DNA from: Planctomycetota bacterium | GTDB taxonomy: Bacteria > Planctomycetota > Phycisphaerae > Tepidisphaerales > Tepidisphaeraceae | Direction of reading: 5' to 3' | Assembly (NCBI GenBank): GCA_026693085.1 | Contig: JAPLNB010000262.1 | Coordinates: 1 to 64,000, forward strand | DNA: 64,000 bases | In this document: positions 1-64,000 of the stretch, one piece after another | Layout of the letters: every line of letters begins with the position of its first letter | Numbering within the stretch: the first letter of the stretch is position 1 | Program-made: the position numbers and the translations under genes | Notes under the pieces: model-generated | Told to the model about the DNA's origin: nothing | The model's database searches: none | What the model saw: the letters and a program-made list of their open reading frames with translations, nothing else

Positions 1-3000
1 ACGACGCTGGTCAATCGCCCGGCAATGTCATAGTAGTAATCCGTCGCCACCTCCGCCTCGCCGGCGTTTCGCTGCTCGATCTTCCGCACGTGCTGGCCGG
101 CGTCGAGGTACTGCGTTTCCGTGAATGAGCCATCGGCGTAGATGATGCGGACGGTGCGGCCGAGGGCGTCGGAGGCCGTGCCGGTCTCATTGCCGCGAGC
201 ATCGCGCACCAGGTCCTCGCGAAACGCTATGAACGTCTGACCATCGGCGGCAGCGCCGTTGGATTCGGTCGTGGCGACCGTGCAGAAGATCGGCGTTCCT
301 ACGGTGTTGGGCTTGATGCGAACGGCGCCGCCGCAATTGACGGCGGTGACGGCGTCGAACGGCAAGATCGTGCAGTCGTTGATCGCCTGCGCAAGGTCGA
401 TGCAGACCTGGGCCAAGGACCCGTGGCCTGAGGCGATGGAAACGGGCAGGGTGTGGGTCGTATCTCCATCCACATCTGTGAGGGTGATCTGGAACTGATC
501 GCCCACCTCGATGGTCCCACCGGGCACGAGTTGGAACAGGTCGTACTCATTGGTGGTGACTTGGCTCTGGGCGTTGGTTGTGGTATGCACCCGCCCATCG
601 GCGTAGTAGCCGTACGTCGTCGATTGGCCGTCGGAGCCGGTCTGGGTGTTGACTTGGCCAGCGGTGTTGTATTCGGTCTGGGTCGAGGAGAAGACGGTGC
701 CGGCGGAGACAAGATCACCGACGAAGATCGTGTTGTTGTAGTTTTCCACCACACGGCCGAATGTCAGCGTCTCTTGGTAGAGGCATTTGATTGTGGCAAT
801 CTTCGGATCGGGGATGATCCGGATTCTGACACCGCTGGCGCGCTCGGTCTTCCAGACGCGGCCGAGGGAGTCGTACCAGGTATGCGTGGCGTTGCCCTCG
901 GCGATCCCATCATCGGCCCCGTCGATTGGAACGCAGCGATCCAGCACCCAAATGGCCCGGCCCATGCTGTCGTAGACGGTCATGGTGACCGTGCCGTCGG
1001 GGTAGACGGTGCGGATGAGTTGGCCTCGCGTGTCATAGGTGTGCGAGGTCGTGCCGAGATGCTCGTCGGTGGTCTGGCCAACCTGGCCGATCTCGTTGTA
1101 CGTGGTCAGAGTGCTGATGCCCGCGGCCAACTCAGTTCCTGCCGCATTCACTCGCCGGCCTGAGCAGGTCTTGATCGCCCGGTCGGCATAGTCGTAATAG
1201 GTGATGGTCTCGACGCGCTCTTGGTAGTCGGCCTCGCTGGGCCACTTGGACCATGTGATTTCCCGCCGCGGGGCTTTCTCGGGCCAGTCAACCAAGACGT
1301 CTCCCGAGTAGGAGGACCGCAACTGGTACTCGTAATAGCGCACCACGCCGCTGGCATCCTGGCTGGTCTGCAGGCGGTAGTACTGAGGGGAATTATAGTA
1401 GGTGTTCAGGGAAATCAGTTGGTCGGGCACCAACTCTCCGGTCGCCGGATCAATGTGCCCACGGTAGGTTCCTTTGAGCAGTCCGTTGGGTGGATCGATC
1501 GGGCCATCCATGTCTTTGCTGGTCACATAGGTGTAGCACACCACCTCACCAAGGGCGTTCTTGGTCCATACAACGTTACCGGCGTCGTCGTAATGATCTT
1601 CGGTCGCATTGCCGAACGGATCGGTGATCTTGATGGGCTTGCTCAGTTGATTGCCGTTTCCGTCCTTGGGCTCGTACATGTAGGTGGTCTTGCGACCCAG
1701 TGCGTCGGTCTGGCTGAGGATGCTGCCGGGCGGATTGGCAAACTGCCCGTCCTCGCCCGGTGACGCATACTCGATGGCCGTCTGCCAGTCGTCGGGTCCG
1801 GCTTCGACCGTGCGGCGACTGTCCCAGGCCGCGTCCAGGGGTTTGCTTTCCTTGAAACTGGTCAGCGTGCCTAGGAAGTAGTGGTAGGTGTACTCGCGAA
1901 CGATGACGCGGCAGCGCAGCTCACCGTTGTCGTTCTTGACTTGGCGGATCTCGCGAATGACGCTGCCGTGGCTGTCATAGATGAACTCCGTGACATTGCC
2001 GGCGGGGTCGGTCACGGTGCGGCTGGCGCTGGTCCCCTGGAAGCTGTGGTCGCTGCTGCTCAGCGGGGCCTTGTTCTGCTGAGCATCGAACAGCGTCTTG
2101 AGTTTGCCCGTGGTGGGATCGTAGGTGGCTTGAAGGACGGTGACGCCGCGTGCGTCGGTGACGCTGGTGAGATAGTGAAAGCGACGGTTCGTCGTGTCGG
2201 GGATGTCTATGTATTCGTAGATGATGTATGCATTATCTGGGATCGAAGGCGGCTGCACGCCAACGAGATCGCCTGTACGGCCGTCATAGACATAGCCGAC
2301 GGTGGGCCCCTCCGAATCCCAGACCTGCGTGATGCGGTCGTGTGTTGCGCCGTCGCTGGTGGTGATGGTATCGTGCGTGAAGGTGACCGTGCGGCCGCTG
2401 GAACTGGTGATCCCGCCGTGCCTGAACGTAAGGCTGTTGCCGTTGAGGTCGGAGATGGTCCTGACCATGCCGGACTTGGCGTCGATGACATACGTCAGAC
2501 CGTCGCGAGTGGTCAGCGTGTACACGCCGCCGAAAGCCGGCTGTGCCGGATTGTACGCCACGGAAATGTCAGCCATAGTCTCGCCAGGAGCCGTGGCCGA
2601 TGGCGCGAAACACACCTTGCTATCTGGATCGGGATACAGGCTGATGGCTTGGCCATCGCCGTCGTTCTGACTGACCGTGAGGGCGCTGGTGGTTCCCGCG
2701 ACCGCCGTGAATGCCGGCCTCCAGAAACCAAATTGATTGCCATTGTCGGGCTTGGGATCGAACATGAACACCTGCTGCTGACCGCCGGGAAGCGTGATGT
2801 AGACCAGATCGCCCGGACGGAAGCCGGGCAGGCTCTTGCCAAGGGGCAGCGCCGTCGTACGCAAGTCCACATCCGGCAGTTCCATTCTCCATCCCGGGCC
2901 GAAAACCCCGTCGCGGCCAGCGTACTGCGTGTCGTACACCCGGGAGATGGTGATCGGGATGCCAGAGTCGGAGGCAGTCAAGTCGGTGACCGGAAGGGTG

Positions 3001-6000
3001 AAGTTGTCGAGCTTCAGTTCGGTCTTGATCTCGATGTCCCGCTCGCAGCGGGAGGGGCCATGGACGCCGTCGCTGGCGGTCAGGACGAGCTTGTAGGCCC
3101 CATCGGAGACGCTGGTGGGGCGAAGTGTGCCGAGCCACTTGGCCTCGGCGCCGGTCTCGTGATCGCCCGTGACGATGATGATGGGCGCTCCGCCGGCCGC
3201 GGCCTCCAACTGGACCGTATAGGACTGCAGGTCGCCGTCGGGGTCCTCGATGGTTCCCATGATGAGCGTGTCGGCCCTGATCTGCCAGGCGGAAGAGACG
3301 TCGGCCGGCTCGCTGATCTGCACGATGGGGGCGACGGACGGTGCGGCGATTGTGGTTACCGAAGCATATGTGGATTGGGCCAGATCCGACTGGTCGCCAT
3401 CGCTGCTGACGGCAACGACCTTGTAGTAGTAGCTCGTGGACGAGTGCAGGCCCGTGTCGGTGTAGTAGCTGGACGCAGTGACATCCGTGATGGTGATGGG
3501 CCGGGCATCGACCATCACGTACGGCCCCGCCGCGGTATCTGCACGGTAGATATGGTAAATGCCGCCGGCGCTCGCATTCCAATGCAGGCTGATCTTGGTG
3601 GCCTGGATCGCGGCCGCGGTCGGGGCGCCGCCCGGCGCGCCTGGCAGATTGATGCCATCGGAAACCGAGGCAGACGCGGCATCGGACCTGGACGACCCAT
3701 CGGTGTAGATGGCCGCCACTTCATAAGAGTAGTTCACGCCCTGCGACAGCCCCGTATCGATGTAGGAGGTCCGATCGGGGCCGAGCGTGGTGATCAGCAC
3801 GGTGTTGCGATAAACATCGTACCGGCTGACGTTGGCCGGGGATTCCTGCCAGCGGATCAGGATGCGATCGGGGCCCAGTGCATAGCTGTCCAATCCGGCC
3901 GGCGGAGCGAGCGTATCGACCGAGATCCTGGTCGCATCAACAACAGTTGACCAGTCCGACTCATGGCCACCGAGATCGACTGCGGCGATTTGGTAAAAGC
4001 GCCGCTGCCCAGCCGTCACCGTGGTGTCGTCGAAACGGTTGACTTTGATCAAGTTCTCGCCGCTCAGCAGGGCAAACGTTCCGGTCTCGGACGCATTCGA
4101 ATAGATCCTATAGCCGGCCAGATCACCTTCCGTGTTGTGCGTCCAACTCAGCGCGATCAAGTCCTCGTAGCCGGTCGCAGCAACGCCGCGGGGCGATTGC
4201 GGAGCAGCGCCATCATCGCAGATCCCTGTTGCTCCCGCCGGCGACGATGCCGCCCCGTTGGAATCGACGGCATACAGGAGATAGAAGGATCTGCCGGCCG
4301 GAGCATCCCAGTCGGTGTATGACAGAGTCGGCGGAGGGGAAGTGGACACGTCGAAGTCGGCCACGTCGATCCATTCGGGGTCCCCGGACTCAGGTACGAC
4401 GCGGCGATACAGCGCATAGAGGGCAACGCCTGCGGCTGTGTCCCATGACAGGCGCACTCTGCCTACCAGGTCATCTGTGGCCATGAAGCTGGCCGGAACG
4501 GCAAGGGACGTGACATCAACGTTGATCGTGCGTGTCAGATCCTGGCCGTTGACCTGAATGACCTGACCGTCAACGCTCGCTGTGGCAGTGATCGTGACAG
4601 AACCTTCCTCCGACGCTGTGTATGTGCCGTTGTCCGTGATCGTGCCTGCATTGGTCGACCAGGCGAATTCCGGCTGGCGGTCCGTCGGAAGCGGGTCGCC
4701 GAATTGGTCCAGGACGAACGCGTAGAACTGCTTGCTGGCGCCCGTGTGCAATGTTGAGATCTCGGGGAGAATGCCAACGCTCCTGGGCTCCTGGGGAACA
4801 GTTACGGTTATATAGCTGCTGCTGCTGTTGCTGCTGGTTCGGCCGTCGACGCTGACGGACCTGGTCACAGTGGCATACAACCGGTAGACGCCGGCCCGCC
4901 TGAACATGGCGGTGATGGTGCGGCCGCTGCCGTTGGTGGGATTGAGTATTGGATCGCCGTCTTGGCCCGACGGTCTTCCAACGACCTGCCACGTGTACGT
5001 GAGGTCGGTGCCGTTGGGGTCGTCGGCGCTGGCGATCGAGAGGCTGGCCGCTTTGTACGCATCGCTGCCCGTCTCAGTGAGTGCGGCCTGCGCCGGCCCG
5101 ACCACAGGAGGCGTGGGAAGCACATCAATCCAGAAGTGCCGTTCGTCGTACGTGCCCAGCAGGTCGCTCACCCGGATGGCCAGTTCGTATTTCTGGCCAA
5201 GTTGGTCAGCGCTGGGGAACCAGGTAACGGACCCTGTGGCCGAGTCAAGGGTCATTCCCGCAGGACGGATCGGAACACCGCCGCTTTCGACGAAGCTGAA
5301 GGTCAGCCGATCCGGATCATCGTCGCGGACGACCAGGTCCCAGCCCCAGAGCTGATTGACCTGGGCCAGGCACAACGGCTCGGAGACGATCCGTGGCGTG
5401 CGGTTCTGTGCCGGCGGGACGGTGGCCAACACATCCAGCGTCACTTGCGAGCGGCCGCCATTCTCGTCAACCACGACGACCATGGGATGCCACAGGCCGA
5501 CCTGCTGGCTGGTGGGCGTCCAACTGATCACGCCGCTGTCGGTGATGTTCATTCCATCAGGAGCACCGTAGAGATAGCCATGCATCGGCGAGCCATCTGG
5601 GTTGCTCAGACCAATCTGCCGGCTGGAGCTTTGACCGATGTACGGGTGCAAATCGTAGAGGCCGTTATCGACCTTGGCCGGCAGAGTGATGGTCGGGTTG
5701 GTATGTGCTGATGCGGAGGTAACACTGAGGGTGAACCGATGGCTGACACCGTATTCGCCATCGCTGACCCTGACATCAAGGAAATAGCTGCCGGTTTCCT
5801 CGAAGTGCCACGTGATCAGGCCAGTAGAGCTGATGCCATTGCCATCGACCAACTGATCCATCACGGTGCCGTCGGATTTGCTCACGGTCAGGTTGTATGT
5901 GAGCGGTCCGGGTCGCTGATCCGCATCGGTGGCCTGCACCTGATACGTGAAGACACTGTTGAGGCACACGGGAATTGCCCCGAGCAACTGCTTGGTTCCT

Positions 6001-9000
6001 CGCTTGAGCAGGATTATATCAGAATTGCGCGTGGCCCCGTCGCTGGTCAGCCGAATGTCGATCGACCCGGCTATGCCGGCGGGCATGCTGTGGTCCTGGC
6101 TTACCCTCGTGACGCCAACCTGAGGGTCCGATGAGACGATGTCGACGTCCACCAGGGTATCCGCAACAGCAGTCGCAATGCCTGCAATCATGCTGTTAAT
6201 CAGATTCTGCGGATTGATCTGCGCAGCCACACCGCTGCCAGTGCTAACCTGGAAATACAGTGGATCGCCCGTGCCAATCGTCTGATTGGTTCCATTGTTG
6301 ATCGGCGTGGCCAAATGGCTGACCGTACCCGTGGCTTTGGCCAGAGCCTTCAATAGCGAGCTTGGATCCATCATGGGCATACCTTCCCTCGCCAGGCTGC
6401 TGGCGCCCTGGGGATCTGTCTGCTGCATCTTCGTCCAACTGGGTCTATCCAACTGGGTCAGTGCCCCCAGCCCGATGACCTGAGCACCAATGGCATTGAG
6501 TGCATCAATGGTCTTCTGAATGGTTGCGCCCTGATGCCCTTTCGGCAGTGCGCGAGTGAGTGCTGGGTAGTCCGTGTCGAGGAACTCATTGAGCGGGATC
6601 GTGACGCCGCCAAGTCCGCCAATATCATTCGGACCCTGTGGATCGGGCATGTATGCTGTTCCGCTGTCCGTGGCCAGCAGGATGATGTGCAGAGCCCCCG
6701 GCCGGAATCCGGCGCCACCAATGGTGCCCGCAGACTTCGCCTGCGAGGCGCTGGGGGCAAAAGCCCGGAAGGGCAGGATATCGCCGGCGGATCCCGTTGC
6801 GCTGCCGTCCCCATCGCCGTCGAACCCCGCGCCGGTCGCAACCTGATACAGCGCTTCCATGATCGATTCGGGAATGTCGTTGCCACCTCCGGGGGTGGTG
6901 CATAAGTCGCTTAGGGCGTATTCCATGGCGCCGGCAAAACCGTACATATCCGGCGTGATGATGGGCTGGTTCAGAATGAAGGGCTGATCCTCGTCATCTG
7001 CCTCCAAGTAGTCCTCAAAACGGCCCACTCCGAAGCCGAAGCTGACGGCCGGAAATGCCTGCTGCAGCATTGCGACAAAAGAAGGGGAGTCCTCCGTGCC
7101 GGCAAAAAACTGCCGAATGCTGGGCGCCACACTATCGAAGCTGCCCGTGTCGTCGAAGAGCAGAAACACATCGGCAGCTGGTGCGGACATTTCCATCTGC
7201 GGGGGCGCAACCTCGACGGTCTGGGTCGCGCTCTGCCCAGCGCCGAGGTTCAGCCGGATGGGTGATGATGGTGTGACCGAGCCAATGGATGCTCGGTCGG
7301 GCAAGTGGAAATCCGGGATCGTTCCGCCCGTGATCGTCGGCGGCGAGTTCACGAACTGGTTAACCACGTTCACAATCATGCTGCAATCGATCTCGCCCGG
7401 GGTGTCCAGCACGTTATCGTGGTCGTGATCGAGGCCAACAAAGATAATGTATGGTCCGGAATTCGGCAGGCCGATTTGCCGCGCGCTGCCAAGATCCCCA
7501 GCCAGGACAGTGCCGCTTACAGCCCAACGCACATTCGCGTAATCAGTGCCGTCAGCCTGGATCGCAGCCGACAGGGTGACATCGGACACGTTGTTCACCC
7601 TCTGAACGTAGAACACGGACTGCGAGGGATTCGTCGCCAAGGATCCGATTTGGCTGTCCTGCACAGTGATTGAGGTGATCCGCACCACGTGTACGTTGAC
7701 GGTGTAATGGATCTCGGCGGAATCCAGTACGCCGTTGAGGTCGTGATCAAGCCCAACCTGTACCGGAAAGATGCCGGTTCCCGACAAGTTAACGCTAACA
7801 GGGCAGGCGTCGCCGAAATCGCCTGTTGACGAACCGTCACCAACGCTCCATAGCACCTGGCGAGTATCGGCCCACGCATTCGTTCCTGTTTCGATGTACG
7901 GCCAGATCGATATGCTCGCCGGCCCATCGGGTGGAGCATCGATGTACAGATCGGCTTGGCCCGGCGCGGTGGCCGAGTAGTGACGCCAGTTGTCATCCAC
8001 GCGCAAGCTATCCACGCCGACCACGTGCACGGTCATCGTCCGATCGACTTCATTCGCGTCGAGCCAACCGTTGAGATTGTGGTCCAGCCCGACGGCGACG
8101 CCGTAATCGTCATTACGGGGCAGAGTGATCGGCGAAACTGTTGATCCGAAGTTGCCGGAGAATGCAGTCCCATTATCTCCGCTGCGGCCAGTAACGCTCC
8201 ATAACACCTGAGCGTTGTCATAAAAGTTCCCCGAGATGCTTGCGCTCAGCGTGATGTTCGCGCTGCCGTCGCCCAGGCCGTCCACGTACAGGTCCTTCCG
8301 ATCGGTGTCGATTGCCGACTGCCCATGGTCGTCACTCACCGTGACGGAGGTAACTCCCACCACGTGCACTTGGAAATACTGGCGATCCTCGTCGCCATCC
8401 ATGCTTTGGTTTGAGTTGCCGTCAACCCAGATATTCACGTCGTATACGCCGCTGTTTGCGAAATTGAGATAGGCAACATCCTCGCGGCGAAAATCCCCAC
8501 GTTGGTCCGTGCCAAGCACATCCCACAGCAGACGGTCGCCATTGGGATTCTCGGAATTGTACCACGGCCACAGACTGCTTACGTCCGCTGGCGGAGTCAG
8601 CCAAAGGCGTGTCTCGCCAGTGGCTGCGGCATCGACATACAGGTCCCTCTGCGCAGGCGCGATGGCCCTGTGGCCCGCGTAATCCCCGATCTGCATCCAC
8701 TTGCTGCGGACCACGTGGACTGTGATCTGGCAATCCACCTCCGTCCAATCATCTGGGCCGTATGGGCCGATGGAGAGCTTCCCATCGCCATCGGTGTCGA
8801 AGCCGGCGTAGAGCGTGTAATCGCCAGGCCCGATCGCGTATTGGTCCGGCAGCGTGATTGCCGTCTTCCCGTTGGTATCTGTCAGATGGAATGAATCATA
8901 CCCGTTAATGCTCCACAGAATCCGACTATAAGCCTCCGGCATCACGTCCTGGCTCAAATACACGGTGGTTGGCCCCGAGCCTGTTTCGACATAAAGCTCC

Positions 9001-12000
9001 GCCTGCTCCGGCAGAGAGGATGAATTCGTTGCTGAATGCCCGTCGCTGTCCTCGACGGTGATGCTGTTCAGCTTCACGACGTACACCTTGATGCCGCAGT
9101 CAACCTCCCCATCGTCCAGCACCCCAAAAAGCGGGTCACCTATGTCGTCTATGTCGTAGTAGTTGTCATCATGCCCTGCCTCAATGATGTAGGGTTCGGA
9201 TAAGGGAAAGAGGCTCAGATAATTGCCGTGGCCTTCAAGAGAATAATTGTAGATGGTGCCACCCGTGGGGGTGACGCGCCACCGAACGTGCCTCGTCGGC
9301 CCCGCAACGTCAATGTAGGGGAAGACGTCGAAGTGGGGCTCGGGATTATCCGCATACCAGTAGCAGTTCGATGTGGCTTCGACGAACAGGCTGGGGTAAC
9401 TCGCCGGATCCTGGTTAGGACTGTTGGCAGTCACGCTCTCATTGCCCCCGCCGTAGATGGTCATCGAGTTGACCTGCGCGCCGCAAGGCGAAATGTGCAC
9501 ATTCACCGACGTGAAGACCCCGTTATCGCTGCTCGTGAGATGCTCGTCGTTGTTCGTGTCCTTTCCGGCCCGCACAACATATTCCCCTCCGCACGCGAGT
9601 CGAAGGGTGGCCGTTGGCCACGCATTTGGCTGCGAGCTGAAGTCCCCTTCAGCAATCGGCGGCCCCACGGGCTGCCCATTCGCGCCGAGCCGATCCACTG
9701 CCCAGTGCAGGCTGGAAAGAGTGTCCTGCCATAACGTCATAATCTCCAACGTAGTGATATCCTGCTGGACCCCGCTCAAATACATGTTCGCATTGGCCGG
9801 GTTGCTTGACGACCCCGGATCCTCGGGGGCGTACACGATAATGCCCGTTGTCTGGTCCGTGATGTTGACCGTAGCGTTGTTCGGGCTGCCCAGCCGATAC
9901 GGGAACGTGGACGCCGTCAGCGTCACCTTGACCGTTTCCGTGGACTCCACAAGCCAGTCCACCTTGGGCGTGATAGTCAACGGCGAGGTGGTCGCGGTGC
10001 TGTCGATCGGGAACGTGACGCCGGTGGCCAATGGCACATAGTCGTCACCGGCAGTCGCCGTTCCGCTGACCGTGAACGGAACCCACAAACACACGCATGT
10101 GGACGAGTCCCCAGGGATGGACTTGATCGCCCCGGACAGACGCACCGTCAACGTCCCGGTGTTGGGGCCCATTTCCGAGGCGCTGGTGTCTGTGCCTTGC
10201 ATGCTCACCAGCAGCGGCGTCACTGACACGCACCAGCGTTCGTCGGCCCAGTCCCGTGCGTGGGAGGTGTTGCGGAAGTACTCCTCCAAGCTGATGCAGC
10301 CGCTGTAGTTGGAGTTGCCGTTGTCGTTTAGGCTGATCTCAAACGCCGTTGCCGTTCCGTCGTCGATCGGGCTGGCATCGGTCGGGAAGGTGTAGCTGTA
10401 CTGCTCCCGGGGTTGTCCGCCACCGCAGCAGTAACAGTATGAATCGACATTGATCGTGCCTGTGACCAGTTTGTTGATCGCGGCGATGGGGCTGGTCGCG
10501 TACACGTACGCATTGCTGTATCCGGACCGGACGCTCAGGCACCCCGAGACGCGGATCGAGTTGCAGGCAACCGACCAACAGGACAAGCCCACCTTGTAGA
10601 ACTGGGGATCGGACGTGCCGCTGTTGTAGGCGGCCATCGTCTGCATGCCACCGCCGGAGCCTATGTTGACCAGCGGCTCCAGCTTCGGCAGCGCGCCGCT
10701 GAAGGTCGTGTCCAACGTCCCATCGGCGTTGTAACGGGCCATCGCCAGATCGGTGCCCCTCCTGGCATCGGGCGCGGCAAATCCTGCCAGGATGATCTTG
10801 CCATCCTCCTGAACCGCCATCGCATTGGCGCCGTCAACGGAACTGCCCAAGTCCGTGGTCACGATGCCGCCACCACCAAAGCCGCTGACCAGGCTCCCGC
10901 CCGCATCGTACCGGCCCAGGCCAAAGTCGCTAACCGTGCGAGTACCTGACCCACGATCCGCGCGACCCGCCACCAGGAGGCTGCCATCAGCCAGCACGGC
11001 CATGCTGCGGATCTCGCCGGCCTGCTGCGAAACTTCCTTGCCTGCGCTGGCGAAGCTTGCGTCCAGGCTGCCATCCGGCAAATAACGGACCACGGCGAAC
11101 CGGTCGGCATTGGCATACCCGCCCACAGCGATACCTCCATCGGATTGGATCGCAACGCTGCTAGCCTCGTCATCGCCTCGCCCCAGGTTGGTCCTGACCA
11201 TCCCGTGCCAGCCGAAGCTGGGATCGCGCCGCCCGCCGCTGTCGTAGCGGGCCAGCGCAAAATCCAGGTCACCGCCGGCGGTGTTCGATGAGCCGGCTAC
11301 AACAATCCGCCCCTGACTATCGATCGCCAGGCCGTATGCCTTGTCGGTGTCCCCATGGAAGTCCGTGATCGCCTTGCCGCCGCTCCCATAGGTGCCATCC
11401 AGCGTCCCATCAAGGTTGTAGCGGGCCAGCGCAAAATCCGCGTTGACGCCCTCACTGTAACAGGTGCCCGCCACGACGAGCTTGCCGTCGGCTTGCAGAG
11501 CCATGCCGGCGATGCGGGCATTGAGATTGCCGAAGGCCGTTGTGACCAGTCCCCCGCTGCCAAAGGTCGGGTCCAGGCTCCCGTCATCGTTGTAGCGCGC
11601 CAGGGCAAAGCCGCTGCTGCCGTGGCTGGCGGAATAACCCGCTGCGACAATCTTGCCGTCGGGCTGAAGGACCAGCGAAAACGCCCCGTCGGTGCTGCCG
11701 TCGGCAAAGTCGGTGCAAACGCGCCCATTGAACCCGAACGATCCGTCCAGCGTGCCGTCGCCGTGGTAGCGGACCAGGGCAAAGTCCCACGACCCGCCCG
11801 CCATCGTGGCGCCGGCGGCCACGATCCTCCCATCCGCCTGGACGAGGATAGCCATGGCCTGATCATCGCGGAGCTTGCCCAAATCTGTGACCACCAACCC
11901 GGCGGTGACCTCGTCCGCCGACCCCTGCAGCGTGGCAAGTGGGTCGGGCAGGATGCTGGATAGCAGTTGGCGCTCCTCCAGCAACTCCATCTGATGCGGC

Positions 12001-12113
12001 TGACTGTGGCCACGACCCATGCCCCAGAGACGTCGCATTCGACGCGAAAAAGCAGAATCAACGACCGGCCAAACCGCCTTCCACAAGCGCGCGACACGCA
12101 CAGAATGTGCCAT
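1..12113 (-). CDS. Giant multidomain cell-surface protein (LEPR motif, delta-60, VWA-like, FN3-like and RHS repeats), partial
   Basis: A single open frame runs from an ATG at 12113, behind a GGGAGG ribosome site, to the left window edge, giving at least 4037 codons; the C-terminus is outside. I checked that the frame is the same at the start, in the VWA-like region and at the last codon. Order, by approximate residue: MELLEERQLLS (42-52), the N-terminal motif common in planctomycete exported giants; delta-60-type repeats (70-490) such as VQADGRIVAAG and RYNADGTLD; a Calx-beta-like stretch (625-760); about six tandem domains ending in VHVV (880-1590); a VWA-like domain starting DVFLLFDDTGS (1645-1900); Ig/cadherin-like segments (1995-2445); FN3-like segments (2540-2940); and RHS/YD repeats from about 3085, for example YYYDIAGRLTSV at the edge. 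It is probably a surface-exposed or secreted adhesin or RHS-type protein. Whether it ends in a toxin domain cannot be seen. Confidence 0.9.
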   Translation of the reverse strand, partial: MAHSVRVARLWKAVWPVVDSAFSRRMRRLWGMGRGHSQPHQMELLEERQLLSSILPDPLATLQGSADEVTAGLVVTDLGKLRDDQAMAILVQADGRIVAAGATMAGGSWDFALVRYHGDGTLDGSFGFNGRVCTDFADGSTDGAFSLVLQPDGKIVAAGYSASHGSSGFALARYNDDGSLDPTFGSGGLVTTAFGNLNARIAGMALQADGKLVVAGTCYSEGVNADFALARYNLDGTLDGTYGSGGKAITDFHGDTDKAYGLAIDSQGRIVVAGSSNTAGGDLDFALARYDSGGRRDPSFGWHGMVRTNLGRGDDEASSVAIQSDGGIAVGGYANADRFAVVRYLPDGSLDASFASAGKEVSQQAGEIRSMAVLADGSLLVAGRADRGSGTRTVSDFGLGRYDAGGSLVSGFGGGGIVTTDLGSSVDGANAMAVQEDGKIILAGFAAPDARRGTDLAMARYNADGTLDTTFSGALPKLEPLVNIGSGGGMQTMAAYNSGTSDPQFYKVGLSCWSVACNSIRVSGCLSVRSGYSNAYVYATSPIAAINKLVTGTINVDSYCYCCGGGQPREQYSYTFPTDASPIDDGTATAFEISLNDNGNSNYSGCISLEEYFRNTSHARDWADERWCVSVTPLLVSMQGTDTSASEMGPNTGTLTVRLSGAIKSIPGDSSTCVCLWVPFTVSGTATAGDDYVPLATGVTFPIDSTATTSPLTITPKVDWLVESTETVKVTLTASTFPYRLGSPNNATVNITDQTTGIIVYAPEDPGSSSNPANANMYLSGVQQDITTLEIMTLWQDTLSSLHWAVDRLGANGQPVGPPIAEGDFSSQPNAWPTATLRLACGGEYVVRAGKDTNNDEHLTSSDNGVFTSVNVHISPCGAQVNSMTIYGGGNESVTANSPNQDPASYPSLFVEATSNCYWYADNPEPHFDVFPYIDVAGPTRHVRWRVTPTGGTIYNYSLEGHGNYLSLFPLSEPYIIEAGHDDNYYDIDDIGDPLFGVLDDGEVDCGIKVYVVKLNSITVEDSDGHSATNSSSLPEQAELYVETGSGPTTVYLSQDVMPEAYSRILWSINGYDSFHLTDTNGKTAITLPDQYAIGPGDYTLYAGFDTDGDGKLSIGPYGPDDWTEVDCQITVHVVRSKWMQIGDYAGHRAIAPAQRDLYVDAAATGETRLWLTPPADVSSLWPWYNSENPNGDRLLWDVLGTDQRGDFRREDVAYLNFANSGVYDVNIWVDGNSNQSMDGDEDRQYFQVHVVGVTSVTVSDDHGQSAIDTDRKDLYVDGLGDGSANITLSASISGNFYDNAQVLWSVTGRSGDNGTAFSGNFGSTVSPITLPRNDDYGVAVGLDHNLNGWLDANEVDRTMTVHVVGVDSLRVDDNWRHYSATAPGQADLYIDAPPDGPASISIWPYIETGTNAWADTRQVLWSVGDGSSTGDFGDACPVSVNLSGTGIFPVQVGLDHDLNGVLDSAEIHYTVNVHVVRITSITVQDSQIGSLATNPSQSVFYVQRVNNVSDVTLSAAIQADGTDYANVRWAVSGTVLAGDLGSARQIGLPNSGPYIIFVGLDHDHDNVLDTPGEIDCSMIVNVVNQFVNSPPTITGGTIPDFHLPDRASIGSVTPSSPIRLNLGAGQSATQTVEVAPPQMEMSAPAADVFLLFDDTGSFDSVAPSIRQFFAGTEDSPSFVAMLQQAFPAVSFGFGVGRFEDYLEADDEDQPFILNQPIITPDMYGFAGAMEYALSDLCTTPGGGNDIPESIMEALYQVATGAGFDGDGDGSATGSAGDILPFRAFAPSASQAKSAGTIGGAGFRPGALHIILLATDSGTAYMPDPQGPNDIGGLGGVTIPLNEFLDTDYPALTRALPKGHQGATIQKTIDALNAIGAQVIGLGALTQLDRPSWTKMQQTDPQGASSLAREGMPMMDPSSLLKALAKATGTVSHLATPINNGTNQTIGTGDPLYFQVSTGSGVAAQINPQNLINSMIAGIATAVADTLVDVDIVSSDPQVGVTRVSQDHSMPAGIAGSIDIRLTSDGATRNSDIILLKRGTKQLLGAIPVCLNSVFTYQVQATDADQRPGPLTYNLTVSKSDGTVMDQLVDGNGISSTGLITWHFEETGSYFLDVRVSDGEYGVSHRFTLSVTSASAHTNPTITLPAKVDNGLYDLHPYIGQSSSRQIGLSNPDGSPMHGYLYGAPDGMNITDSGVISWTPTSQQVGLWHPMVVVVDENGGRSQVTLDVLATVPPAQNRTPRIVSEPLCLAQVNQLWGWDLVVRDDDPDRLTFSFVESGGVPIRPAGMTLDSATGSVTWFPSADQLGQKYELAIRVSDLLGTYDERHFWIDVLPTPPVVGPAQAALTETGSDAYKAASLSIASADDPNGTDLTYTWQVVGRPSGQDGDPILNPTNGSGRTITAMFRRAGVYRLYATVTRSVSVDGRTSSNSSSSYITVTVPQEPRSVGILPEISTLHTGASKQFYAFVLDQFGDPLPTDRQPEFAWSTNAGTITDNGTYTASEEGSVTITATASVDGQVIQVNGQDLTRTINVDVTSLAVPASFMATDDLVGRVRLSWDTAAGVALYALYRRVVPESGDPEWIDVADFDVSTSPPPTLSYTDWDAPAGRSFYLLYAVDSNGAASSPAGATGICDDGAAPQSPRGVAATGYEDLIALSWTHNTEGDLAGYRIYSNASETGTFALLSGENLIKVNRFDDTTVTAGQRRFYQIAAVDLGGHESDWSTVVDATRISVDTLAPPAGLDSYALGPDRILIRWQESPANVSRYDVYRNTVLITTLGPDRTSYIDTGLSQGVNYSYEVAAIYTDGSSRSDAASASVSDGINLPGAPGGAPTAAAIQATKISLHWNASAGGIYHIYRADTAAGPYVMVDARPITITDVTASSYYTDTGLHSSTSYYYKVVAVSSDGDQSDLAQSTYASVTTIAAPSVAPIVQISEPADVSSAWQIRADTLIMGTIEDPDGDLQSYTVQLEAAAGGAPIIIVTGDHETGAEAKWLGTLRPTSVSDGAYKLVLTASDGVHGPSRCERDIEIKTELKLDNFTLPVTDLTASDSGIPITISRVYDTQYAGRDGVFGPGWRMELPDVDLRTTALPLGKSLPGFRPGDLVYITLPGGQQQVFMFDPKPDNGNQFGFWRPAFTAVAGTTSALTVSQNDGDGQAISLYPDPDSKVCFAPSATAPGETMADISVAYNPAQPAFGGVYTLTTRDGLTYVIDAKSGMVRTISDLNGNSLTFRHGGITSSSGRTVTFTHDTITTSDGATHDRITQVWDSEGPTVGYVYDGRTGDLVGVQPPSIPDNAYIIYEYIDIPDTTNRRFHYLTSVTDARGVTVLQATYDPTTGKLKTLFDAQQNKAPLSSSDHSFQGTSASRTVTDPAGNVTEFIYDSHGSVIREIRQVKNDNGELRCRVIVREYTYHYFLGTLTSFKESKPLDAAWDSRRTVEAGPDDWQTAIEYASPGEDGQFANPPGSILSQTDALGRKTTYMYEPKDGNGNQLSKPIKITDPFGNATEDHYDDAGNVVWTKNALGEVVCYTYVTSKDMDGPIDPPNGLLKGTYRGHIDPATGELVPDQLISLNTYYNSPQYYRLQTSQDASGVVRYYEYQLRSSYSGDVLVDWPEKAPRREITWSKWPSEADYQERVETITYYDYADRAIKTCSGRRVNAAGTELAAGISTLTTYNEIGQVGQTTDEHLGTTSHTYDTRGQLIRTVYPDGTVTMTVYDSMGRAIWVLDRCVPIDGADDGIAEGNATHTWYDSLGRVWKTERASGVRIRIIPDPKIATIKCLYQETLTFGRVVENYNNTIFVGDLVSAGTVFSSTQTEYNTAGQVNTQTGSDGQSTTYGYYADGRVHTTTNAQSQVTTNEYDLFQLVPGGTIEVGDQFQITLTDVDGDTTHTLPVSIASGHGSLAQVCIDLAQAINDCTILPFDAVTAVNCGGAVRIKPNTVGTPIFCTVATTESNGAAADGQTFIAFREDLVRDARGNETGTASDALGRTVRIIYADGSFTETQYLDAGQHVRKIEQRNAGEAEVATDYYYDIAGRLTSV
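7360..9500 (-). repeat. About six tandem ~110-140-residue domains inside the giant surface protein
   Basis: In the giant gene the translated string V-H/Y-V-V followed by S-x-x-V-x-D recurs near nucleotides 9075, 8712, 8360, 8030 and 7690. A first copy begins near 9500 and the last ends near 7360. Each unit contains LYVD or LYVE, then LWSV or a similar W-[ST]-V core, then GLDHDLNGxLD or a related Ca-binding-like loop, then VHVV. Spacing is roughly 330-425 nt. The copies are diverged at DNA level but clearly homologous as protein. I do not recognise the domain as a named family. Confidence 0.8.
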
Positions 12114-12268
12114 CGGATCCTCCCGCGATGAAAACGAAATTGTACAGCGTGGAAAACAACCCACCGCTTCGACCAACTGCACATTATTTGCCGCCCAACA
12201 CGTTGTCAAGAGGCTGTGCAAAATTATCGTTAGATCGTATGATTTACGTTAACCAAACAACCTCATAG

Positions 12269-12274
12269 TATAAT
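12269..12274 (+). promoter_or_regulatory. Candidate -10 box for the glycosyltransferase operon
   Basis: A perfect TATAAT lies 26 nt upstream of the ATG at 12301, inside the 187-nt gap between the divergent giant gene and the glycosyltransferase. No good -35 is placed 17 nt upstream; TTTACG or GTTAAC nearby are weak. AGGAG is 9 nt before the ATG. Confidence 0.4.
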
Positions 12275-12300
12275 GGTGCTGTTCTCTAGGAGCACAAACC

Positions 12301-14622
12301 ATGGCCGATTCGGTGGGCAAAGCAAAACTCTTCAGCGTGCTGTTGGTCTGCTATGGCGACTACGCTCCGTATTCCTGCAGGGCGATCGCCAGTCTGGCCC
12401 AGACCCCCGGCATTCAGGACTGCTGCGACATCCACGTCGGCTGCAACGCCTGCTGCAGCGAAACGTTGGCCAGCGTCCGCGAGAACCTGGAGAAGGACCT
12501 GATCACAACGGCCATCATTTCGAGCCGGAACCTGCACAAAGACCCGATGCTGCGCCAGTTGATCGATTTGGCACGGACAAGGTACGTGTTGTTGATGGAT
12601 GACGATTCGCACGTCAAGCCGGCCTGGTTGCAGGCCGTGGTGGACTTCATCCGCAAGGAAGATCCCTTTGAGCTGGCGGGGTCGCTGCACAGCTTCCAGC
12701 GCAGCGATCAGTACCAGCGCATGGTGGAACAGCGGCCCTGGTGGCGCGGCAGCGTTCACATCCCCCCAGCGCAACGAGACTGGATCGATGTGTGCCCGGG
12801 CGGGTTTATATTGGCAAGAACCGAGTTCCTCCGCCGCCACAACTTCCCCGACCGAGACATGACGATCGAATTCGACGATGTCATGCTGGCCGACCTGGTC
12901 CACCACGTGGGCGGCAGGCTCGTGGCCATGCCCCCACAACTGCTTTCCTTAGTCGCCATCAGCGATGGCCAACGGAGATGGAAATCGCAGGAATCATCCC
13001 AGCCCTCGCCAGAAGCCCGCATCAGCGGCCCGCCATCGCGCCCCATGATCCTGCCGGCCGCAATGCAACTGGCAGTGACCCACTTCCGGGAACGCCGCCT
13101 TGCCGACGCCGAGTCGATCGGCCAGCAGATCCTTCAGCAACACCCCGGCAATGCCAACGCCCTGCACCTCCTGGGCATGGTGGCCCACGAAACCGGACGC
13201 AATGGCCTGGCGGTGGAACTGGTCGCCAAAGCCATCGCCGCCGAGCCACAGGTCCCCGACTTCCAGAACAACTTCGGCAACATCCTGGCCAAACTCGGCG
13301 CCTTCGATCAGGCCATTGCGTCGTTCCGCAAGGCGATCGCGCTGCGGCCCAACTACACCGAGGCCTACAACAACCTCGGCAATGCGCTCAGCCAGCAGGA
13401 CAAGGGTGAGGAGGCCCTCGCGGCGTACCGGAAGGCAATCGAACTGAACCCTCGCTATTTGGACGCCTACGGCAACCTGGGCCATGCCTGTCGCAAGCTG
13501 GGTCGCCTGGACGAGGCGGCCGGCAGCTTCCGCAACGTCCTGGAACTGGCCCCGGACCACGCCGAAGCCCACGCCAACCTGGGCCTGGCCCTCCAGGATC
13601 AGGGTCACTTGGACCAAGCCATCGTCGCTTTCGACAAGGCCATCGAACTCAAGCCCGATCACGCGCAGACTCGCCTCAACAAAGCCCTCGTGCTGCTGCT
13701 GGCCGGCAACTTCAAGGATGGTTGGCCGCAATACGAATGGCGATGGAAGGTGGAGCCAAATAACTCCAGCAACCCTCGATTCGATCAGCCGCTCTGGGAC
13801 GGCAGCGAACTGAACGATCGAACCATCCTGTTGCACTGCGAGCAGGGCTTGGGCAGCACGATCCAATTCATCCGCTACGCGCTGCTCGTGGCCTCGCGCG
13901 CAGCCCGGGTAATCGTCGAATGTCAGCCGCCACTGAAAAGCCTTCTCTCGCGGCTATCGCCCAATGTGCAGGTGCTGGCCAAAGGCGAGACCCTGCCGCC
14001 ATTCGATGTGCAAGTGCCTCTGATGAGCCTGCCGGCGGCCCTGCGCACAACGCGCCAAAGCATTCCGGCGACGGTGCCGTACCTTCACGCAGAGCCAACG
14101 CTGGTCCAGAAATGGCAAGCGGCTCTGCAGCGGTATGCAGGTTTCAAAGTCGGCATCGCCTGGCAAGGCAATCCCATGTACGCCGGCGACCGGCAGCGAT
14201 CGATCCCGCTGAAGCACTATCGACCCCTGGCCCAAGTTCCCGGCGTGCATCTGTTCAGCCTGCAAAAGAACCTCGGCACCGAACAGATCAAGGCCCTGAC
14301 CGAGCCGATGCGTTTGATCGACTTAGGCCCGCAACTGGACCAAGCGACCGGCCCATTCATGGACACCGCCGCCGTCATGAAGAACCTGGACCTGGTGATC
14401 ACCAGCGACACGTCGATCGCCCACCTGGCCGGCGCCCTGGGCCTGCCAGTCTGGGTGGCGCTCTCCTTTGCCCCCGACTGGCGGTGGCTGCGAGACCGCC
14501 AAGACTGCCCTTGGTACCCCACCATGCGACTCTTCCGCCAAAACCAGTTTGGCAACTGGCCGGAGGTTCTCGACCGCATCGCCGAGGCATTGAACGCCGA
14601 AACGCTGAGGATTCACCGATGA
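12301..14622 (+). CDS. Glycosyltransferase fusion: GT2-like domain, TPR array, OGT/GT9-like C-terminal domain
   Basis: This 773-aa cytosolic protein has three parts. Residues 10-215 resemble family-2 glycosyltransferases, with the nucleotide-sugar DDD at 100-102 (LLMDDDSHV) and a later FDDVMLAD. Residues 250-475 are six or so TPR units, for example NNLGNALSQQDKGEEALAAY. Residues 480-773 match the C-terminal domain of bacterial TPR glycosyltransferases related to O-GlcNAc transferase and GT9, with GIAWQGNP and the donor-site-like SDTSIAHLAGALG. The likely role is sugar transfer to protein or glycan; donor and acceptor are unknown. It is divergent from the giant surface protein, which is a plausible but unproven acceptor, and its stop overlaps the next start as ATGA. 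AGGAG precedes the chosen ATG. No membrane segment is evident. Confidence 0.85.
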   Translation: MADSVGKAKLFSVLLVCYGDYAPYSCRAIASLAQTPGIQDCCDIHVGCNACCSETLASVRENLEKDLITTAIISSRNLHKDPMLRQLIDLARTRYVLLMDDDSHVKPAWLQAVVDFIRKEDPFELAGSLHSFQRSDQYQRMVEQRPWWRGSVHIPPAQRDWIDVCPGGFILARTEFLRRHNFPDRDMTIEFDDVMLADLVHHVGGRLVAMPPQLLSLVAISDGQRRWKSQESSQPSPEARISGPPSRPMILPAAMQLAVTHFRERRLADAESIGQQILQQHPGNANALHLLGMVAHETGRNGLAVELVAKAIAAEPQVPDFQNNFGNILAKLGAFDQAIASFRKAIALRPNYTEAYNNLGNALSQQDKGEEALAAYRKAIELNPRYLDAYGNLGHACRKLGRLDEAAGSFRNVLELAPDHAEAHANLGLALQDQGHLDQAIVAFDKAIELKPDHAQTRLNKALVLLLAGNFKDGWPQYEWRWKVEPNNSSNPRFDQPLWDGSELNDRTILLHCEQGLGSTIQFIRYALLVASRAARVIVECQPPLKSLLSRLSPNVQVLAKGETLPPFDVQVPLMSLPAALRTTRQSIPATVPYLHAEPTLVQKWQAALQRYAGFKVGIAWQGNPMYAGDRQRSIPLKHYRPLAQVPGVHLFSLQKNLGTEQIKALTEPMRLIDLGPQLDQATGPFMDTAAVMKNLDLVITSDTSIAHLAGALGLPVWVALSFAPDWRWLRDRQDCPWYPTMRLFRQNQFGNWPEVLDRIAEALNAETLRIHR

Positions 14623-15023
14623 ACCCGATCACAATCGAGATATCGCCCGGCGAACTGATCGACCGGATCACCATCTTGCAGATCAGGGTCCGCAATGTGA
14701 CCGACCCGCATAAGCAACCCCGCATACGGCGAGAACTCGAGTCCCTGCTGTCCGTGCGGCAGCATGCAATCGCAGCTCGTGCCGATCTGCAGAACCTATT
14801 CGGCAACCTGGCAACCGTGAATGAAGCGCTTTGGCGGATTGAGGATGACCTCCGCCTCTGTGAGCGCCGTCGCGATTTCGGGGCGAGTTTTGTCGACCTG
14901 GCCCGCTCGGTATATCGCCTCAATGATCGGCGGTCACGCCTGAAACAGAGCATCAATAAAATGCTCGGCGTGGAAAATGCGGAAGAAAAAATCTACTCCC
15001 ACGCCGCACCTGACCCGCCATGA
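14619..15023 (+). CDS. DUF6165 family protein
   Basis: This 134-aa protein starts at an ATG overlapping the upstream stop (ATGA, 14619-14622), so translation is probably coupled to the glycosyltransferase. The N-terminal ISPGELIDRITILQIR is the hallmark I associate with DUF6165, a small helical family often encoded beside TPR-type glycosyltransferases and polysaccharide genes. The rest is predicted helical, rich in Arg and Glu, with no signal peptide or membrane segment. Biochemical function is not known; the coupling suggests a partner or regulator of the fused glycosyltransferase. An upstream extension in the same frame exists, but it lies wholly inside the glycosyltransferase gene and is very unlikely to be used. 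Confidence 0.8.
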   Translation: MNPITIEISPGELIDRITILQIRVRNVTDPHKQPRIRRELESLLSVRQHAIAARADLQNLFGNLATVNEALWRIEDDLRLCERRRDFGASFVDLARSVYRLNDRRSRLKQSINKMLGVENAEEKIYSHAAPDPP

Positions 15024-15272
15024 GCATTCGCTGTGAAGGCAGAACTTCTGTTCGGCCATCGGCCAGCGACGCCTCTCCGGGGCTCACAGTGTCGCAAGCA
15101 TTGCCTCCTCCTTTTGTCGTCTCCCCACAGACCGCTCCTCATTCCACTGGTCAACCCTCTCCGCCAGCAGTCGCAAACCCATCTTCGACAGTGCTTTCCC
15201 AGAACCTGCGCCATCGCAATAAGTTAAGGAATCCGAGGTTGGCCCTGGCACTACGTTTCTACTTATTCATGC

Positions 15273-15488
15273 TCACTTACAAACCGCAGCGGCGGACCCG
15301 GCACCACCCCCGCCGCGCCCAGCACCGAAGGCGTCGGAAATGTACTTGAGGAACAGCAGCCCGAGCACAACGTGCTTGTACTCTGCAGCGTCCACGCTCC
15401 CGCGGACTTTGTCAGCAGCCTGCCAGAGCTTGTCGCCGGACTCGTTGACGTCGCCATTCGTCTCGAAATCGATCGTTTCCTGCATCAT
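15273..15488 (-). pseudogene. hsdM: Remnant of type I restriction-modification methyltransferase subunit (HsdM N-terminus)
   Basis: About 71 codons from an ATG at 15488 read [21 protein letters not shown] and then carry the motif [20 protein letters not shown]. This is the very conserved N-terminal helical region of HsdM, which normally continues for about 500 residues through a SAM-binding NPPF methylase domain. Here the frame degenerates into Gly/Ala-rich sequence and stops at 15273. No methylase motifs, HsdS or HsdR follow on either strand, so this is a decayed or truncated fragment and not a working gene. It suggests that a type I system was once at this locus. Confidence 0.75.
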
Positions 15489-15563
15489 GCCCCAATCGCC
15501 CCGTCTGTCCGGCAAGGATACTATCCCAACCCCAAGTACCCCAGTTCCCCGCCGCTGGCCGGT

Positions 15564-15603
15564 CGCATTTCTCGCGCGCACGCGCGGGCGCGCGAGAAAT
15601 GCG
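15564..15603. repeat. Perfect 16-bp inverted repeat with 8-nt loop
   Basis: CGCATTTCTCGCGCGC at 15564-15579 is mirrored exactly by 15588-15603, with loop 15580-15587. It lies just upstream of the HsdM remnant. No T-run follows on either strand, so it is not a typical terminator. It could be a recombination scar, a small mobile palindrome or an operator. Confidence 0.7.
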
Positions 15604-15840
15604 CTGCGTTGCTGCTTGATGACCTGTCGGCCAGCTCGTTTTGTCAGTGGGATCATCGGCCGCTGTCACATTCGACAGAGCCATGATCGGACCAACCACA
15701 CGAATCACCGCAGTTTTGCCACACATTTTGTCGAGAACTGCCTTGCGTCTTGCGAGGAGGGGTATACTCTACTCATCCATATTCAGGCTCAGTGGGAGTC
15801 TGACCGGCCGAAAACCCGTGAACGGTTACGAAGAAGGCGA

Positions 15841-15990
15841 TGCGTGTTATGCGGAAACAATATAAGACGCCGACTTTTGGCCTTCGTCTCCCCAATCCAT
15901 TGGAAATACATGAGCTATCGGAACGCTGCGCCAGCGTGTTATCTGGAAGCAAAACCCGAATGCGGGTTTATCTGGAAACCATATAGACAG
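15841..15990. repeat. Three imperfect 22-29-bp repeats and two small hairpins upstream of the zinc-ribbon gene
   Basis: Copies at 15842-15869, 15934-15955 and 15962-15990 share the pattern GCGtGTTATcTGGAAaC. The last is followed within 30 nt by the zinc-ribbon gene. Two hairpins sit in the same stretch: AACGCTG/CAGCGTGTT (15922-15940, with one bulged base) and AAACCCG/CGGGTTT (15952-15969, loop AATG). The wider gap 15489-16015 has no convincing gene. The repeats may be operator half-sites. Confidence 0.4.
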
Positions 15991-16015
15991 TAGTTAGATG
16001 CCAAGGAGTACTTAG

Positions 16016-16414
16016 ATGGCTACAGTGCAGTGCCAAGAATGCAAGACAGTACTAGACGAACATTCGACTTGCACTCCCGAACAGCGCATGCCGTGTCCAA
16101 AGTGTGGCTCGTTATCGAGAAGCTACCACGTCTCCATTGACGACACAGTAGGTCTTCGCGATGGTCTTGGATTACAGGCACGTCACGCTGATGGGAAGCG
16201 ACCGTTCCTCGAAAGCTATGGTGGCGCGGATTATTCGAAGAAACTCGGCAAACATGTCGAGAAACAACGCGTCGTTGATCGTGACAATGATGAGTATCTA
16301 GAGCATATTGTGGACTACGAAACCGGAGCAGTACTTCATCATTGCGAGGAGCCTTTGTCCGCACATACCGGACACGGTTCGGACAATCCGAAAAAACGCT
16401 CAGGGGCCGGATAA
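16016..16414 (+). CDS. Zinc-ribbon protein of unknown function
   Basis: This 132-aa protein starts at an ATG 9 nt after AAGGAG. The N-terminus carries two CxxC pairs (C6/C9 and C27/C30), typical of a zinc ribbon. The middle is charged (GKHVEKQRVVDRDNDEYLEHIVDYETG), and the tail ends AHTGHGSDNPKKRSGAG. There is no signal peptide or membrane segment. I have seen similar small proteins annotated only as hypothetical, scattered through accessory DNA, but I cannot name a family. It stands alone, between an HsdM remnant and an HNH nuclease, with its own strong terminator directly after the stop. That arrangement fits a single-gene transcription unit, possibly cargo of a mobile segment. Confidence 0.7.
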   Translation: MATVQCQECKTVLDEHSTCTPEQRMPCPKCGSLSRSYHVSIDDTVGLRDGLGLQARHADGKRPFLESYGGADYSKKLGKHVEKQRVVDRDNDEYLEHIVDYETGAVLHHCEEPLSAHTGHGSDNPKKRSGAG

Positions 16415-16416
16415 GG

Positions 16417-16455
16417 GGTCATAAGCCAATATATAAATGGCTTATGACCGTTTTT
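16417..16455 (+). terminator. Rho-independent terminator of the zinc-ribbon gene
   Basis: A perfect 12-bp stem (GGTCATAAGCCA at 16417-16428, TGGCTTATGACC at 16438-16449) has a 9-nt AT-rich loop and is followed by GTTTTT. It starts 2 nt after the stop codon of the preceding gene. Confidence 0.9.
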
Positions 16456-16573
16456 CCGGGTCGCTCCTAGGCCGACTATGTTGTGGGGGGGGAGTGTGAT
16501 CGGATGGGGGTGGGAGGTGGTGCCAAGAAGAGCAGCCGGCCACCGTGGAGGTTCGTGAAGCGGAGGAACGGCG

Positions 16574-17056
16574 ATGACGGTAGTCAAGAGTCAGGCTAGC
16601 TTCTTGTGCCATATGCCGACATCCAGTGAACGGCGCACTTGCCGGAACGTTCTTCGTTTTGCCCTCCAGTCCCTGAGCCAGGCGACGGTCCGCAGGTACT
16701 ACGACCAGTATCGAGAAGAGAAAGGCATCCCGAAGCAGTGCGACAACCCCAACTGCTCCTTTCACAATGGCCCCCTGGTGTGGAACGACAAGCTCCTGCC
16801 CCTGATTCTCGATCATGTGGACGGCGTTCGCGCCGACAATAGACCCAGCAAGCTTCGATACCTGTGCCCCAATTGCGACGCGCAGCTCCCCACCCGCGGT
16901 GGAAGGAACAAGGGTCGTGTCTCCGTCAACACCGGCGGGTACGTGGTGAGGAGGCGTGACGGCAAGAAGGACTATACCTTGGTAGCCGAGCCCGGTAGCT
17001 TCCGGATTGCGGGCGGCGAGGTCGCGTTGACGGTCGTCCGAAGAACACCCAAGTAG
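16574..17056 (+). CDS. HNH endonuclease-like protein
   Basis: This 160-aa protein is preceded by GGAGGA about 6 nt before the ATG. The core matches the HNH fold of stand-alone nucleases: zinc-type cysteines C56 and C61 (CDNPNC), the catalytic LDHVDG (D80, H81), DN at 88-89, and a second cysteine pair in LCPNC (C98, C101), then a basic GRNKG stretch. An N-terminal helical part (about 25-50) may bind DNA. Such proteins nick or cut DNA and often come from phages, homing elements or restriction islands. Its target is unknown. Nothing suggests an intron or intein around it. It sits with an HsdM scrap, so this is probably an accessory patch. Confidence 0.7.
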   Translation: MTVVKSQASFLCHMPTSSERRTCRNVLRFALQSLSQATVRRYYDQYREEKGIPKQCDNPNCSFHNGPLVWNDKLLPLILDHVDGVRADNRPSKLRYLCPNCDAQLPTRGGRNKGRVSVNTGGYVVRRRDGKKDYTLVAEPGSFRIAGGEVALTVVRRTPK

Positions 17057-17082
17057 CCTCGTCAAGTAAAGAGAAGGCGCAG

Positions 17083-17769
17083 TTGATGCGTAGGCCAACG
17101 GCTTCCGATGTATCCGCCCTTTCGAGCTTCGGGGCAAATGGCCGTCAGGCCGTCCATCCTGTTTCCTTCTCCCCCTCTAAAATTCCGTACGGCGGGGTTT
17201 CCCCAGTACGCCTTCAAACCGGATTCGCCCCCCACCACCTTCGCCCAGTTCCGGCTTATAGGCTGCCCGCAGTCCTTCCGCTCCGCGTCCCAGGTAGCCC
17301 AAGGGACAGTCGCCGGCCATCGGCCGACGCGGGGGCGTGGTCCGTCCAGACTCTCCGGTCCAGAGGCCCTTGGCTCGCCGGCCGGTTATGCTGTCCCGCC
17401 AGGTCGTCGCTTACTATGGCCTCATCCGAGACTCTGGGCTTCTCCCGCCGACTTATGGCTTTCGCCGCCGGGTCTTTGCCTTGCGCCCAAACCCAGAGCT
17501 TCCCTGCTTTGAGCTGCGTGTCTGTGTTTCCGTCCCGTCTCCCGTACCCCGGCGGACCGGGCGGCCATGAGGACCCCGAGGTGTCAGACCCCGAGGTGTC
17601 AGGTTGCTTTTATTTGCACGGAAACGCGGTTCTGGGTTATGTTGCGAGACGAAGCCAAGTCGGCTCCCCTGAAGACCCGCCGAAAAGACTCCGTCCCCCC
17701 GATTTGCCTGATCGCCTCTTCTGCCGACCTCCCCCTGACCCCGCCCAACCGACTATCTCCGAACCCTAA
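17083..17769 (+). other. Long open frame of doubtful coding status in the 1.3-kb gap before tRNA-Tyr
   Basis: A 228-codon frame is open here, but its translation is rich in Pro, Arg, Ser and Cys and looks like non-coding GC-rich DNA. Phrases such as PSKIPYGGVSPVRLQTG and, in another frame, GRRLLWPHPRLWASPADL resemble a family of spurious-looking translations I recall from repeats in several phyla. I cannot identify the underlying element. No Shine-Dalgarno sequence is clear. I would treat it as a possible dispersed repeat and not as a gene. Confidence 0.3.
17572..17601. repeat. Tandem duplication of a 15-bp unit
   Basis: GACCCCGAGGTGTCA occurs twice head to tail (17572-17586 and 17587-17601), followed by GGTTGCTTTT. 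It lies at the end of the doubtful open frame and may be the edge of a dispersed repeat. Confidence 0.7.
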
Positions 17770-17789
17770 CAATTCCAGCCAGTTTTTAC

Positions 17790-17818
17790 TTGACATTGCC
17801 ACTCTTCTGTGGTATAAT
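17790..17818 (+). promoter_or_regulatory. Consensus sigma-70 promoter without an obvious gene
   Basis: TTGACA at 17790-17795, an exact 17-bp spacer and TATAAT at 17813-17818 form a perfect consensus promoter reading right. Transcription would start near 17825. The downstream sequence folds into GGCAGG/CCTGCC and GGGG/CCCC stems, then enters an 11-bp tandem array. No open frame with a ribosome site follows, so the product may be a small RNA. Confidence 0.6.
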
Positions 17819-17952
17819 ACCTCCGTGGCAGGCCGGACGCGGTCCCCCTGCCGGGTCGGGGGGCAAATCCCCTCTTCCAGGCTCTTTGACAATTTCATTC
17901 CGCACCGCCTCAGCCCCAATCGCCCGCTCATATGCTCGGCGGTCGCTATGTG

Positions 17953-18066
17953 TCGGTTTCGGTCGTTTTCGGTCGTTTTCGGTCGGTTTGGGGTCACTTT
18001 GGGGTCGCTTTGGGGTCGCTTTGGGGGCGCTTTGGGGGCGCTTTGGGGGCGCTTTGGGGGCGCTTT
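17953..18066. repeat. 11-bp tandem repeat array (about 10 copies)
   Basis: Units drift from TCGTTTTCGG (10 bp) through TCGCTTTGGGG to GCGCTTTGGGG (11 bp), with the last few copies identical. The length is not a multiple of three and no convincing frame uses it, so it is probably non-coding. It is a likely variable-number tandem repeat. Confidence 0.85.
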
Positions 18067-18255
18067 TCTCACCGGCTCTTGCTCCAAGAGCCACAGAACC
18101 ACCTATTCCCGCTCATCTTACGCTTTTACCCCCCTCCGCCAAACTTTTTTCCCCCTCCCATCGCCGGATACTTTCCTCCAAACACCTCCCACCACCCCAT
18201 CCATTTAGACCGGCACTCGATCCCGTGTAGCAGTCAGCCAGCTCTGGCTTCTCTA

Positions 18256-18290
18256 AACCCCGAACCCCGAACCCTGAACCCCGAACCCCC
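18256..18290. repeat. AACCCCG heptamer microsatellite
   Basis: Five tandem copies of AACCCCG or a one-base variant. The same motif recurs at 21703-21736 upstream of the COG3014-like gene, so it is a dispersed intergenic microsatellite of this genome. Confidence 0.8.
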
Positions 18291-18321
18291 AGTAAATGCG
18301 ACGGGTTACAGAACAATGCAA

Positions 18322-18341
18322 CCCCTTGCGAAAACAAGGGG
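18322..18341 (-). terminator. Hairpin downstream of tRNA-Tyr
   Basis: CCCCTTG (18322-18328) and CAAGGGG (18335-18341) form a 7-bp stem around a 6-nt loop, 11 nt past the 3' end of the tRNA. The following T-run on the minus strand is poor, so terminator function is likely but not certain. Confidence 0.5.
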
Positions 18342-18351
18342 TCACAACCAG

Positions 18352-18433
18352 TGGGCGCGGTTGGATTCGAACCAACGAAGGCTAAGCCAACGGATTTACA
18401 GTCCGTCCCGTTTGACCACTTCGGTACACGCCC
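18352..18433 (-). tRNA. tRNA-Tyr (GTA)
   Basis: This 82-nt class II tRNA has a 7-bp acceptor stem (GGGCGTG with CGCGCCC, one G-U pair), the anticodon loop ACTGTAAATCC giving GTA, a long variable arm and GGTTCGAATCC in the T arm, with discriminator A. CCA is not encoded. A sigma-70-like promoter lies 46-73 nt upstream and a hairpin lies downstream. Confidence 0.95.
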
Positions 18434-18478
18434 GAATTCTCCAAGGCACGACCAACCGTGCCCCGACTGCTTTATCCC

Positions 18479-18506
18479 AGTATAAACACACCCGCCAGTT
18501 TGGCAA
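18479..18506 (-). promoter_or_regulatory. Promoter of tRNA-Tyr
   Basis: On the minus strand TTGCCA (18506-18501), a 16-bp spacer and TATACT (18484-18479) make a good sigma-70 promoter. The predicted start is about 39 nt upstream of the mature tRNA. Confidence 0.65.
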
Positions 18507-18540
18507 GAAACGCCCCCACCTTTTCCAATTCCAACTCCCC

Positions 18541-18924
18541 TTACTGCGCGTAACGCAATTGCAGATGAAACTCCGTCGCGTTCGCGCTCGTGCTATTGAA
18601 CTTGATGTACGTATACGAGTTCCGCGTCACCGTCGTCCCGCCAATCCAGCCGGTCTCATCAATCGGCATCCCCCCATCATTCAAAAACGTATAACGGTAA
18701 TCAACATGCAGGTCATAATCCGACGCCGATCGGATCGGAACCACCACAAACAACAACCCCTCCCGCCGCTCCGTCCGCGGCGGCAAAAACGCCGTGCTGT
18801 TCGCCAAATCTGCGTCCGCTATGTTCACCTGCGGCGGAACATACGGGTCCGCTCGACCCGTAATCGGCGCCTTCACGCAACCAGCCATCACCACCACCAA
18901 CATCCCAGCTATCGCAACTCGCAT
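18541..18924 (-). CDS. YcfL-like (DUF1425) lipoprotein
   Basis: This 127-aa lipoprotein starts at MRVAIAGMLVVVMAGCVKAP, with lipobox MAGC and lipidated Cys16. A GGAG sits 5 nt before this ATG, so I prefer it to the in-frame ATG 36 nt upstream. The body has the family pattern PIRSASDYDLHVDYRYTF, then a GW turn and a terminal FHLQLRYAQ, as in Escherichia coli YcfL. In E. coli ycfL is next to lpoB, and here LpoB-like genes are also adjacent, which supports the call. It acts in the periplasm or envelope; the molecular role is unknown. The downstream-facing neighbour at 18991 is co-directional and 66 nt upstream, so the two probably share a transcript. Confidence 0.75.
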   Translation of the reverse strand: MRVAIAGMLVVVMAGCVKAPITGRADPYVPPQVNIADADLANSTAFLPPRTERREGLLFVVVPIRSASDYDLHVDYRYTFLNDGGMPIDETGWIGGTTVTRNSYTYIKFNSTSANATEFHLQLRYAQ

Positions 18925-18990
18925 AGTCACTCCATTCCAACCAATTCGCCCCGCCGACAACTTCCACGAACCCCCAGGAAAACCTCTCGG

Positions 18991-20049
18991 CTATCTCGCC
19001 TGCTTCTGCTCCCCATCCAGCCTCGGCCCCAGCCCCTTCTCCGCCGCCGGCGCAACCGTCCCTCCATTCGATGCCGCTCCACCCGCTCCACCGCGATCCT
19101 TCGCACCACCTGGCCCAGGCCCGCTCCACGTCGACGCCATCTGGTCCATCAACTTCCTCGCCAGGAAACGGCTGTACTTGTTCAACTGCGGCTTGTCCAG
19201 TGGCGCCTCCATGTCCACCGCCGCCCTCGCCAGCGAATCCCCACCCCGCGTATTCACCGCCTCCGCCAAAATCCGTATCGACAATCCCGCCGCCGTCTGC
19301 TTCGTGATCCGCGCCTGCACCTGGATCAAAATATCCCCGTCCAACTGCTCCGCAACCTCCTGCATCGATACCTGCCCGCTCTGCAACGCCTTGATCTGCG
19401 ACTCGCTCAGTTTCTTCCGCGCCAAGAGCGGCGAAACCATCGACACCTTCCCATCCGCGGACATCCAGTCCGTCAGCAGCGCCTCCATCATCCCATAATC
19501 AATCGCCTTCGCCTGAACCTCGTCATATTCCCCAGGCCTCAGATACTCCTGAGTCGTATCCGTATACTCCGCCGGACCATTCGACTGAAACTTGTCCCCC
19601 GTGTTCCGAGTCTGCCGCCCATAGGCGTCGGCATGATCCGAGTAATCCTTCGTCTCAATGGTCACGTTCCCCGTCGATTTCCGCGTCCGCTCCATCGTCC
19701 TCACCGGCCCCGAATCCCCCCCCGACGACGGAATCAACTGCCCCTCCAGCGTCCGGTTCACAAACACCACCACCCGTGGCCGACCAACCTGCCGATACAT
19801 CTCCACAAATCGCACCGCCTCCGCCGGCGTGTCCACCAGCAACGGCTCGTCCGCAAACGGCCGCGGCAACCCGGCCGCCTCAGGCTCCTGCCGCGGCATC
19901 GGCTTCACCACTTCATACTCCCGCCGAAAGGTATCCTGCCCAGGCGCCGCCGGAGGCACCATCGGCACCGGCGGCATGTTGTCCCGGCAACCCAACCCCA
20001 TCGCCGCACCCACCAGTCCAATGGCCAATATTCGACCTAGCTCTAGCAC
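18991..20049 (-). CDS. Envelope lipoprotein of the LpoB/YcfL cluster, function unknown
   Basis: I start this 352-aa protein at a GTG (20049) directly behind AAGGAGGT. It gives the lipoprotein leader VLELGRILAIGLVGAAMGLGC with lipidation at Cys21. A longer frame exists upstream but crosses non-coding DNA. After a Pro-rich linker comes AEAVRFVEMYRQVGRPRVVVF, then GQLIPSSGG, a low-complexity polar middle, and a C-terminal alpha/beta part with DILIQVQARITKQTAAGLSIR. The latter resembles LpoB/CsgG-type folds, in which a conserved VxxNRT-like strand precedes helices. The tail is Gly/Ala-rich. It is probably an outer-membrane lipoprotein linked to peptidoglycan synthesis or envelope assembly; this is inference from fold and neighbours. 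Confidence 0.65.
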   Translation of the reverse strand: MLELGRILAIGLVGAAMGLGCRDNMPPVPMVPPAAPGQDTFRREYEVVKPMPRQEPEAAGLPRPFADEPLLVDTPAEAVRFVEMYRQVGRPRVVVFVNRTLEGQLIPSSGGDSGPVRTMERTRKSTGNVTIETKDYSDHADAYGRQTRNTGDKFQSNGPAEYTDTTQEYLRPGEYDEVQAKAIDYGMMEALLTDWMSADGKVSMVSPLLARKKLSESQIKALQSGQVSMQEVAEQLDGDILIQVQARITKQTAAGLSIRILAEAVNTRGGDSLARAAVDMEAPLDKPQLNKYSRFLARKLMDQMASTWSGPGPGGAKDRGGAGGAASNGGTVAPAAEKGLGPRLDGEQKQAR

Positions 20050-20379
20050 AGCGACCTCCTTAACTATTCGATCCCAAGTTGATGATTCCGCATAAACAAC
20101 ATTAGCATCGCCCAGCCAACTGACAACTGTCAACTGGCAACTGGACAGGGTACTAGACACCCCGCCCGCCAAAAGGATTGCCCAAACCCGCCCGCCTTTT
20201 CGCCTTCTCGCGTGTCTAAACCATGGCAGCCCGTCAGTCAAGCACGGCCAATCCCCGTGCTCGCCCCGGTGCACCAGGGCAATCTCGACCGGGCCCGGGC
20301 CTGTTTCTCTGTAACAGATGAGTTTGCCGACCGCCGTACATTTGATTATCGTACCTCTACAAAACCAAGGAGCGATCTC
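20050..20379. other. Divergent intergenic region of the lipoprotein cluster
   Basis: This 330-nt gap separates the minus-strand 352-aa lipoprotein from the first plus-strand LpoB-like gene. It contains a near-palindrome TGACAACTGTCA around 20120-20131 within a CAACTG-rich stretch. I see no clear consensus promoter and no further gene. It must hold both divergent promoters. Confidence 0.5.
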
Positions 20380-20976
20380 ATGCACAATGGACCTAAATTC
20401 TTAATCTCAATCGGTTTACTCGCTGCACTCACCGGCTGCGCCAACGACAAACCCCACGAATATGGCCGCGAACGCCCCCCAGTCGATAGCCTCGACTCGC
20501 GCGACTCCGGCCTGCAATCCAAAGACGTCGTCGCCGCCTCCGACCTCCTCGCCCGCGACCTCCTCGCCCTCCGCGAACTCCGCCAGAGCACCACCCAATG
20601 GACCATGGTCGTCGATCGCGTCGAAGACCGCACCCTCGACCGCTACTTCCCCCCCACCAACTACGACATCTTCATCGAACGCCTCCGCTCCAACCTCTCC
20701 GAGCTTGGCCAAGGCCAGATCCGCCTCATCGAAAACAAAGCCCGCTTCAACCAACTCCGCGCCCGCGAGCTTGACGGCGAACGCGATACCTTCCAACAAG
20801 GCGCCGCCGGAAACCCCGCCCCCGCCGCCATCCAGCCCGACTACGCACTCTACGGCAAAGCCATCGACATGCCCAACCGCGGCACCAACTACTACTACCT
20901 CCAGTTCGACGTCGTCAACCTCAAAACCCGCGAACAAGTCTGGTCCCGCAAGTACGAAGTCAAAGTCGCCCGCTAA
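20380..20976 (+). CDS. LpoB-like lipoprotein 1
   Basis: This 198-aa lipoprotein begins at an ATG 8 nt after AAGGAGC. The leader MHNGPKFLISIGLLAALTGC has lipobox LTGC with Cys20. The mature part has the penicillin-binding-protein-activator pattern: SDLLARDLLALRELRQ, then a strand TQWTMVVDRVEDRTLDR, corresponding to the conserved NRT strand of LpoB, then a YDIFIERLRSNLSELG helix. The C-terminus YYYLQFDVVNLKTREQVWSRKYEVK matches the family's last strands. LpoB is an outer-membrane lipoprotein that activates a class A PBP in enterobacteria; whether that holds here is unknown. The next gene, a paralogue, begins on its stop codon (TAATG). Confidence 0.7.
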   Translation: MHNGPKFLISIGLLAALTGCANDKPHEYGRERPPVDSLDSRDSGLQSKDVVAASDLLARDLLALRELRQSTTQWTMVVDRVEDRTLDRYFPPTNYDIFIERLRSNLSELGQGQIRLIENKARFNQLRARELDGERDTFQQGAAGNPAPAAIQPDYALYGKAIDMPNRGTNYYYLQFDVVNLKTREQVWSRKYEVKVAR

Positions 20977-21680
20977 TGCTTTCCCCGATTGCCTATACCC
21001 CGTCGCCTCTTCCCCCTCCCCCGGCACTCCGGGAGAGGGTTGGGGTCAGGGTTCCGCGCCAGACTCTTCCCCCTCCGTCTCTGATTCATCATGCATCATT
21101 CATCATTCATCATTTCCTCCACGCCTCCGTGCTTCTCCTTCTCCTCCCCCTCTTCGCCGGCTGCGCCTCCGCCGTCTCCGCCGGACACAACACCGCCCTC
21201 GACAGCGTCGACCTCACCTCCATGACCGACGATATGGCCCACAAAATCATGGCCTCCCCAGCCGTCCAACGCGCACTCGCACAAAATGGCAAGCTCAAAG
21301 TCGTCGTCCAACCCGTCGAGAACCGCATGGTCGCCGAAATCCTCCCACGAGGCGCCGCCGAAGCCTTCACCGGACGCGTCCGCGCTCTGCTCTCCGAATT
21401 TGCCCCCGATCAATTCACCTGGCTAATGAACCGCGACGACTTCAACGCCCTCCGCCGCCGCGAGCGCGACCTCAACTTCCAACTCGGCCCATCCCCCGAC
21501 GCCATCCAACCCGAATACGCACTCGTCGCTCGCTTCAACTCCACCACCACCGAAGACCCCAAACACCGCGCCTCCTACTACCTCTGCATCTACGAACTAA
21601 CCAACATCCAGGACCGCACCAGCCTCTGGACCGGCAAGTACGAAGTCAAAAAAACCGCCCTAAAAGGCTTCATGGATTAA
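20976..21680 (+). CDS. LpoB-like lipoprotein 2
   Basis: This paralogue of the preceding gene overlaps its stop by one base (TAATG), suggesting coupled translation. The first 50 codons, however, are intergenic-type repeat sequence (PSPLPPPPALRER and IHHASFIIHHF), followed by the real-looking leader VLLLLLPLFAGC. A GTG at 21129 is an alternative start, so the N-terminus is uncertain. The mature domain has LTSMTDDMAHKIMASPAVQRA, typical of LpoB, then the strand KLKVVVQPVENRM in place of NRT, and ends with the YYLCIYELTNIQDRTSLWTGKYEVK strands shared with its neighbour. As listed it has 234 residues. It is probably an outer-membrane lipoprotein acting with the neighbouring proteins. Confidence 0.7.
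   Translation: MLSPIAYTPSPLPPPPALRERVGVRVPRQTLPPPSLIHHASFIIHHFLHASVLLLLLPLFAGCASAVSAGHNTALDSVDLTSMTDDMAHKIMASPAVQRALAQNGKLKVVVQPVENRMVAEILPRGAAEAFTGRVRALLSEFAPDQFTWLMNRDDFNALRRRERDLNFQLGPSPDAIQPEYALVARFNSTTTEDPKHRASYYLCIYELTNIQDRTSLWTGKYEVKKTALKGFMD
21086..21113. repeat. ATTCATC heptamer microsatellite at an LpoB-like N-terminus
   Basis: Repeated ATTCATC units, with one ATGCATC variant, encode IHHASFIIHHF in the reading frame of the LpoB-like gene. The same array recurs at 21744-21775 and about 27943-27975, each time immediately upstream of or within a predicted signal peptide. Confidence 0.8.
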
Positions 21681-21683
21681 CGA

Positions 21684-23024
<1,341 letters not shown>

Positions 23025-23053
23025 TCTCCGTGGTGACCACTCTGTAGTTCGCG

Positions 23054-24385
23054 CTAATCCAGCTTCTTAATCTGAACATTCCTGAACACCACCGGATCGC
23101 TGTGTCCCGCAAACCCGAAATACCCCTTCGTCCGCGTCAGCCCCGGATGCGCGCTGTTCGACATATACTCCTTCACCTTGCTCACATCCGCATTGATCAC
23201 CACATTCCCATTCAGCTCCACCTTGATCGTTGACCCCTTCACCGTCACCCGCTCGAAATTCCACTGCCCCACCGCCCGCAGATACCCCCGCTGCACCGGC
23301 ACCACCCCATACACCGAGCCGCAATACTGCCGCGGGTCCAGCCCCTTGTACTGCGCCGCCGTGTCGTCCAGAATCTGCAATTCGCACATCCCCGCATACG
23401 CCGTATCACCCTTCCCAGGATACCGGATCGCCAACCCATTATTCCCCCCCGGCGGCAGCAGAAACTCCAGCTTCGCCTCAAAATCCCCATACTCCTCCTT
23501 CACATAAATCGTCCCGCCCTTCCCTTTTTGGCACATGATCGCCCCATCCTTCACCTGATACTCGCCCACAGGTCCATCCCACCCCTCGAAATCCCTCCCA
23601 TTGAACACACTCTTAAACCCCTCGCTCGCAACCTTATCCAACGCCTTGTTCGCTTCCTCTGCACCAATCTCCCTCACAAACACATTCCGGAACCGCATCT
23701 CCGACCCATGCGTCTGCAATTCGATCGGCCCCGTCGGCAGCACCGCCAGCTTCCGGTTGGGGTCGAAATAATTATCCATAATCTGCCCATCCACCGTGAC
23801 CTTATCATTCAGCCACACCCACACCCGCGACCCGATCATCTTGATCCGCATCGTATTCCACTGCCCCACCGGATTGTCCGCCGTCACCAAAGGCCACTTC
23901 CCCGGATTGTCATTATTATTATTCCACAACGCCCCCGATCCCCGCGGCGCGCCCGCATCCTTCACCCCGGGATTCTCCCGATCCCAAATCTGCACCTGCG
24001 GCACACCACGCAGATAAATCCCCGAATCCCCGTTCTTCTGCACCATCAGCCAATCCACACAGAACTCAAAATCCCCGTAATCCTTCCCCGTCGTCAGATA
24101 CACCCCCTGCCCATCCGACACAATCTCCCCCTTCGCCGCATCCACCCTCCAATGCTTCTTCATATCCTCATTCCACTTCACCTGCTTCCCCGCCAGCTCC
24201 TCCTTCGTCAGCTTCATCTCCTCATACGGACTGTAATCCTGCTGCCTCCCCCTCCATCCCCCCAAATCCTTCCCTTCAAACAAATTGGCAAATCCCTCCG
24301 GCGGCTGATTCAGCGGCCGATCCGCCGCCCACGCCATCCCACACATCACCAGCAAACCCGCCGCCGACATTGTCATCCACTTCAT
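23054..24385 (-). CDS. Exported protein with two DUF1080 (3-keto-disaccharide hydrolase-like) domains
   Basis: This 443-aa protein starts at MKWMTMSAAGLLVMCGMAWA, a Sec signal peptide cleaved after AWA, behind GAGGAG. An ATG 36 nt further up lacks a site. Two copies of the DUF1080 jelly-roll follow: the first (about 30-235) has NLFEGKDLGGWRG and ends MRFRNVFVREI, the second (about 255-443) has SVFNGRDFEGWDG and ends VVFRNVQIKKLD. DUF1080 domains are abundant in planctomycetes and are related to 3-keto-glucoside hydrolases and concanavalin-like carbohydrate binders. It probably acts on or binds glycans in the periplasm or outside. It is monocistronic and convergent with the COG3014-like gene. 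Confidence 0.85.
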   Translation of the reverse strand: MKWMTMSAAGLLVMCGMAWAADRPLNQPPEGFANLFEGKDLGGWRGRQQDYSPYEEMKLTKEELAGKQVKWNEDMKKHWRVDAAKGEIVSDGQGVYLTTGKDYGDFEFCVDWLMVQKNGDSGIYLRGVPQVQIWDRENPGVKDAGAPRGSGALWNNNNDNPGKWPLVTADNPVGQWNTMRIKMIGSRVWVWLNDKVTVDGQIMDNYFDPNRKLAVLPTGPIELQTHGSEMRFRNVFVREIGAEEANKALDKVASEGFKSVFNGRDFEGWDGPVGEYQVKDGAIMCQKGKGGTIYVKEEYGDFEAKLEFLLPPGGNNGLAIRYPGKGDTAYAGMCELQILDDTAAQYKGLDPRQYCGSVYGVVPVQRGYLRAVGQWNFERVTVKGSTIKVELNGNVVINADVSKVKEYMSNSAHPGLTRTKGYFGFAGHSDPVVFRNVQIKKLD

Positions 24386-24476
24386 AAACCGCTCCTCATT
24401 TTGCAGCCGACATGAATCCACTCAATCTATCTACCCACGACCGCCCCCCCCGTTCACTCGACCGCCCGCATTATCC

Positions 24477-24755
24477 TCATGCCACCAGCGGCTTGATCCT
24501 CCTCATCCCCTGCCGGTCCACCTGGCTCAACTCCCAGTTCTTCTGCAAGTTCAGCCAGAACTCCGGGCTGGCCCCCAACGCCCGCGATAGCTTCACCGCC
24601 ATCGCTGCGCTGATCCCCCGCTTGCCACGGCAAATCTCGTTAATCGTCTTCGCCAACACCCCAATATGCGCCGCCAACGCACTCTGCGCCACCCCCCGCT
24701 CGTCCAACTCATCCAACAACACTCGGCCAGGATGCACGGAAATTCTGTGTGCCAT
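24477..24755 (-). CDS. higA: HigA-family antitoxin
   Basis: This 92-aa protein starts at MAHRISVHPGRVLLDELDER, with GAGGTG just upstream. It is a helix-turn-helix XRE protein of the HigA/VapI group. HPGRVLLDEL is the family N-terminus, QSALAAHIGVLAKTINEICRG covers the helix-turn-helix, and SPEFWLNLQKNWEL is the characteristic C-terminal motif. HigA neutralises HigB and represses the operon. It is 14 nt downstream of the toxin gene, in the toxin-first order usual for higBA. An in-frame upstream extension overlaps the toxin gene and is unlikely. Confidence 0.92.
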   Translation of the reverse strand: MAHRISVHPGRVLLDELDERGVAQSALAAHIGVLAKTINEICRGKRGISAAMAVKLSRALGASPEFWLNLQKNWELSQVDRQGMRRIKPLVA

Positions 24756-24769
24756 ATTCACCTCACAAC

Positions 24770-25066
24770 CTAATGATAATCCACAATCTCCACATCCTCC
24801 GCTCCCAGATCGCCCCACTGGAAGCAGATCCGATACTGATCGTTAATCCGGATGCTCCAACTGCCCTCACGATCCCCCCGAAGCTTCTCCAGCCGGCTTC
24901 CCGGCAACGTCGCCAGATCATCCAGCGACTCGGCCGCGTGCAGACGCGCCAGCTTGATCCTCGCCCTCTCGTGCAGCTCTGCCGCGAGCACCCGAAGCGA
25001 CGCCTTGCTCCTCCGAGCATAATTGATGTCCTCCGTCCCACGCCCGCGAAAGCTCCGGATCGCCAT
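24770..25066 (-). CDS. higB: HigB/RelE-family toxin
   Basis: This 98-aa RelE-superfamily mRNA interferase starts MAIRSFRGRGTEDINYARRS and ends EGSWSIRINDQYRICFQWGD..VEIVDYH. The conserved WSIRINDQYRICF strand and the terminal D-Y-H are family hallmarks. The mid-region LHAAESLDDLATLPGSRLEKL is the usual RelE helix pair. It cleaves mRNA at the ribosome when not bound by HigA. No Shine-Dalgarno precedes the ATG; a TATAGT ends 6 nt before it, so transcription may begin at the start codon. A longer in-frame ATG at 25192 would overlap the divergent gene and is rejected. Confidence 0.92.
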   Translation of the reverse strand: MAIRSFRGRGTEDINYARRSKASLRVLAAELHERARIKLARLHAAESLDDLATLPGSRLEKLRGDREGSWSIRINDQYRICFQWGDLGAEDVEIVDYH

Positions 25067-25072
25067 AAGACC

Positions 25073-25078
25073 ACTATA
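25073..25078 (-). promoter_or_regulatory. Candidate -10 box giving a leaderless higB transcript
   Basis: TATAGT on the minus strand lies 6 nt upstream of the higB ATG. The expected transcription start would coincide with the start codon, and no ribosome site is present. No matching -35 was found at 16-18 nt. Confidence 0.45.
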
Positions 25079-25179
25079 CCACATACCGGTAATAGCGGAT
25101 ACCCCGTCAATGCCGCCCCTCCCTTCAAGAAGACCCTCCGCCGCTTGCCCGCCCTCTCCCCTCCTGTCACAATCCCCCC

Positions 25180-27774
25180 ATGCGTAACCCACCCCCCCTC
25201 CTGCTCACAACCATCCTCCTCACCCTCACAACCCTCGCCTTCGCCCAACTCCCCCCCCCACCGGCCACCCTCGCCCCCTTCCCCCTCTCCCACGACCCCG
25301 CCACCCCCGGCGCATTCTCCGCCGCCGACCTCCTCGACAAACCCGCCGGCCGCCTCGGCCACGTCTCCGTCCGCAACGCCCACTTCTACACCGGCCCCAA
25401 CCACCTCCGCTTCTGGGGCGTCAACATCGCCTTCTCAGGCTGCTTCCCCACCCACACCCAAGCCGACGCCGCCGCACTCCGCCTCGCCCGCTTCGGCTTC
25501 AACGCCGTCCGCTTCCACCACATGGACATGCAACCCTTCCCCAATGGCCTCTTCACCGACCGCACCCTCGATAAACTCGCCCCCGAAGCACTCGACCGCC
25601 TCGACTACTTCATCGCCGCCCTCAAAAAACAAGGCCTCTACTCCAACCTCAACCTCCACGTCTCCCGCTGGTATTCCCGCGCCCACAACTGGCCCAACTC
25701 CAACCAACTCCCCGAATTCGACAAAATGCTCGACATCTTCCACCCCGAACTCATCGCCGCCCAAAAACAATTCGCCCGCGATCTCCTCCACCACACAAAC
25801 CCCTACACCAACACTCGCCTCGCCGACGAACCCGCCGTCGCCATCGTCGAAATCAACAACGAAGACACCCTCTTCCTCTGGGGCGGCGAACAAAAAATCG
25901 CCAACCTCCCCGATCCCTACGCCACTCTCTTCACCCAACTCTGGAACACCTGGCTCCTCAAAAAATACCCCACCCGCAACCAACTCTCCACCGCCTGGAA
26001 CGCCGATGTAAAACCCCTAGGCCCCAACTTCCTCCGCGACCCCAACCTCGCCACCCTCAACAAACCCAACACCAACTGGATCCTCGAACAACACGAATCC
26101 GCCAAAATGTCCGCCGCCCTCGACGCCTCCGACCCCAACCTCCCCCTCGCCAAACTCACCATCACTTCCGTCACCAACGCCGCCTGGCATCTCCAATTCA
26201 TGCAACGCGACCTGGCCCTCAAGAAAAACCAAACCTACACCCTCTCCTTCCGCGCCCACGCCGACAAACCCACCAAAATCGACGCCGCCATCTCCCAATC
26301 CAACTCCCCCTGGGCCAACCTCGGCCTCTCCTACACCGCCGACCTCTCCACCCAACCCGCCGACCTCTCCATCTCCTTCACCCCCGCCGCCGATGAACCC
26401 AACGCCCGCATCGCCTTCTCCCTCGGCCGCGACCTCAACACCATCTCCATCGGCAACCTCCAACTCCGCACCGGCTCCCCTCCCGCCCTCGCCGACGACG
26501 AAGACCCCGCCAAATCCACCGTCTCCCGCCCCTTCAAAGGCCGCCCCACCTCCCCCCAACGCAACGCCGACTGGTACGACTTCCTCCAGCAAACCGACGA
26601 AGCCTACTTCACCGAAATGCGCCGCTTCCTCAACCAAGACCTCGCCGTCAAATGCCCCATCACCGGCACCATCGGCCTCGGCCCCCTCGGCACCCTCTCC
26701 CAATCCAAAATGGACTTCGTCGACGCCCACTCCTACTGGGACCACCCCCAATTCCCCCGCGGCGACTGGTCCAACACCAACTGGCTCATCAACAACAAAC
26801 CCATGGTTGATAACCCCCCCGGCTCAACCCTCTGGGCACTCGCCGCCACCCGCGTCGCCAACAAACCTTTCACCGTCACTGAATACAACCACTCCGCCCC
26901 CAACGAATACCAGGCCGAGTGCATCCCCATGATCGCCGCCTTCGCCGCCCTCCAGGACTGGGACGGCGTCTTCCTCTTCGCCTACTCCCACAACAACCGC
27001 TTCAACAAAGACCGCATGGATGGCTACTTCGACATCGAAGGCAACCCCCTCAAAATGCCCCAATCCCCCCTCGCTGCCCGCCTCTTCCTCTCCGGCTCCG
27101 TCAGACCCCTCCTCACCCCCCTCACCATCACCTCCACCCGCTCCGAGATGCTCGCCACAGGCTCCCGCTACTATTACAACATCTGGCCCTTTCTCCAATC
27201 CAAATCCGTCCGCTGGACCGACCTCCTCACCAACCGCCTCCAACTCTCCTTCGACCCAGACAATACCCCCACCACCACTCCCTCCACCCCCGACCCCCGC
27301 CTCGCCTTCTCCGCCACCACCCCCGCCACCGGCCAATTCACCCTCAACGACCCCCACGCCCTCATCTTCGCCGGCTTCACCCAACCCAACACCCCCATCA
27401 CCCTCGGCCCGCTCCGCATCACCAACCCCCAAACCCCCTTCTTCACCCTCATCCTCACCCCCGCCGACCCCGCCAAAACCCTCGCCGACTCCGACCGCCT
27501 CCTCCTCGCCCTCATCGCCCGTGGCGACAACACCAACATGAAATGGGACGAAAACCGCCGAACCCTCTCCACCCAATGGGGAACCGCCCCACCTCGCATC
27601 GAACCCGTCCAAGCCACCCTCTCCCTCGCCTCCAACAAACCCCTCCAAATCCACGCCCTCTCCCCCGCCGGCTCCCCCACCGCCGAAATCCCCTCCCAAT
27701 TCTCCAACAACCGCGTCACCTTCACCCTTGGTCAACCCCCCACCCTCTGGTACGAACTCACCCGTGAAAAATAG
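25180..27774 (+). CDS. Exported clan GH-A glycoside hydrolase with carbohydrate-binding insert
   Basis: This 864-aa protein has signal peptide MRNPPPLLLTTILLTLTTLAFA and a beta/alpha-barrel of cellulase (GH5/GH42-like) type. HLRFWGVNIAFSGC starts the barrel, AVAIVEINNED (E228) fits the acid/base position after strand 4, and PFTVTEYNHSAP (E568) fits the nucleophile after strand 7. Between them, residues 325-435 form a beta-sandwich like CBM4/9 (LTITSVTNAAWHLQF..), inserted in the barrel. The C-terminus (700-864) is beta-rich. The substrate is unknown, perhaps a plant or algal beta-glycan or beta-galactoside. The coding strand is extraordinarily C-rich (36 C, 7 G in 27061-27120). It is divergent from higB, 113 nt away. 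Confidence 0.8.
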   Translation: MRNPPPLLLTTILLTLTTLAFAQLPPPPATLAPFPLSHDPATPGAFSAADLLDKPAGRLGHVSVRNAHFYTGPNHLRFWGVNIAFSGCFPTHTQADAAALRLARFGFNAVRFHHMDMQPFPNGLFTDRTLDKLAPEALDRLDYFIAALKKQGLYSNLNLHVSRWYSRAHNWPNSNQLPEFDKMLDIFHPELIAAQKQFARDLLHHTNPYTNTRLADEPAVAIVEINNEDTLFLWGGEQKIANLPDPYATLFTQLWNTWLLKKYPTRNQLSTAWNADVKPLGPNFLRDPNLATLNKPNTNWILEQHESAKMSAALDASDPNLPLAKLTITSVTNAAWHLQFMQRDLALKKNQTYTLSFRAHADKPTKIDAAISQSNSPWANLGLSYTADLSTQPADLSISFTPAADEPNARIAFSLGRDLNTISIGNLQLRTGSPPALADDEDPAKSTVSRPFKGRPTSPQRNADWYDFLQQTDEAYFTEMRRFLNQDLAVKCPITGTIGLGPLGTLSQSKMDFVDAHSYWDHPQFPRGDWSNTNWLINNKPMVDNPPGSTLWALAATRVANKPFTVTEYNHSAPNEYQAECIPMIAAFAALQDWDGVFLFAYSHNNRFNKDRMDGYFDIEGNPLKMPQSPLAARLFLSGSVRPLLTPLTITSTRSEMLATGSRYYYNIWPFLQSKSVRWTDLLTNRLQLSFDPDNTPTTTPSTPDPRLAFSATTPATGQFTLNDPHALIFAGFTQPNTPITLGPLRITNPQTPFFTLILTPADPAKTLADSDRLLLALIARGDNTNMKWDENRRTLSTQWGTAPPRIEPVQATLSLASNKPLQIHALSPAGSPTAEIPSQFSNNRVTFTLGQPPTLWYELTREK

Positions 27775-28081
27775 AACCCTTTTTGGCGAACATTTGCCCA
27801 ACTCATCCGTATTACCTCTCGTGGGCGCATACCGAATCATCTCAGGGGGTCGCTTCCCGCACCCCCAGGTCGTCGCTGGTCTCCCAAGGACTCCCACCCC
27901 CCCTCCGCCATTCCCCTTTCCCCCTCGCCGAAATCCCCCTCTGATTCATCATTCATCGTTCATCGTTCATCATTTCCCCCCCTCCCCTCCCTCCGCATCC
28001 TCCGCAACTCCTTCACTCCCAAAAACAACAAAACGAACCCATTTCCACTTCCGCAAAACCACCCAACTCCTCTCCCTATCT
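27775..28081. other. Intergenic stretch with dispersed repeats upstream of the serine hydrolase
   Basis: An open frame continuous with the downstream gene crosses this stretch, but its content is repeat-like: Pro-rich C-tracts, then ATTCATC/GTTCATC heptamers (about 27943-27975), then TCTGTGTTTATCTGTGTCCA at the right end. That last motif is a common intergenic repeat that translates as VFICVHLWF. I see no separate gene or promoter. Confidence 0.55.
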
Positions 28082-29338
28082 GTGTTTATCTGTGTCCATC
28101 TGTGGTTCCTCCCCGCTCTTTTTGCCTCCGAAACCCGCCCCACCACCCTCCCCATCACCGGCTCCCCCATCCCCTCCCTCCCGGCCTTCGACGACCTCAT
28201 GACCTCCTTCGTCCAAGAGCACAAAATCCCCGCCGCCTCCCTCGCCGTCGCCCGCAATGGCCGCCTCGTCTACGCCCGCGCCTTCGGCTACTCCAACCGT
28301 GAGCAAAACGAACCCGCCCAGCCCTCCTCCCTCTTCCGCATCGCCTCCGTCTCCAAACCCCTCACCGCCGTCGCCATCCTCCAACTCGTCGAACAAGGCA
28401 AACTCAAGCTCACCGACAAAGCCTTCCCCCTTCTGAACCTCCAACCCCCCGACGGCCAACAAACCAACCCCCAACTCAACACCATCACCATCTATCACCT
28501 CCTCACCCACACCGCCGGCTTCGACCGCGACAAGTCCTTCGACCCCATGTTCCGCCCCATCGCCATCGCCCGCCTCCTCGGCGCCGATCCCCCCGCCCAA
28601 CCCAACCACATCATCCGCTACATGCTCCCCCGCCCCCTCGATTTCCCCCCCGGCCAGCGCTACGCCTACTCCAACTTCGGCTACTGCGTCCTCGGCCGAA
28701 TCATCGAACGCATCTCCGGACAATCCTACGAAACCTACGTCCAAAACCACGTCCTCCAACCCCTCGGCATCACCACCATGCGTATCGGCCACACCCTCGC
28801 CGACCAGCGAGCCCCCAACGAAGTCTCCTACTACACCCACAACAACGCCACCGCACCCGCCATCCTCGGCCCCAACCGCGGCCAAAAGGTCCCAGTCCCC
28901 TACGGCGCCTGGTACATCGAAGCCATGGACGCCCACGGCGGCTTCCTCGCCTCCGCTCCAGACCTCGTCCGCTTCGCCTCCGCCTTCAACGACCCCGCCA
29001 CCTGCAGAATCCTCAAACCCCAATCCATCGCCCTCATGTTCGCCCGCCCCCCAGGCCTCGCCGGCCATACCCCAGACAACAAACCCAAAGACTCCTTCTA
29101 CGCCCTCGGCTGGTCCGTCCGACCCGTCGCCTCCAGCGCCAGCACCTGGCACAACGGCTCCCTCCCAGGCACCGCCTCCCTACTCGTCCGCCGACACGAC
29201 GGCCTCACCTTCGCCGTCCTCTTCAACACCGACTCCACCCCCACCGGCCAATACCTCGGCTCCCTCATCGACCCCCTCCTCCACCAAGCCGCCGATGCCG
29301 TCACCCAATGGCCGACCCTTGAACTCTTGAACCCTTGA
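28082..29338 (+). CDS. Beta-lactamase-fold serine hydrolase, exported
   Basis: This is a PF00144-type serine hydrolase (class C beta-lactamase / penicillin-binding-protein-like). The motifs are SVSK (SxxK, residues 89-92 from the listed start), YSN at 196-198 and a late HNG in TWHNGSLPG replacing KTG. The start is uncertain: the frame is open back to 27728, but that part is microsatellite sequence. I list a GTG at 28082, which gives a leader VFICVHLWFLPALFASE itself built from a dispersed repeat. Family members act as esterases, DD-peptidases or amidases in the periplasm; substrate cannot be predicted. The gene runs downstream of the glycoside hydrolase and may share its transcript. Confidence 0.8.
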   Translation: MFICVHLWFLPALFASETRPTTLPITGSPIPSLPAFDDLMTSFVQEHKIPAASLAVARNGRLVYARAFGYSNREQNEPAQPSSLFRIASVSKPLTAVAILQLVEQGKLKLTDKAFPLLNLQPPDGQQTNPQLNTITIYHLLTHTAGFDRDKSFDPMFRPIAIARLLGADPPAQPNHIIRYMLPRPLDFPPGQRYAYSNFGYCVLGRIIERISGQSYETYVQNHVLQPLGITTMRIGHTLADQRAPNEVSYYTHNNATAPAILGPNRGQKVPVPYGAWYIEAMDAHGGFLASAPDLVRFASAFNDPATCRILKPQSIALMFARPPGLAGHTPDNKPKDSFYALGWSVRPVASSASTWHNGSLPGTASLLVRRHDGLTFAVLFNTDSTPTGQYLGSLIDPLLHQAADAVTQWPTLELLNP

Positions 29339-29361
29339 ACCTTTGAACTAAGGAGAGCGCC

Positions 29362-29715
29362 GTGAAATCCTCAATCGCCGTCCTCACCCGCAAAGGCCCC
29401 CTCACCGTCACCGCCTGCGACTTCATGGACTAAGGCAAGAATCAGATAAACATCGAAGAAGACGTGGAGTCCGCCATCATCACCTCCAACCGCCTCCGCG
29501 ACATCAAGATCACCAACACCAGCCCGGTGAAGGCGTCGAACAGTCCCAGGATCTTCATCTGGGGGAAAGGGCACTGCACATGCCCGATCGCGTTCCTGAC
29601 TTGCCTTGTTGGGCGGGTAAAGAAGTGTGGGGATCAGATTATCCAGAACCTGGGCGGGCACGAGATTCGGGGCGGGCGGAGACAGCGGTATTGGCGGTTC
29701 ACCGGCCGGCAATGA
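29362..29715 (+). pseudogene. Possible short gene or decayed frame with one internal stop
   Basis: A GTG at 29362 sits behind AAGGAG and opens MKSSIAVLTRKGPLTVTACD, ending at TAA 29431. The same frame then continues without a stop as NIEEDVESAIITSNRLRDIK to 29715. This could be a 23-codon leader peptide, a gene broken by one nonsense change, or chance. I recognise no family. It fills the 360-nt gap between the serine hydrolase and the convergent gspF-like gene, and its 3' end overlaps gspF by 17 nt. No other gene is visible in this gap. Confidence 0.25.
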
Positions 29716-30919
29716 CGCGGCTGATGGTGAAAATCGGGAGCAGCATCGCCAGCGAGACGCCGCCGATGATCACGCCCATGACGCAGATCATGGCCGGCTC
29801 GATATAGCGAGTGAGCTGGGCGATCTGCTCTTTCAATTCGTGCTCGGCAAAGGAGGCGATCTGTTCCATCACCATGGAGAGCTTGCCGCTCTTTTCGCCG
29901 CTGAAGATCATCTGTGCAATGGAGCGCGGGACCAGGGCGCTGCAGAAAAGCGGCTCGGAGAACTGGCGGCCGGCCTGGATCTGGTTGGCGATGCTCTTCC
30001 AGAGATCCTTGAAGTAGGAGTTGCTGCAGAGGTCGTGGGCGACGCTGACACAGTCCTGAAGGCTGACGCCGGCGCCGGCCATCGTGCCGACCATGCGCAG
30101 GCCCCGAGCGAGGAAGACCTGTCGAAAGAGGGTGCCAAGGAGGGGGAGGTGAAGTTGCAGGTAGTGCCAGACGCGCGCGCCGGCATTGGTGCGGAAGTAG
30201 GAGAAGCTGGCTGCGGCAATCGCCAGGAGGCAGCCGAGGAGGGTCGGCCAGCGATTGACGATCAGATCGCTCAGGTCCATGAGGACCTGAGTGGGGAGAG
30301 GGAGGGCGGCTTTTCTGTTGGCGTAGATGACGGTAAAGCGAGGCAGGACGAACGCCAGGAGGAAAACGGTGGTTGTAGCTGCAAAGGCGAACATGATGCC
30401 GGGGTAGGTCAGCGCCCCCCTGACCTTGCGGAGGATTTCCTGCTCATCGCGGAGATAGGCGGTGGCGCGGTTGAGGAACCGGCTGAGCATGCCGGTTCTC
30501 TCGGCGGCCTGCATGAGCGAGGTATAGAGGATGGGGAAACTGCGGGGATGGCGCGCGAGCGCCTCGCTGAAGCTGGCGCCAGCCTGCAGTTGTTCGCTGA
30601 GGTCGGTGACGAGGGTACGGACGTTGGGCTTGTCGGCCTGGCGGGCGATACAGTCGAGGGCATCGCTAAGGGTGACGCCGGTTTCGACCATGATGCCGAG
30701 CTGGGTGGAAAGATGGATGACGTCGGCGCGGGAGATCCTGACGCCGGCAGCACCGCGGGGGATGTCTTCGGGCGTTTCACCGGCGGCTTCGAGTATGGAG
30801 ATCGGGAACTTACCTTCAGCGCGGATGAGGTTGAGGGCTTCGGCGGTGTTGGCGGCGGCGATGGTTCCATTGGCCGGTTGGCCGGAGGTGTCTCGCGCTT
30901 TGTAAGCATAGTTGGGCAT
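29699..30919 (-). CDS. gspF: Type IV pilus / type II secretion inner-membrane platform protein (PilC/GspF)
   Basis: This 406-aa protein begins MPNYAYKARDTSGQPANGTI, the standard GspF N-terminus, and has two T2SSF domains (about 70-190 and 270-395). Each domain precedes hydrophobic segments: FAFAATTTVFLLAFVLPRF near 185, LLGCLLAIAAASF near 235 and MICVMGVIIGGVSLAMLLPIF at the end. The family serves as the cytoplasmic-membrane platform that couples the ATPase to pilin assembly. It is the last gene of the pilus locus, 11 nt after the ATPase gene. Length is normal (about 400). Confidence 0.95.
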   Translation of the reverse strand: MPNYAYKARDTSGQPANGTIAAANTAEALNLIRAEGKFPISILEAAGETPEDIPRGAAGVRISRADVIHLSTQLGIMVETGVTLSDALDCIARQADKPNVRTLVTDLSEQLQAGASFSEALARHPRSFPILYTSLMQAAERTGMLSRFLNRATAYLRDEQEILRKVRGALTYPGIMFAFAATTTVFLLAFVLPRFTVIYANRKAALPLPTQVLMDLSDLIVNRWPTLLGCLLAIAAASFSYFRTNAGARVWHYLQLHLPLLGTLFRQVFLARGLRMVGTMAGAGVSLQDCVSVAHDLCSNSYFKDLWKSIANQIQAGRQFSEPLFCSALVPRSIAQMIFSGEKSGKLSMVMEQIASFAEHELKEQIAQLTRYIEPAMICVMGVIIGGVSLAMLLPIFTISRVIAGR

Positions 30920-30930
30920 GGCAAGCTCGG

Positions 30931-32634
30931 TTATGCGGTCACACGGTAGACTTCTTCGATGGTGGTGAGGCCGGCCTTGACCTTTTCGAGGCCATCGGCA
31001 CGAAGAGGCTTCATGCCCGCGGCCCTGGTCAGTTTCTTGAGCTCATTGAGGCTGGCGCCCTGGCTGATGCGTTCGAACATGGTATCGTCAGGGGCGAGCA
31101 GTTCGTAGATGCCGACGCGTCCGGCGAATCCGCGGTTGCGGCATTTGGGGCAACCGCGGGGCCGGTAGAGCGTCTCGACGGATCCGACGACTTTTTCAAG
31201 CTGGCGATTTTCGTTGATGGTGGGCTCGTAGGCCTCTTTGCAGGCCTGGCAGAGCTTGCGGACCAGTCGCTGTGCGAGGACGCCGGAGACGGTTGCGCCA
31301 ACGAGATAGGGCTCGATGCCAAGGTCGTACAAGCGAGTGACAGCGCCTGGGGCGTCGTTGGTGTGGAGCGTGCTGAGGATGAGGTGGCCGGTGAGTGCGG
31401 ACTGGATGGCGACGCGGGCGGTATCGGCATCACGGATCTCGCCGACCATCATGATATCGGGGTCTTGGCGGAGCAGTGCCCGCAAGGCATTGACGAAGGT
31501 GAAGCCGATCTTGTCGCTGACCTGGAACTGATTGATGCCGGCGATGGTGTATTCGATGGGGTCTTCGACGGTGCAGATGTTGACGTCAGGCTCATTGAGT
31601 TCATGGAGGCTGGCGTAGAGGGTGGTGCTTTTGCCGGAGCCTGTGGGACCGGTGACCAGGAGGATGCCGTTGGGGAGGGCGATGAGCTTTCGCCACTGTT
31701 TGAGCGTATCGTAGCCGAAGCCCAGGCGTTCGAGATTGACGGCGCCGCGGTCGTTGTCGATGATGCGGATGACGATCTTCTCGCCGTGCTTTCCGGAGAG
31801 GGTGCTGACGCGGAGGTCGATGGGTCGTTTGTCCATCATGACGTGGATGCCGCCGTCCTGAGGCAGGCGGCGTTCGGCGATGTCGAGGGCGGCCATGATT
31901 TTGAAGCGGGAGGCGACGGCGGGGTGCATCTGGAACGGCGGGCGTAGCTTTTCGACGAGGCGGCCGTCAATGCGGTAGCGGACTCGGAGGGAGTGGTCGC
32001 CGGGCTCGATGTGGATATCGCTGGCGCCTTCCTTGACGGCGTTGTAGATGCAGTAGTTGACCAGTTTGATGACGGGGGAGTCACCGGCGGCCTGCTCGAG
32101 GTTGTTGATGTCAACCGACTGATGCTCGACAAGCGCGAACTCCTCGAACTTGACCTCGTCGATGATGTCGTCGATGACGAAGACGCTCTCGTTGGGGAGG
32201 TAGGCCTGGAGGGTTGCGCGGATATCGCGGACGGTTGCGGCGACGACCTGGGCGCGGTAGCCGCTGGCGCGTTCGATTTCTTCGATCAGAAAGACATTGG
32301 CGGGCTCGGGGATGGCGACGGTCAGGATTCCTTCGACGAGGAACAGCGGCAGGATCTGGTGTTTTTCGAGGAATTCCTTGGGGAGAGTGGCGATGGCCTT
32401 TGGGTCGGCGATGCGAGGGCTGATGCGGGCGTAGGGCACGCCATAGCACTGCGCGAGCGACTCGATGATCTGATCTTCGGTGCAGATGCTCAGCTCGACG
32501 AGGATTTCGCCCAGGAGCTTCTGGTTGCCGGTTTGTTTCTGCCCCGCCAGAGCGCGATCCAACTGTTCCTGCCGGATCACGCCTTTGTCCAACAGCAATT
32601 GGCCTAGCGGTTTTCGTTGCAGGGTGGCAATCAT
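30931..32634 (-). CDS. gspE: Type IV pilus / type II secretion assembly ATPase (PilB/GspE)
   Basis: This 567-aa hexameric ATPase has an N-terminal MshEN-type domain (1-150; GQLLLDKGVIRQEQLDRAL), which binds c-di-GMP in some homologues. The catalytic core has Walker A GPTGSGKS (329-336), an Asp box, Walker B region DPDIMMVGEIRD (391-402) and His box TGHLILSTLHTNDAP. The tetracysteine zinc site C462/C465 and C495/C498 marks assembly ATPases and not PilT retraction ATPases. Acting at the inner membrane with GspF, it drives pilin extrusion. GGGAGAG precedes the ATG. In this operon it follows a STAS protein and a c-di-GMP-type phosphodiesterase, which makes regulation through the MshEN domain plausible. 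Confidence 0.95.
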   Translation of the reverse strand: MIATLQRKPLGQLLLDKGVIRQEQLDRALAGQKQTGNQKLLGEILVELSICTEDQIIESLAQCYGVPYARISPRIADPKAIATLPKEFLEKHQILPLFLVEGILTVAIPEPANVFLIEEIERASGYRAQVVAATVRDIRATLQAYLPNESVFVIDDIIDEVKFEEFALVEHQSVDINNLEQAAGDSPVIKLVNYCIYNAVKEGASDIHIEPGDHSLRVRYRIDGRLVEKLRPPFQMHPAVASRFKIMAALDIAERRLPQDGGIHVMMDKRPIDLRVSTLSGKHGEKIVIRIIDNDRGAVNLERLGFGYDTLKQWRKLIALPNGILLVTGPTGSGKSTTLYASLHELNEPDVNICTVEDPIEYTIAGINQFQVSDKIGFTFVNALRALLRQDPDIMMVGEIRDADTARVAIQSALTGHLILSTLHTNDAPGAVTRLYDLGIEPYLVGATVSGVLAQRLVRKLCQACKEAYEPTINENRQLEKVVGSVETLYRPRGCPKCRNRGFAGRVGIYELLAPDDTMFERISQGASLNELKKLTRAAGMKPLRADGLEKVKAGLTTIEEVYRVTA

Positions 32635-32650
32635 CGTCTCTCCCGGTTCA

Positions 32651-32986
32651 TCACATCATTTTGAGCGCGGCAGCAAGGTCTCTCTGGCATTCAAAGCGTG
32701 GTTCCAGCCGTGTGATTTCGAGGATTTTTCGGCAGTTGTCGTCGAGCCCGATAAGTTTGATCTGTCCGAACAGGTCTTCGCAGCGGCGTTTGAGCCAGAG
32801 GAGGGCTTCGAGGCCTTCGCTGTCGATAAACGAACAATGTTCGAGGTCGACAACGAAATCGGCGACCTGTTTGGTATCGATGCGTTCTTCGGCGTTCTTA
32901 CGCAGGGCGGCGGCGTTGTCGCCGCTGAGGTCGCCGTCGATACCCATCACGCAGACACGGTTGTACTCGTCGCATCGAAGTGGCAT
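32651..32986 (-). CDS. STAS-domain protein (anti-sigma-factor-antagonist type)
   Basis: This 111-aa single STAS domain has the strand-helix pattern VCVMGIDGDLSGDNAAALRK, then VVDLEHCSFIDSEGLEALLWL, where the Ser in FIDSEG is the usual phosphorylatable site of SpoIIAA-like antagonists. The C-terminus ends in an IKLIGLD strand and helix. Such proteins bind anti-sigma kinases or act as switches in phosphorelays. No partner kinase of the RsbW type is in the window; the neighbouring sensor kinase and HD-GYP protein are the obvious candidates. It is placed 16 nt upstream of gspE and is part of the pilus locus. Confidence 0.85.
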   Translation of the reverse strand: MPLRCDEYNRVCVMGIDGDLSGDNAAALRKNAEERIDTKQVADFVVDLEHCSFIDSEGLEALLWLKRRCEDLFGQIKLIGLDDNCRKILEITRLEPRFECQRDLAAALKMM

Positions 32987-33011
32987 AGGGTTCTGTAAAC
33001 CTCCGTTTTTT

Positions 33012-34697
33012 TCAGGCTGCTCGAGCGGTCTCCGGGAACAGGAGCTGCTTTGCGGCCAGATGCTCGGGGTCGCGAAGCAGACGATGAAGATGGTCGACGG
33101 GGATCTGAAGGAGCATTTCAGCGAGGGCCGGATCGAACTGGGTGCCTGAGCATCGGCGGATCTCGGTCAGCGCCACCTCGAGCGGCAGCGCCCTGCGGTA
33201 GATACGGTTGGACGTCATTGCGTCGAAGCAGTCGGCAAGGCAGATGATTCGGCCCATGACGGGGATGTCGCGTCCGGACAATCCCATGGGATACCCGCGG
33301 CCGTCGTAGCGTTCGTGGTGGTGCAGCACACCGGGGACGATGTCTTCCATCTGCTTGACGTCGGCGAGGATCCTGGCGCCGATCTGGCAGTGGCGTTTCA
33401 TCAGCTCGAATTCTTCAGCGGTGAGGCGGCCGGTTTTCTGGAGGACGCTTTCGGGGATGCCGATCTTGCCGACGTCGTGGAGGAGGCCGGCCATGTAGAT
33501 GCGTTCGACCTGGGCGTCGACGAGGCTGGCCTTGGCGGCCATATATTGCGCCAACAGGGCGACGCGTTCGCTGTGGCCGCAGGTGTAGGCGTCCTTGGCA
33601 TCGACGGCGCTGGTGAGGCTGTGCAGGAGCCCCATCATCAGATCGTGGACATCGCCGTACAGCATCGCGTTTTCGAGGTAGATCGCCGACTCGTTGCCGA
33701 TGGCGCTCAGCAGCTTGCTGTCCACGGAGTCGAAGTCGCCGTTGAGCTTGTCCAGGCCGAACAGGCAGCCCAGGATCTGTTCGCGGCGAAGGAGAGGGAC
33801 GGCGATCAACCGGGATGCCGAACCGGTGAGCCAGCCGTAGGCTTTGTCCTTCGCGAGGTCGTTGATGAGAAGACAGCTCTTTCGCTCGTCGAGGGTGAGC
33901 AGGAGTTGATTCGCGAGGCGTTGCACCAGGTCGGGCGGCAAGACAAGCTCGCCGTAGAGGGCGGGTTCCGCGTGAGTCTTCTCGGTGCGCAGCGCCACGC
34001 CCATGCCGCGGACGCCCATGACCTGCATGACGTCGAGACAGGCCTGGCGGAAGAAGTCGGTGCTGCGGCGGTTGACCCGCATCCCGCCGCTGATCTGCTC
34101 GATGAGGGTCAACTCTTCGTAGGTGTTGGCCAACTGAGTCGAGAGGGAGTTGACTTCGAGCTCGAGGGACGTCTGGCGGAGGCGGTCGGTGAGCATGCTG
34201 AGGAACAATGCCGCTTGGTTGGCCAGGCGTTCGAGGTTGTGCGCGGGCAGGATGTCGGCCTGCTGGCGGAGCCAGGTTGCATCGAGCCCGAGACGGCAGC
34301 ACAGGCGAAGCAGATCCTCGCCAAGGCTGAAATCGCCGCTCTTGGCGGCCAGCGCGAGAACACCCTGCACCTGCCGGCGCTCGACGTAGGGCACGGCACA
34401 AATTGCGACGCCGGGGACGAGATGCCAGGCGGTCGGGCTCGACCGGGCGGTCAATTTTTTCGCGTGAGAGAGGAGTTGGTTGCCGGCCAGTTCGGGGCAA
34501 TGGAGGGCGGGGATGAGATAGCGATCGAAGAAGGGGCTGGCGGCGGCATCATGCTGAATAGAGCCGTCCCTTTGTATGAGGAGCAGGCAGAGACCGGCGG
34601 CGCGACTGTGCAGCGAAAGCGATGCCTGGATGGTTGAGGGAATCCAGGTTTGGCTGCTGTCGGTCGTCTCGGAAATATGCGGTTGGTTTGCCGCCAT
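33012..34697 (-). CDS. GAF and HD-GYP domain protein (putative c-di-GMP phosphodiesterase)
   Basis: This 561-aa cytosolic protein has GAF-like segments at about 25-165 and 200-345 joined by a helix, and an HD-GYP domain from about 350. The HD pair is at 407-408 (LLHDVGKIGIP) and the signature HHERYDGRGYP at 460-470 includes the GYP at 468-470. Active HD-GYP enzymes hydrolyse c-di-GMP to GMP or pGpG using a di- or tri-metal centre, and the visible metal ligands are present. The GAF domains would sense a small molecule. Its position between the response regulator and STAS genes suggests it tunes c-di-GMP at the pilus machine, whose ATPase has an MshEN domain. Confidence 0.9.
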   Translation of the reverse strand: MAANQPHISETTDSSQTWIPSTIQASLSLHSRAAGLCLLLIQRDGSIQHDAAASPFFDRYLIPALHCPELAGNQLLSHAKKLTARSSPTAWHLVPGVAICAVPYVERRQVQGVLALAAKSGDFSLGEDLLRLCCRLGLDATWLRQQADILPAHNLERLANQAALFLSMLTDRLRQTSLELEVNSLSTQLANTYEELTLIEQISGGMRVNRRSTDFFRQACLDVMQVMGVRGMGVALRTEKTHAEPALYGELVLPPDLVQRLANQLLLTLDERKSCLLINDLAKDKAYGWLTGSASRLIAVPLLRREQILGCLFGLDKLNGDFDSVDSKLLSAIGNESAIYLENAMLYGDVHDLMMGLLHSLTSAVDAKDAYTCGHSERVALLAQYMAAKASLVDAQVERIYMAGLLHDVGKIGIPESVLQKTGRLTAEEFELMKRHCQIGARILADVKQMEDIVPGVLHHHERYDGRGYPMGLSGRDIPVMGRIICLADCFDAMTSNRIYRRALPLEVALTEIRRCSGTQFDPALAEMLLQIPVDHLHRLLRDPEHLAAKQLLFPETARAA

Positions 34698-34729
34698 ACT
34701 GCCACCATCTGTTCGGGACTGCGCGTGCG

Positions 34730-35110
34730 TTATGCGGCTGCCACGTGCAGCACTTCGTTAACCATTGCCAGAAGCTGTCTTGGGCTGAAAGGCTTGCTGA
34801 GCATGCAGAGGATGCCGCTGTTCTCGGTGTCGTGCGGCTCGAGGCTGTAGCCGCAAGCCGTGAGCATGATCGCGGGGATATTGGCGGTTGCCGGCTCTTG
34901 TTTCAGGGCGCGGCAGAGTTCGATGCCGGACAGTTCGGGCATGTGATAGTCGGTGATAATGAGGTCCGGGTGCTCGTGCTGTGCCGCTTCGAGGGCTTCG
35001 CGGCCGTTGCGGGCAGTCACCACGCGGAAGCCGGCGTTTCGGAGCTTCAGGGACACGACGGAAAGGATGTGCGACTCGTCATCGGCAACCAGGATCGTCT
35101 TACCAGTCAT
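34730..35110 (-). CDS. Single-domain response regulator
   Basis: This 126-aa CheY-like receiver starts MTGKTILVADDESHILSVVS, with GGAGGG just upstream of the ATG; an in-frame extension to 35257 overlaps the kinase gene and is rejected. The acidic pocket is D10/D11, the phospho-acceptor D54 (IITDYHMPE), then T and the conserved lysine in LSKPFSP. There is no output domain, so it must act by protein contact, perhaps on the HD-GYP protein encoded next, or as a phosphate sink. Its gene follows the histidine kinase by 73 nt. Confidence 0.92.
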   Translation of the reverse strand: MTGKTILVADDESHILSVVSLKLRNAGFRVVTARNGREALEAAQHEHPDLIITDYHMPELSGIELCRALKQEPATANIPAIMLTACGYSLEPHDTENSGILCMLSKPFSPRQLLAMVNEVLHVAAA

Positions 35111-35183
35111 GTACCCTCCGGGCCAGCGATTCGACTGCCTGCATTGGCTGCGGGGCAGTTGTCTCCGGCCTGTTAGATCAGCC

Positions 35184-36623
35184 TCATTCGACCAGATCGA
35201 GCTCAAATCCGAACGTGCTGCCTTTGCCGACCTGGCTTTCCACGAACATCCGGCCATGGTGGACCGTTTCGATAATGTGCTTCACCAGCGACAGTCCGAG
35301 GCCGGTGCCCTTGGCCATCCGGTTGTTGGTTTCGGCCCTGTAGAACTTATCGAATACAAATGCCAGGTCCTTTGGTGGAATTCCAACGCCGGTATCGGAG
35401 ATTCGGGCGGCAATCTTTTTTCTGGACTCATCGACGACGGTTTGGACGGTTATCGTGCCACCTTCAGGGGTGTATTTGACGGCATTGGAGAGCAGGTTGA
35501 GAATGGACTCGTAGAGCATATCTCGGTCCGCGCGGGTCTGATCGACGGCCGGGGCGATCTGTTCGACGATCTCTATCTGTTTCTGCCTGGCCTGGGGCAG
35601 GATCACCTCGACGGCCTCCTTGAGCAGGACCATGAGGCTCAGGGGGGTTTTGTTGATTTTGATGAGGCCGGACTCGATCCGCGAGATATTGAGGATATTG
35701 TCGATGAGGCGGCCGAGGCGGTTGGCTTCGTTCTGGATAACCTCGTAGAACTCGGTGCGTGTTTTGTCGTCGGAAGCTTCTCCGTCGATGAGCATCTCGG
35801 CGTAGGCCTTGATGCTTGCCAGGGGGGTACGGAGTTCGTGGCTGACGTTGGAGACGAAGTCGTTCTTCATCTCTGCGACTTCTTTTTCGCGCGTCATGTC
35901 ATGGAGCACGGCGACGACGCCGGCGGGAGTATCCTCGCGGCCGGCGACGCAGGAGAGCGTGACCTTGTAGATTCGCTCACCGGAGGGGGTTTGGACCTTG
36001 TGCTCGACGATCCGGCGGCCGCTGCGGCTGTCGCTTTTTCGCATTTCGCGGATCAGCGAGATCATGGTGCTGTCGCATATGACGTCGTGGATGGGAGCGC
36101 GGCTTGCGCGGCTGAGGTCGAAATTGAAGGTACGGGCGGCCGAGTCATTGGCCAGAACAACCTCGTCGAAGGGATCGGTCACGAGCACGGCGTCGGAAAT
36201 GCTGTAGATAATGGCTTCGGCGTGCTGTCGTTCGGCGGTGGCGACCTTGAGCTGGATCTCGATTTCCTTGACTCGGAGGCGGGCCGCGGCGACCTCCTCC
36301 TCTGCCGACGCGATCACGCCATTAAAGGCATTAACCAAAGGATTGAGCGTCGGATGCGGGGACGGGAGGCGATGGAGCGGGCCGAGGTTCTGCACGTTGG
36401 ACAGCCCCCGTGTCAGACGGCGGCAAGCGCTCGATAGCGAGAGCATCCCCGCCATGCCCACGAAGCCGGCAAAGAGGAATAGCACCATGGCGGCGATGCG
36501 GTTGGGCCGGAAACGGAAAAAAGGCCCGAGTTCGAGTTCGGTGGCAGGAGCAAATGACAGCGCCATCAGACCGCCGCCCAGCAGGATGAAGCAGAGGATC
36601 AGGATGAAGGTAGCCCGTCGCAC
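35184..36623 (-). CDS. Membrane sensor histidine kinase
   Basis: This 479-aa kinase begins with a GTG at 36623. Two N-terminal membrane helices (about 6-24 and 42-62) flank a very short periplasmic loop, followed by a HAMP-like linker, a PAS-like domain (135-245), HisKA with phospho-acceptor H262 in NVSHELRTPL, and HATPase_c with the N, G1 (DTGVGIPP), F and G2 (GTGLGLSLV) boxes. It resembles PhoR-type kinases. It probably phosphorylates the receiver protein encoded immediately downstream. A hairpin separates this four-gene signalling block from the TPR and secretin genes upstream. Confidence 0.92.
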   Translation of the reverse strand: MRRATFILILCFILLGGGLMALSFAPATELELGPFFRFRPNRIAAMVLFLFAGFVGMAGMLSLSSACRRLTRGLSNVQNLGPLHRLPSPHPTLNPLVNAFNGVIASAEEEVAAARLRVKEIEIQLKVATAERQHAEAIIYSISDAVLVTDPFDEVVLANDSAARTFNFDLSRASRAPIHDVICDSTMISLIREMRKSDSRSGRRIVEHKVQTPSGERIYKVTLSCVAGREDTPAGVVAVLHDMTREKEVAEMKNDFVSNVSHELRTPLASIKAYAEMLIDGEASDDKTRTEFYEVIQNEANRLGRLIDNILNISRIESGLIKINKTPLSLMVLLKEAVEVILPQARQKQIEIVEQIAPAVDQTRADRDMLYESILNLLSNAVKYTPEGGTITVQTVVDESRKKIAARISDTGVGIPPKDLAFVFDKFYRAETNNRMAKGTGLGLSLVKHIIETVHHGRMFVESQVGKGSTFGFELDLVE

Positions 36624-36678
36624 GCGATGTTTCCCGTGGTATGGGTGGAATGAGCCCCCTCCGGAGGACTCAGGCCGC

Positions 36679-36710
36679 CTCCAGGCCCCATCGTTGGACG
36701 GGGCCTGGAG
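36679..36710 (-). terminator. Strong hairpin between the TPR gene and the signalling genes
   Basis: CTCCAGGCCCC (36679-36689) pairs perfectly with GGGGCCTGGAG (36700-36710) over a 10-nt loop, 11 nt after the TPR stop. There is no T-run, so it may be an attenuator or processing hairpin and not a full terminator. Confidence 0.5.
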
Positions 36711-36720
36711 ATCGGCGAGT

Positions 36721-37908
36721 TCATTCTTCAGGCCGCGCTTGCGCCATCAGCGTTCCAGCCAATTGGTCATTGGGCTTGAGCTTCAGAGCGAGGGCGTAGT
36801 AGTTGATCGCCTCGGTGTGCTTGCCCTGTTTTTCCAGAACCAGGCCGCTCATGCAGAGGCTGACGGGGTCCTTGCAGTCGAGGGCGATGGCCTTGCGGAA
36901 TGCCGCCAGCGCATCGTCGAGCCGGTTCTGCCGCAGGCGTACGTAGCCGAGGGTCAGATGCACTTCGCTGCTGGCCGGATCGAGGGACATGGCCTTGCGG
37001 GCCGACAGGTCCGCGCGGCGCAGGTCGTTCAGTTGCAGGGCAGCCTTGGTGAGCTTCAGCCACACGCCTGCGGAGGACGGATCGAGTTGGGAGGCGGTCT
37101 CGAAGCTTTCGCGGGCCTCGGGCGAACGGCCGGTCTGGATCTGGCACTCGCCCAGCGCGATGAACAGGTCAGCTCGCGAGTTGTATTTGTCTTCCTTGAC
37201 GAGGCGGCTCAGCAGCGAACCGGATTCGCGGAAATCGCCCGCATAGAACATCGCCAGGGCCAGGTGCTCGCGTATCGCCGGCTCGTCGGGCGCGAGAATG
37301 CTGGCTTGGCGGAGGATCGTGGCACCTTCGGCATGCTTGCCCTGCTGGACGAGCATCTGGCCGACGGCGTCACGGATGGCGGCGCTGTACTCGAAGTAGG
37401 CCATCTTGTCGCGGAGCAGGCTCAGCGCTTCGGGCAGGCGATCCATGGCCACAAGCATTTCCGCCTTGGCCATCAGGTACGCCAGCTCCGACGGCGCCTG
37501 TTCCGAGGCTCGCGTGTAACATTCCAGCGCGACATCTCGCTTCTGCCACCGCTCGTAGATCACGCCGAAGAGGTAATCCACCTCAACGTCCTTGCTGTCA
37601 AGGGAGCGGGCAAGCTGCAGCGCTTTCTCGGCCGGCTCAAGCTGGCCCTGCTCGATGTTGAGCCTGGCCAGCAGGACATAGAGCGGCTCCTGCTTCGGAT
37701 TGAGCTTGATCGCGTCGTCGATCGCCTTGCGGCTCTCGGCGAAGTTGCCGTTCTGGTACTGCTGCTTGGCCATGCCGTACAGGACGTCGGATCGGGCCGC
37801 GTTCCACCTTTGCGTCGCCGCTGCCTTCTGGGTGGGCTCTTTAGGCCCGTTGACACAGCCAGCAGCGAAAGCCAGAACCAGCATTGCCATGAGATGCTTC
37901 ATTGCCAT
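36721..37908 (-). CDS. TPR lipoprotein of the pilus locus
   Basis: This 395-aa lipoprotein has leader MAMKHLMAMLVLAFAAGC (lipobox FAAGC, Cys18), behind GAGGAG. The mature chain is almost entirely TPR units, about ten, for example YGMAKQQYQNGNFAESRKAI and LTLGYVRLRQNRLDDALAAF. It is encoded between the secretin and the signalling block, which is the position of PilF/PilW-type pilotins in some T4P systems. Those proteins are TPR lipoproteins that help the secretin multimerise in the outer membrane. It is longer than PilF (about 250 aa). The pilotin role is inference. Confidence 0.85.
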   Translation of the reverse strand: MAMKHLMAMLVLAFAAGCVNGPKEPTQKAAATQRWNAARSDVLYGMAKQQYQNGNFAESRKAIDDAIKLNPKQEPLYVLLARLNIEQGQLEPAEKALQLARSLDSKDVEVDYLFGVIYERWQKRDVALECYTRASEQAPSELAYLMAKAEMLVAMDRLPEALSLLRDKMAYFEYSAAIRDAVGQMLVQQGKHAEGATILRQASILAPDEPAIREHLALAMFYAGDFRESGSLLSRLVKEDKYNSRADLFIALGECQIQTGRSPEARESFETASQLDPSSAGVWLKLTKAALQLNDLRRADLSARKAMSLDPASSEVHLTLGYVRLRQNRLDDALAAFRKAIALDCKDPVSLCMSGLVLEKQGKHTEAINYYALALKLKPNDQLAGTLMAQARPEE

Positions 37909-37960
37909 GGGAACTCCTCAGGTAATCGCGCCCTCCGCGACAATACAACTGTGCGAGGGT

Positions 37961-40165
37961 TTACTTCTCGTCGCGTTCACTCGAGGACTGCCCTTCCACC
38001 TCGTCGACTGGAAGCTCCGTGACGGTCACATCCTGGTCGGTGGGCTGGGTCGTGGGCGCCGGCACGGGAGACTGGGAAGCCACAACCCCGTTCTCTTTGG
38101 ACTCACTCTTTTCCAACAGCGTTGCGGCGGCCTGCTCGGTCACGGGCGTCTCGACGACGGCCGGCGGCGTGGTGGGTGTTTCGACCATTTCATCCTCGGC
38201 CACCCAATCGGTCTCCCATGTGTCGTCATCAGCTTCGGCCTGGGTCACGGCCGGTTGCATCGCGGTCGCCGCAGCTACCGGCGGCGTCGTAGGCGCCGCG
38301 GGAGTCGCAGGCATGGCCGGGAAAGCCGGAGCGGATTTGGGCGTTTCGACGGCCGCCGTGACGCCGCGCTCGGCGAGGACCTGGCGTTTCACGAACCCGC
38401 GGATGGAGCTGTTGTCGACCGATGTCATCTCTTGGCCGTTGAGGCCCTCCTTCATCTTGATGGCTTCGAGGAACTTGGGGTTCAGATTCGTCGCGCAGTC
38501 AAGGTACCAGATGGCCTTCTTGGGGTTGGGGGTGGGTTTGCTCATTTCCTTGACGGCATTGTCATAGGCGCCTTCGGCGAGCCGCTCGCGAGCCCATGGC
38601 ATCAGGCTGCGGCGTACGCCCACTCGCAGCTTCTCCATGTCCTTGAGCTCTTCCTCCGAGGCCTTGGTGTATGCCTTCTCGTCCTTCACGATGTGGGGGG
38701 TGAGCATGATGATGAGTTCTTCGCGAAGCGTGGTGTCCTGCTGGCTGCGGAACAGCGTGCCAACGACGGGGAGGCTGCCGAGGCCGGGGACCTGGCTGCG
38801 GCTGGTGATGGTGCTCTCGCGGAAGAGGCCGCCGATGACGATGGTGTGGCCGTCCTTGACCATGATGTTGGTGGTGACTTCGGCGGTGGTCTTGAACGGC
38901 AGATCGTTTTTCAGGCCGCCGCTGGAGTCTTCAGGGTGGATTTCCATGCGGATGTAGCCGTCATCGCCGATGTAGGGGCGGAAGATCAGGCGGGTGCCGG
39001 TCTTGAGGAACTCGACGGTCTGGATGGTGGTGGTTTCGGTGACGGAGGTGGTCTTGTAGCCGTCTTCGCGGCCGACGAGGACTTCGCCGCGTTGCTTGTT
39101 GAGGGTCAGGACCTTCGGGTTGGCGAGCACGACGGTGTCGGTGACCTGCTCCAAGGCATTGAGGAAGACGGAGATATCCTGTGTGACGAATCCGACCTTG
39201 AAGCCGGGGGCCAGACTCTGCGTCATATTGTTGCCGGTGCCGACACTGCTGGCGCTCTTGTTCCAGGCGCCTTCACCTTCCTTGAGCTGGGCGTTGGTGA
39301 ACTGGCCGCTGGAGTTGGTGATCTTGCTGAAATCGATTCCGCCGACGATGTTGAAGTCGATGCCCAGGTTGTTATCGTCGCTCAGTCTTGCCGCGACAAT
39401 CGTCGCCTCCACGAGGATTTGCTGCGGCCGACGGTCCACTTCTTTGAGGATCTTCTTCACCTTCTCGATGTTGTCCGGATAGTCGCGCACCACCAGGATG
39501 TCCTCGGTGGCGTGGGTATTGCCGCCGGCTTCCTTGTTGCTGCTCTCAATGCCGGGCTTCGCAGCCTCCGTAACTGAGGTCTGGCCTTCGGCGCTGAGCG
39601 CGGGCTTGATGATGACCAAGGCGTTGGCCGCGGGGGTGTAGAAGAGGCGGAAGACCTCGGTGGTCATCTGGCGCTCGGCCTTCTCGATGTCCGCCAGTTC
39701 CTTGGCGCCGTAGACATAGATGAAGTTGCCCTTTTCGCGATAGGCGTAGCCATTGCCTTTGAGAATCGCCTCCAAGGCCTCGCGGATGGTCACATTATAG
39801 AGGTTGGCGGTGACCGTGCCCCGGACGTCCTTGCTGGCGATGATGTTCTTCTGCGACTGAAGCGACAGCATGCGGAGGACTTCGACGAGGTTGGCCTCGT
39901 TGACGTGGATCTCGACAGTGCCGCTGTCTGATACGTTCACTTGCTGCGCACCGACGCTCTGGCCTTCGGCGGGCTTGGTAGCCGGCGCCGGGGCCGGCGT
40001 TGCAGCCGGGGATGGCGTATCGTCCAAGAGTTTCACGTCCGTGTTAGGCGCCTTACCACCGGATTGGCTTGCCTTGCCTTCCGCCGCTACCGAAAGCGCC
40101 TGGAAGGAATAAACGGACGACAAGGCCAAAAAAAGAGCCGCGAATGCCTTCGTCGTTTTGCACAT
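37961..40165 (-). CDS. Outer-membrane secretin (PilQ/GspD-like)
   Basis: This 734-aa protein has a Sec signal peptide (MCKTTKAFAALFLALSSVYS..), AGGAGA before the ATG, and a Pro/Ala linker. An N-terminal STN/N-domain follows (EIHVNEANLVEVLRMLSLQS, about 85-150), then an N1-like domain (REALEAILKG..) and the secretin core from about 250 (QILVEATIVAARLSDDNNLGIDF) to about 520 (VVIGGLFRES, VPGLGSLPVVGTLF, REELIIMLTPHIV). The C-terminal 200 residues are a non-secretin tail with AP-rich low complexity, longer than usual. It forms the outer-membrane gate for pili or secreted substrates. No classical pilotin-binding S-domain is obvious. Confidence 0.93.
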   Translation of the reverse strand: MCKTTKAFAALFLALSSVYSFQALSVAAEGKASQSGGKAPNTDVKLLDDTPSPAATPAPAPATKPAEGQSVGAQQVNVSDSGTVEIHVNEANLVEVLRMLSLQSQKNIIASKDVRGTVTANLYNVTIREALEAILKGNGYAYREKGNFIYVYGAKELADIEKAERQMTTEVFRLFYTPAANALVIIKPALSAEGQTSVTEAAKPGIESSNKEAGGNTHATEDILVVRDYPDNIEKVKKILKEVDRRPQQILVEATIVAARLSDDNNLGIDFNIVGGIDFSKITNSSGQFTNAQLKEGEGAWNKSASSVGTGNNMTQSLAPGFKVGFVTQDISVFLNALEQVTDTVVLANPKVLTLNKQRGEVLVGREDGYKTTSVTETTTIQTVEFLKTGTRLIFRPYIGDDGYIRMEIHPEDSSGGLKNDLPFKTTAEVTTNIMVKDGHTIVIGGLFRESTITSRSQVPGLGSLPVVGTLFRSQQDTTLREELIIMLTPHIVKDEKAYTKASEEELKDMEKLRVGVRRSLMPWARERLAEGAYDNAVKEMSKPTPNPKKAIWYLDCATNLNPKFLEAIKMKEGLNGQEMTSVDNSSIRGFVKRQVLAERGVTAAVETPKSAPAFPAMPATPAAPTTPPVAAATAMQPAVTQAEADDDTWETDWVAEDEMVETPTTPPAVVETPVTEQAAATLLEKSESKENGVVASQSPVPAPTTQPTDQDVTVTELPVDEVEGQSSSERDEK

Positions 40166-40211
40166 AACAGTTCTCTCCTTTTACAACTGGCGGGATATGC
40201 CGGCCTGTCTA

Positions 40212-40832
40212 TTAAAATCGAAAAACAACTTCTAGTTTGATGCCTTCGCGTTCCACGATGATCCGCTTGGCCTCGATCTTGACCACGCGGAAGCCTGCGA
40301 TGGTGTCGCCTGCCCCAACCAGGGTGCCGTTGACCATCGCCTTTGGATCGCCGTTCTTCATGACCGTGCTCTGCAACTTCAATCGAGCGGCCTGCGACTG
40401 CAGGTTCTCAACCAAAATGTGCTTCGCCTTCTCCTGATCGGCCTTTGCAGCAAAGGACTTTGCCAGTTCGTCCCAAAATCCGTCCGCGGCGGATTGGACC
40501 TTGGTAAGACTCGACCCATCCTGAGCGAAGTAGTCGAGCTTGACGAGGAACAGATTACGCTGGATGAGCCCGACTGAGCTGTGGGTGAATTCCTGCAGAG
40601 CGCGCGTGGCATGGGACGACTGGGAATTGGCAACGGCGGCCTGGGTGTTGGTTTTGGCGTCTGCGAGGGTTGCCATCGCAGCCGCGGGCTGCGTCTTGCC
40701 GGTAAAAAGCACTCTTCCCCACATGACCGCCATGACTGCGACGAGAATGCTCAGCGCCATGGTCTTCTTCGGCTGCGTTTTGAGTCGCCGCGCGATCTGC
40801 TGCTGCCAGGCTGATAGGGAAGCGTCGGCCAT
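40212..40832 (-). CDS. PilP/GspC-like inner-membrane protein
   Basis: This 206-aa protein has a basic N-terminus (AWQQQIARRLKTQPKK), one membrane helix (about 24-42), an Ala/Gln-rich linker, then a helical domain with NLFLVKLDYF. It ends with a small beta module, PKAMVNGTLVGAGDTIAGFRV then KIEAKRIIVEREGIKLEVVF, the HR-type fold seen in PilP and GspC. The order secretin-(this)-PilO-PilN-PilM matches the canonical pilMNOPQ operon, supporting a PilP role in linking the PilNO platform to the secretin. The start ATG lies next to the PilO stop (TGAATG) behind GAGGG. Confidence 0.75.
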   Translation of the reverse strand: MADASLSAWQQQIARRLKTQPKKTMALSILVAVMAVMWGRVLFTGKTQPAAAMATLADAKTNTQAAVANSQSSHATRALQEFTHSSVGLIQRNLFLVKLDYFAQDGSSLTKVQSAADGFWDELAKSFAAKADQEKAKHILVENLQSQAARLKLQSTVMKNGDPKAMVNGTLVGAGDTIAGFRVVKIEAKRIIVEREGIKLEVVFRF

Positions 40833-41390
40833 TCATCCCTCCGAGAAATAAACGCTGGTCACCATGTCGGTCACTTCGACGACACCGGGCTTGCCGGTTT
40901 TGTTCTTGATGATCAGGCGGCGGATGCGTGTCAGTCGCTGGAGGTCTTCGACCTGCCTGAGAAACGACGCGACATTCAGGAAATCGCCCTGGAAGCTGAG
41001 TTGGATGGGCTGTTCGTAGAAGCCATCCGCGCGTTTGGAGGCCAGCGGCTGGAGTTTAAGTTCCTGCAGCGATAATTGCTGGCTGACTTGAGTGAGATCC
41101 TTGATGAACTGACCCAATTCGACCTGCCGCGGGAACTGGCGGTCGTAATCCTGCACGCTACGTTCCAGGCGTTGGACTTCTCTGAGCACGGCGGGGAGGT
41201 TGCGTGCGCGGTTCTGATCGGCCGACAGATCGCGGCGTTTGGAATCAATCTGCATCTGGAGCGCCGCCAGCCAGCGTGTGGTGGGCCGATAACCAAGCAG
41301 GTAGAACCCCAGCAGGCCCAACGCAATGGTGAGCCCGAGAATGCCCTGAGCACGTTTGTACCAGCCGATCTGTTTCTGCAATGATCGCAT
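40833..41390 (-). CDS. pilO: Type IV pilus alignment protein PilO
   Basis: This 185-aa bitopic membrane protein starts MRSLQKQIGWYKRAQGILGL, with one transmembrane helix (about 18-38), a periplasmic coiled coil (QMQIDSKRRDLSADQNRARNL) and a ferredoxin-like C-terminal domain with PIQLSFQGDFLNVASFLRQV, the hallmark of PilO. An upstream in-frame ATG at 41414 overlaps pilN by 20 nt and has no ribosome site, so I use 41390. PilO forms heterodimers with PilN in the inner-membrane alignment complex between PilM and PilP. Confidence 0.85.
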   Translation of the reverse strand: MRSLQKQIGWYKRAQGILGLTIALGLLGFYLLGYRPTTRWLAALQMQIDSKRRDLSADQNRARNLPAVLREVQRLERSVQDYDRQFPRQVELGQFIKDLTQVSQQLSLQELKLQPLASKRADGFYEQPIQLSFQGDFLNVASFLRQVEDLQRLTRIRRLIIKNKTGKPGVVEVTDMVTSVYFSEG

Positions 41391-41394
41391 GCGG

Positions 41395-42024
41395 TCAGTT
41401 CCCTGTCGCGGCATTAAGGTTTACGTTGAACGTCAACTCGAACTCGCGCAGGACATGCCCGGCCTCACGGCGATCGCGCGCGTAGGTGGGCGCGACATGA
41501 TCGAAAAACGGGATTTTGTTCAACTCAATCACAAATGTCGCCATCTCCAGATTCGTCGGCGCCACGCCCAGGAGCTTGACCCGGAGGCGGCGGTCCATCG
41601 GCGGAGTCGCCGTTTCCTTTCCGCCCGATTTGGGTGGCGTGGTCACTTGGATCGGCGTTTCCTCGACCGCAAGTTCCAGGCTCAAGAGCGACACGGTCGG
41701 GGGCATCATCTCCGCCAGCTTCGCCAGCATCTGCGATGATTTCACATGCTCGCCAAGCCGGCCGAGCACTTCCGCCTGCTGGCGCCATTGCTTGCTCAGC
41801 GCCTCCATCCGTTCCATCTGCTGGACCTGCAAGTTGGTTTGCTGCCATTGGCCCTTGATGGTGCCCAGGGCATCTTCGGCGTCACAGCGGTTGCGGTTAG
41901 CGAGGAACACCCAAAAACCGAGGCCCAGCGCCAGGACGATGCTGATCCAGACCTGGAGAAACAGCAGGCGGCGGCGTTTCTGCCACTGCGTATACCAGGT
42001 TGGCAGGAATTCCACATCACGCAT
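41395..42024 (-). CDS. pilN: Type IV pilus alignment protein PilN
   Basis: This 209-aa bitopic protein has the short cytoplasmic N-terminus MRDVEFLPTWYTQWQKRRRL, equivalent to the PilN motif (INLLPWR) that docks in PilM. A transmembrane helix (about 23-42), a coiled coil (GTIKGQWQQTNLQVQQMERM) and a ferredoxin-like domain with PPTVSLLSLEL and LLGVAPTNLEMATFVIELNK follow. The start overlaps the pilM stop by 8 nt. It works with PilO to connect cytoplasmic PilM to the periplasmic PilP/secretin assembly. Confidence 0.87.
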   Translation of the reverse strand: MRDVEFLPTWYTQWQKRRRLLFLQVWISIVLALGLGFWVFLANRNRCDAEDALGTIKGQWQQTNLQVQQMERMEALSKQWRQQAEVLGRLGEHVKSSQMLAKLAEMMPPTVSLLSLELAVEETPIQVTTPPKSGGKETATPPMDRRLRVKLLGVAPTNLEMATFVIELNKIPFFDHVAPTYARDRREAGHVLREFELTFNVNLNAATGN

Positions 42025-43255
42025 GGGCTTGCTCCAGCGGTGAGACGACGGCGTAGGCGGCGGCGGGCTCGGCGATGGGCTCGGCGATGAGCTCGGCGGC
42101 GGGCTCGGCGGCGGCAGGGGTAGCGGCGCCTCGCGGCTTGCCGTCTTTGGCCCCGAATCGCTGTACGGTGCGGCGGAGGCTCAAGCCAAGCGCCAGCGCC
42201 CATTCGGCCATGAGGCCGCGGCGCTCCACCGACTTCATGCTGCTCGCATCGACGTTGTGCAAGGGCCGGCCCGATTCGACCGGAATCGTGACGATGGAGC
42301 TGAGCACGGCCTGAAGCTGGGTGTCGGCGGCTTCGCCGCCGAAGAGCCGCAGGCGTTGCGGCCGGTTGCCCCGGAACGTGACCGATTGGTATCGCAGACA
42401 GAGCGATATTTCGTGGCCGATTTCCTCCATGACACTGCGGGTGGCATCGAAGACGGCCTGGCGTACGGGGTCGCGTTTATCTGACGTTTCGGCGCGATCG
42501 TGATTTTCGACGAGGCGTCGGCGAAGCGCCTGTGCTTCGGGAACGGTGATGCCGAGCCGGGTTGCGATCGCCTTGTGCAGATGGAGGCCGCCGATGTCTA
42601 TGGCCTTGAGGACACTGATATCGCGCCCCTTGCCGATGACGACCTGGCTGCTGGCCAGGCCGATGTCCACAAGGACATGGACTTCTTGCTCATCCTCGCG
42701 GCGGCGGATGAAGCGCTCGATGCTGCGGAACAGCGAAAGCTGTTCGACGTCGAGCGACTCGACCTCGACGCCGCAGCAATGGGCGTGCTCAACGAAGTCG
42801 TCGATGTCGTCGTTGCGGGCAGCCAGGACGTTCACCTCCTGCAACACGTCGTTTCCCTGCCGGACCTCGCCGGCGGCCAGAAAGTGGACGCTCGCGTGGT
42901 CGGTGTCAAAGGTGAAGAGATTCCTGGCCTCCAACTGGACCGCCGGCTCAAGTTCTGTAACGGGCATCAAAGGCAGGCGGAAGTTCTTGATGTGGACGAT
43001 CTCTCGCGGCAGGGCCAGGACCGCGCGGCGGCCCACGAAGGCGCCCTCGCGGAGCATTTGCCGGACCATCTCGGCGGCAACGGACAAGCGCAACTGCGGA
43101 TCGGCCTTGGCCTCGTCGGGCATGCTGCGCCTCGCGGCAGCGCGAACCGACAGGGAGTTGCCGACCACCTCGAGCTGGATCATCTTGATCGAATCTCGCC
43201 CGATATCCAGGCCAATCGGCTGAATCTGTGATCTGGTCAATCTGATCATGTCCAC
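42017..43255 (-). CDS. pilM: Type IV pilus assembly ATPase-like protein PilM
   Basis: This 412-aa cytoplasmic protein has the actin-like FtsA/PilM fold. IGLDIGRDSIKMIQL is the phosphate-1 motif, VLALPREIVHIKNFRLP and LVDIGLASSQVVIGKG the second phosphate site, and RLRLFGGEA the adenosine motif. The last ~60 residues are a low-complexity Ala/Pro/Glu tail (AAAEPAAELIAEPIAEP), which is unusual. PilM binds nucleotide and the N-terminus of PilN to anchor the alignment complex. The listed start is a GTG; an ATG two codons later is equally possible. Confidence 0.9.
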   Translation of the reverse strand: MDMIRLTRSQIQPIGLDIGRDSIKMIQLEVVGNSLSVRAAARRSMPDEAKADPQLRLSVAAEMVRQMLREGAFVGRRAVLALPREIVHIKNFRLPLMPVTELEPAVQLEARNLFTFDTDHASVHFLAAGEVRQGNDVLQEVNVLAARNDDIDDFVEHAHCCGVEVESLDVEQLSLFRSIERFIRRREDEQEVHVLVDIGLASSQVVIGKGRDISVLKAIDIGGLHLHKAIATRLGITVPEAQALRRRLVENHDRAETSDKRDPVRQAVFDATRSVMEEIGHEISLCLRYQSVTFRGNRPQRLRLFGGEAADTQLQAVLSSIVTIPVESGRPLHNVDASSMKSVERRGLMAEWALALGLSLRRTVQRFGAKDGKPRGAATPAAAEPAAELIAEPIAEPAAAYAVVSPLEQAHA

Positions 43256-43260
43256 GTCCG

Positions 43261-43812
43261 CTAAATCGCCGTTACCGTGATCTGCCCTGTGAACGGCTCG
43301 ATGTCGATCCGGAGCTTGAACTGGCCTGCCTGGATGACAATGGACCCGCTCGTCAGCGCCTGGCTGCCCGCACCGGTGTACACCACCGGCGTGCCGATCT
43401 CGTCGAACCCGAATGCCTGGTACGTGGTGGCCGACTGGCCCTTGAAATCGGCGGAAACGAGTGTGATGCCCTGCATGCCCGACGAACCGCCGGTGCCGAA
43501 CATCACTGTGTACGGAGTCCTATTCACCGGATGCGAGACGACGGTCAGGTCTGAGGAGCGGACCAGCGAGTACTGGCTGGGCGTTGGCGTGAGCTGGAAC
43601 ATCACATACAGGTTGCTCTGCTGGGTAATGGCCAAGTTCTGGGCGTAGATCAGATCCGCCATCATGACGCGGGCCGCGGCCTCGCTCGTGCGGTCGTCGC
43701 GAGTCCCGAGCTGGGGAACAACGATCGCACCGGCAATCCCGATGATCACCACGACGACCAGTATTTCGACCAGCGTGAACCCGGGATGCCGAATCAGATG
43801 TCGCTTGCGCAT
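43261..43812 (-). CDS. Prepilin-like protein (GspH type)
   Basis: This 183-aa protein has a short leader MRKRHLIRHPG, prepilin-peptidase site G/FTLVE with Glu+5, and a hydrophobic helix (ILVVVVIIGIAGAIVVPQL). GGAG precedes the ATG. The globular part has AAARVMMADLIYAQNLAITQQ, the GspH/FimT signature for minor pseudopilins. It would enter the pilus tip or initiate assembly. The gene is 5 nt upstream of pilM on the same strand. Confidence 0.88.
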   Translation of the reverse strand: MRKRHLIRHPGFTLVEILVVVVIIGIAGAIVVPQLGTRDDRTSEAAARVMMADLIYAQNLAITQQSNLYVMFQLTPTPSQYSLVRSSDLTVVSHPVNRTPYTVMFGTGGSSGMQGITLVSADFKGQSATTYQAFGFDEIGTPVVYTGAGSQALTSGSIVIQAGQFKLRIDIEPFTGQITVTAI

Positions 43813-43904
43813 GTCTTGCTCCGACTGGAGACAACGCCTACGACGACGCCGCCTGGCTTAGGCTGCGGCGGACACGTTCCAACGCCTCGACCAGCCGCAG
43901 CCGG

Positions 43905-44147
43905 TCACTGCTGTTTCTCATCGGGCTTTGCGACCTGCACCTGAAGCTTGCCGGAGTTCAAAATCTCCACGAGCTTGTCCACCTTGCCATTCAGGCTTTT
44001 GAGCTCGTTGATCAGCTCGTTTCGTTGCGAGCCGGAATCCGGGATCTGCGCCCAGGCCGGCGTTACCGGACCGGACCCGGTCCATTGGCTCAGGAGGATC
44101 AGTCCCTGGAGAACCACGATAATCGCCAAAAGTCGTGATGATTTCAT
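43905..44147 (-). CDS. Small exported coiled-coil protein of the pilus locus
   Basis: This 80-aa protein has N-terminus MKSSRLLAIIVVLQGLILLS (membrane anchor or signal peptide with a likely AWA cleavage), then a short heptad-like helix NELINELKSLNGKVDKLVEI, and ends KPDEKQQ. AAGGTG precedes the ATG. It lies between the PilX-like and GspH-like genes, 21 nt after the former, so it is probably co-transcribed. I recognise no family. It could be a small stabiliser of the alignment complex, but that is a guess. Confidence 0.6.
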   Translation of the reverse strand: MKSSRLLAIIVVLQGLILLSQWTGSGPVTPAWAQIPDSGSQRNELINELKSLNGKVDKLVEILNSGKLQVQVAKPDEKQQ

Positions 44148-44168
44148 CGGTGCACACCTTTTGTCATG

Positions 44169-45347
44169 CTACTTCCACGAAAGAACCGTGACGCTGCGTA
44201 CGTTGCTTGTATCAAGGTCTGGCAAGATCAACTTCGATGCACTGACCTTGGTGATATCGATCGTGACCGCGCCCGAGTAGGCCGCAATCGCGCCGTTGTC
44301 GCCGAACAGCACGGCGCCGTTGAACGTGAGGCTGGTGCCGGTGCCCGTGCCGAAGTCCGGCTTTATGGTTTTCCCTATGAAAGTGGCGCCGGCTATCTTC
44401 ATCGACTTGCCGGGCCTGGTCCTGAACTCACCGAGCACAATCAACGCCGGGTATCCATCCTGCGCCGTAATCTCGATGTTCGTGCCATTGAGAATCACAT
44501 TGCCGGTCACGATGAGGGTGCCGTTGAGTTTGAGATTGTCGTTGAGGGTAAGGGTATTGTTGTAGTAGTAGACGCCAGCGGGGTTCGCGGGGGTGGTGGT
44601 GGGTCCAAGCTGATCCATGACCCCGCCGCCGATGGCGAAACTCGGGGCAGCGGACAACGTGGCCCGCGGATAGAGATGGCCATCGGTGTACACATAGTTC
44701 TGGTACATCTGGATCGACGCGGTCGTGGGCGCGGCCGCGGGATCGGTCGAAGCGATCGAGGCGGTGTTGCTTATGGCGCCCCTGTTGTCGAAGCTGCTTG
44801 CATACGCCGTGCCGTTGATGCTACTGAAGGGCATGAGCGTGAGCTGGCCGTTTGTCGCGACATTCCCGATGATGGAAACAAAGCTGGCGATACTCAGCGG
44901 CTTGACGCACGACACCGCGCGGTTGATCTTGAGGCCCGGCTGTACTCGCACCCTGGCCGTGGCCGTGTGCGTCACGCCCGAGCCTGACGAACCGCCCGTC
45001 TTGCCGCTCGACGTGATCACGTACTCGTTCGTCTTGGCAAGGTCCTTCGCAACCGTCACATCGATCGTCCCCGTGACCGTGCCGCCCAACGAGATGTTCG
45101 TACCCCCGGGCCAGTAGCCGTTCTGCAGCGACGGCGCGTTCCAGGGGTTCAGCAGGTAGTGCGTCGCCAGGTTCACCCCCGATTCCGCCAGCGTATCTGC
45201 CCGGGCGGCCAGCGCAGCGTTGCTGCTCACCTGCACTTGAAGCGACGTTTCGGCCAGCAGCGCAAACCCCAGCACCGCCGCCACGCCGACGATGACCATC
45301 ACCTGCAGCAGCGCAAAACCAGGTTGTTGCATCCAAGCGCGTTGCAT
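44169..45347 (-). CDS. PilX-like minor pilin with large C-terminal domain
   Basis: This 392-aa protein starts MQRAWMQQPGFALLQVMVIVG behind GAGGAC. The G/FALLQVMV site is like PilX-type prepilins, with Q replacing the usual Glu+5. A helix with LAARADTLAESGVNLATHYLL follows, the pattern of PilX N-termini. The remaining 250 residues are beta-rich with repeated hydrophobic and Asn/Gly turns (LNDNLKLNGTLIVTGNVILN), resembling a small beta-helix or polymer-like cell-surface fold. It is probably a tip-located minor pilin carrying a surface domain. The stop is 21 nt upstream of the small exported gene. Confidence 0.8.
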   Translation of the reverse strand: MQRAWMQQPGFALLQVMVIVGVAAVLGFALLAETSLQVQVSSNAALAARADTLAESGVNLATHYLLNPWNAPSLQNGYWPGGTNISLGGTVTGTIDVTVAKDLAKTNEYVITSSGKTGGSSGSGVTHTATARVRVQPGLKINRAVSCVKPLSIASFVSIIGNVATNGQLTLMPFSSINGTAYASSFDNRGAISNTASIASTDPAAAPTTASIQMYQNYVYTDGHLYPRATLSAAPSFAIGGGVMDQLGPTTTPANPAGVYYYNNTLTLNDNLKLNGTLIVTGNVILNGTNIEITAQDGYPALIVLGEFRTRPGKSMKIAGATFIGKTIKPDFGTGTGTSLTFNGAVLFGDNGAIAAYSGAVTIDITKVSASKLILPDLDTSNVRSVTVLSWK

Positions 45348-45354
45348 GGCGTCC

Positions 45355-46017
45355 TCATGATGGCTGATCGCTAGGCGATCGCAGGCCAACCGCGCGGTAC
45401 TCGCAGCGGTTCCGGCTGCCGGCGCGGACCTCGAGCACGTACTCCAGGCTCGGCCGCATCGTCGCGTCACTCACATTACACGCCGCCGGCACGAACCGAA
45501 CCACGTTGCGCAGCACAACCTTTGCCGACTCAGGCACGTTGCTCCTGGCCTTGAACTCGGCAACACGGTTTTCGCTATTGATCCTAGGGAACGTCAGATT
45601 ATCCGTCGCATTGCTGGCCGTAGTGGGAACCTGGTACATCGTCAGAATACCGGTGGCCGCGACGTAATCCAGGAGCACGACCTCGCAGAGGTTCACCTCC
45701 CCGCTTCGGACATCGTCGTTCATCCAGAGAAAAGCGGCCGACCCGCTGCCGTCCGACTTGACCCCCGCCCATCCGAGATACCGTGCGTGCTTTATGATGT
45801 TTTCGATCCTCGCCGTGGACTGGTAGGACGAAACGCGTATCGGGGTGGCGTTGGGGTTCTGCCAGTATTTGGGCGCGCTGTTTTCCCACTCCTGCCCCAC
45901 GGCCATCGCCAGCGCCGCCAGCGCCCCCAGCGTCATCGAGCTGATCACGATCCCCAGCAACAGCTCGGTGAGCGTGAAGCCGCGGCGGCAACGGAGCTGA
46001 GTGGCAGAAGGCGTCAT
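45355..46017 (-). CDS. PilW/GspJ-like minor pilin
   Basis: This 220-aa prepilin has leader MTPSATQLRCRRG, cleavage G/FTLTELLLG with Glu+5, and helix IVISSMTLGALAALAMAVG. Its ATG overlaps the stop of the upstream gene (ATGA at 46014-46017), implying translational coupling. Downstream STARIENIIKHARYLGW is reminiscent of GspJ/PilW proteins. It is probably part of the minor-pilin tip complex with the PilV-like and PilX-like proteins encoded on either side. Confidence 0.85.
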   Translation of the reverse strand: MTPSATQLRCRRGFTLTELLLGIVISSMTLGALAALAMAVGQEWENSAPKYWQNPNATPIRVSSYQSTARIENIIKHARYLGWAGVKSDGSGSAAFLWMNDDVRSGEVNLCEVVLLDYVAATGILTMYQVPTTASNATDNLTFPRINSENRVAEFKARSNVPESAKVVLRNVVRFVPAACNVSDATMRPSLEYVLEVRAGSRNRCEYRAVGLRSPSDQPS

Positions 46018-46562
46018 GAGTTGGTGTTTCTCTTGAGCGGCACACGTGTGAGCAGTTGCGACAATCGCACGCTGGGGCCATTGGATGGGTTGACCGTGAC
46101 GGTGACCATCGCATAGTCGCCGGAAACAACGGCCGACCCCGCCGGGCTGGAGCGGTACTCGACGGCGACCGTCCGGGAATACGTGGCGCCTGCGGGCAGG
46201 TTGACCGCGGTCCCGTTCAACATCGTCATGCTTGCCGAGACGTCGACATATCCATTGTAGTTGCCCACATTGCTGTACTGCGACCGGCTGGTCTGGCCGG
46301 CACTTGGACCCCAGCTCGTGGTGCCGTCGGGGTTCATCAGCGGCTTGGCAGCGATCTCTTCGATCAGTTGCCTGGCCAGCGCCAGGGCCGCGGAGTTGGT
46401 GTCGGCGGCAGCGGTTTGTTGACGCGAAGCCATGATCGGTCCCACAATCGCGACGGCGGCGACCGCGAGAATGACAGAGGCAATGAGGCTTTCGGCCAGG
46501 GTGAAGGCTGGCGCGGCAGCGTGCTTGCGGGCCGGATCAGTATTCGATGTAGCGAATCCCAT
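46014..46562 (-). CDS. PilV/GspI-like minor pilin
   Basis: I start this at MGFATSNTDPARKHAAAPAF (46562), giving 182 aa and a leader of about 19 residues. A longer in-frame start at 46676 lies inside the upstream gene. The processing site reads PA/FTLAESLIA, with Ala and not Gly at -1, while Glu+5 is kept. The helix ASVILAVAAVAIVGPIM follows. ALALARQLIEEIAAKPL matches the helix after the membrane segment in PilV/GspI. The gene overlaps the upstream prepilin gene by 26 nt and the downstream one by 4 nt. Confidence 0.8.
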   Translation of the reverse strand: MGFATSNTDPARKHAAAPAFTLAESLIASVILAVAAVAIVGPIMASRQQTAAADTNSAALALARQLIEEIAAKPLMNPDGTTSWGPSAGQTSRSQYSNVGNYNGYVDVSASMTMLNGTAVNLPAGATYSRTVAVEYRSSPAGSAVVSGDYAMVTVTVNPSNGPSVRLSQLLTRVPLKRNTNS

Positions 46563-47091
46563 CGGCGTCCACTCCGGGTTGATTCGGCATGATTTCCATA
46601 GTCTGCGGCTTGAGGATCCAGCCCGTTGACCCGTCCGGCATGCCCGCGGGGGGCATGGACTGGCCGTTGGAGACAACCATGATTGTGTCGAGGCCGTTGA
46701 GGGGGTTTCTTGGCATCTTGCTCAGATAGGGCCCGAGCCGGTACTTCGCTGACGCTGTTCCCACGTTGCCCGGTTCGTCGCTGACGCCGGTCATCTGCCG
46801 GAGGAACTCGGCCGAAGTGGGCGTTCCGTTGCGGTTGCCGGGCGGATAGCCGGGCGGGACATCCCGATGCTGCGCCTTGAAAACGACAATCTGCGTGCGC
46901 AGATATCGCAGCTCGTCCTTGAGCGTGTTCTCGCGGGCGATGTGGGAAGCGTCGGTGAATGTCGGCAGGACGACTGCGCCCAGGATGCCCAGGATCACGA
47001 CGACAATCAGTATTTCAACCAGGGTGAAGGCGTTCCGTAGCCCGGGCGGATTGCCGTCGGCGTCCCTCGACCTGGTGTGTTCGCTCCACAT
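46537..47091 (-). CDS. Prepilin-like protein (GspG type)
   Basis: This protein has NA/FTLVEILIVVVILGILGAVV, a class III prepilin segment with Ala at -1 and Glu+5, then ARENTLKDELRYLRTQIVVFK as in pseudopilin GspG. I choose ATG 47091 (184 aa, 21-residue leader). A farther ATG at 47220 overlaps the major pilin stop as ATGA but would give an improbable 64-residue leader. The C-terminus PRNPLNGLDTIMVV and YIEY parallels the upstream major pilin, so the two are related. Confidence 0.82.
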   Translation of the reverse strand: MWSEHTRSRDADGNPPGLRNAFTLVEILIVVVILGILGAVVLPTFTDASHIARENTLKDELRYLRTQIVVFKAQHRDVPPGYPPGNRNGTPTSAEFLRQMTGVSDEPGNVGTASAKYRLGPYLSKMPRNPLNGLDTIMVVSNGQSMPPAGMPDGSTGWILKPQTMEIMPNQPGVDADGIRYIEY

Positions 47092-47216
47092 ACGTCTGTC
47101 TGCCTTCGGCCCGGCGAGCGGTTTTACGTCATCGCTGTGACCTGGCATAGGTGCTGCGCCAAGGCCACGAAACCGGGCGGCGGTTGACGATTCCGCCGCC
47201 CGGAAGATATCAGCAC

Positions 47217-47669
47217 TCATTCGATGTAGATTTTGGTCCCGAGGTCGTCAGAGGTGCCCCAGATGCGGCCGGTGCCGGTGACGCCGTCGCCGTAGTCATA
47301 GACGAACCCAGAACCCGCGGCGACGTCACTCACGCCGTCGCTGCCCTGGACGACTACGCCGAAGTTGTTCAGCGGGTTCTTCGGCGCGGCCTGCATGTAC
47401 GGCCCGAAGGTCTTGCCGCCGTACGGGGTGGTTCCGGTGAACGCGGTCCAGTCGGTGATCAGGTCCGGCAGCACTTCGCCATGCTGCAACCTGAAGAGCT
47501 GGATCTGGCTGCGCAGCGTCTGAAGCTGGCTGACCAGACTGCTCTTGCGGGCGTCCTGGCTGGCGTTCGTGAACTGCGGGATCACGATCGCGGCCAAGAT
47601 GCCTAGAATAATGACGACGATCAGAATTTCGACGAGCGTAAAGCCACTCTTGCTTTTGCGCATAAACAT
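47217..47669 (-). CDS. Major pilin / pseudopilin (GspG type)
   Basis: This 150-aa protein starts MFMRKSKSGFTLVEILIVVI behind AGGAGG, giving a short basic leader and canonical G/FTLVE processing. The helix continues ILGILAAIVIPQFTNASQDARKSSLVSQLQTLRSQIQLFR. The PKNPLNNFGVVV motif is shared with the next gene. Canonical leader, strongest ribosome site and first position in the operon suggest it is the main subunit. Longer in-frame starts up to 47894 lack ribosome sites and are rejected. It heads the co-directional locus that runs to 29699. Confidence 0.9.
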   Translation of the reverse strand: MFMRKSKSGFTLVEILIVVIILGILAAIVIPQFTNASQDARKSSLVSQLQTLRSQIQLFRLQHGEVLPDLITDWTAFTGTTPYGGKTFGPYMQAAPKNPLNNFGVVVQGSDGVSDVAAGSGFVYDYGDGVTGTGRIWGTSDDLGTKIYIE

Positions 47670-48615
47670 GTTCGATGCCTCCTGTGAAGTTTCTAACGTT
47701 GTTTCAAAGCCCGGAGCGTCCCGCACCATACGGGAAGATCGGGCAATTGACTTTTTCATTCGTTGCCGTTTTTCACTTGTGCCCATCGGCGGCTCAGGTC
47801 CGGCCGGCACAATGGCGGTCTGCGCGATCCAGTCGCGGCCACCTGTCCGTTTGTCCATCGGCCCGATCCGCTTCTTCCGCGGCCCTGCATACATCGCGGC
47901 CTGGAAGATGCACTCGCGACCCTCCTTTCAACCGTTCCATGCTCGTGCTGCGGGCATCCTGCCAACTCACAGCCGCCGCCGGAACTTCAACCCTCGCCTG
48001 CGGCCCGTCGCCGATCATCCCCTCTGGCCTGCCTCTTCGGCACCCGCCAGTTTCAGATCGGCTCCGACCGCCGCTCTTCCCGGCCGTAGACACCAGCCGG
48101 CAAGCGCCAAGGCATCTACACAAGCCTCGGCTTTCCCCCTCATCGGCGAGGGGGAGACCTGACTTGACCGCAAACTACCGTTGGAATTGCCGCAAATGGC
48201 AGAGCATCGCTTGCCCTGATAATCGGCGGCCGCACGGTGCGCACGCGGCCGGATCCCCCGACAAGCTCATGACCGATAAGACCTGACGACCAACACATGG
48301 AATGCGAACAGGATTCGCTTCTCCACGTGCGTCCTTTCGGCGGCACCCTCGATCTGCAGGTGGCACGCGTAACCGCGGGCCAGCCCCAAACCGGATGCTT
48401 TGCGCATCACCGCGCAGCAGCGTAAGACAAATCATGGCTGCCTGCGATGAGCCGGACCTCTTATCGGCCCGGCGCCGCCTCGCGGCGGCTTAGCCCTTGT
48501 CGGGGACCCGTAAGTCAGCCGGCTCGTATCTTTCAGCCGCATCCTGCAACTGAAATCGAGCCGACAAGTGCGATTTACGATTGATTCCCCCAGCAGTCAA
48601 ACCTCGCCAACTTTA
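47670..48615 (-). other. 946-nt gap between nadC and the pilus operon, with predicted RNA structure
   Basis: No convincing gene is present. On the minus strand it contains GCCGCC-GCGA-GGCGGC (48489-48474), then CCGGGCC/GGTCCGG around GATAAGA (about 48472-48452), with GACAA/TTGTC able to close both. Further on is CGCAAAGC (48404-48397) inside GATGCGCAAAGCATCCGG, reminiscent of part of a c-di-GMP-I riboswitch, and then a CCCCCTC/GAGGGGG hairpin (about 48139-48158). These could belong to a long pilus-operon leader or to the nadC 3' region. AAAGGAGGG with GTG at 47913 opens only about 40 codons. Confidence 0.4.
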
Positions 48616-49515
48616 TCAGCTCTCCAGATCCAGTCCGATATCCAGCGCAGGCGCCGAATGCGTGATGGCGCCAACGGCGATGCGATCAACACCCGTCATC
48701 GCCACTGTCCGCACCGTCTTTAGAGTCACGCCGCCCGAGGCTTCCAGAAACGCCTTGCCGCGTTTGCCCGCCCTGTCTCGGATCTCGACCGCCGCCTGCA
48801 TGCTCGGACAATCCATGTTGTCCAATAGAATGAGGTCCACCCCGTCAACGTTGATCACCTGGCGGAACTGGTCCAGGGTATCCACCTCGACCTCGATCGG
48901 ACGCTGGGCATTCTCCGCCCGGCTGATGGCAACCCCCCGCGAAAGACACGCGCCCAGTTCCTTAGGCCCAATCCGGGTCATGTGATTGTCCTTGACCAGA
49001 AGCCCGTCATACAGGCCCATCCGGTGGTTGTGCCCCCCGCCGCAGCGCACCGCGTACTTGTCCAGCACCCGCAGCCCCGGAAGAGTCTTGCGCGTGTCCA
49101 GAATCCTCGCCGCGGTTCCCTCCACTCGCTTGACAAACCGGTTGGTCAGCGTCGCCACCCCCGACATGTGCTGCAGAAAGTTGAGGATCACCCGCTCCGC
49201 CGACAGCAGCGAACGCATCGGCCCGCGGATGCGCAGCAGCGGCATCGCCCGCGCGTCACTGTATCGTCCTTCAATGACATCCAGGTGAAATCCCGGGATC
49301 TGCTCCACTTGCAGCCGCTCGTCATACACCCGGCAGATCATCTGCACGATCGGCAGCCCGCAGACAATGCCCGCTTCCTTCTGCACCAGCGTCCCGGCAG
49401 CGAAGGCCTCTTCTGGAACCAGCAGCCGGCTGGTGACGTCATCCGTGCCAAGATCCTCGCCCTTGGCCAGCAAAATCAGATCGCGTATCTGTTCAAATGG
49501 CGGAAACGGTTCCAT
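48616..49515 (-). CDS. nadC: Nicotinate-nucleotide pyrophosphorylase (carboxylating)
   Basis: This 299-aa enzyme of de novo NAD synthesis converts quinolinate and PRPP to nicotinate mononucleotide, CO2 and PPi. Visible signatures are EDLGTDDVTSRLL at the N-terminus, QKEAGIVCGLP, ILNFLQHMSGVATLT, ARILDTRKTLPGLR and YAVRCGGGHNHRMGLYDGLLVKDNH (substrate and PRPP residues), then EVEVDTLDQF, LILLDNM, LEASGGV and VDRIAVGAITHSAPALDIGL. I start at MEPFPPFEQIRDLI (49515), where GGAG precedes the ATG; an open frame extends to 49602. It is monocistronic. Confidence 0.96.
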   Translation of the reverse strand: MEPFPPFEQIRDLILLAKGEDLGTDDVTSRLLVPEEAFAAGTLVQKEAGIVCGLPIVQMICRVYDERLQVEQIPGFHLDVIEGRYSDARAMPLLRIRGPMRSLLSAERVILNFLQHMSGVATLTNRFVKRVEGTAARILDTRKTLPGLRVLDKYAVRCGGGHNHRMGLYDGLLVKDNHMTRIGPKELGACLSRGVAISRAENAQRPIEVEVDTLDQFRQVINVDGVDLILLDNMDCPSMQAAVEIRDRAGKRGKAFLEASGGVTLKTVRTVAMTGVDRIAVGAITHSAPALDIGLDLES

Positions 49516-49577
49516 CACAGCTCCGTCACAAACTCCTGACCACTCCATCACGCATCCGATTCTATACCCGCATGCCG

Positions 49578-52055
49578 CTACGGGAACACCTTCATCTCCC
49601 ACAATGAATACCCAAATTCCGTGGCACGCTTCGTTCCAGTCACCCTCACCCAGCGCGCCCCGATCGGCGCAAATCGAATCACCTCCGCGCCCCCTTTGCC
49701 CTCCGCCGTCTTGTAGACCTCCCGCCAGGTCTGCTCATCCACCGAGACTTCGATGCGATACGCCTTGCCGTACGCCGCCTCCCACGCCAACTCGACCTGC
49801 GTAACCACCTGAACCGTGCCCAGATCCACCATCAACCACTGCGGATCTGAGAACTCCGACGACCACCGCGTCCCCGCATCCCCATCCACCGCATACGCCG
49901 CCGGATACGTCTGCCCGTCCTTCGTCAGCTCCGACGACGCTTTCACCGGCCGCCCCACCGTCAAGCCCGCCCGCTGTGCCTTCTGCTCCGCCGTAAAAAC
50001 CTCAAAATCCCGCAGGCTCCGCACCGGCTCCGCACCCTCCTTCACCAGCGCCGCCTCAAGCTGATACTTCCCCGCTTCCGCCGGAATCGCACATGCAAAG
50101 CTCAACTTCTTCTCTCCCAACGGCGGGATCTCGCACCCCTGGCTCTTTTCCACCACCACCTTCCCCTCCCGCAGCACTCTCAGCCGCACCTGCCCCGACC
50201 ATCCCTCATACAAATCATTGATCACCACGACCGGCACCTGCCGCTCCTTCCCCCCCGGCAGCTCCTGCGCCCACTCATCGATCATCAGCCCCACCGGCGA
50301 AAACGCATCCCCCACGTACTTCTTAAACTCCGGCTCGAAATTCAGCTTCTCGATATCCAGAAAATCATCGCTCGTCTGCCCATCAGGCCTCGAATACCCC
50401 AACCCACAGAAATGCAACACCCCCGCGCACGCCCGATGACACCGCCAAAACTCCGTCAACGCCGCCACATACCGCGCATGCAGATGCCGCCGCTGTTCAA
50501 TGGTCGAATCCTCCCCCAAAAGATTCTTATACAAATCCTTCGTCAGCGTCGTCACCGTCCCATCCCGGTTCAGCCACAGCCAGCAATACTCATTGATGAT
50601 GATCGCGTTCTTCCCCGTATTCGGAATCGCGCTCCCCGGCACCCCCGAAACCTTCGCCAGCCCCGACAATTTGAAGTTCGCATTCGAAAACAGATACGGG
50701 TGCGACTCAAACACATCCCCCGGGTCCTGTGCCGGCGACCATCCGTTATCAAACGGCCGCCCCGACAGATCCAACCCCCTCACCGCCTGGATCGCTGGCC
50801 CGATCTGCTCCGCCTTGCTCTCGTTCTGCGCATCCCAGATCACCACGCTCGGATGATTCCACCTTTCTTGCATCCACTCCGTATATTCCTTGATCAACTC
50901 CTCCTTCGAATACGTCGCGGTCTTCTGTTCCATGTTCCAGATCGGAAATTCATCCTGCACCAGGATCCCCTCCTCATCCGCAATCCGATACCAGTGCTCC
51001 GGCGGAAACCCAATGCAATACCGCACGCTGTTCCAGTGCATGGTCTGGAACGTCCGATGCAGCTTCTTCACCCACTCCACGTCCCAAGGCTTGTCCCCGC
51101 GATTCGGATCCTCAAAAAACCGATACAACGTCACATTCGTCCCCCGCATGAAGTAAGGCTTCCCATTCAACACCGCCCGCCCCGTCGCCCGATCCAACTT
51201 AAACGTCCGCATCCCAAACCGCGTCGAGTACGAATCGCCCTCGCTCCGCACCTCCACCACGTACAAGAACGGGTTCTCCGGCGACCACAGCCGACAGTTC
51301 CGGATCGGAATCTGAACCTGGACCTTCGCCTCCTGTCCCGCCCCAATCTCCGCCGTCGCCTCGCCCACCATCTGCTCCGACTTGGCCTCCCTGACCACCA
51401 ATCGGAGCTTCCCCGCCGCCTTCGCCCCATCGTTCCGCACCACCGCCACCACCCCGACACTGCCCTTCTCAATATCCGGCACCGTCTGCACATTCAAAAT
51501 GTGCGGCGTCCCCGACAACATCAGCTCCACCGAGTCAAAAATCCCCGGAATGTATTTGGTCTTCTCATAATCCCACCCCGCCGGCACCGTCGGCGGCACC
51601 GCATCCCGAAACGCCCCCACGCGAATCACCACCTCATTGCTCCCCTGCTTGAGCACGCCCTTCACATCGTAATACGCCGGCGTAAAGCTCCCCAGGTGCT
51701 CCCCCACCTCTTTCCCATTCACCCACACCTTCGACCCATACGCCGCCTTATGCACCTTCAGCCGCGCCACCGCCGGCACGGCATCTTTCACCTCAAACAC
51801 CCGCCGATACCAAAACGCCTCCCGCAATTTGCTCTTCACCCCCACCTCGGCAAATGCGGGCCTGGCCATGTCCACCAGCCCCGGCACCACCACTCGATGC
51901 TCGAACTTCGCGGGCGGCGGATCCATCGCCCCCTCGCCCACCTCCCACTCCCCATCCAGCGACATCGTCGTCCGCAGCTCCTGTCCCTCCACTATCGCAG
52001 ACAAACAAGCCACTAACAACACACACACCATAGCCAGGAATCTGCTGTCCATCAT
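49578..52055 (-). CDS. Exported GH2-family glycoside hydrolase with C-terminal F5/8-type (CBM32) domain
   Basis: This 825-aa protein starts MMDSRFLAMVCVLLVACLSA behind GAGGAG, with a signal peptide. It has the GH2 layout: a sugar-binding jelly roll (about 30-180; FWYRRVFEV, SKVWVNGKEVGEH), an Ig-like domain (about 190-285), and a TIM barrel (about 290-590; MRGTNVTLYRFF). The acid/base is E412 (VVIWDAQNES) and the probable nucleophile is E489 (IIINEYCW). The last ~130 residues are a discoidin-type carbohydrate-binding domain (AAYAVDGDAGTRWSSEF, VDLGTVQVVTQVEL). It is likely a beta-galactosidase, mannosidase or glucuronidase; specificity cannot be told. An open frame extends 255 nt further upstream without support. 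Confidence 0.9.
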   Translation of the reverse strand: MMDSRFLAMVCVLLVACLSAIVEGQELRTTMSLDGEWEVGEGAMDPPPAKFEHRVVVPGLVDMARPAFAEVGVKSKLREAFWYRRVFEVKDAVPAVARLKVHKAAYGSKVWVNGKEVGEHLGSFTPAYYDVKGVLKQGSNEVVIRVGAFRDAVPPTVPAGWDYEKTKYIPGIFDSVELMLSGTPHILNVQTVPDIEKGSVGVVAVVRNDGAKAAGKLRLVVREAKSEQMVGEATAEIGAGQEAKVQVQIPIRNCRLWSPENPFLYVVEVRSEGDSYSTRFGMRTFKLDRATGRAVLNGKPYFMRGTNVTLYRFFEDPNRGDKPWDVEWVKKLHRTFQTMHWNSVRYCIGFPPEHWYRIADEEGILVQDEFPIWNMEQKTATYSKEELIKEYTEWMQERWNHPSVVIWDAQNESKAEQIGPAIQAVRGLDLSGRPFDNGWSPAQDPGDVFESHPYLFSNANFKLSGLAKVSGVPGSAIPNTGKNAIIINEYCWLWLNRDGTVTTLTKDLYKNLLGEDSTIEQRRHLHARYVAALTEFWRCHRACAGVLHFCGLGYSRPDGQTSDDFLDIEKLNFEPEFKKYVGDAFSPVGLMIDEWAQELPGGKERQVPVVVINDLYEGWSGQVRLRVLREGKVVVEKSQGCEIPPLGEKKLSFACAIPAEAGKYQLEAALVKEGAEPVRSLRDFEVFTAEQKAQRAGLTVGRPVKASSELTKDGQTYPAAYAVDGDAGTRWSSEFSDPQWLMVDLGTVQVVTQVELAWEAAYGKAYRIEVSVDEQTWREVYKTAEGKGGAEVIRFAPIGARWVRVTGTKRATEFGYSLWEMKVFP

Positions 52056-52352
52056 TCGCTCCTCATATGTTTCGCCGAACATCTTCCCCACTTCCCCGTG
52101 GAGTTCAACCGCTTTGCGTAGGGTCTGCAGACACGCCGACGCCATCAGACGAATCGCGCAAGATCGATGATCGGCGCGTCTGCGAACGCGGATGGTTGGG
52201 GTGCTCGCCCACTCCATTGCTTTCCGATTCCGGTAGAACGTGGTGGGGGCAGTTGGGTGTATTGAGCTCGGCGGAAGCCTCGCCCTCCCCATTTGCGTGT
52301 GGCGCGACAAAAAGCATGGTCACACACGCGCTCCAACGAAAACTGGCCCTGA

Positions 52353-52991
52353 TCAGTGGGATGGGCCCTGTGCCGGGTCATCGGCGAGAAGCCCCTTAAG
52401 ATCGTTGCCTTCTTGCGCTTGCCGGTCCCGCCATTGGCGGTAGTCTCGGAGGGTTGAAAGGCCCTGTGGAGGGAGATCCAAGAACATAATCTGCTCCTGA
52501 ACCTCGCGCGTCGTGCGATAATCCAGCAGTTTGTGGATGAGCCGTTGGGCAGCAGCCTTGCCTTCGTATTGGGCAATGGTCTGGATCAGTCGCACCATGT
52601 CCGGGGAATCAGCGGCTCGGCGCATGGAGATTCCGGGGCCGGAACCGAATCTTCCATTCCCACCGCCGTGGCCGAATACCCAGTCATGCTGGTGTGCCGT
52701 GACAAGGCCGGCAGATGTGACAGTTTTGCTTATCAGCGTGTCCTCCTCCGAGTGGGAAATCCAATAGGCCAGGCAGATGAGTGGCAGCTCGCGTCGCGAT
52801 GTACCCTGGACGCGCCCGCAGACGGAGCAGACCGAGAAATAGCCGTAGCGGAAGGGACCAATGATGGCCAGAATGAGAATCACGGCAAGTATGGAGAGCA
52901 AGGCTCTACGTGTGAACAGAAGTCGCAGCCGCCTCGAGCTGTGGAGACTGGGCGAGAGATAATCCAGCGTGGGCTTGAGCTGTTCGGACAT
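52353..52991 (-). CDS. Small membrane-anchored protein, function unknown
   Basis: This 212-aa protein has one membrane segment (about 30-50; ALLSILAVILILAIIGPF), then a CSVCGR cysteine pair, then a soluble part with AHQHDWVFGHGGGNGRFGSG and a helical C-terminus. Proteins with this layout (TM helix, CxxCG, later H-x-H-x-W and Gly-rich loop) occur as hypotheticals in planctomycetes, as I recall; no function is known. The CxxC and His residues might bind metal. No clear ribosome site precedes the ATG. It lies 26 nt upstream of the uvrB stop in transcription terms, so a shared transcript with uvrB is possible. Confidence 0.6.
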   Translation of the reverse strand: MSEQLKPTLDYLSPSLHSSRRLRLLFTRRALLSILAVILILAIIGPFRYGYFSVCSVCGRVQGTSRRELPLICLAYWISHSEEDTLISKTVTSAGLVTAHQHDWVFGHGGGNGRFGSGPGISMRRAADSPDMVRLIQTIAQYEGKAAAQRLIHKLLDYRTTREVQEQIMFLDLPPQGLSTLRDYRQWRDRQAQEGNDLKGLLADDPAQGPSH

Positions 52992-53017
52992 GACGCGCCA
53001 AGGTACAGCGAGTCTGC

Positions 53018-55093
<2,076 letters not shown>

Positions 55094-55199
55094 GCGGTAT
55101 CCTTGGCATAACTGATGTGCATTATATGACCGACGGGGCGCGTGCGCTGCTATCAGACGCCGTTTGCACCACGACCGCGAGCCCCATACAATCCCGCAT

Positions 55200-55535
55200 A
55201 TGGCAACAGTCGATGACATCCCAAAGACGTATGCCGAGGCAGTTCGCACACTGGCATGGTGGCATGGCGAAGAAGCCGAGAAGGACTTGATCATTTTCGC
55301 CTTTCCCGATCCGCGCGGGACAGTTGTGCGACTGGTCGAGGTGAGCAACGTCTTCCCGGAGACCGGACAAGCAATCGCGTTCCCAATGGGGCGTTCTCAG
55401 GAATTCCCTTTCAAGAGTGAAGTCGTTCTGGTCACCACTGAAGAATGGCGACAGATCGAAGCCGGCAAGTTGTCCCTCCCCCGCAAGTGGGATCTGGGCA
55501 GCAAGAGGAAGGTTTGGCCCCATGAAGCAGCATGA
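55200..55535 (+). CDS. Small conserved protein paired with a HEPN-like gene
   Basis: This 111-aa cytosolic protein starts [20 protein letters not shown]. An in-frame ATG 36 nt earlier gives the basic extension [12 protein letters not shown], which I reject. There is no clear ribosome site. The sequence is alpha/beta: an N-terminal helix, then strands [20 protein letters not shown] and [19 protein letters not shown], then a basic KRKVWP end. I do not recognise a family. Its stop overlaps the next gene's start by 14 nt, so the two products are probably made together, as in antitoxin-toxin or MNT-HEPN pairs. It diverges from uvrB, 106 nt away. Confidence 0.6.
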
Positions 55536-56058
55536 GGCGTACCTGAAGCAGGCTCGCAGCGATTTCCAGGTTTTCCGGCTCCTTCTCAAACAGGACCGAA
55601 CTGAAGTCCCCGAATGCCATGTCCTGCACTACCTTCAAATGGCAACTGAGAAGCTTGCCAAAGCCGCTTTTCTCAGCATCAATCCGGCGTTCCACCCCCA
55701 CACCCATGTGGCATTCTCGCACATCCCCCACCATTTACGGCGCGCTGACGTTGCGAAGACGCTGGGATGGAAAACATTCGACAGTTACCGCGTTTTCCTG
55801 AAATACGCCTCTCCTCTGTTCCGCCAGATCGACGAACTGAACCCTGCCGTAGGACCACAACTGGCTGCAGGAAAAAAAACCGCTCGCTCAAATGTCGAGT
55901 ACCCTTGGGAAACTCGCAACGCAGCAGGCAATCTGACGTGGCGAGCTCCGACAGATCACCAATTCGGTATTCTCGATAGGCTCCAGAAATCCGGCAGCGG
56001 CGTACAGCTCTGGTTGTTTGTGAACCGCCTGATCGAGCGATTCGAATCAATTTTCTGA
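55522..56058 (+). CDS. HEPN-like helical protein, second gene of a two-gene module
   Basis: This 178-aa protein starts [20 protein letters not shown], inside the previous gene's 3' end. The N-terminal half is HEPN-like: a long first helix, then VLHYLQMATEKLAKAAFLS, matching the HEPN second-helix pattern (hxxAxEKxxKA). After that come FHPHTHVAFSHIPHHLRRADVAKTLG, a His-rich stretch, and a second helical region ending LFVNRLIERFESIF. The classical R-x4-6-H RNase motif is not clearly placed. It could be a toxin, a nucleotidyltransferase partner, or a structural helper. The overlapping small gene is the natural partner. Confidence 0.6.
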   Translation: MKQHEAYLKQARSDFQVFRLLLKQDRTEVPECHVLHYLQMATEKLAKAAFLSINPAFHPHTHVAFSHIPHHLRRADVAKTLGWKTFDSYRVFLKYASPLFRQIDELNPAVGPQLAAGKKTARSNVEYPWETRNAAGNLTWRAPTDHQFGILDRLQKSGSGVQLWLFVNRLIERFESIF

Positions 56059-56079
56059 TGCCCCGCATTCGTGCGAGTG

Positions 56080-56466
56080 TCACGGTTGCGTCGCCGGTCG
56101 ATCCTCCGCCGGGAAGATTAAGTGCGGCTCCAGATTGCCCAGCGTCGCCGGCCCGATCCCTTTCACTCGCAGCAGATCCTCAAGCTTGCCATATGCGGTC
56201 TTCCCTGGATTCGCCGCCAAAAAAGCCTCCCGCTCGGCGACGATCCGCTCCGCCATCGCCGGCCCCATCACCGGAATCGCCGAAAGCGTTGCCGCGTCCG
56301 CCGTATTGGGATCCACCCGGCCAGGCAACTGGGTCGCCCTCGCCCCCTCCTCGGCCTGCGGATCGCTCACATACCGCCGATTCACCGCGTATCGAACCAG
56401 CAAATACGCCAGCAGCCCCGCGGTCAGAAAAGTCAATGCACTGCGCTGTCTGGGTGTCCAAAGCAT
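56080..56466 (-). CDS. ComEA-like helix-hairpin-helix protein
   Basis: This 128-aa protein has an N-terminal membrane helix (about 11-29; ALTFLTAGLLAYLLVRYAV) and a C-terminal pair of helix-hairpin-helix motifs: VDPNTADAATLSAIPVMGPAMAERIVAERE and KLEDLLRVKGIGPATLGNLEPHL. This is the ComEA/T2SK-like layout that binds double-stranded DNA at the cell surface during natural transformation, or forms part of a secretion platform. ComEC or other competence genes are not adjacent, but a type IV pilus locus is in the same window. It lies 24 nt after the GH10-like stop on the same strand. The role in DNA uptake is inference. Confidence 0.8.
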   Translation of the reverse strand: MLWTPRQRSALTFLTAGLLAYLLVRYAVNRRYVSDPQAEEGARATQLPGRVDPNTADAATLSAIPVMGPAMAERIVAEREAFLAANPGKTAYGKLEDLLRVKGIGPATLGNLEPHLIFPAEDRPATQP

Positions 56467-56490
56467 GATTGCAGACCCATCAAGCAGCCG

Positions 56491-57999
56491 CTACTTCTTC
56501 TGCCACGATTGAAACTTCTCCCGCATCTGTTGCAGCCGCTCAAACCCCGGCTTCGGCTGAAACATATCATTCAATAATCCCCCGCCCGGCAGCGTCTGGT
56601 TGATATCGGCCAGATTCCCCCACGCAATGCTCTCCACAAACGGCTTGCTCAATGCAATGTGGTACACCGCCTCCATCCAATCCGCCTGCAACTGCTCATC
56701 CCATGGCCGCTGCCATCGGCCCGCCTGCGCCGGGTCCAACTGCCCCTCTGATATATCACCCGGGTCCGGCGACGAGCGCCCAGGCACTGCGCACGACGTG
56801 ATGAACACCGGTCGCCCCAACGCCGAGAATTTGTCCAACAGGAAACTGATCTGAAACAGATCCCGCATGAACATCCCCTGCCGCGGCACCCCCATCTCCA
56901 ACTCGAGCGCAAACCCGTCAAAATTAATCCCCGCCTGCGCCACCATCTCCGCATACAACAGCGGCGCCACGCTCGTCGCCGCCCGCGCATGATACTCCCC
57001 AAACGGCTGCGAGATCGTCACCAGAGTCCGCGCGCTCGGCAAAACATTCTTCACCTGCGCAACCAGCAGCCGCGTCAGCTCGATCATCTGCTCAAAGCTC
57101 AGCGTAAACGCCCGGTTCGTGCACAAGCTCCCCACCACGTTCCACAGGCTCACCGCCTTCCGATACCGCTGCACCAGCCGCTGCACGTGCTCGTACGCCA
57201 GCTCCCTCACCGTATCAAAATCGTTCTCCCAGATGAACATCCAATCCGGCAGATCGTTCTCGTTCAGATTCACCAACGGCCCCGCGATCAACGGCATCCG
57301 CTTCTTGCCCAACGCCTCCGCCCAACTGTCCACTACCTCCGTCTGAAACACCCCCTCCTGCGGCTGCAATACCTTCCACGGCATCGGCAGCACCGCATAA
57401 TCAAAATGCCCCGCCAACACCTCGCGATACTTCTGATTCTGCACCGTGCAATCCACCCGGCAGCCGAAAATGTGCTTCACAAACGAGTTCGCCTGCCGCC
57501 GCCGGTTGATCAGCACCTCCGTGTGAAATGCCGTCAGCTCATCCGACAACGCAATCCCTCTCGCCAGCGCCTCGTCCGAAAGCTGCGCTGCAATCGCCGG
57601 CTCGTCCAGCTTCACCAGCGCATCCGAGAACAGATCCTGCGCCTCCTTGAACTTCGCCAGAAACCGATCCGCCCGCGGGTAGTCAAAGAGGTTCCAATCC
57701 TCCATCTTCTGCATGATCTTCATCAGCCGCAGCCGAGCCAGCTCGACATTCAACACATACGGCCGCACCCGCGGCTGCAACCGGGCCGTCTCCAGGTGAT
57801 ACGCCCCCACCGGCCCCGCATCCCACAACAGCGACAGCCCCACCGGTATCTCATCCGACCGGCCAGCCGTCAGCAGCCCATCGGCGAACGCCACCTCCCC
57901 CGTGATCGGCACGCTCTCCGGCCCAACCACGTACGCCGCCACAGGCTCAAACTGCTCCAGCCGCCGTCCTTCGCGATAAACCTCAAATCGTACGGGCAT
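56491..57999 (-). CDS. GH10-like protein with both catalytic glutamates replaced
   Basis: This 502-aa protein starts MPVRFEVYREGRRLEQFEPV behind AAGGA; a TTG four codons earlier is less likely. There is no signal peptide. An N-terminal beta domain (1-80) precedes a helical linker and a TIM barrel (about 175-500). Barrel landmarks fit endo-beta-xylanase family GH10: HFDYAVLPMPWKVLQPQEGVF, then SLWNVVGS (286-291), where GH10 has WDVVNE, and VFITSC (399-403), where GH10 has ITELD. So acid/base and nucleophile are both Ser. It is probably non-catalytic, perhaps a glycan-binding or structural protein, or a different chemistry on the same fold. Confidence 0.65.
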   Translation of the reverse strand: MPVRFEVYREGRRLEQFEPVAAYVVGPESVPITGEVAFADGLLTAGRSDEIPVGLSLLWDAGPVGAYHLETARLQPRVRPYVLNVELARLRLMKIMQKMEDWNLFDYPRADRFLAKFKEAQDLFSDALVKLDEPAIAAQLSDEALARGIALSDELTAFHTEVLINRRRQANSFVKHIFGCRVDCTVQNQKYREVLAGHFDYAVLPMPWKVLQPQEGVFQTEVVDSWAEALGKKRMPLIAGPLVNLNENDLPDWMFIWENDFDTVRELAYEHVQRLVQRYRKAVSLWNVVGSLCTNRAFTLSFEQMIELTRLLVAQVKNVLPSARTLVTISQPFGEYHARAATSVAPLLYAEMVAQAGINFDGFALELEMGVPRQGMFMRDLFQISFLLDKFSALGRPVFITSCAVPGRSSPDPGDISEGQLDPAQAGRWQRPWDEQLQADWMEAVYHIALSKPFVESIAWGNLADINQTLPGGGLLNDMFQPKPGFERLQQMREKFQSWQKK

Positions 58000-58125
58000 A
58001 GATCCTTCCAAAATCCAACCCCGATATTAGCAGACTCTCACCACCACCGAAACCTCCCCACCCCCCTGAACCCCAAAGCCTCAAGCCCCTACCCACACCC
58101 GCCTCACTCGGTATCATATCCCCCC

Positions 58126-59013
58126 ATGAACAACGCCCTCCTCCAAAGCACTCTCCCCCTGCCCGTCCGCCGCGGTAAAGTCCGCGATGTCTACGATCTC
58201 GGCGATTCCCTCCTGATCGTCGCCACCGACCGCATCAGCGCCTACGACGTCGTCATGCCCAACGGCATCCCCGACAAAGGCAAGCTCCTCACCGCTCTCA
58301 GCCTCTTCTGGTTCGAAAAGTTCGGCTCCCAACTCGAAAACCACCTCATCGCCACCGAAGTCGGCCAATACCCCCCCTCCGTCCGCCCCTATGCCGACCA
58401 GCTCACCGGCCGCTCCATGCTCGTCAAAAAAGCCAACGTCATCCCCATCGAATGCGTCGCGCGCGGCTACCTCGCCGGCTCCGGCTGGAAAGAATACCAG
58501 AAATCCCAAACCGTCTGCGGCATCAAACTTCCCCCCGGCCTCAAGCAGTGCGACAAACTCCCCAACCCCATCTTCACCCCCGCTACCAAGGAGGAAACTG
58601 GCCACGACATCAACGTCAGCTTCGAAGAAACCGCCAAACACGTCGGCCAATCCACCGCCACCACCCTCCGCGACCGAACCCTCCTCCTCTACACCCTCGC
58701 CGCCAACTACGCCCGTTCCCGCGGCGTCATCATCGCCGATACCAAATTCGAGTTCGGCCAGCTCCCCGACCGTCGCCTCATCCTCATCGACGAAGTCCTC
58801 ACCCCCGATTCCAGCCGCTTCTGGCCCGCCGACCAATACGCCCCCGGCCACGACCAGCCCTCCTTCGACAAGCAATTCGTCCGCAACTACCTTGAAGCCC
58901 AACCCTGGGACAAAACCCCCCCCGCCCCGACTCTCCCCCCCGACGTCGTCCAAGGCACCCGCAAACGTTATATCGAAGCCTACGAAGAACTCACCGGCCG
59001 GACGTGGGCATAA
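58126..59013 (+). CDS. purC: Phosphoribosylaminoimidazole-succinocarboxamide synthase (SAICAR synthetase)
   Basis: This 295-aa purine-biosynthesis enzyme joins CAIR and aspartate using ATP. Clear signatures are LPVRRGKVRDVYDLGDSLL (nucleotide loop), ATDRISAYDVVMPNGIPDKG, the SAICAR motif VIPIECVARGYLAGSGWKEY, FTPATKEETGHDINVSFE and LILIDEVLTPDSSRFWPADQY. It is of the longer bacterial/yeast-like type (about 300 aa) and not the 237-aa E. coli type. The ATG at 58126 starts directly with the family N-terminus; an open frame much further upstream is the antisense of the GH10-like gene. No other pur gene is adjacent. Confidence 0.97.
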   Translation: MNNALLQSTLPLPVRRGKVRDVYDLGDSLLIVATDRISAYDVVMPNGIPDKGKLLTALSLFWFEKFGSQLENHLIATEVGQYPPSVRPYADQLTGRSMLVKKANVIPIECVARGYLAGSGWKEYQKSQTVCGIKLPPGLKQCDKLPNPIFTPATKEETGHDINVSFEETAKHVGQSTATTLRDRTLLLYTLAANYARSRGVIIADTKFEFGQLPDRRLILIDEVLTPDSSRFWPADQYAPGHDQPSFDKQFVRNYLEAQPWDKTPPAPTLPPDVVQGTRKRYIEAYEELTGRTWA

Positions 59014-59066
59014 TAGACGCCCCAAATGTTGCAGATGCACCCCTCCGGGGATAACGTTTGTCGCTC

Positions 59067-59765
59067 ATGAGCCTCTGGCCACGAGCAATCCTCTTTGATT
59101 TCGACGGCGTCCTCGTTAACTCCGAGCCTCTCCACTTCTTCGCCTTCCAGGAAGTCCTCAAGGCCGAGAAAATCGACCTTGCCGAACAGGACTACTACAA
59201 CGAGTTCATCGGCTTCGACGACCGCGGCGCCTTCAAACGCATCTTCGAAAAAAACGGCCGCACCCTCGACCCAAAGACCTTCCTCCGCGTCATGACCAGG
59301 AAGAAAGAGGCCATGCTCCGCCAGATCTACAGCCGCAAATACCAGGCCCTCCCCGGCGTCGAGCAATTCGTCCGAGCCCTCTGGCGCAATTACCCCCTGG
59401 CCATCTGCTCCGGCGCCCTCCGCGACGAAGTCGAGATGATGCTCGAAGGCGTCGCCCTCCGCGACTGCTTCTCCGTCATCGTAGCCGCCGAAGACGTCAC
59501 CGCCGGCAAGCCTGACCCCAAAGGCTATCTCCTCACGCTCAAGTCGCTCTCCGAAAAACTCAAGAAAATCATCAAGCCCGAAGAGTGCCTCATCATTGAA
59601 GATGCCCCGGCCGTCATCCAAAACGTCCGCGCAGAGGGTTTCCCCGTCCTGGGCGTCGCCAGCAGCTTCAACCCCGACAAACTCAAGGAAGCCAACTGGA
59701 CAACCAAATCCCTCAATTGCGACGAAGTTCAAAAGCAGATCCCAGGTCTCAAAATGACCCGCTGA
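59067..59765 (+). CDS. HAD-family phosphatase (beta-phosphoglucomutase-like)
   Basis: This 232-aa HAD subfamily IA hydrolase begins MSLWPRAILFDFDGVLVNSE; DFDGV is the catalytic motif I (nucleophile and acid Asp). AICSGALRDEVEM is motif II (Ser), GKPDPKGYL motif III (Lys) and LIIEDAPAVIQNVRAEG motif IV (acidic pair). A helical cap lies between about 15 and 85. Members dephosphorylate sugar phosphates, phosphoglycolate or similar metabolites, or isomerise beta-glucose-1-phosphate; the substrate is not predictable. A TTG three codons upstream is an alternative start. It is 53 nt after purC on the same strand. Confidence 0.9.
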   Translation: MSLWPRAILFDFDGVLVNSEPLHFFAFQEVLKAEKIDLAEQDYYNEFIGFDDRGAFKRIFEKNGRTLDPKTFLRVMTRKKEAMLRQIYSRKYQALPGVEQFVRALWRNYPLAICSGALRDEVEMMLEGVALRDCFSVIVAAEDVTAGKPDPKGYLLTLKSLSEKLKKIIKPEECLIIEDAPAVIQNVRAEGFPVLGVASSFNPDKLKEANWTTKSLNCDEVQKQIPGLKMTR

Positions 59766-59793
59766 GGTAACCGTTGTCAAAAGGACCCCAGAC

Positions 59794-60096
59794 ATGAGAC
59801 TGTTGTTGGCCGCCACAATGCTCCTGAGCTTCGCCGGCACATGCCTTGCCACGGAAACCGCCGCTACCACCTCCGCCGCCCATGCGACGACCGCCCACTC
59901 ATCCGATCCGCATCCCTGCCCCACCATCTCCCCCGACGCCTCCTTTGCACGTCCCATGGTCATCGCCATCATCGCCCTCTTCGTCGCCGCCGCTGCCGTC
60001 GGCATCGTCATCCGCGCCGAAACCCCCGAAGTCCTCCCCGCCACCCACTCCCACGACGAACCGGCTGGTTCCACCCATCACGCACCGCATCATTGA
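59794..60096 (+). CDS. Small exported or membrane protein, function unknown
   Basis: This 100-aa protein is preceded by AAAAGGACC about 7 nt before the ATG. It has signal peptide MRLLLAATMLLSFAGTCLAT, a His/Thr/Ala-rich loop, one transmembrane helix (about 53-73; RPMVIAIIALFVAAAAVGIVI) and a His-rich tail ending HSHDEPAGSTHHAPHH. The His content suggests metal binding. No family is recognised. It follows the HAD gene by 28 nt and is followed by a strong hairpin terminator. Confidence 0.6.
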   Translation: MRLLLAATMLLSFAGTCLATETAATTSAAHATTAHSSDPHPCPTISPDASFARPMVIAIIALFVAAAAVGIVIRAETPEVLPATHSHDEPAGSTHHAPHH

Positions 60097-60121
60097 TCGC
60101 TACAACTCACCACGGAAACCA

Positions 60122-60148
60122 AGGCCCAGGGAATTGCTCCCTGGGCCT
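60122..60148. terminator. Hairpin terminator between convergent genes
   Basis: AGGCCCAGGGA (60122-60132) and TCCCTGGGCCT (60138-60148) form a perfect 11-bp stem with a 5-nt loop. It lies between the small exported gene and the minus-strand TPR gene and could serve both directions. T-runs are weak. Confidence 0.7.
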
Positions 60149-60185
60149 GTGCAATTGTTCAAAAAATGAACTGCGTTGGCGTCGA

Positions 60186-60950
60186 TCAATCCCGTGGCGC
60201 CGAAACCGTCCGCTCCGGTGCAGCCGGCCTCACCGCCTCCTGCTGCTCACTCGGAAGTTTCGGAATCGGCAGCGCCCCCAGCTTCTGTAACGCCGTAATC
60301 ACTTCCTTATCATTCGCATCCAGCCGATACGCCAGCTTCAACTGGTATTCCCCGTCCCTGTTCTGGTGCAACCGGTCGTACAGATACAGCCCAAACTCCT
60401 TCCGGATGGCAAAGTCGCTCGGGCTCCAATTCGTCGCCCGCTTGTACGCCAGGATCGCCGAGTCGGCATCGCCACGGATGCGATAGACCTTCGCTATGAT
60501 GAAAGGCTCCTGTGCACGCTGCGTTGTCTCTGCCCGCTTCTCCAGCGCATTCAACTCAATGTCCCGGTTGTCGAATCGCGCAATCGACTCGGCATATCCA
60601 GCCATGATCTGCTGCCGGAACTCCTCGTCATTCTTCCCACCATACGTGTTCGGCAGGATCTCCAGCGCCGCCTGGTACTCGGCAAACGCCTCTTGGTACA
60701 GTTCCATCTGGTCATAGCATTGCGCCAGCCAGAAATGCGATTCGTAATCCCGCGGGTCTTGGCGAGTCGCGTTGCGGAACGCCCCCGCCGCTTCCGGATA
60801 CGCCTTCTGCTTGTACAGGCTCAGGCCCTCGGTGCGTGACTGCCTGGCATAAGTGAAGACCTCATGACAGCCTGTCAGCGCGATCAAAGGCAGAACCGTA
60901 GCGATCGTTATCAGACCCCGCAAAAACACACGTCCGATGGAACCAATCAT
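60186..60950 (-). CDS. TPR lipoprotein
   Basis: This 254-aa lipoprotein starts MIGSIGRVFLRGLITIATVL behind GGAGGT; the lipobox IALTGC gives a lipidated Cys28. The body has four or so TPR units: EGLSLYKQKAYPEAAGAFRN, FWLAQCYDQMELYQEAFAEY, KVYRIRGDADSAILAYKRA and FGLYLYDRLHQNRDGEYQLK. The C-terminus is Pro/Glu-rich. It is probably an envelope scaffold, similar to many planctomycete TPR lipoproteins. It diverges from mlaE, though a functional link to lipid transport is only a possibility. Confidence 0.8.
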   Translation of the reverse strand: MIGSIGRVFLRGLITIATVLPLIALTGCHEVFTYARQSRTEGLSLYKQKAYPEAAGAFRNATRQDPRDYESHFWLAQCYDQMELYQEAFAEYQAALEILPNTYGGKNDEEFRQQIMAGYAESIARFDNRDIELNALEKRAETTQRAQEPFIIAKVYRIRGDADSAILAYKRATNWSPSDFAIRKEFGLYLYDRLHQNRDGEYQLKLAYRLDANDKEVITALQKLGALPIPKLPSEQQEAVRPAAPERTVSAPRD

Positions 60951-61163
60951 GGCTACCTCCGTGTAGCAAGCCCAAATCCGCCCGCCCGCTCGTCCAACCG
61001 GCCGGGAAAGGCAATTCTTGCGCGTTTAAACTACAGCTTGTCCCGTAATTTGCAAGGGCTCGCCCGCCAAAACATCCACCCCTCCCCTCTCGCCAAGCCC
61101 CACCTTGGCGTAACGCAGGTCCGAATCCCTGCTCGCAATTGTTCTCCGTCCGCCTTTGGCAGT

Positions 61164-62003
61164 ATGATTTCCCCTATGCCCGTACGTCTCATCGAACAAG
61201 TGGGCCGCCAAACCACCAATGCCCTCGCCTCGCTGGGTGATTTTGCCCAGTTCGCCGGCCGAACGTTCGTCTCCATGGGCCCAAGCTGGTTCCGCTGGAA
61301 GAATGTTCGCCTGATCCTTCCCCAGATGTACGACGTCGGAACCATGTCCGTCCCCGTCGTCAGCGTCGTCGGCGCGTTCATCGGAATGGTCCTCGCTGTC
61401 GAAGGCTACACCCAATTCAAAGCCCTCGGCCAGGAAGCCCGCATGGGCTCCGTCATCAACGTCTCCGTCATCAAACAGATCGGCCCCGTCCTCGCCGCCG
61501 TCATGCTCGCCGGCCGCGTCGGCGGCGCCCTGACCGCCGAGCTCGGAACCATGAACGTCACCGAACAGCTCGACGCCATGCGCGTCATGGGTGCCGACCC
61601 CATCCGCGTCCTCGTCATCCCACGCTTCCTCGCCTGCATCCTGCTCACCCCCCTGCTCACCATCTACAGCGATTTCCTCGGCGTCCTCGGCGGATGGCTT
61701 ATCTCCGTCAAATCCCTTGGTATCCCCAACGACCCCTACTGGCACTACTCCGCACTCGGCGTCGATAACTGGCAGATCTTCGAAGGCATCACCAAAAGCA
61801 TCTTCTTCGGCGCTGCCATCGGACTCATCGGATGCTACAAAGGCTTCACCTCCGGCGCAGGCGCATCCGGCGTCGGAAAAGCCTGTACCGAATCCTTCGT
61901 CACCAGCTTCATGGCCATCATCATCCTCAATTTCTTCTTCGCCCAAGTCTCCAAAGACTGGTACATCGCCATCTACGGCGTCACAAGCATGTTCGGATCA
62001 TAG
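61164..62003 (+). CDS. mlaE: MlaE-family ABC permease (phospholipid transport)
   Basis: This 279-aa integral membrane protein is of the MlaE/YrbE family. It has an amphipathic start (MPVRLIEQVGRQTTNALAS), QMYDVGTMSVPVVSVVGAFIGMVLAVEGY, and the family signatures GPVLAAVMLAGRVGGALTAELGTMNVTEQLDAM and DPIRVLVIPRFLACILLTPLL. Five hydrophobic segments are visible. It forms the membrane part of an inner-membrane complex that moves phospholipids between membranes. The start is 61164 or 61176; neither has a strong ribosome site. The ATPase partner follows 20 nt downstream. MlaD-type substrate-binding proteins are not in the window. Confidence 0.93.
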   Translation: MISPMPVRLIEQVGRQTTNALASLGDFAQFAGRTFVSMGPSWFRWKNVRLILPQMYDVGTMSVPVVSVVGAFIGMVLAVEGYTQFKALGQEARMGSVINVSVIKQIGPVLAAVMLAGRVGGALTAELGTMNVTEQLDAMRVMGADPIRVLVIPRFLACILLTPLLTIYSDFLGVLGGWLISVKSLGIPNDPYWHYSALGVDNWQIFEGITKSIFFGAAIGLIGCYKGFTSGAGASGVGKACTESFVTSFMAIIILNFFFAQVSKDWYIAIYGVTSMFGS

Positions 62004-62023
62004 ACTCACCATCCACCACTGCC

Positions 62024-62791
62024 ATGCCCCTCCCCATTGTCGAATTTCGCGATGTTGCCAAACGCTTCGGACACCTCGTCGTCCTCGAAGGCGTTACCCT
62101 CTCCATCCAACGCGGCGAAAGCATCGTCATCATCGGCGCCAGCGGCTCCGGCAAAAGCGTCATGCTCAAACACATCGTCGGCCTGCTCAAGCCCGAAAGC
62201 GGACAAGTCTGGTTCGACGGCACCCGCATCGACACCCTCCCCGAACGCCAGCTTATGCTCATCCGCCAACGCTGCGGCTTCCTCTTCCAGATGGGCGCCC
62301 TCTTCGATTCCCTCACCGTCGGCGAGAATATCGCCTTCCCCCTCGTCGAACACACCAGGAAAAATCCCGATGAAATCCGCCAGGTCGTCGCCCACCGCCT
62401 GGCCATGGTCGGACTCCCGGGCGTCGAGTACAAAATGCCCGCCGAGCTTTCCGGCGGCCAGAAAAAACGCGTCGCACTCGCCCGCGCTATCGCACTCGAC
62501 CCCGAAGTCATCCTCTACGACGAGCCTACCACCGGCCTCGACCCCGTCCGCGCCGACGTCATTAACGAACTCATCATCAAGCTCCAACGCGAACTCCACA
62601 CCACCAGCATCGTCGTCACCCACGACATGGCCAGCGCCTTCAAAATCGCCGACCGCATCGTCATGCTCCACGCAGGCAAACTGATCATCGACGGCTCACC
62701 CCAGCAGATCAAAGACTCCACCAACCCCATCGTCCACCACTTCGTCGTCGGCGAAGCGGATGAAAAAGAACTGTCCGTCCTAAAAGGGTAA
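62024..62791 (+). CDS. mlaF: MlaF-family ABC transporter ATPase
   Basis: This 255-aa nucleotide-binding protein has Walker A GASGSGKS (38-45), Q-loop FLFQMGALFDSLTV, signature LSGGQ (142-146), Walker B VILYDEP (162-168) and H-loop VVTHDM. The QMGALFDSLTVGENIAFPL stretch is characteristic of MlaF. The ATG at 62024 begins MPLPIVEFRDVAKRFG. It energises the MlaE permease encoded just upstream. The next gene is convergent, 15 nt away. Confidence 0.95.
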   Translation: MPLPIVEFRDVAKRFGHLVVLEGVTLSIQRGESIVIIGASGSGKSVMLKHIVGLLKPESGQVWFDGTRIDTLPERQLMLIRQRCGFLFQMGALFDSLTVGENIAFPLVEHTRKNPDEIRQVVAHRLAMVGLPGVEYKMPAELSGGQKKRVALARAIALDPEVILYDEPTTGLDPVRADVINELIIKLQRELHTTSIVVTHDMASAFKIADRIVMLHAGKLIIDGSPQQIKDSTNPIVHHFVVGEADEKELSVLKG

Positions 62792-62806
62792 ACTGCTTCT
62801 CCCCGA

Positions 62807-63241
62807 TCACCCCTCCACCGGCTCCGCCACCTTGATCGCCCCAATCGCCATCAGCGGCTCCAACAGGTTCGCCGCCCCCCCATGCTCCACAATCCGCCCA
62901 TCCACCACCCTGTCTATATTCACCACTACCATCTCGACCTTCTTTCCCGTCGGCTTCATCCCCATCCAAACCCCCTTATGCGTCCCGCGCGCCGTCACCC
63001 GCGTCACGACCCACTCGCCCTCCGCAATCTGCTGCTCAACCGTCAGGTGAATGTCGGGATACGTCTCCCGCCCGCCAATCACATGCCTCTTCGCCCCCTC
63101 CAGCCCAACCCGGTATCTGACATTGTTGTACACCTCCACGTAATCCGCCGCGATGAACCGGTCCAGTTCCGCCACATTCCCGGTATTTACCACTTCTTCG
63201 TAGTAGCGCCGAACGAGCAGTTTGTTTTCCAGTGTACACAT
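62807..63241 (-). CDS. SnoaL-like (ester cyclase family) protein
   Basis: This 144-aa protein starts MCTLENKLLVRRYYEEVVNT behind GGAG. The helix NKLLVRRYYEEVVNTGNVAEL, then FIAADYVEVYN, YPDIHLTVEQQIAEGEWVVTRVTARGTHKGVW and the MKPTGKKVEMVVVNIDRVVDGRI end are the standard alpha+beta cone fold of SnoaL-like polyketide cyclases. Stand-alone bacterial members act as ester cyclases, isomerases or uncharacterised binding proteins. No polyketide genes are near, so a secondary-metabolism role is not supported. Confidence 0.85.
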   Translation of the reverse strand: MCTLENKLLVRRYYEEVVNTGNVAELDRFIAADYVEVYNNVRYRVGLEGAKRHVIGGRETYPDIHLTVEQQIAEGEWVVTRVTARGTHKGVWMGMKPTGKKVEMVVVNIDRVVDGRIVEHGGAANLLEPLMAIGAIKVAEPVEG

Positions 63242-63342
63242 GGCCTACTCCACCAACATCGCATCCCCATAACTGAAAAACCGATGCCTCCCCTCGATCG
63301 GCACTCCGCAGCCGTAGGAACAGCTTCACCCGCCGTCTTCAG

Positions 63343-63948
63343 CTATATTCGTTGCTTGACGGCCAGATAATGGCCAAACTGTTCGGTCGTCACCCTCGCT
63401 CGCACCACCTCATCATCCACCGCCGTCTTCTTAAGAATCTCTGAAATATCGTAATCATCCTGCACCCGATCAGCCCGAAGCTGCATCGCAATCAAGTCGT
63501 GTACGTCGGCAACGCGAATCAACCGCCCCGCAATTCTCCGCACACATGCCCGCTCCACCACTTCATCAGCATGCCCGTCTATCCATAGCTTTCCTTCCAC
63601 GCCGCTTGCGTGGCGGAGTTCCGATTCATTGGACAGGGCAAAACGATGCCGCCGCATCACCTCTCCTTTCCGCTCCAGAACTTGTGAATCTTCAGACGCG
63701 ATCACGAAATCCGGCCCCTCAGAGAACCTCTTCCCGCCGTAGTACGTCGCCGCTATGCCCCCTACAATTGCATATTTGATACCCAGTTCTTCAAACAGCC
63801 TTATGACGTCCAACAGCGGCTGCACATACGCAATCGCCTCGCCTGCAGGCTCACCGATAATGGCATTGCGGAAAGCCAATCCCCGTGCAAGCTCCGCAAA
63901 GCATGCGCCAAGATCGCGCTTCCCAGCAACCGGCTGATTCTCAGACAT
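63343..63948 (-). CDS. Nucleotidyltransferase-like protein
   Basis: This 201-aa protein starts MSENQPVAGKRDLGACFAEL behind AAGGAG. Residues 50-85 match the nucleotidyltransferase (MNT/AbiEii-like) core: LFEELGIKYAIVGGIAATYYGGKRFSEGPDFVIA. The glycine pair is intact, but the usual D-x-D after the GxxR (TxDID) reads GPDFV, so one metal ligand is changed. A later IRVADVHDLIAMQLRADRVQDDYDISEIL is typical of the DNA-polymerase-beta-like AbiEii group. It could be an antitoxin-type adenylyltransferase or a housekeeping enzyme; no HEPN partner is adjacent within the window. Confidence 0.75.
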   Translation of the reverse strand: MSENQPVAGKRDLGACFAELARGLAFRNAIIGEPAGEAIAYVQPLLDVIRLFEELGIKYAIVGGIAATYYGGKRFSEGPDFVIASEDSQVLERKGEVMRRHRFALSNESELRHASGVEGKLWIDGHADEVVERACVRRIAGRLIRVADVHDLIAMQLRADRVQDDYDISEILKKTAVDDEVVRARVTTEQFGHYLAVKQRI

Positions 63949-64000
63949 CGCAGCACTCCTTACCCTTCAATGATCCCAACATTATTCGACCACCATCGCA

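Follow-up and report, generated by a model that had tools for sequence, protein, structure and literature searches.

Pilus and secretion ATPases have so far been known to be controlled by a small number of proteobacterial adaptors (PilZ/FimX) or by binding c-di-GMP directly. In Xanthomonas, a small PilZ adaptor controls PilB, and in the PilB-PilZ-FimX system of Xanthomonas citri this one-domain adaptor acts on the N-domain of the pilus ATPase and is tied to a c-di-GMP protein, FimX (GGDEF-EAL) (PMC8389850). MshE and the GSPII domains of PilF bind c-di-GMP themselves (PMC5013675, PMC11731258), and in Vibrio MshE-bound c-di-GMP promotes pilus extension (PMC7096442). An HD-GYP enzyme has also been linked to pilus ATPases, as RpfG of Xanthomonas acts on the pilus motors PilT/PilU via GGDEF and PilZ proteins (PMC3749722). 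The stand-alone STAS protein MlaB directly regulates MlaF, which is an ABC ATPase and not a member of the PilB family (PMC7367683), while the HptB-HsbA-HsbD module of Pseudomonas couples a STAS-type anti-anti-sigma factor to a c-di-GMP enzyme (PMC5085249). Our literature search for STAS with HD-GYP, PilB, GspE or type IV pili found no description of a module such as the one reported here. To our knowledge, no pilus ATPase partner of HptB-HsbA-HsbD is known, and its output differs from that proposed below.

The window, the whole stretch of 64,000 nucleotides analyzed here, is from a bacterium of the Planctomycetota (class Phycisphaerae). On its minus strand, the genes for a sensor histidine kinase (HK, 35184..36623), a single-domain response regulator (RR, 34730..35110), a GAF-GAF-HD-GYP protein (33012..34697), a stand-alone STAS protein (32651..32986) and a PilB/GspE-type assembly ATPase with an N-terminal MshEN (GSPII) domain (30931..32634) are consecutive, and all five were found at the places and in the order described by an earlier note on this DNA. 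They are separated by 73, 32, 25 and 16 nt, respectively. Secretin and TPR genes lie upstream and a PilC/GspF gene downstream, with gaps of 97 nt between the TPR and HK genes and 11 nt between the ATPase and PilC/GspF genes. On the minus strand, a single terminator-like site was found close to the module, at 36499-36482, which falls within HK, and such sites were as numerous across the region as in the shuffled expectation. Pfam searches identified PAS, HisKA (SHELRTP) and HATPase_c domains in HK, which also has two hydrophobic N-terminal stretches, Response_reg in RR (1.7e-24), HD_5 (2.4e-39) and two weak GAFs in the HD-GYP protein, STAS (1.6e-14) in the STAS protein, and T2SSE (2e-132) and MshEN (2.9e-17) in the ATPase. 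The H-box His of HK and the phospho-acceptor Asp of RR, which is in ITDYHMP, were conserved among relatives. The start of RR lies within a longer listed ORF.

Judged by its gene content, the operon in which the predicted control cassette sits is type IV pilus-like. Following the ATPase gene is that for a GspF/PilC inner-membrane platform protein (29699..30919), identified by profile matches. Upstream of HK are the genes for a TPR lipoprotein-like protein (36721..37908), a PilQ/GspD-like secretin (37961..40165; profile matches), a PilP/GspC-like protein assigned by position (40212..40832; weak T2SSB/CdsD_C matches), PilO (40833..41414; PF04350, 4e-18), a PilN-like protein (41395..42024; PF05137, 2e-4, slightly below the cut-off) and PilM (42017..43255; Pfam), all on the minus strand. 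Further upstream is a minus-strand pilin/pseudopilin cluster (43261..47894) with N-methyl motifs in 43261-43812, 45355-46017, 46537-47220 and 47217-47894 and a weak PilV/ComGE match in the ORF at 46014-46676. Thus, the type IVa pilus set of PilM, PilN, PilO, secretin, PilB-type ATPase, PilC and pilins is present, with weak matches for PilN and PilP. The machine might instead be a type II secretion-like or pseudopilus system, whose cassette would gate secretion and not pilus extension; this is compatible with control by STAS plus c-di-GMP as well as with control by protein contact only. No gene for the retraction ATPase PilT was found in the operon of the window, the ATPase scored slightly higher against the GspE model than against that of PilB (602 vs 585 bits, both below their own cut-offs) and the pilin-like genes match GspG/GspH models. 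However, PilM, PilN-like, PilO and PilC-type genes are present, PilT was found over the cut-off in the same operon of two relatives (L051 and L149), and three PilT genes over the cut-off occur elsewhere in this genome. We therefore regard a secretion machine as rather unlikely, and the earlier proposal of a circuit gating pilus extension keeps the support of its PilM/N/O/C-type genes but is weakened by the operon's lack of PilT, with which a secretion-type function is possible.

The order of the five genes, whose co-conservation the earlier note had proposed to check, was shared by 37 of the 64 distinct loci compared, which had been sampled with a bias to hits of HD-GYP or STAS. These 37 loci are from many families of Phycisphaerae, with identities down to about 35–40%, which excludes chance as the origin of the gene order. 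In another 17 loci, the STAS-ATPase pair has no recognized adjoining gene for a c-di-GMP enzyme, the arrangements being HK-RR-STAS (7), HK-STAS (7), RR-HK-STAS (2) and RR-STAS (1). Thus, STAS and not HD-GYP is the constant element. The HKs of the HK-STAS loci were also considered as disguised Ser kinases, which was rejected, as all ten that were checked had a normal H-box. In four loci of another planctomycetotal family (f43), the enzyme slot is occupied by a GAF-GGDEF protein with an intact RYGGEEF motif, and in one locus (L188) by HD-GYP and GGDEF together. STAS-ATPase is therefore the constant core, while the enzyme slot holds, depending on lineage, HD-GYP, GGDEF, both or neither. The pair was found in two well-separated ATPase clades and persists while every other gene of the module changes. 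Conversely, HK-RR-HD-GYP occurs without a downstream STAS-ATPase in L056 and L183, in whose genomes the best-matching ATPases have no STAS upstream, so the two halves of the module can separate. Among the HD-GYP hits that the first scan gave for other phyla, none adjoined a STAS-ATPase pair, which does not prove absence there. The coupling of STAS to such a circuit, previously noted as non-standard, is undescribed in the literature searched, but a STAS gene adjoining the ATPase gene is routine in Planctomycetota.

We slightly favor, as the best explanation overall, a control cassette in which STAS and c-di-GMP are two inputs converging on one motor. STAS is most likely a dedicated regulator of the ATPase and local c-di-GMP turnover the second input. 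HK would phosphorylate the single receiver, whose target would be the GAF-HD-GYP protein or else STAS, so that c-di-GMP near the machine falls. Given that c-di-GMP on MshE promotes extension in Vibrio, HD-GYP activity would favor retraction or idling. The STAS protein would set the activity of the assembly ATPase by binding to it or to its N-domain, similar to the PilZ adaptor on PilB in Xanthomonas or MlaB on MlaF. Operon neighborhood by itself is no proof of physical interaction. The chances are about even that PilB/GspE-family ATPases all across Planctomycetota have STAS as a dedicated regulatory subunit, which would be a novel type of control for such motors, combined with a slot into which enzymes that make or break c-di-GMP can be plugged. 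Different from PilB-PilZ-FimX, STAS would replace PilZ, GAF-HD-GYP or GAF-GGDEF stands in for FimX, and the module is in a single operon with HK and RR. In RpfG, the receiver is fused to HD-GYP, whereas here it is separate and the neighbor is the assembly ATPase. If STAS is indeed linked to this motor throughout a phylum, and in one genome as part of the same polypeptide, it would be a second kind of adaptor, joining partner-switch chemistry to c-di-GMP. The slot, which naturally holds either a phosphodiesterase or a cyclase, would offer a ready comparison for local c-di-GMP signaling.

The GAF-GAF-HD-GYP protein is a putative c-di-GMP phosphodiesterase. It matches 4mcw (E 6e-44) and has the signature HD...HHERYDGRGYP, and its H407-D408, K411, H436, H460-H461-E462, D465-G-x-G468-Y-P and D489 were invariant in 27 HD-GYP sequences. 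Binding of c-di-GMP by the N-domain of the ATPase is plausible. The ATPase scored 56.1 bits against the c-di-GMP_motif model NF053729 (cut-off 38), and the structural model of its MshEN domain (pLDDT 87.8; Foldseek TM 0.77 by query and rmsd 2.1 vs 5htl) has its nearest matches in MshE and PilF GSPII-B with c-di-GMP bound, among them the complex of the Q218E mutant (9glg). Its two 24-residue MshEN-type motifs (residues 9-32 and 40-63; 32446..32610, minus strand) were compared with the two-copy consensus (R/K/L)LGxx(L/V/I)2xxG...LxxxLxxQ. Motif I is complete except for Pro at position 1. In motif II, Leu1 and LG are kept, but the Gly is replaced by Ser and the final Gln by Cys. Similar to MshE and PilF, relatives kept both LG pairs, the hydrophobic positions and the Gly and Gln of motif I. 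Different from them, the terminal, phosphate-binding Gln of motif II was lost in 50 of 50 relatives, the Arg at position 1 of motif I was replaced by Pro, Gln, His or Thr in each of the 50 sequences of the first alignment, with Pro or Gln accounting for 46, and a dedicated c-di-GMP enzyme and STAS are neighbors. The ATPase of one locus, L192, has both Gln. Loss of the binding residues, which the earlier note had named as refuting, is therefore partial.

Control by protein contact only, in which the N-domain no longer binds c-di-GMP and the HD-GYP/GGDEF protein signals by touching STAS or the receiver, similar to RpfG, which reaches pilus motors via GGDEF and PilZ proteins (PMC3749722), would account for the missing Gln, for the Glu or Asp at its position in GGDEF-slot and many empty-slot lineages and for STAS, not the enzyme, being the constant neighbor. 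In the scaffold of PilF GSPII-A, both Gln are among the changes required for binding (PMC12002112). However, a Gln-to-Glu mutant of motif II retains binding (460 nM), Leu1 of motif II is that of the tightest known binder, Pro1 is tolerated in PilF GSPII-C (PMC11731258), the LG of motif II and the Gly and Gln of motif I are fully retained, and the active-site residues of HD-GYP and GGDEF are intact. We consider contact-only control doubtful. The claim of a local c-di-GMP circuit is supported by the co-conserved genes, the invariant HD-GYP residues and the cyclase or both enzymes in the slot, which fit such a circuit, and qualified by the inconstancy of the enzyme and the partial loss of MshEN residues.

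The STAS protein has both the STAS fold and a phosphorylatable Ser directly after Asp (D55-S56-E-G-L-E). We take this Ser to correspond to the phospho-Ser position in SpoIIAA/RsbV. It was kept in 80 of 81 ATPase-linked STAS sequences, whose signature is DSxGL-E/T, while STAS not beside a full-length ATPase mostly has G in place of the E/T. The structural model is closest to SpoIIAA complexed with SpoIIAB (Z 19.6, rmsd 1.3 over 111 residues). A dead switch, with the variable residue after Ser as phospho-site, was considered and dropped, as the numbering of SpoIIAA, RsbV and MlaB places the acceptor at the conserved Ser, in agreement with the statement on Thr52 in PMC7367683. An MlaB-type origin was rejected, because the model fits SpoIIAA-type STAS better (Foldseek TM 0.91 for SpoIIAA complexes and 0.63 for MlaB, a shorter STAS). 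That STAS is an ordinary anti-sigma antagonist, phosphorylated at S56 by a SpoIIAB/RsbW-type kinase encoded elsewhere to control transcription of pilus or other genes, with the ATPase adjacency being operon housekeeping, fits this fold and conserved Ser but is improbable, given that no SpoIIAB/RsbW-type kinase or PP2C phosphatase was found by Pfam among ten operon proteins (those of the five module genes, GspF, TPR, secretin, PilP-like and PilM), that the STAS-ATPase pair outlives changes in all other module genes and that one natural STAS-ATPase fusion exists. Neither a PilZ adaptor nor FimX domains were found among the operon proteins scanned by Pfam.

The STAS and the exchangeable c-di-GMP enzyme beside the ATPase, together with this fusion, suggest a new adaptor for motor control. 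The fusion, known from a single draft genome and with no second case among the 75 genomes of that class, joins STAS, MshEN and T2SSE in frame over 680 residues with no ATG, GTG or TTG between the domains, and adjoins its own HK-RR-HD-GYP. In its nearest relative, STAS and ATPase are encoded by two abutting genes.

The source genome G000 is a 6.2-Mb draft planctomycete genome and, among named genomes, is most closely related to metagenome-assembled genomes from the Phycisphaerae. On the minus strand of the window, a pilus-type operon starts with pilin-like genes (47.9-43.3 kb), followed by those for PilM, a PilN-like protein, PilO, a PilP-like protein, a secretin and a TPR protein, and then by those for a histidine kinase (HK), a receiver (RR), a GAF-GAF-HD-GYP protein, a STAS protein, a PilB/GspE ATPase and PilC/GspF. 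The coordinates assigned by the earlier note to the module running from HK to ATPase, 30931-36623, were exact. Its intergenic gaps are 11-97 nt and no terminator-like sites were found between its genes on the minus strand; from their sequence, these genes are likely co-transcribed. In addition, two small overlapping genes at 24477-25192 (minus strand) resembled, by eye alone, genes for a HigA/HigB-type antitoxin-toxin pair.

Loci were collected by searching 101 related genomes and by one genome-wide scan, followed by inspection of neighbours; the survey of STAS-ATPase neighbours covered Planctomycetota only. The string upstream of every full-length ATPase was tallied in 20-kb stretches around HD-GYP and STAS matches (64 distinct loci). 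As this sample was picked by HD-GYP or STAS similarity, the following fractions are not frequencies: HK-RR-HD-GYP-STAS-ATPase was found at 37/64 loci, HK-RR-STAS-ATPase and HK-STAS-ATPase at 7/64 each, HK-RR-GGDEF-STAS-ATPase at 4/64, RR-HK-STAS-ATPase, HD-GYP-STAS-ATPase and STAS-ATPase at 2/64 each, and RR-STAS-ATPase, HK-RR-HD-GYP-GGDEF-STAS-ATPase and HK-RR-HD-GYP followed by a STAS-ATPase fusion at 1/64 each. At two exceptions, L056 and L183, HK-RR-HD-GYP followed secretin and TPR genes, with neither STAS nor ATPase downstream, and STAS was absent upstream of the best ATPases in both genomes. One of these genomes, G012, had a separate HK-STAS-ATPase-GspF set. Several Phycisphaerae carried a second, paralogous HK-STAS-ATPase-GspF set (near 10 kb in L157, L159, L160, L161, L167, L185 and L186), which had a normal kinase H-box and no receiver or c-di-GMP enzyme. 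The HD-GYP gene at L050:9887-11597 lay in two overlapping frames, an apparent frameshift from sequencing error or decay.

The gene between receiver and STAS varied. At four loci from a family of another class of the phylum (f43), it encoded GAF-GGDEF with an intact RYGGEEF; the L149 protein matched Pfam GGDEF at 7e-43. At L188:4378-12000, HK, RR, HD-GYP and an adjoining GAF-GGDEF gene (Pfam GGDEF 5e-45) were all upstream of STAS and ATPase; judged by its domains, this single operon encodes both a c-di-GMP eraser and a writer. L194 had a degenerate GGDEF version (GGATF), and the unclassified L163 protein, matched by no Pfam family, had a degenerate GGDEF-like stretch by eye. When mapped on a maximum-likelihood phylogeny of the ATPase domains, the types at this position grouped strongly, with 8 changes over all groups where shuffling gave a mean of 22.8; STAS-associated ATPases were found in two well-separated clades. 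Together, these results indicate that the string is old and that STAS persisted through a few exchanges or losses of the c-di-GMP enzyme.

At L191:9798-11837 (genome G337), STAS, MshEN and T2SSE formed one 680-residue frame (Pfam 3.6e-11, 4.9e-12 and 5.7e-134, respectively), with no in-frame ATG, GTG or TTG between STAS and MshEN and with an intact HK, RR and GAF-HD-GYP string upstream. In G344, the closest relative of G337, STAS and ATPase were abutting genes with one stop between them. Seen in a single draft genome, the fusion could be an assembly artefact, although the string preceding it is intact. The best match to the AlphaFold model of the window STAS (pLDDT 94.2) was SpoIIAB-bound SpoIIAA, at Z 19.6 and with an rmsd of 1.3 across 111 residues. 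Ser followed Asp in 80/81 ATPase-linked STAS sequences. Two residues past Gly, these 81 had mostly Glu (65) or Thr (14), and 29 other STAS proteins, a rough comparison set including members from loci with the ATPase cut off, mostly had Gly (17). STAS and ATPase stay paired and appear fused at one locus, and the switch surface is conserved; from these features, STAS may act directly on the ATPase. There are precedents for such action by small one-domain proteins: PilZ acts on PilB, and MlaB acts on MlaF.

The receiver Asp and kinase His were kept in relatives, and every catalytic and metal-binding position of HD-GYP was invariant (27 sequences; closest solved relative 4mcw). That the GAF-enzyme is exchangeable suggests a c-di-GMP input, which could come through changed c-di-GMP near the MshEN domain or through contact. 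The model of the ATPase N-domain (pLDDT 87.8) best matched c-di-GMP-bound MshE (5htl) and PilF GSPII-B. Its motifs were compared with the consensus published in PMC5013675 and extended in PMC11731258. Motif I, PLGQLLLDKGVIRQEQLDRALAGQ, departs from the consensus only at position 1 (Pro), where PilF GSPII-C, a binding domain, also has Pro (PMC11731258). Motif II, LLGEILVELSICTEDQIIESLAQC, has Leu1 as in the tight binder GSPII-B and lacks the Gly and last Gln. Among 50 aligned rows, not all independent, motif II LG and motif I Gln were found in 50/50 and motif II Gln in 0/50; the latter was kept in relatives L188, L191-L194 and L208, which lie on other branches. The matching Gln-to-Glu change in GSPII-B lowers affinity 77-fold to 460 nM and binding remains (PMC11731258); its structure, 9glg, is among the matches of the N-domain model. 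In GSPII-A, both glutamines are among the changes required to regain binding (PMC12002112). On balance, the sequence moderately favours retention of c-di-GMP binding by the window ATPase.

Finally, G000 encodes five GGDEF proteins, eight MshEN-domain matches and three PilT over the cut-off, and therefore other pilus motors are present in the same cell. At a separate locus, G000:C264:11468-16117, two PilB-type ATPase genes directly flank a PilT gene; the first ATPase has lost the motif I Gln and the second keeps both Gln.
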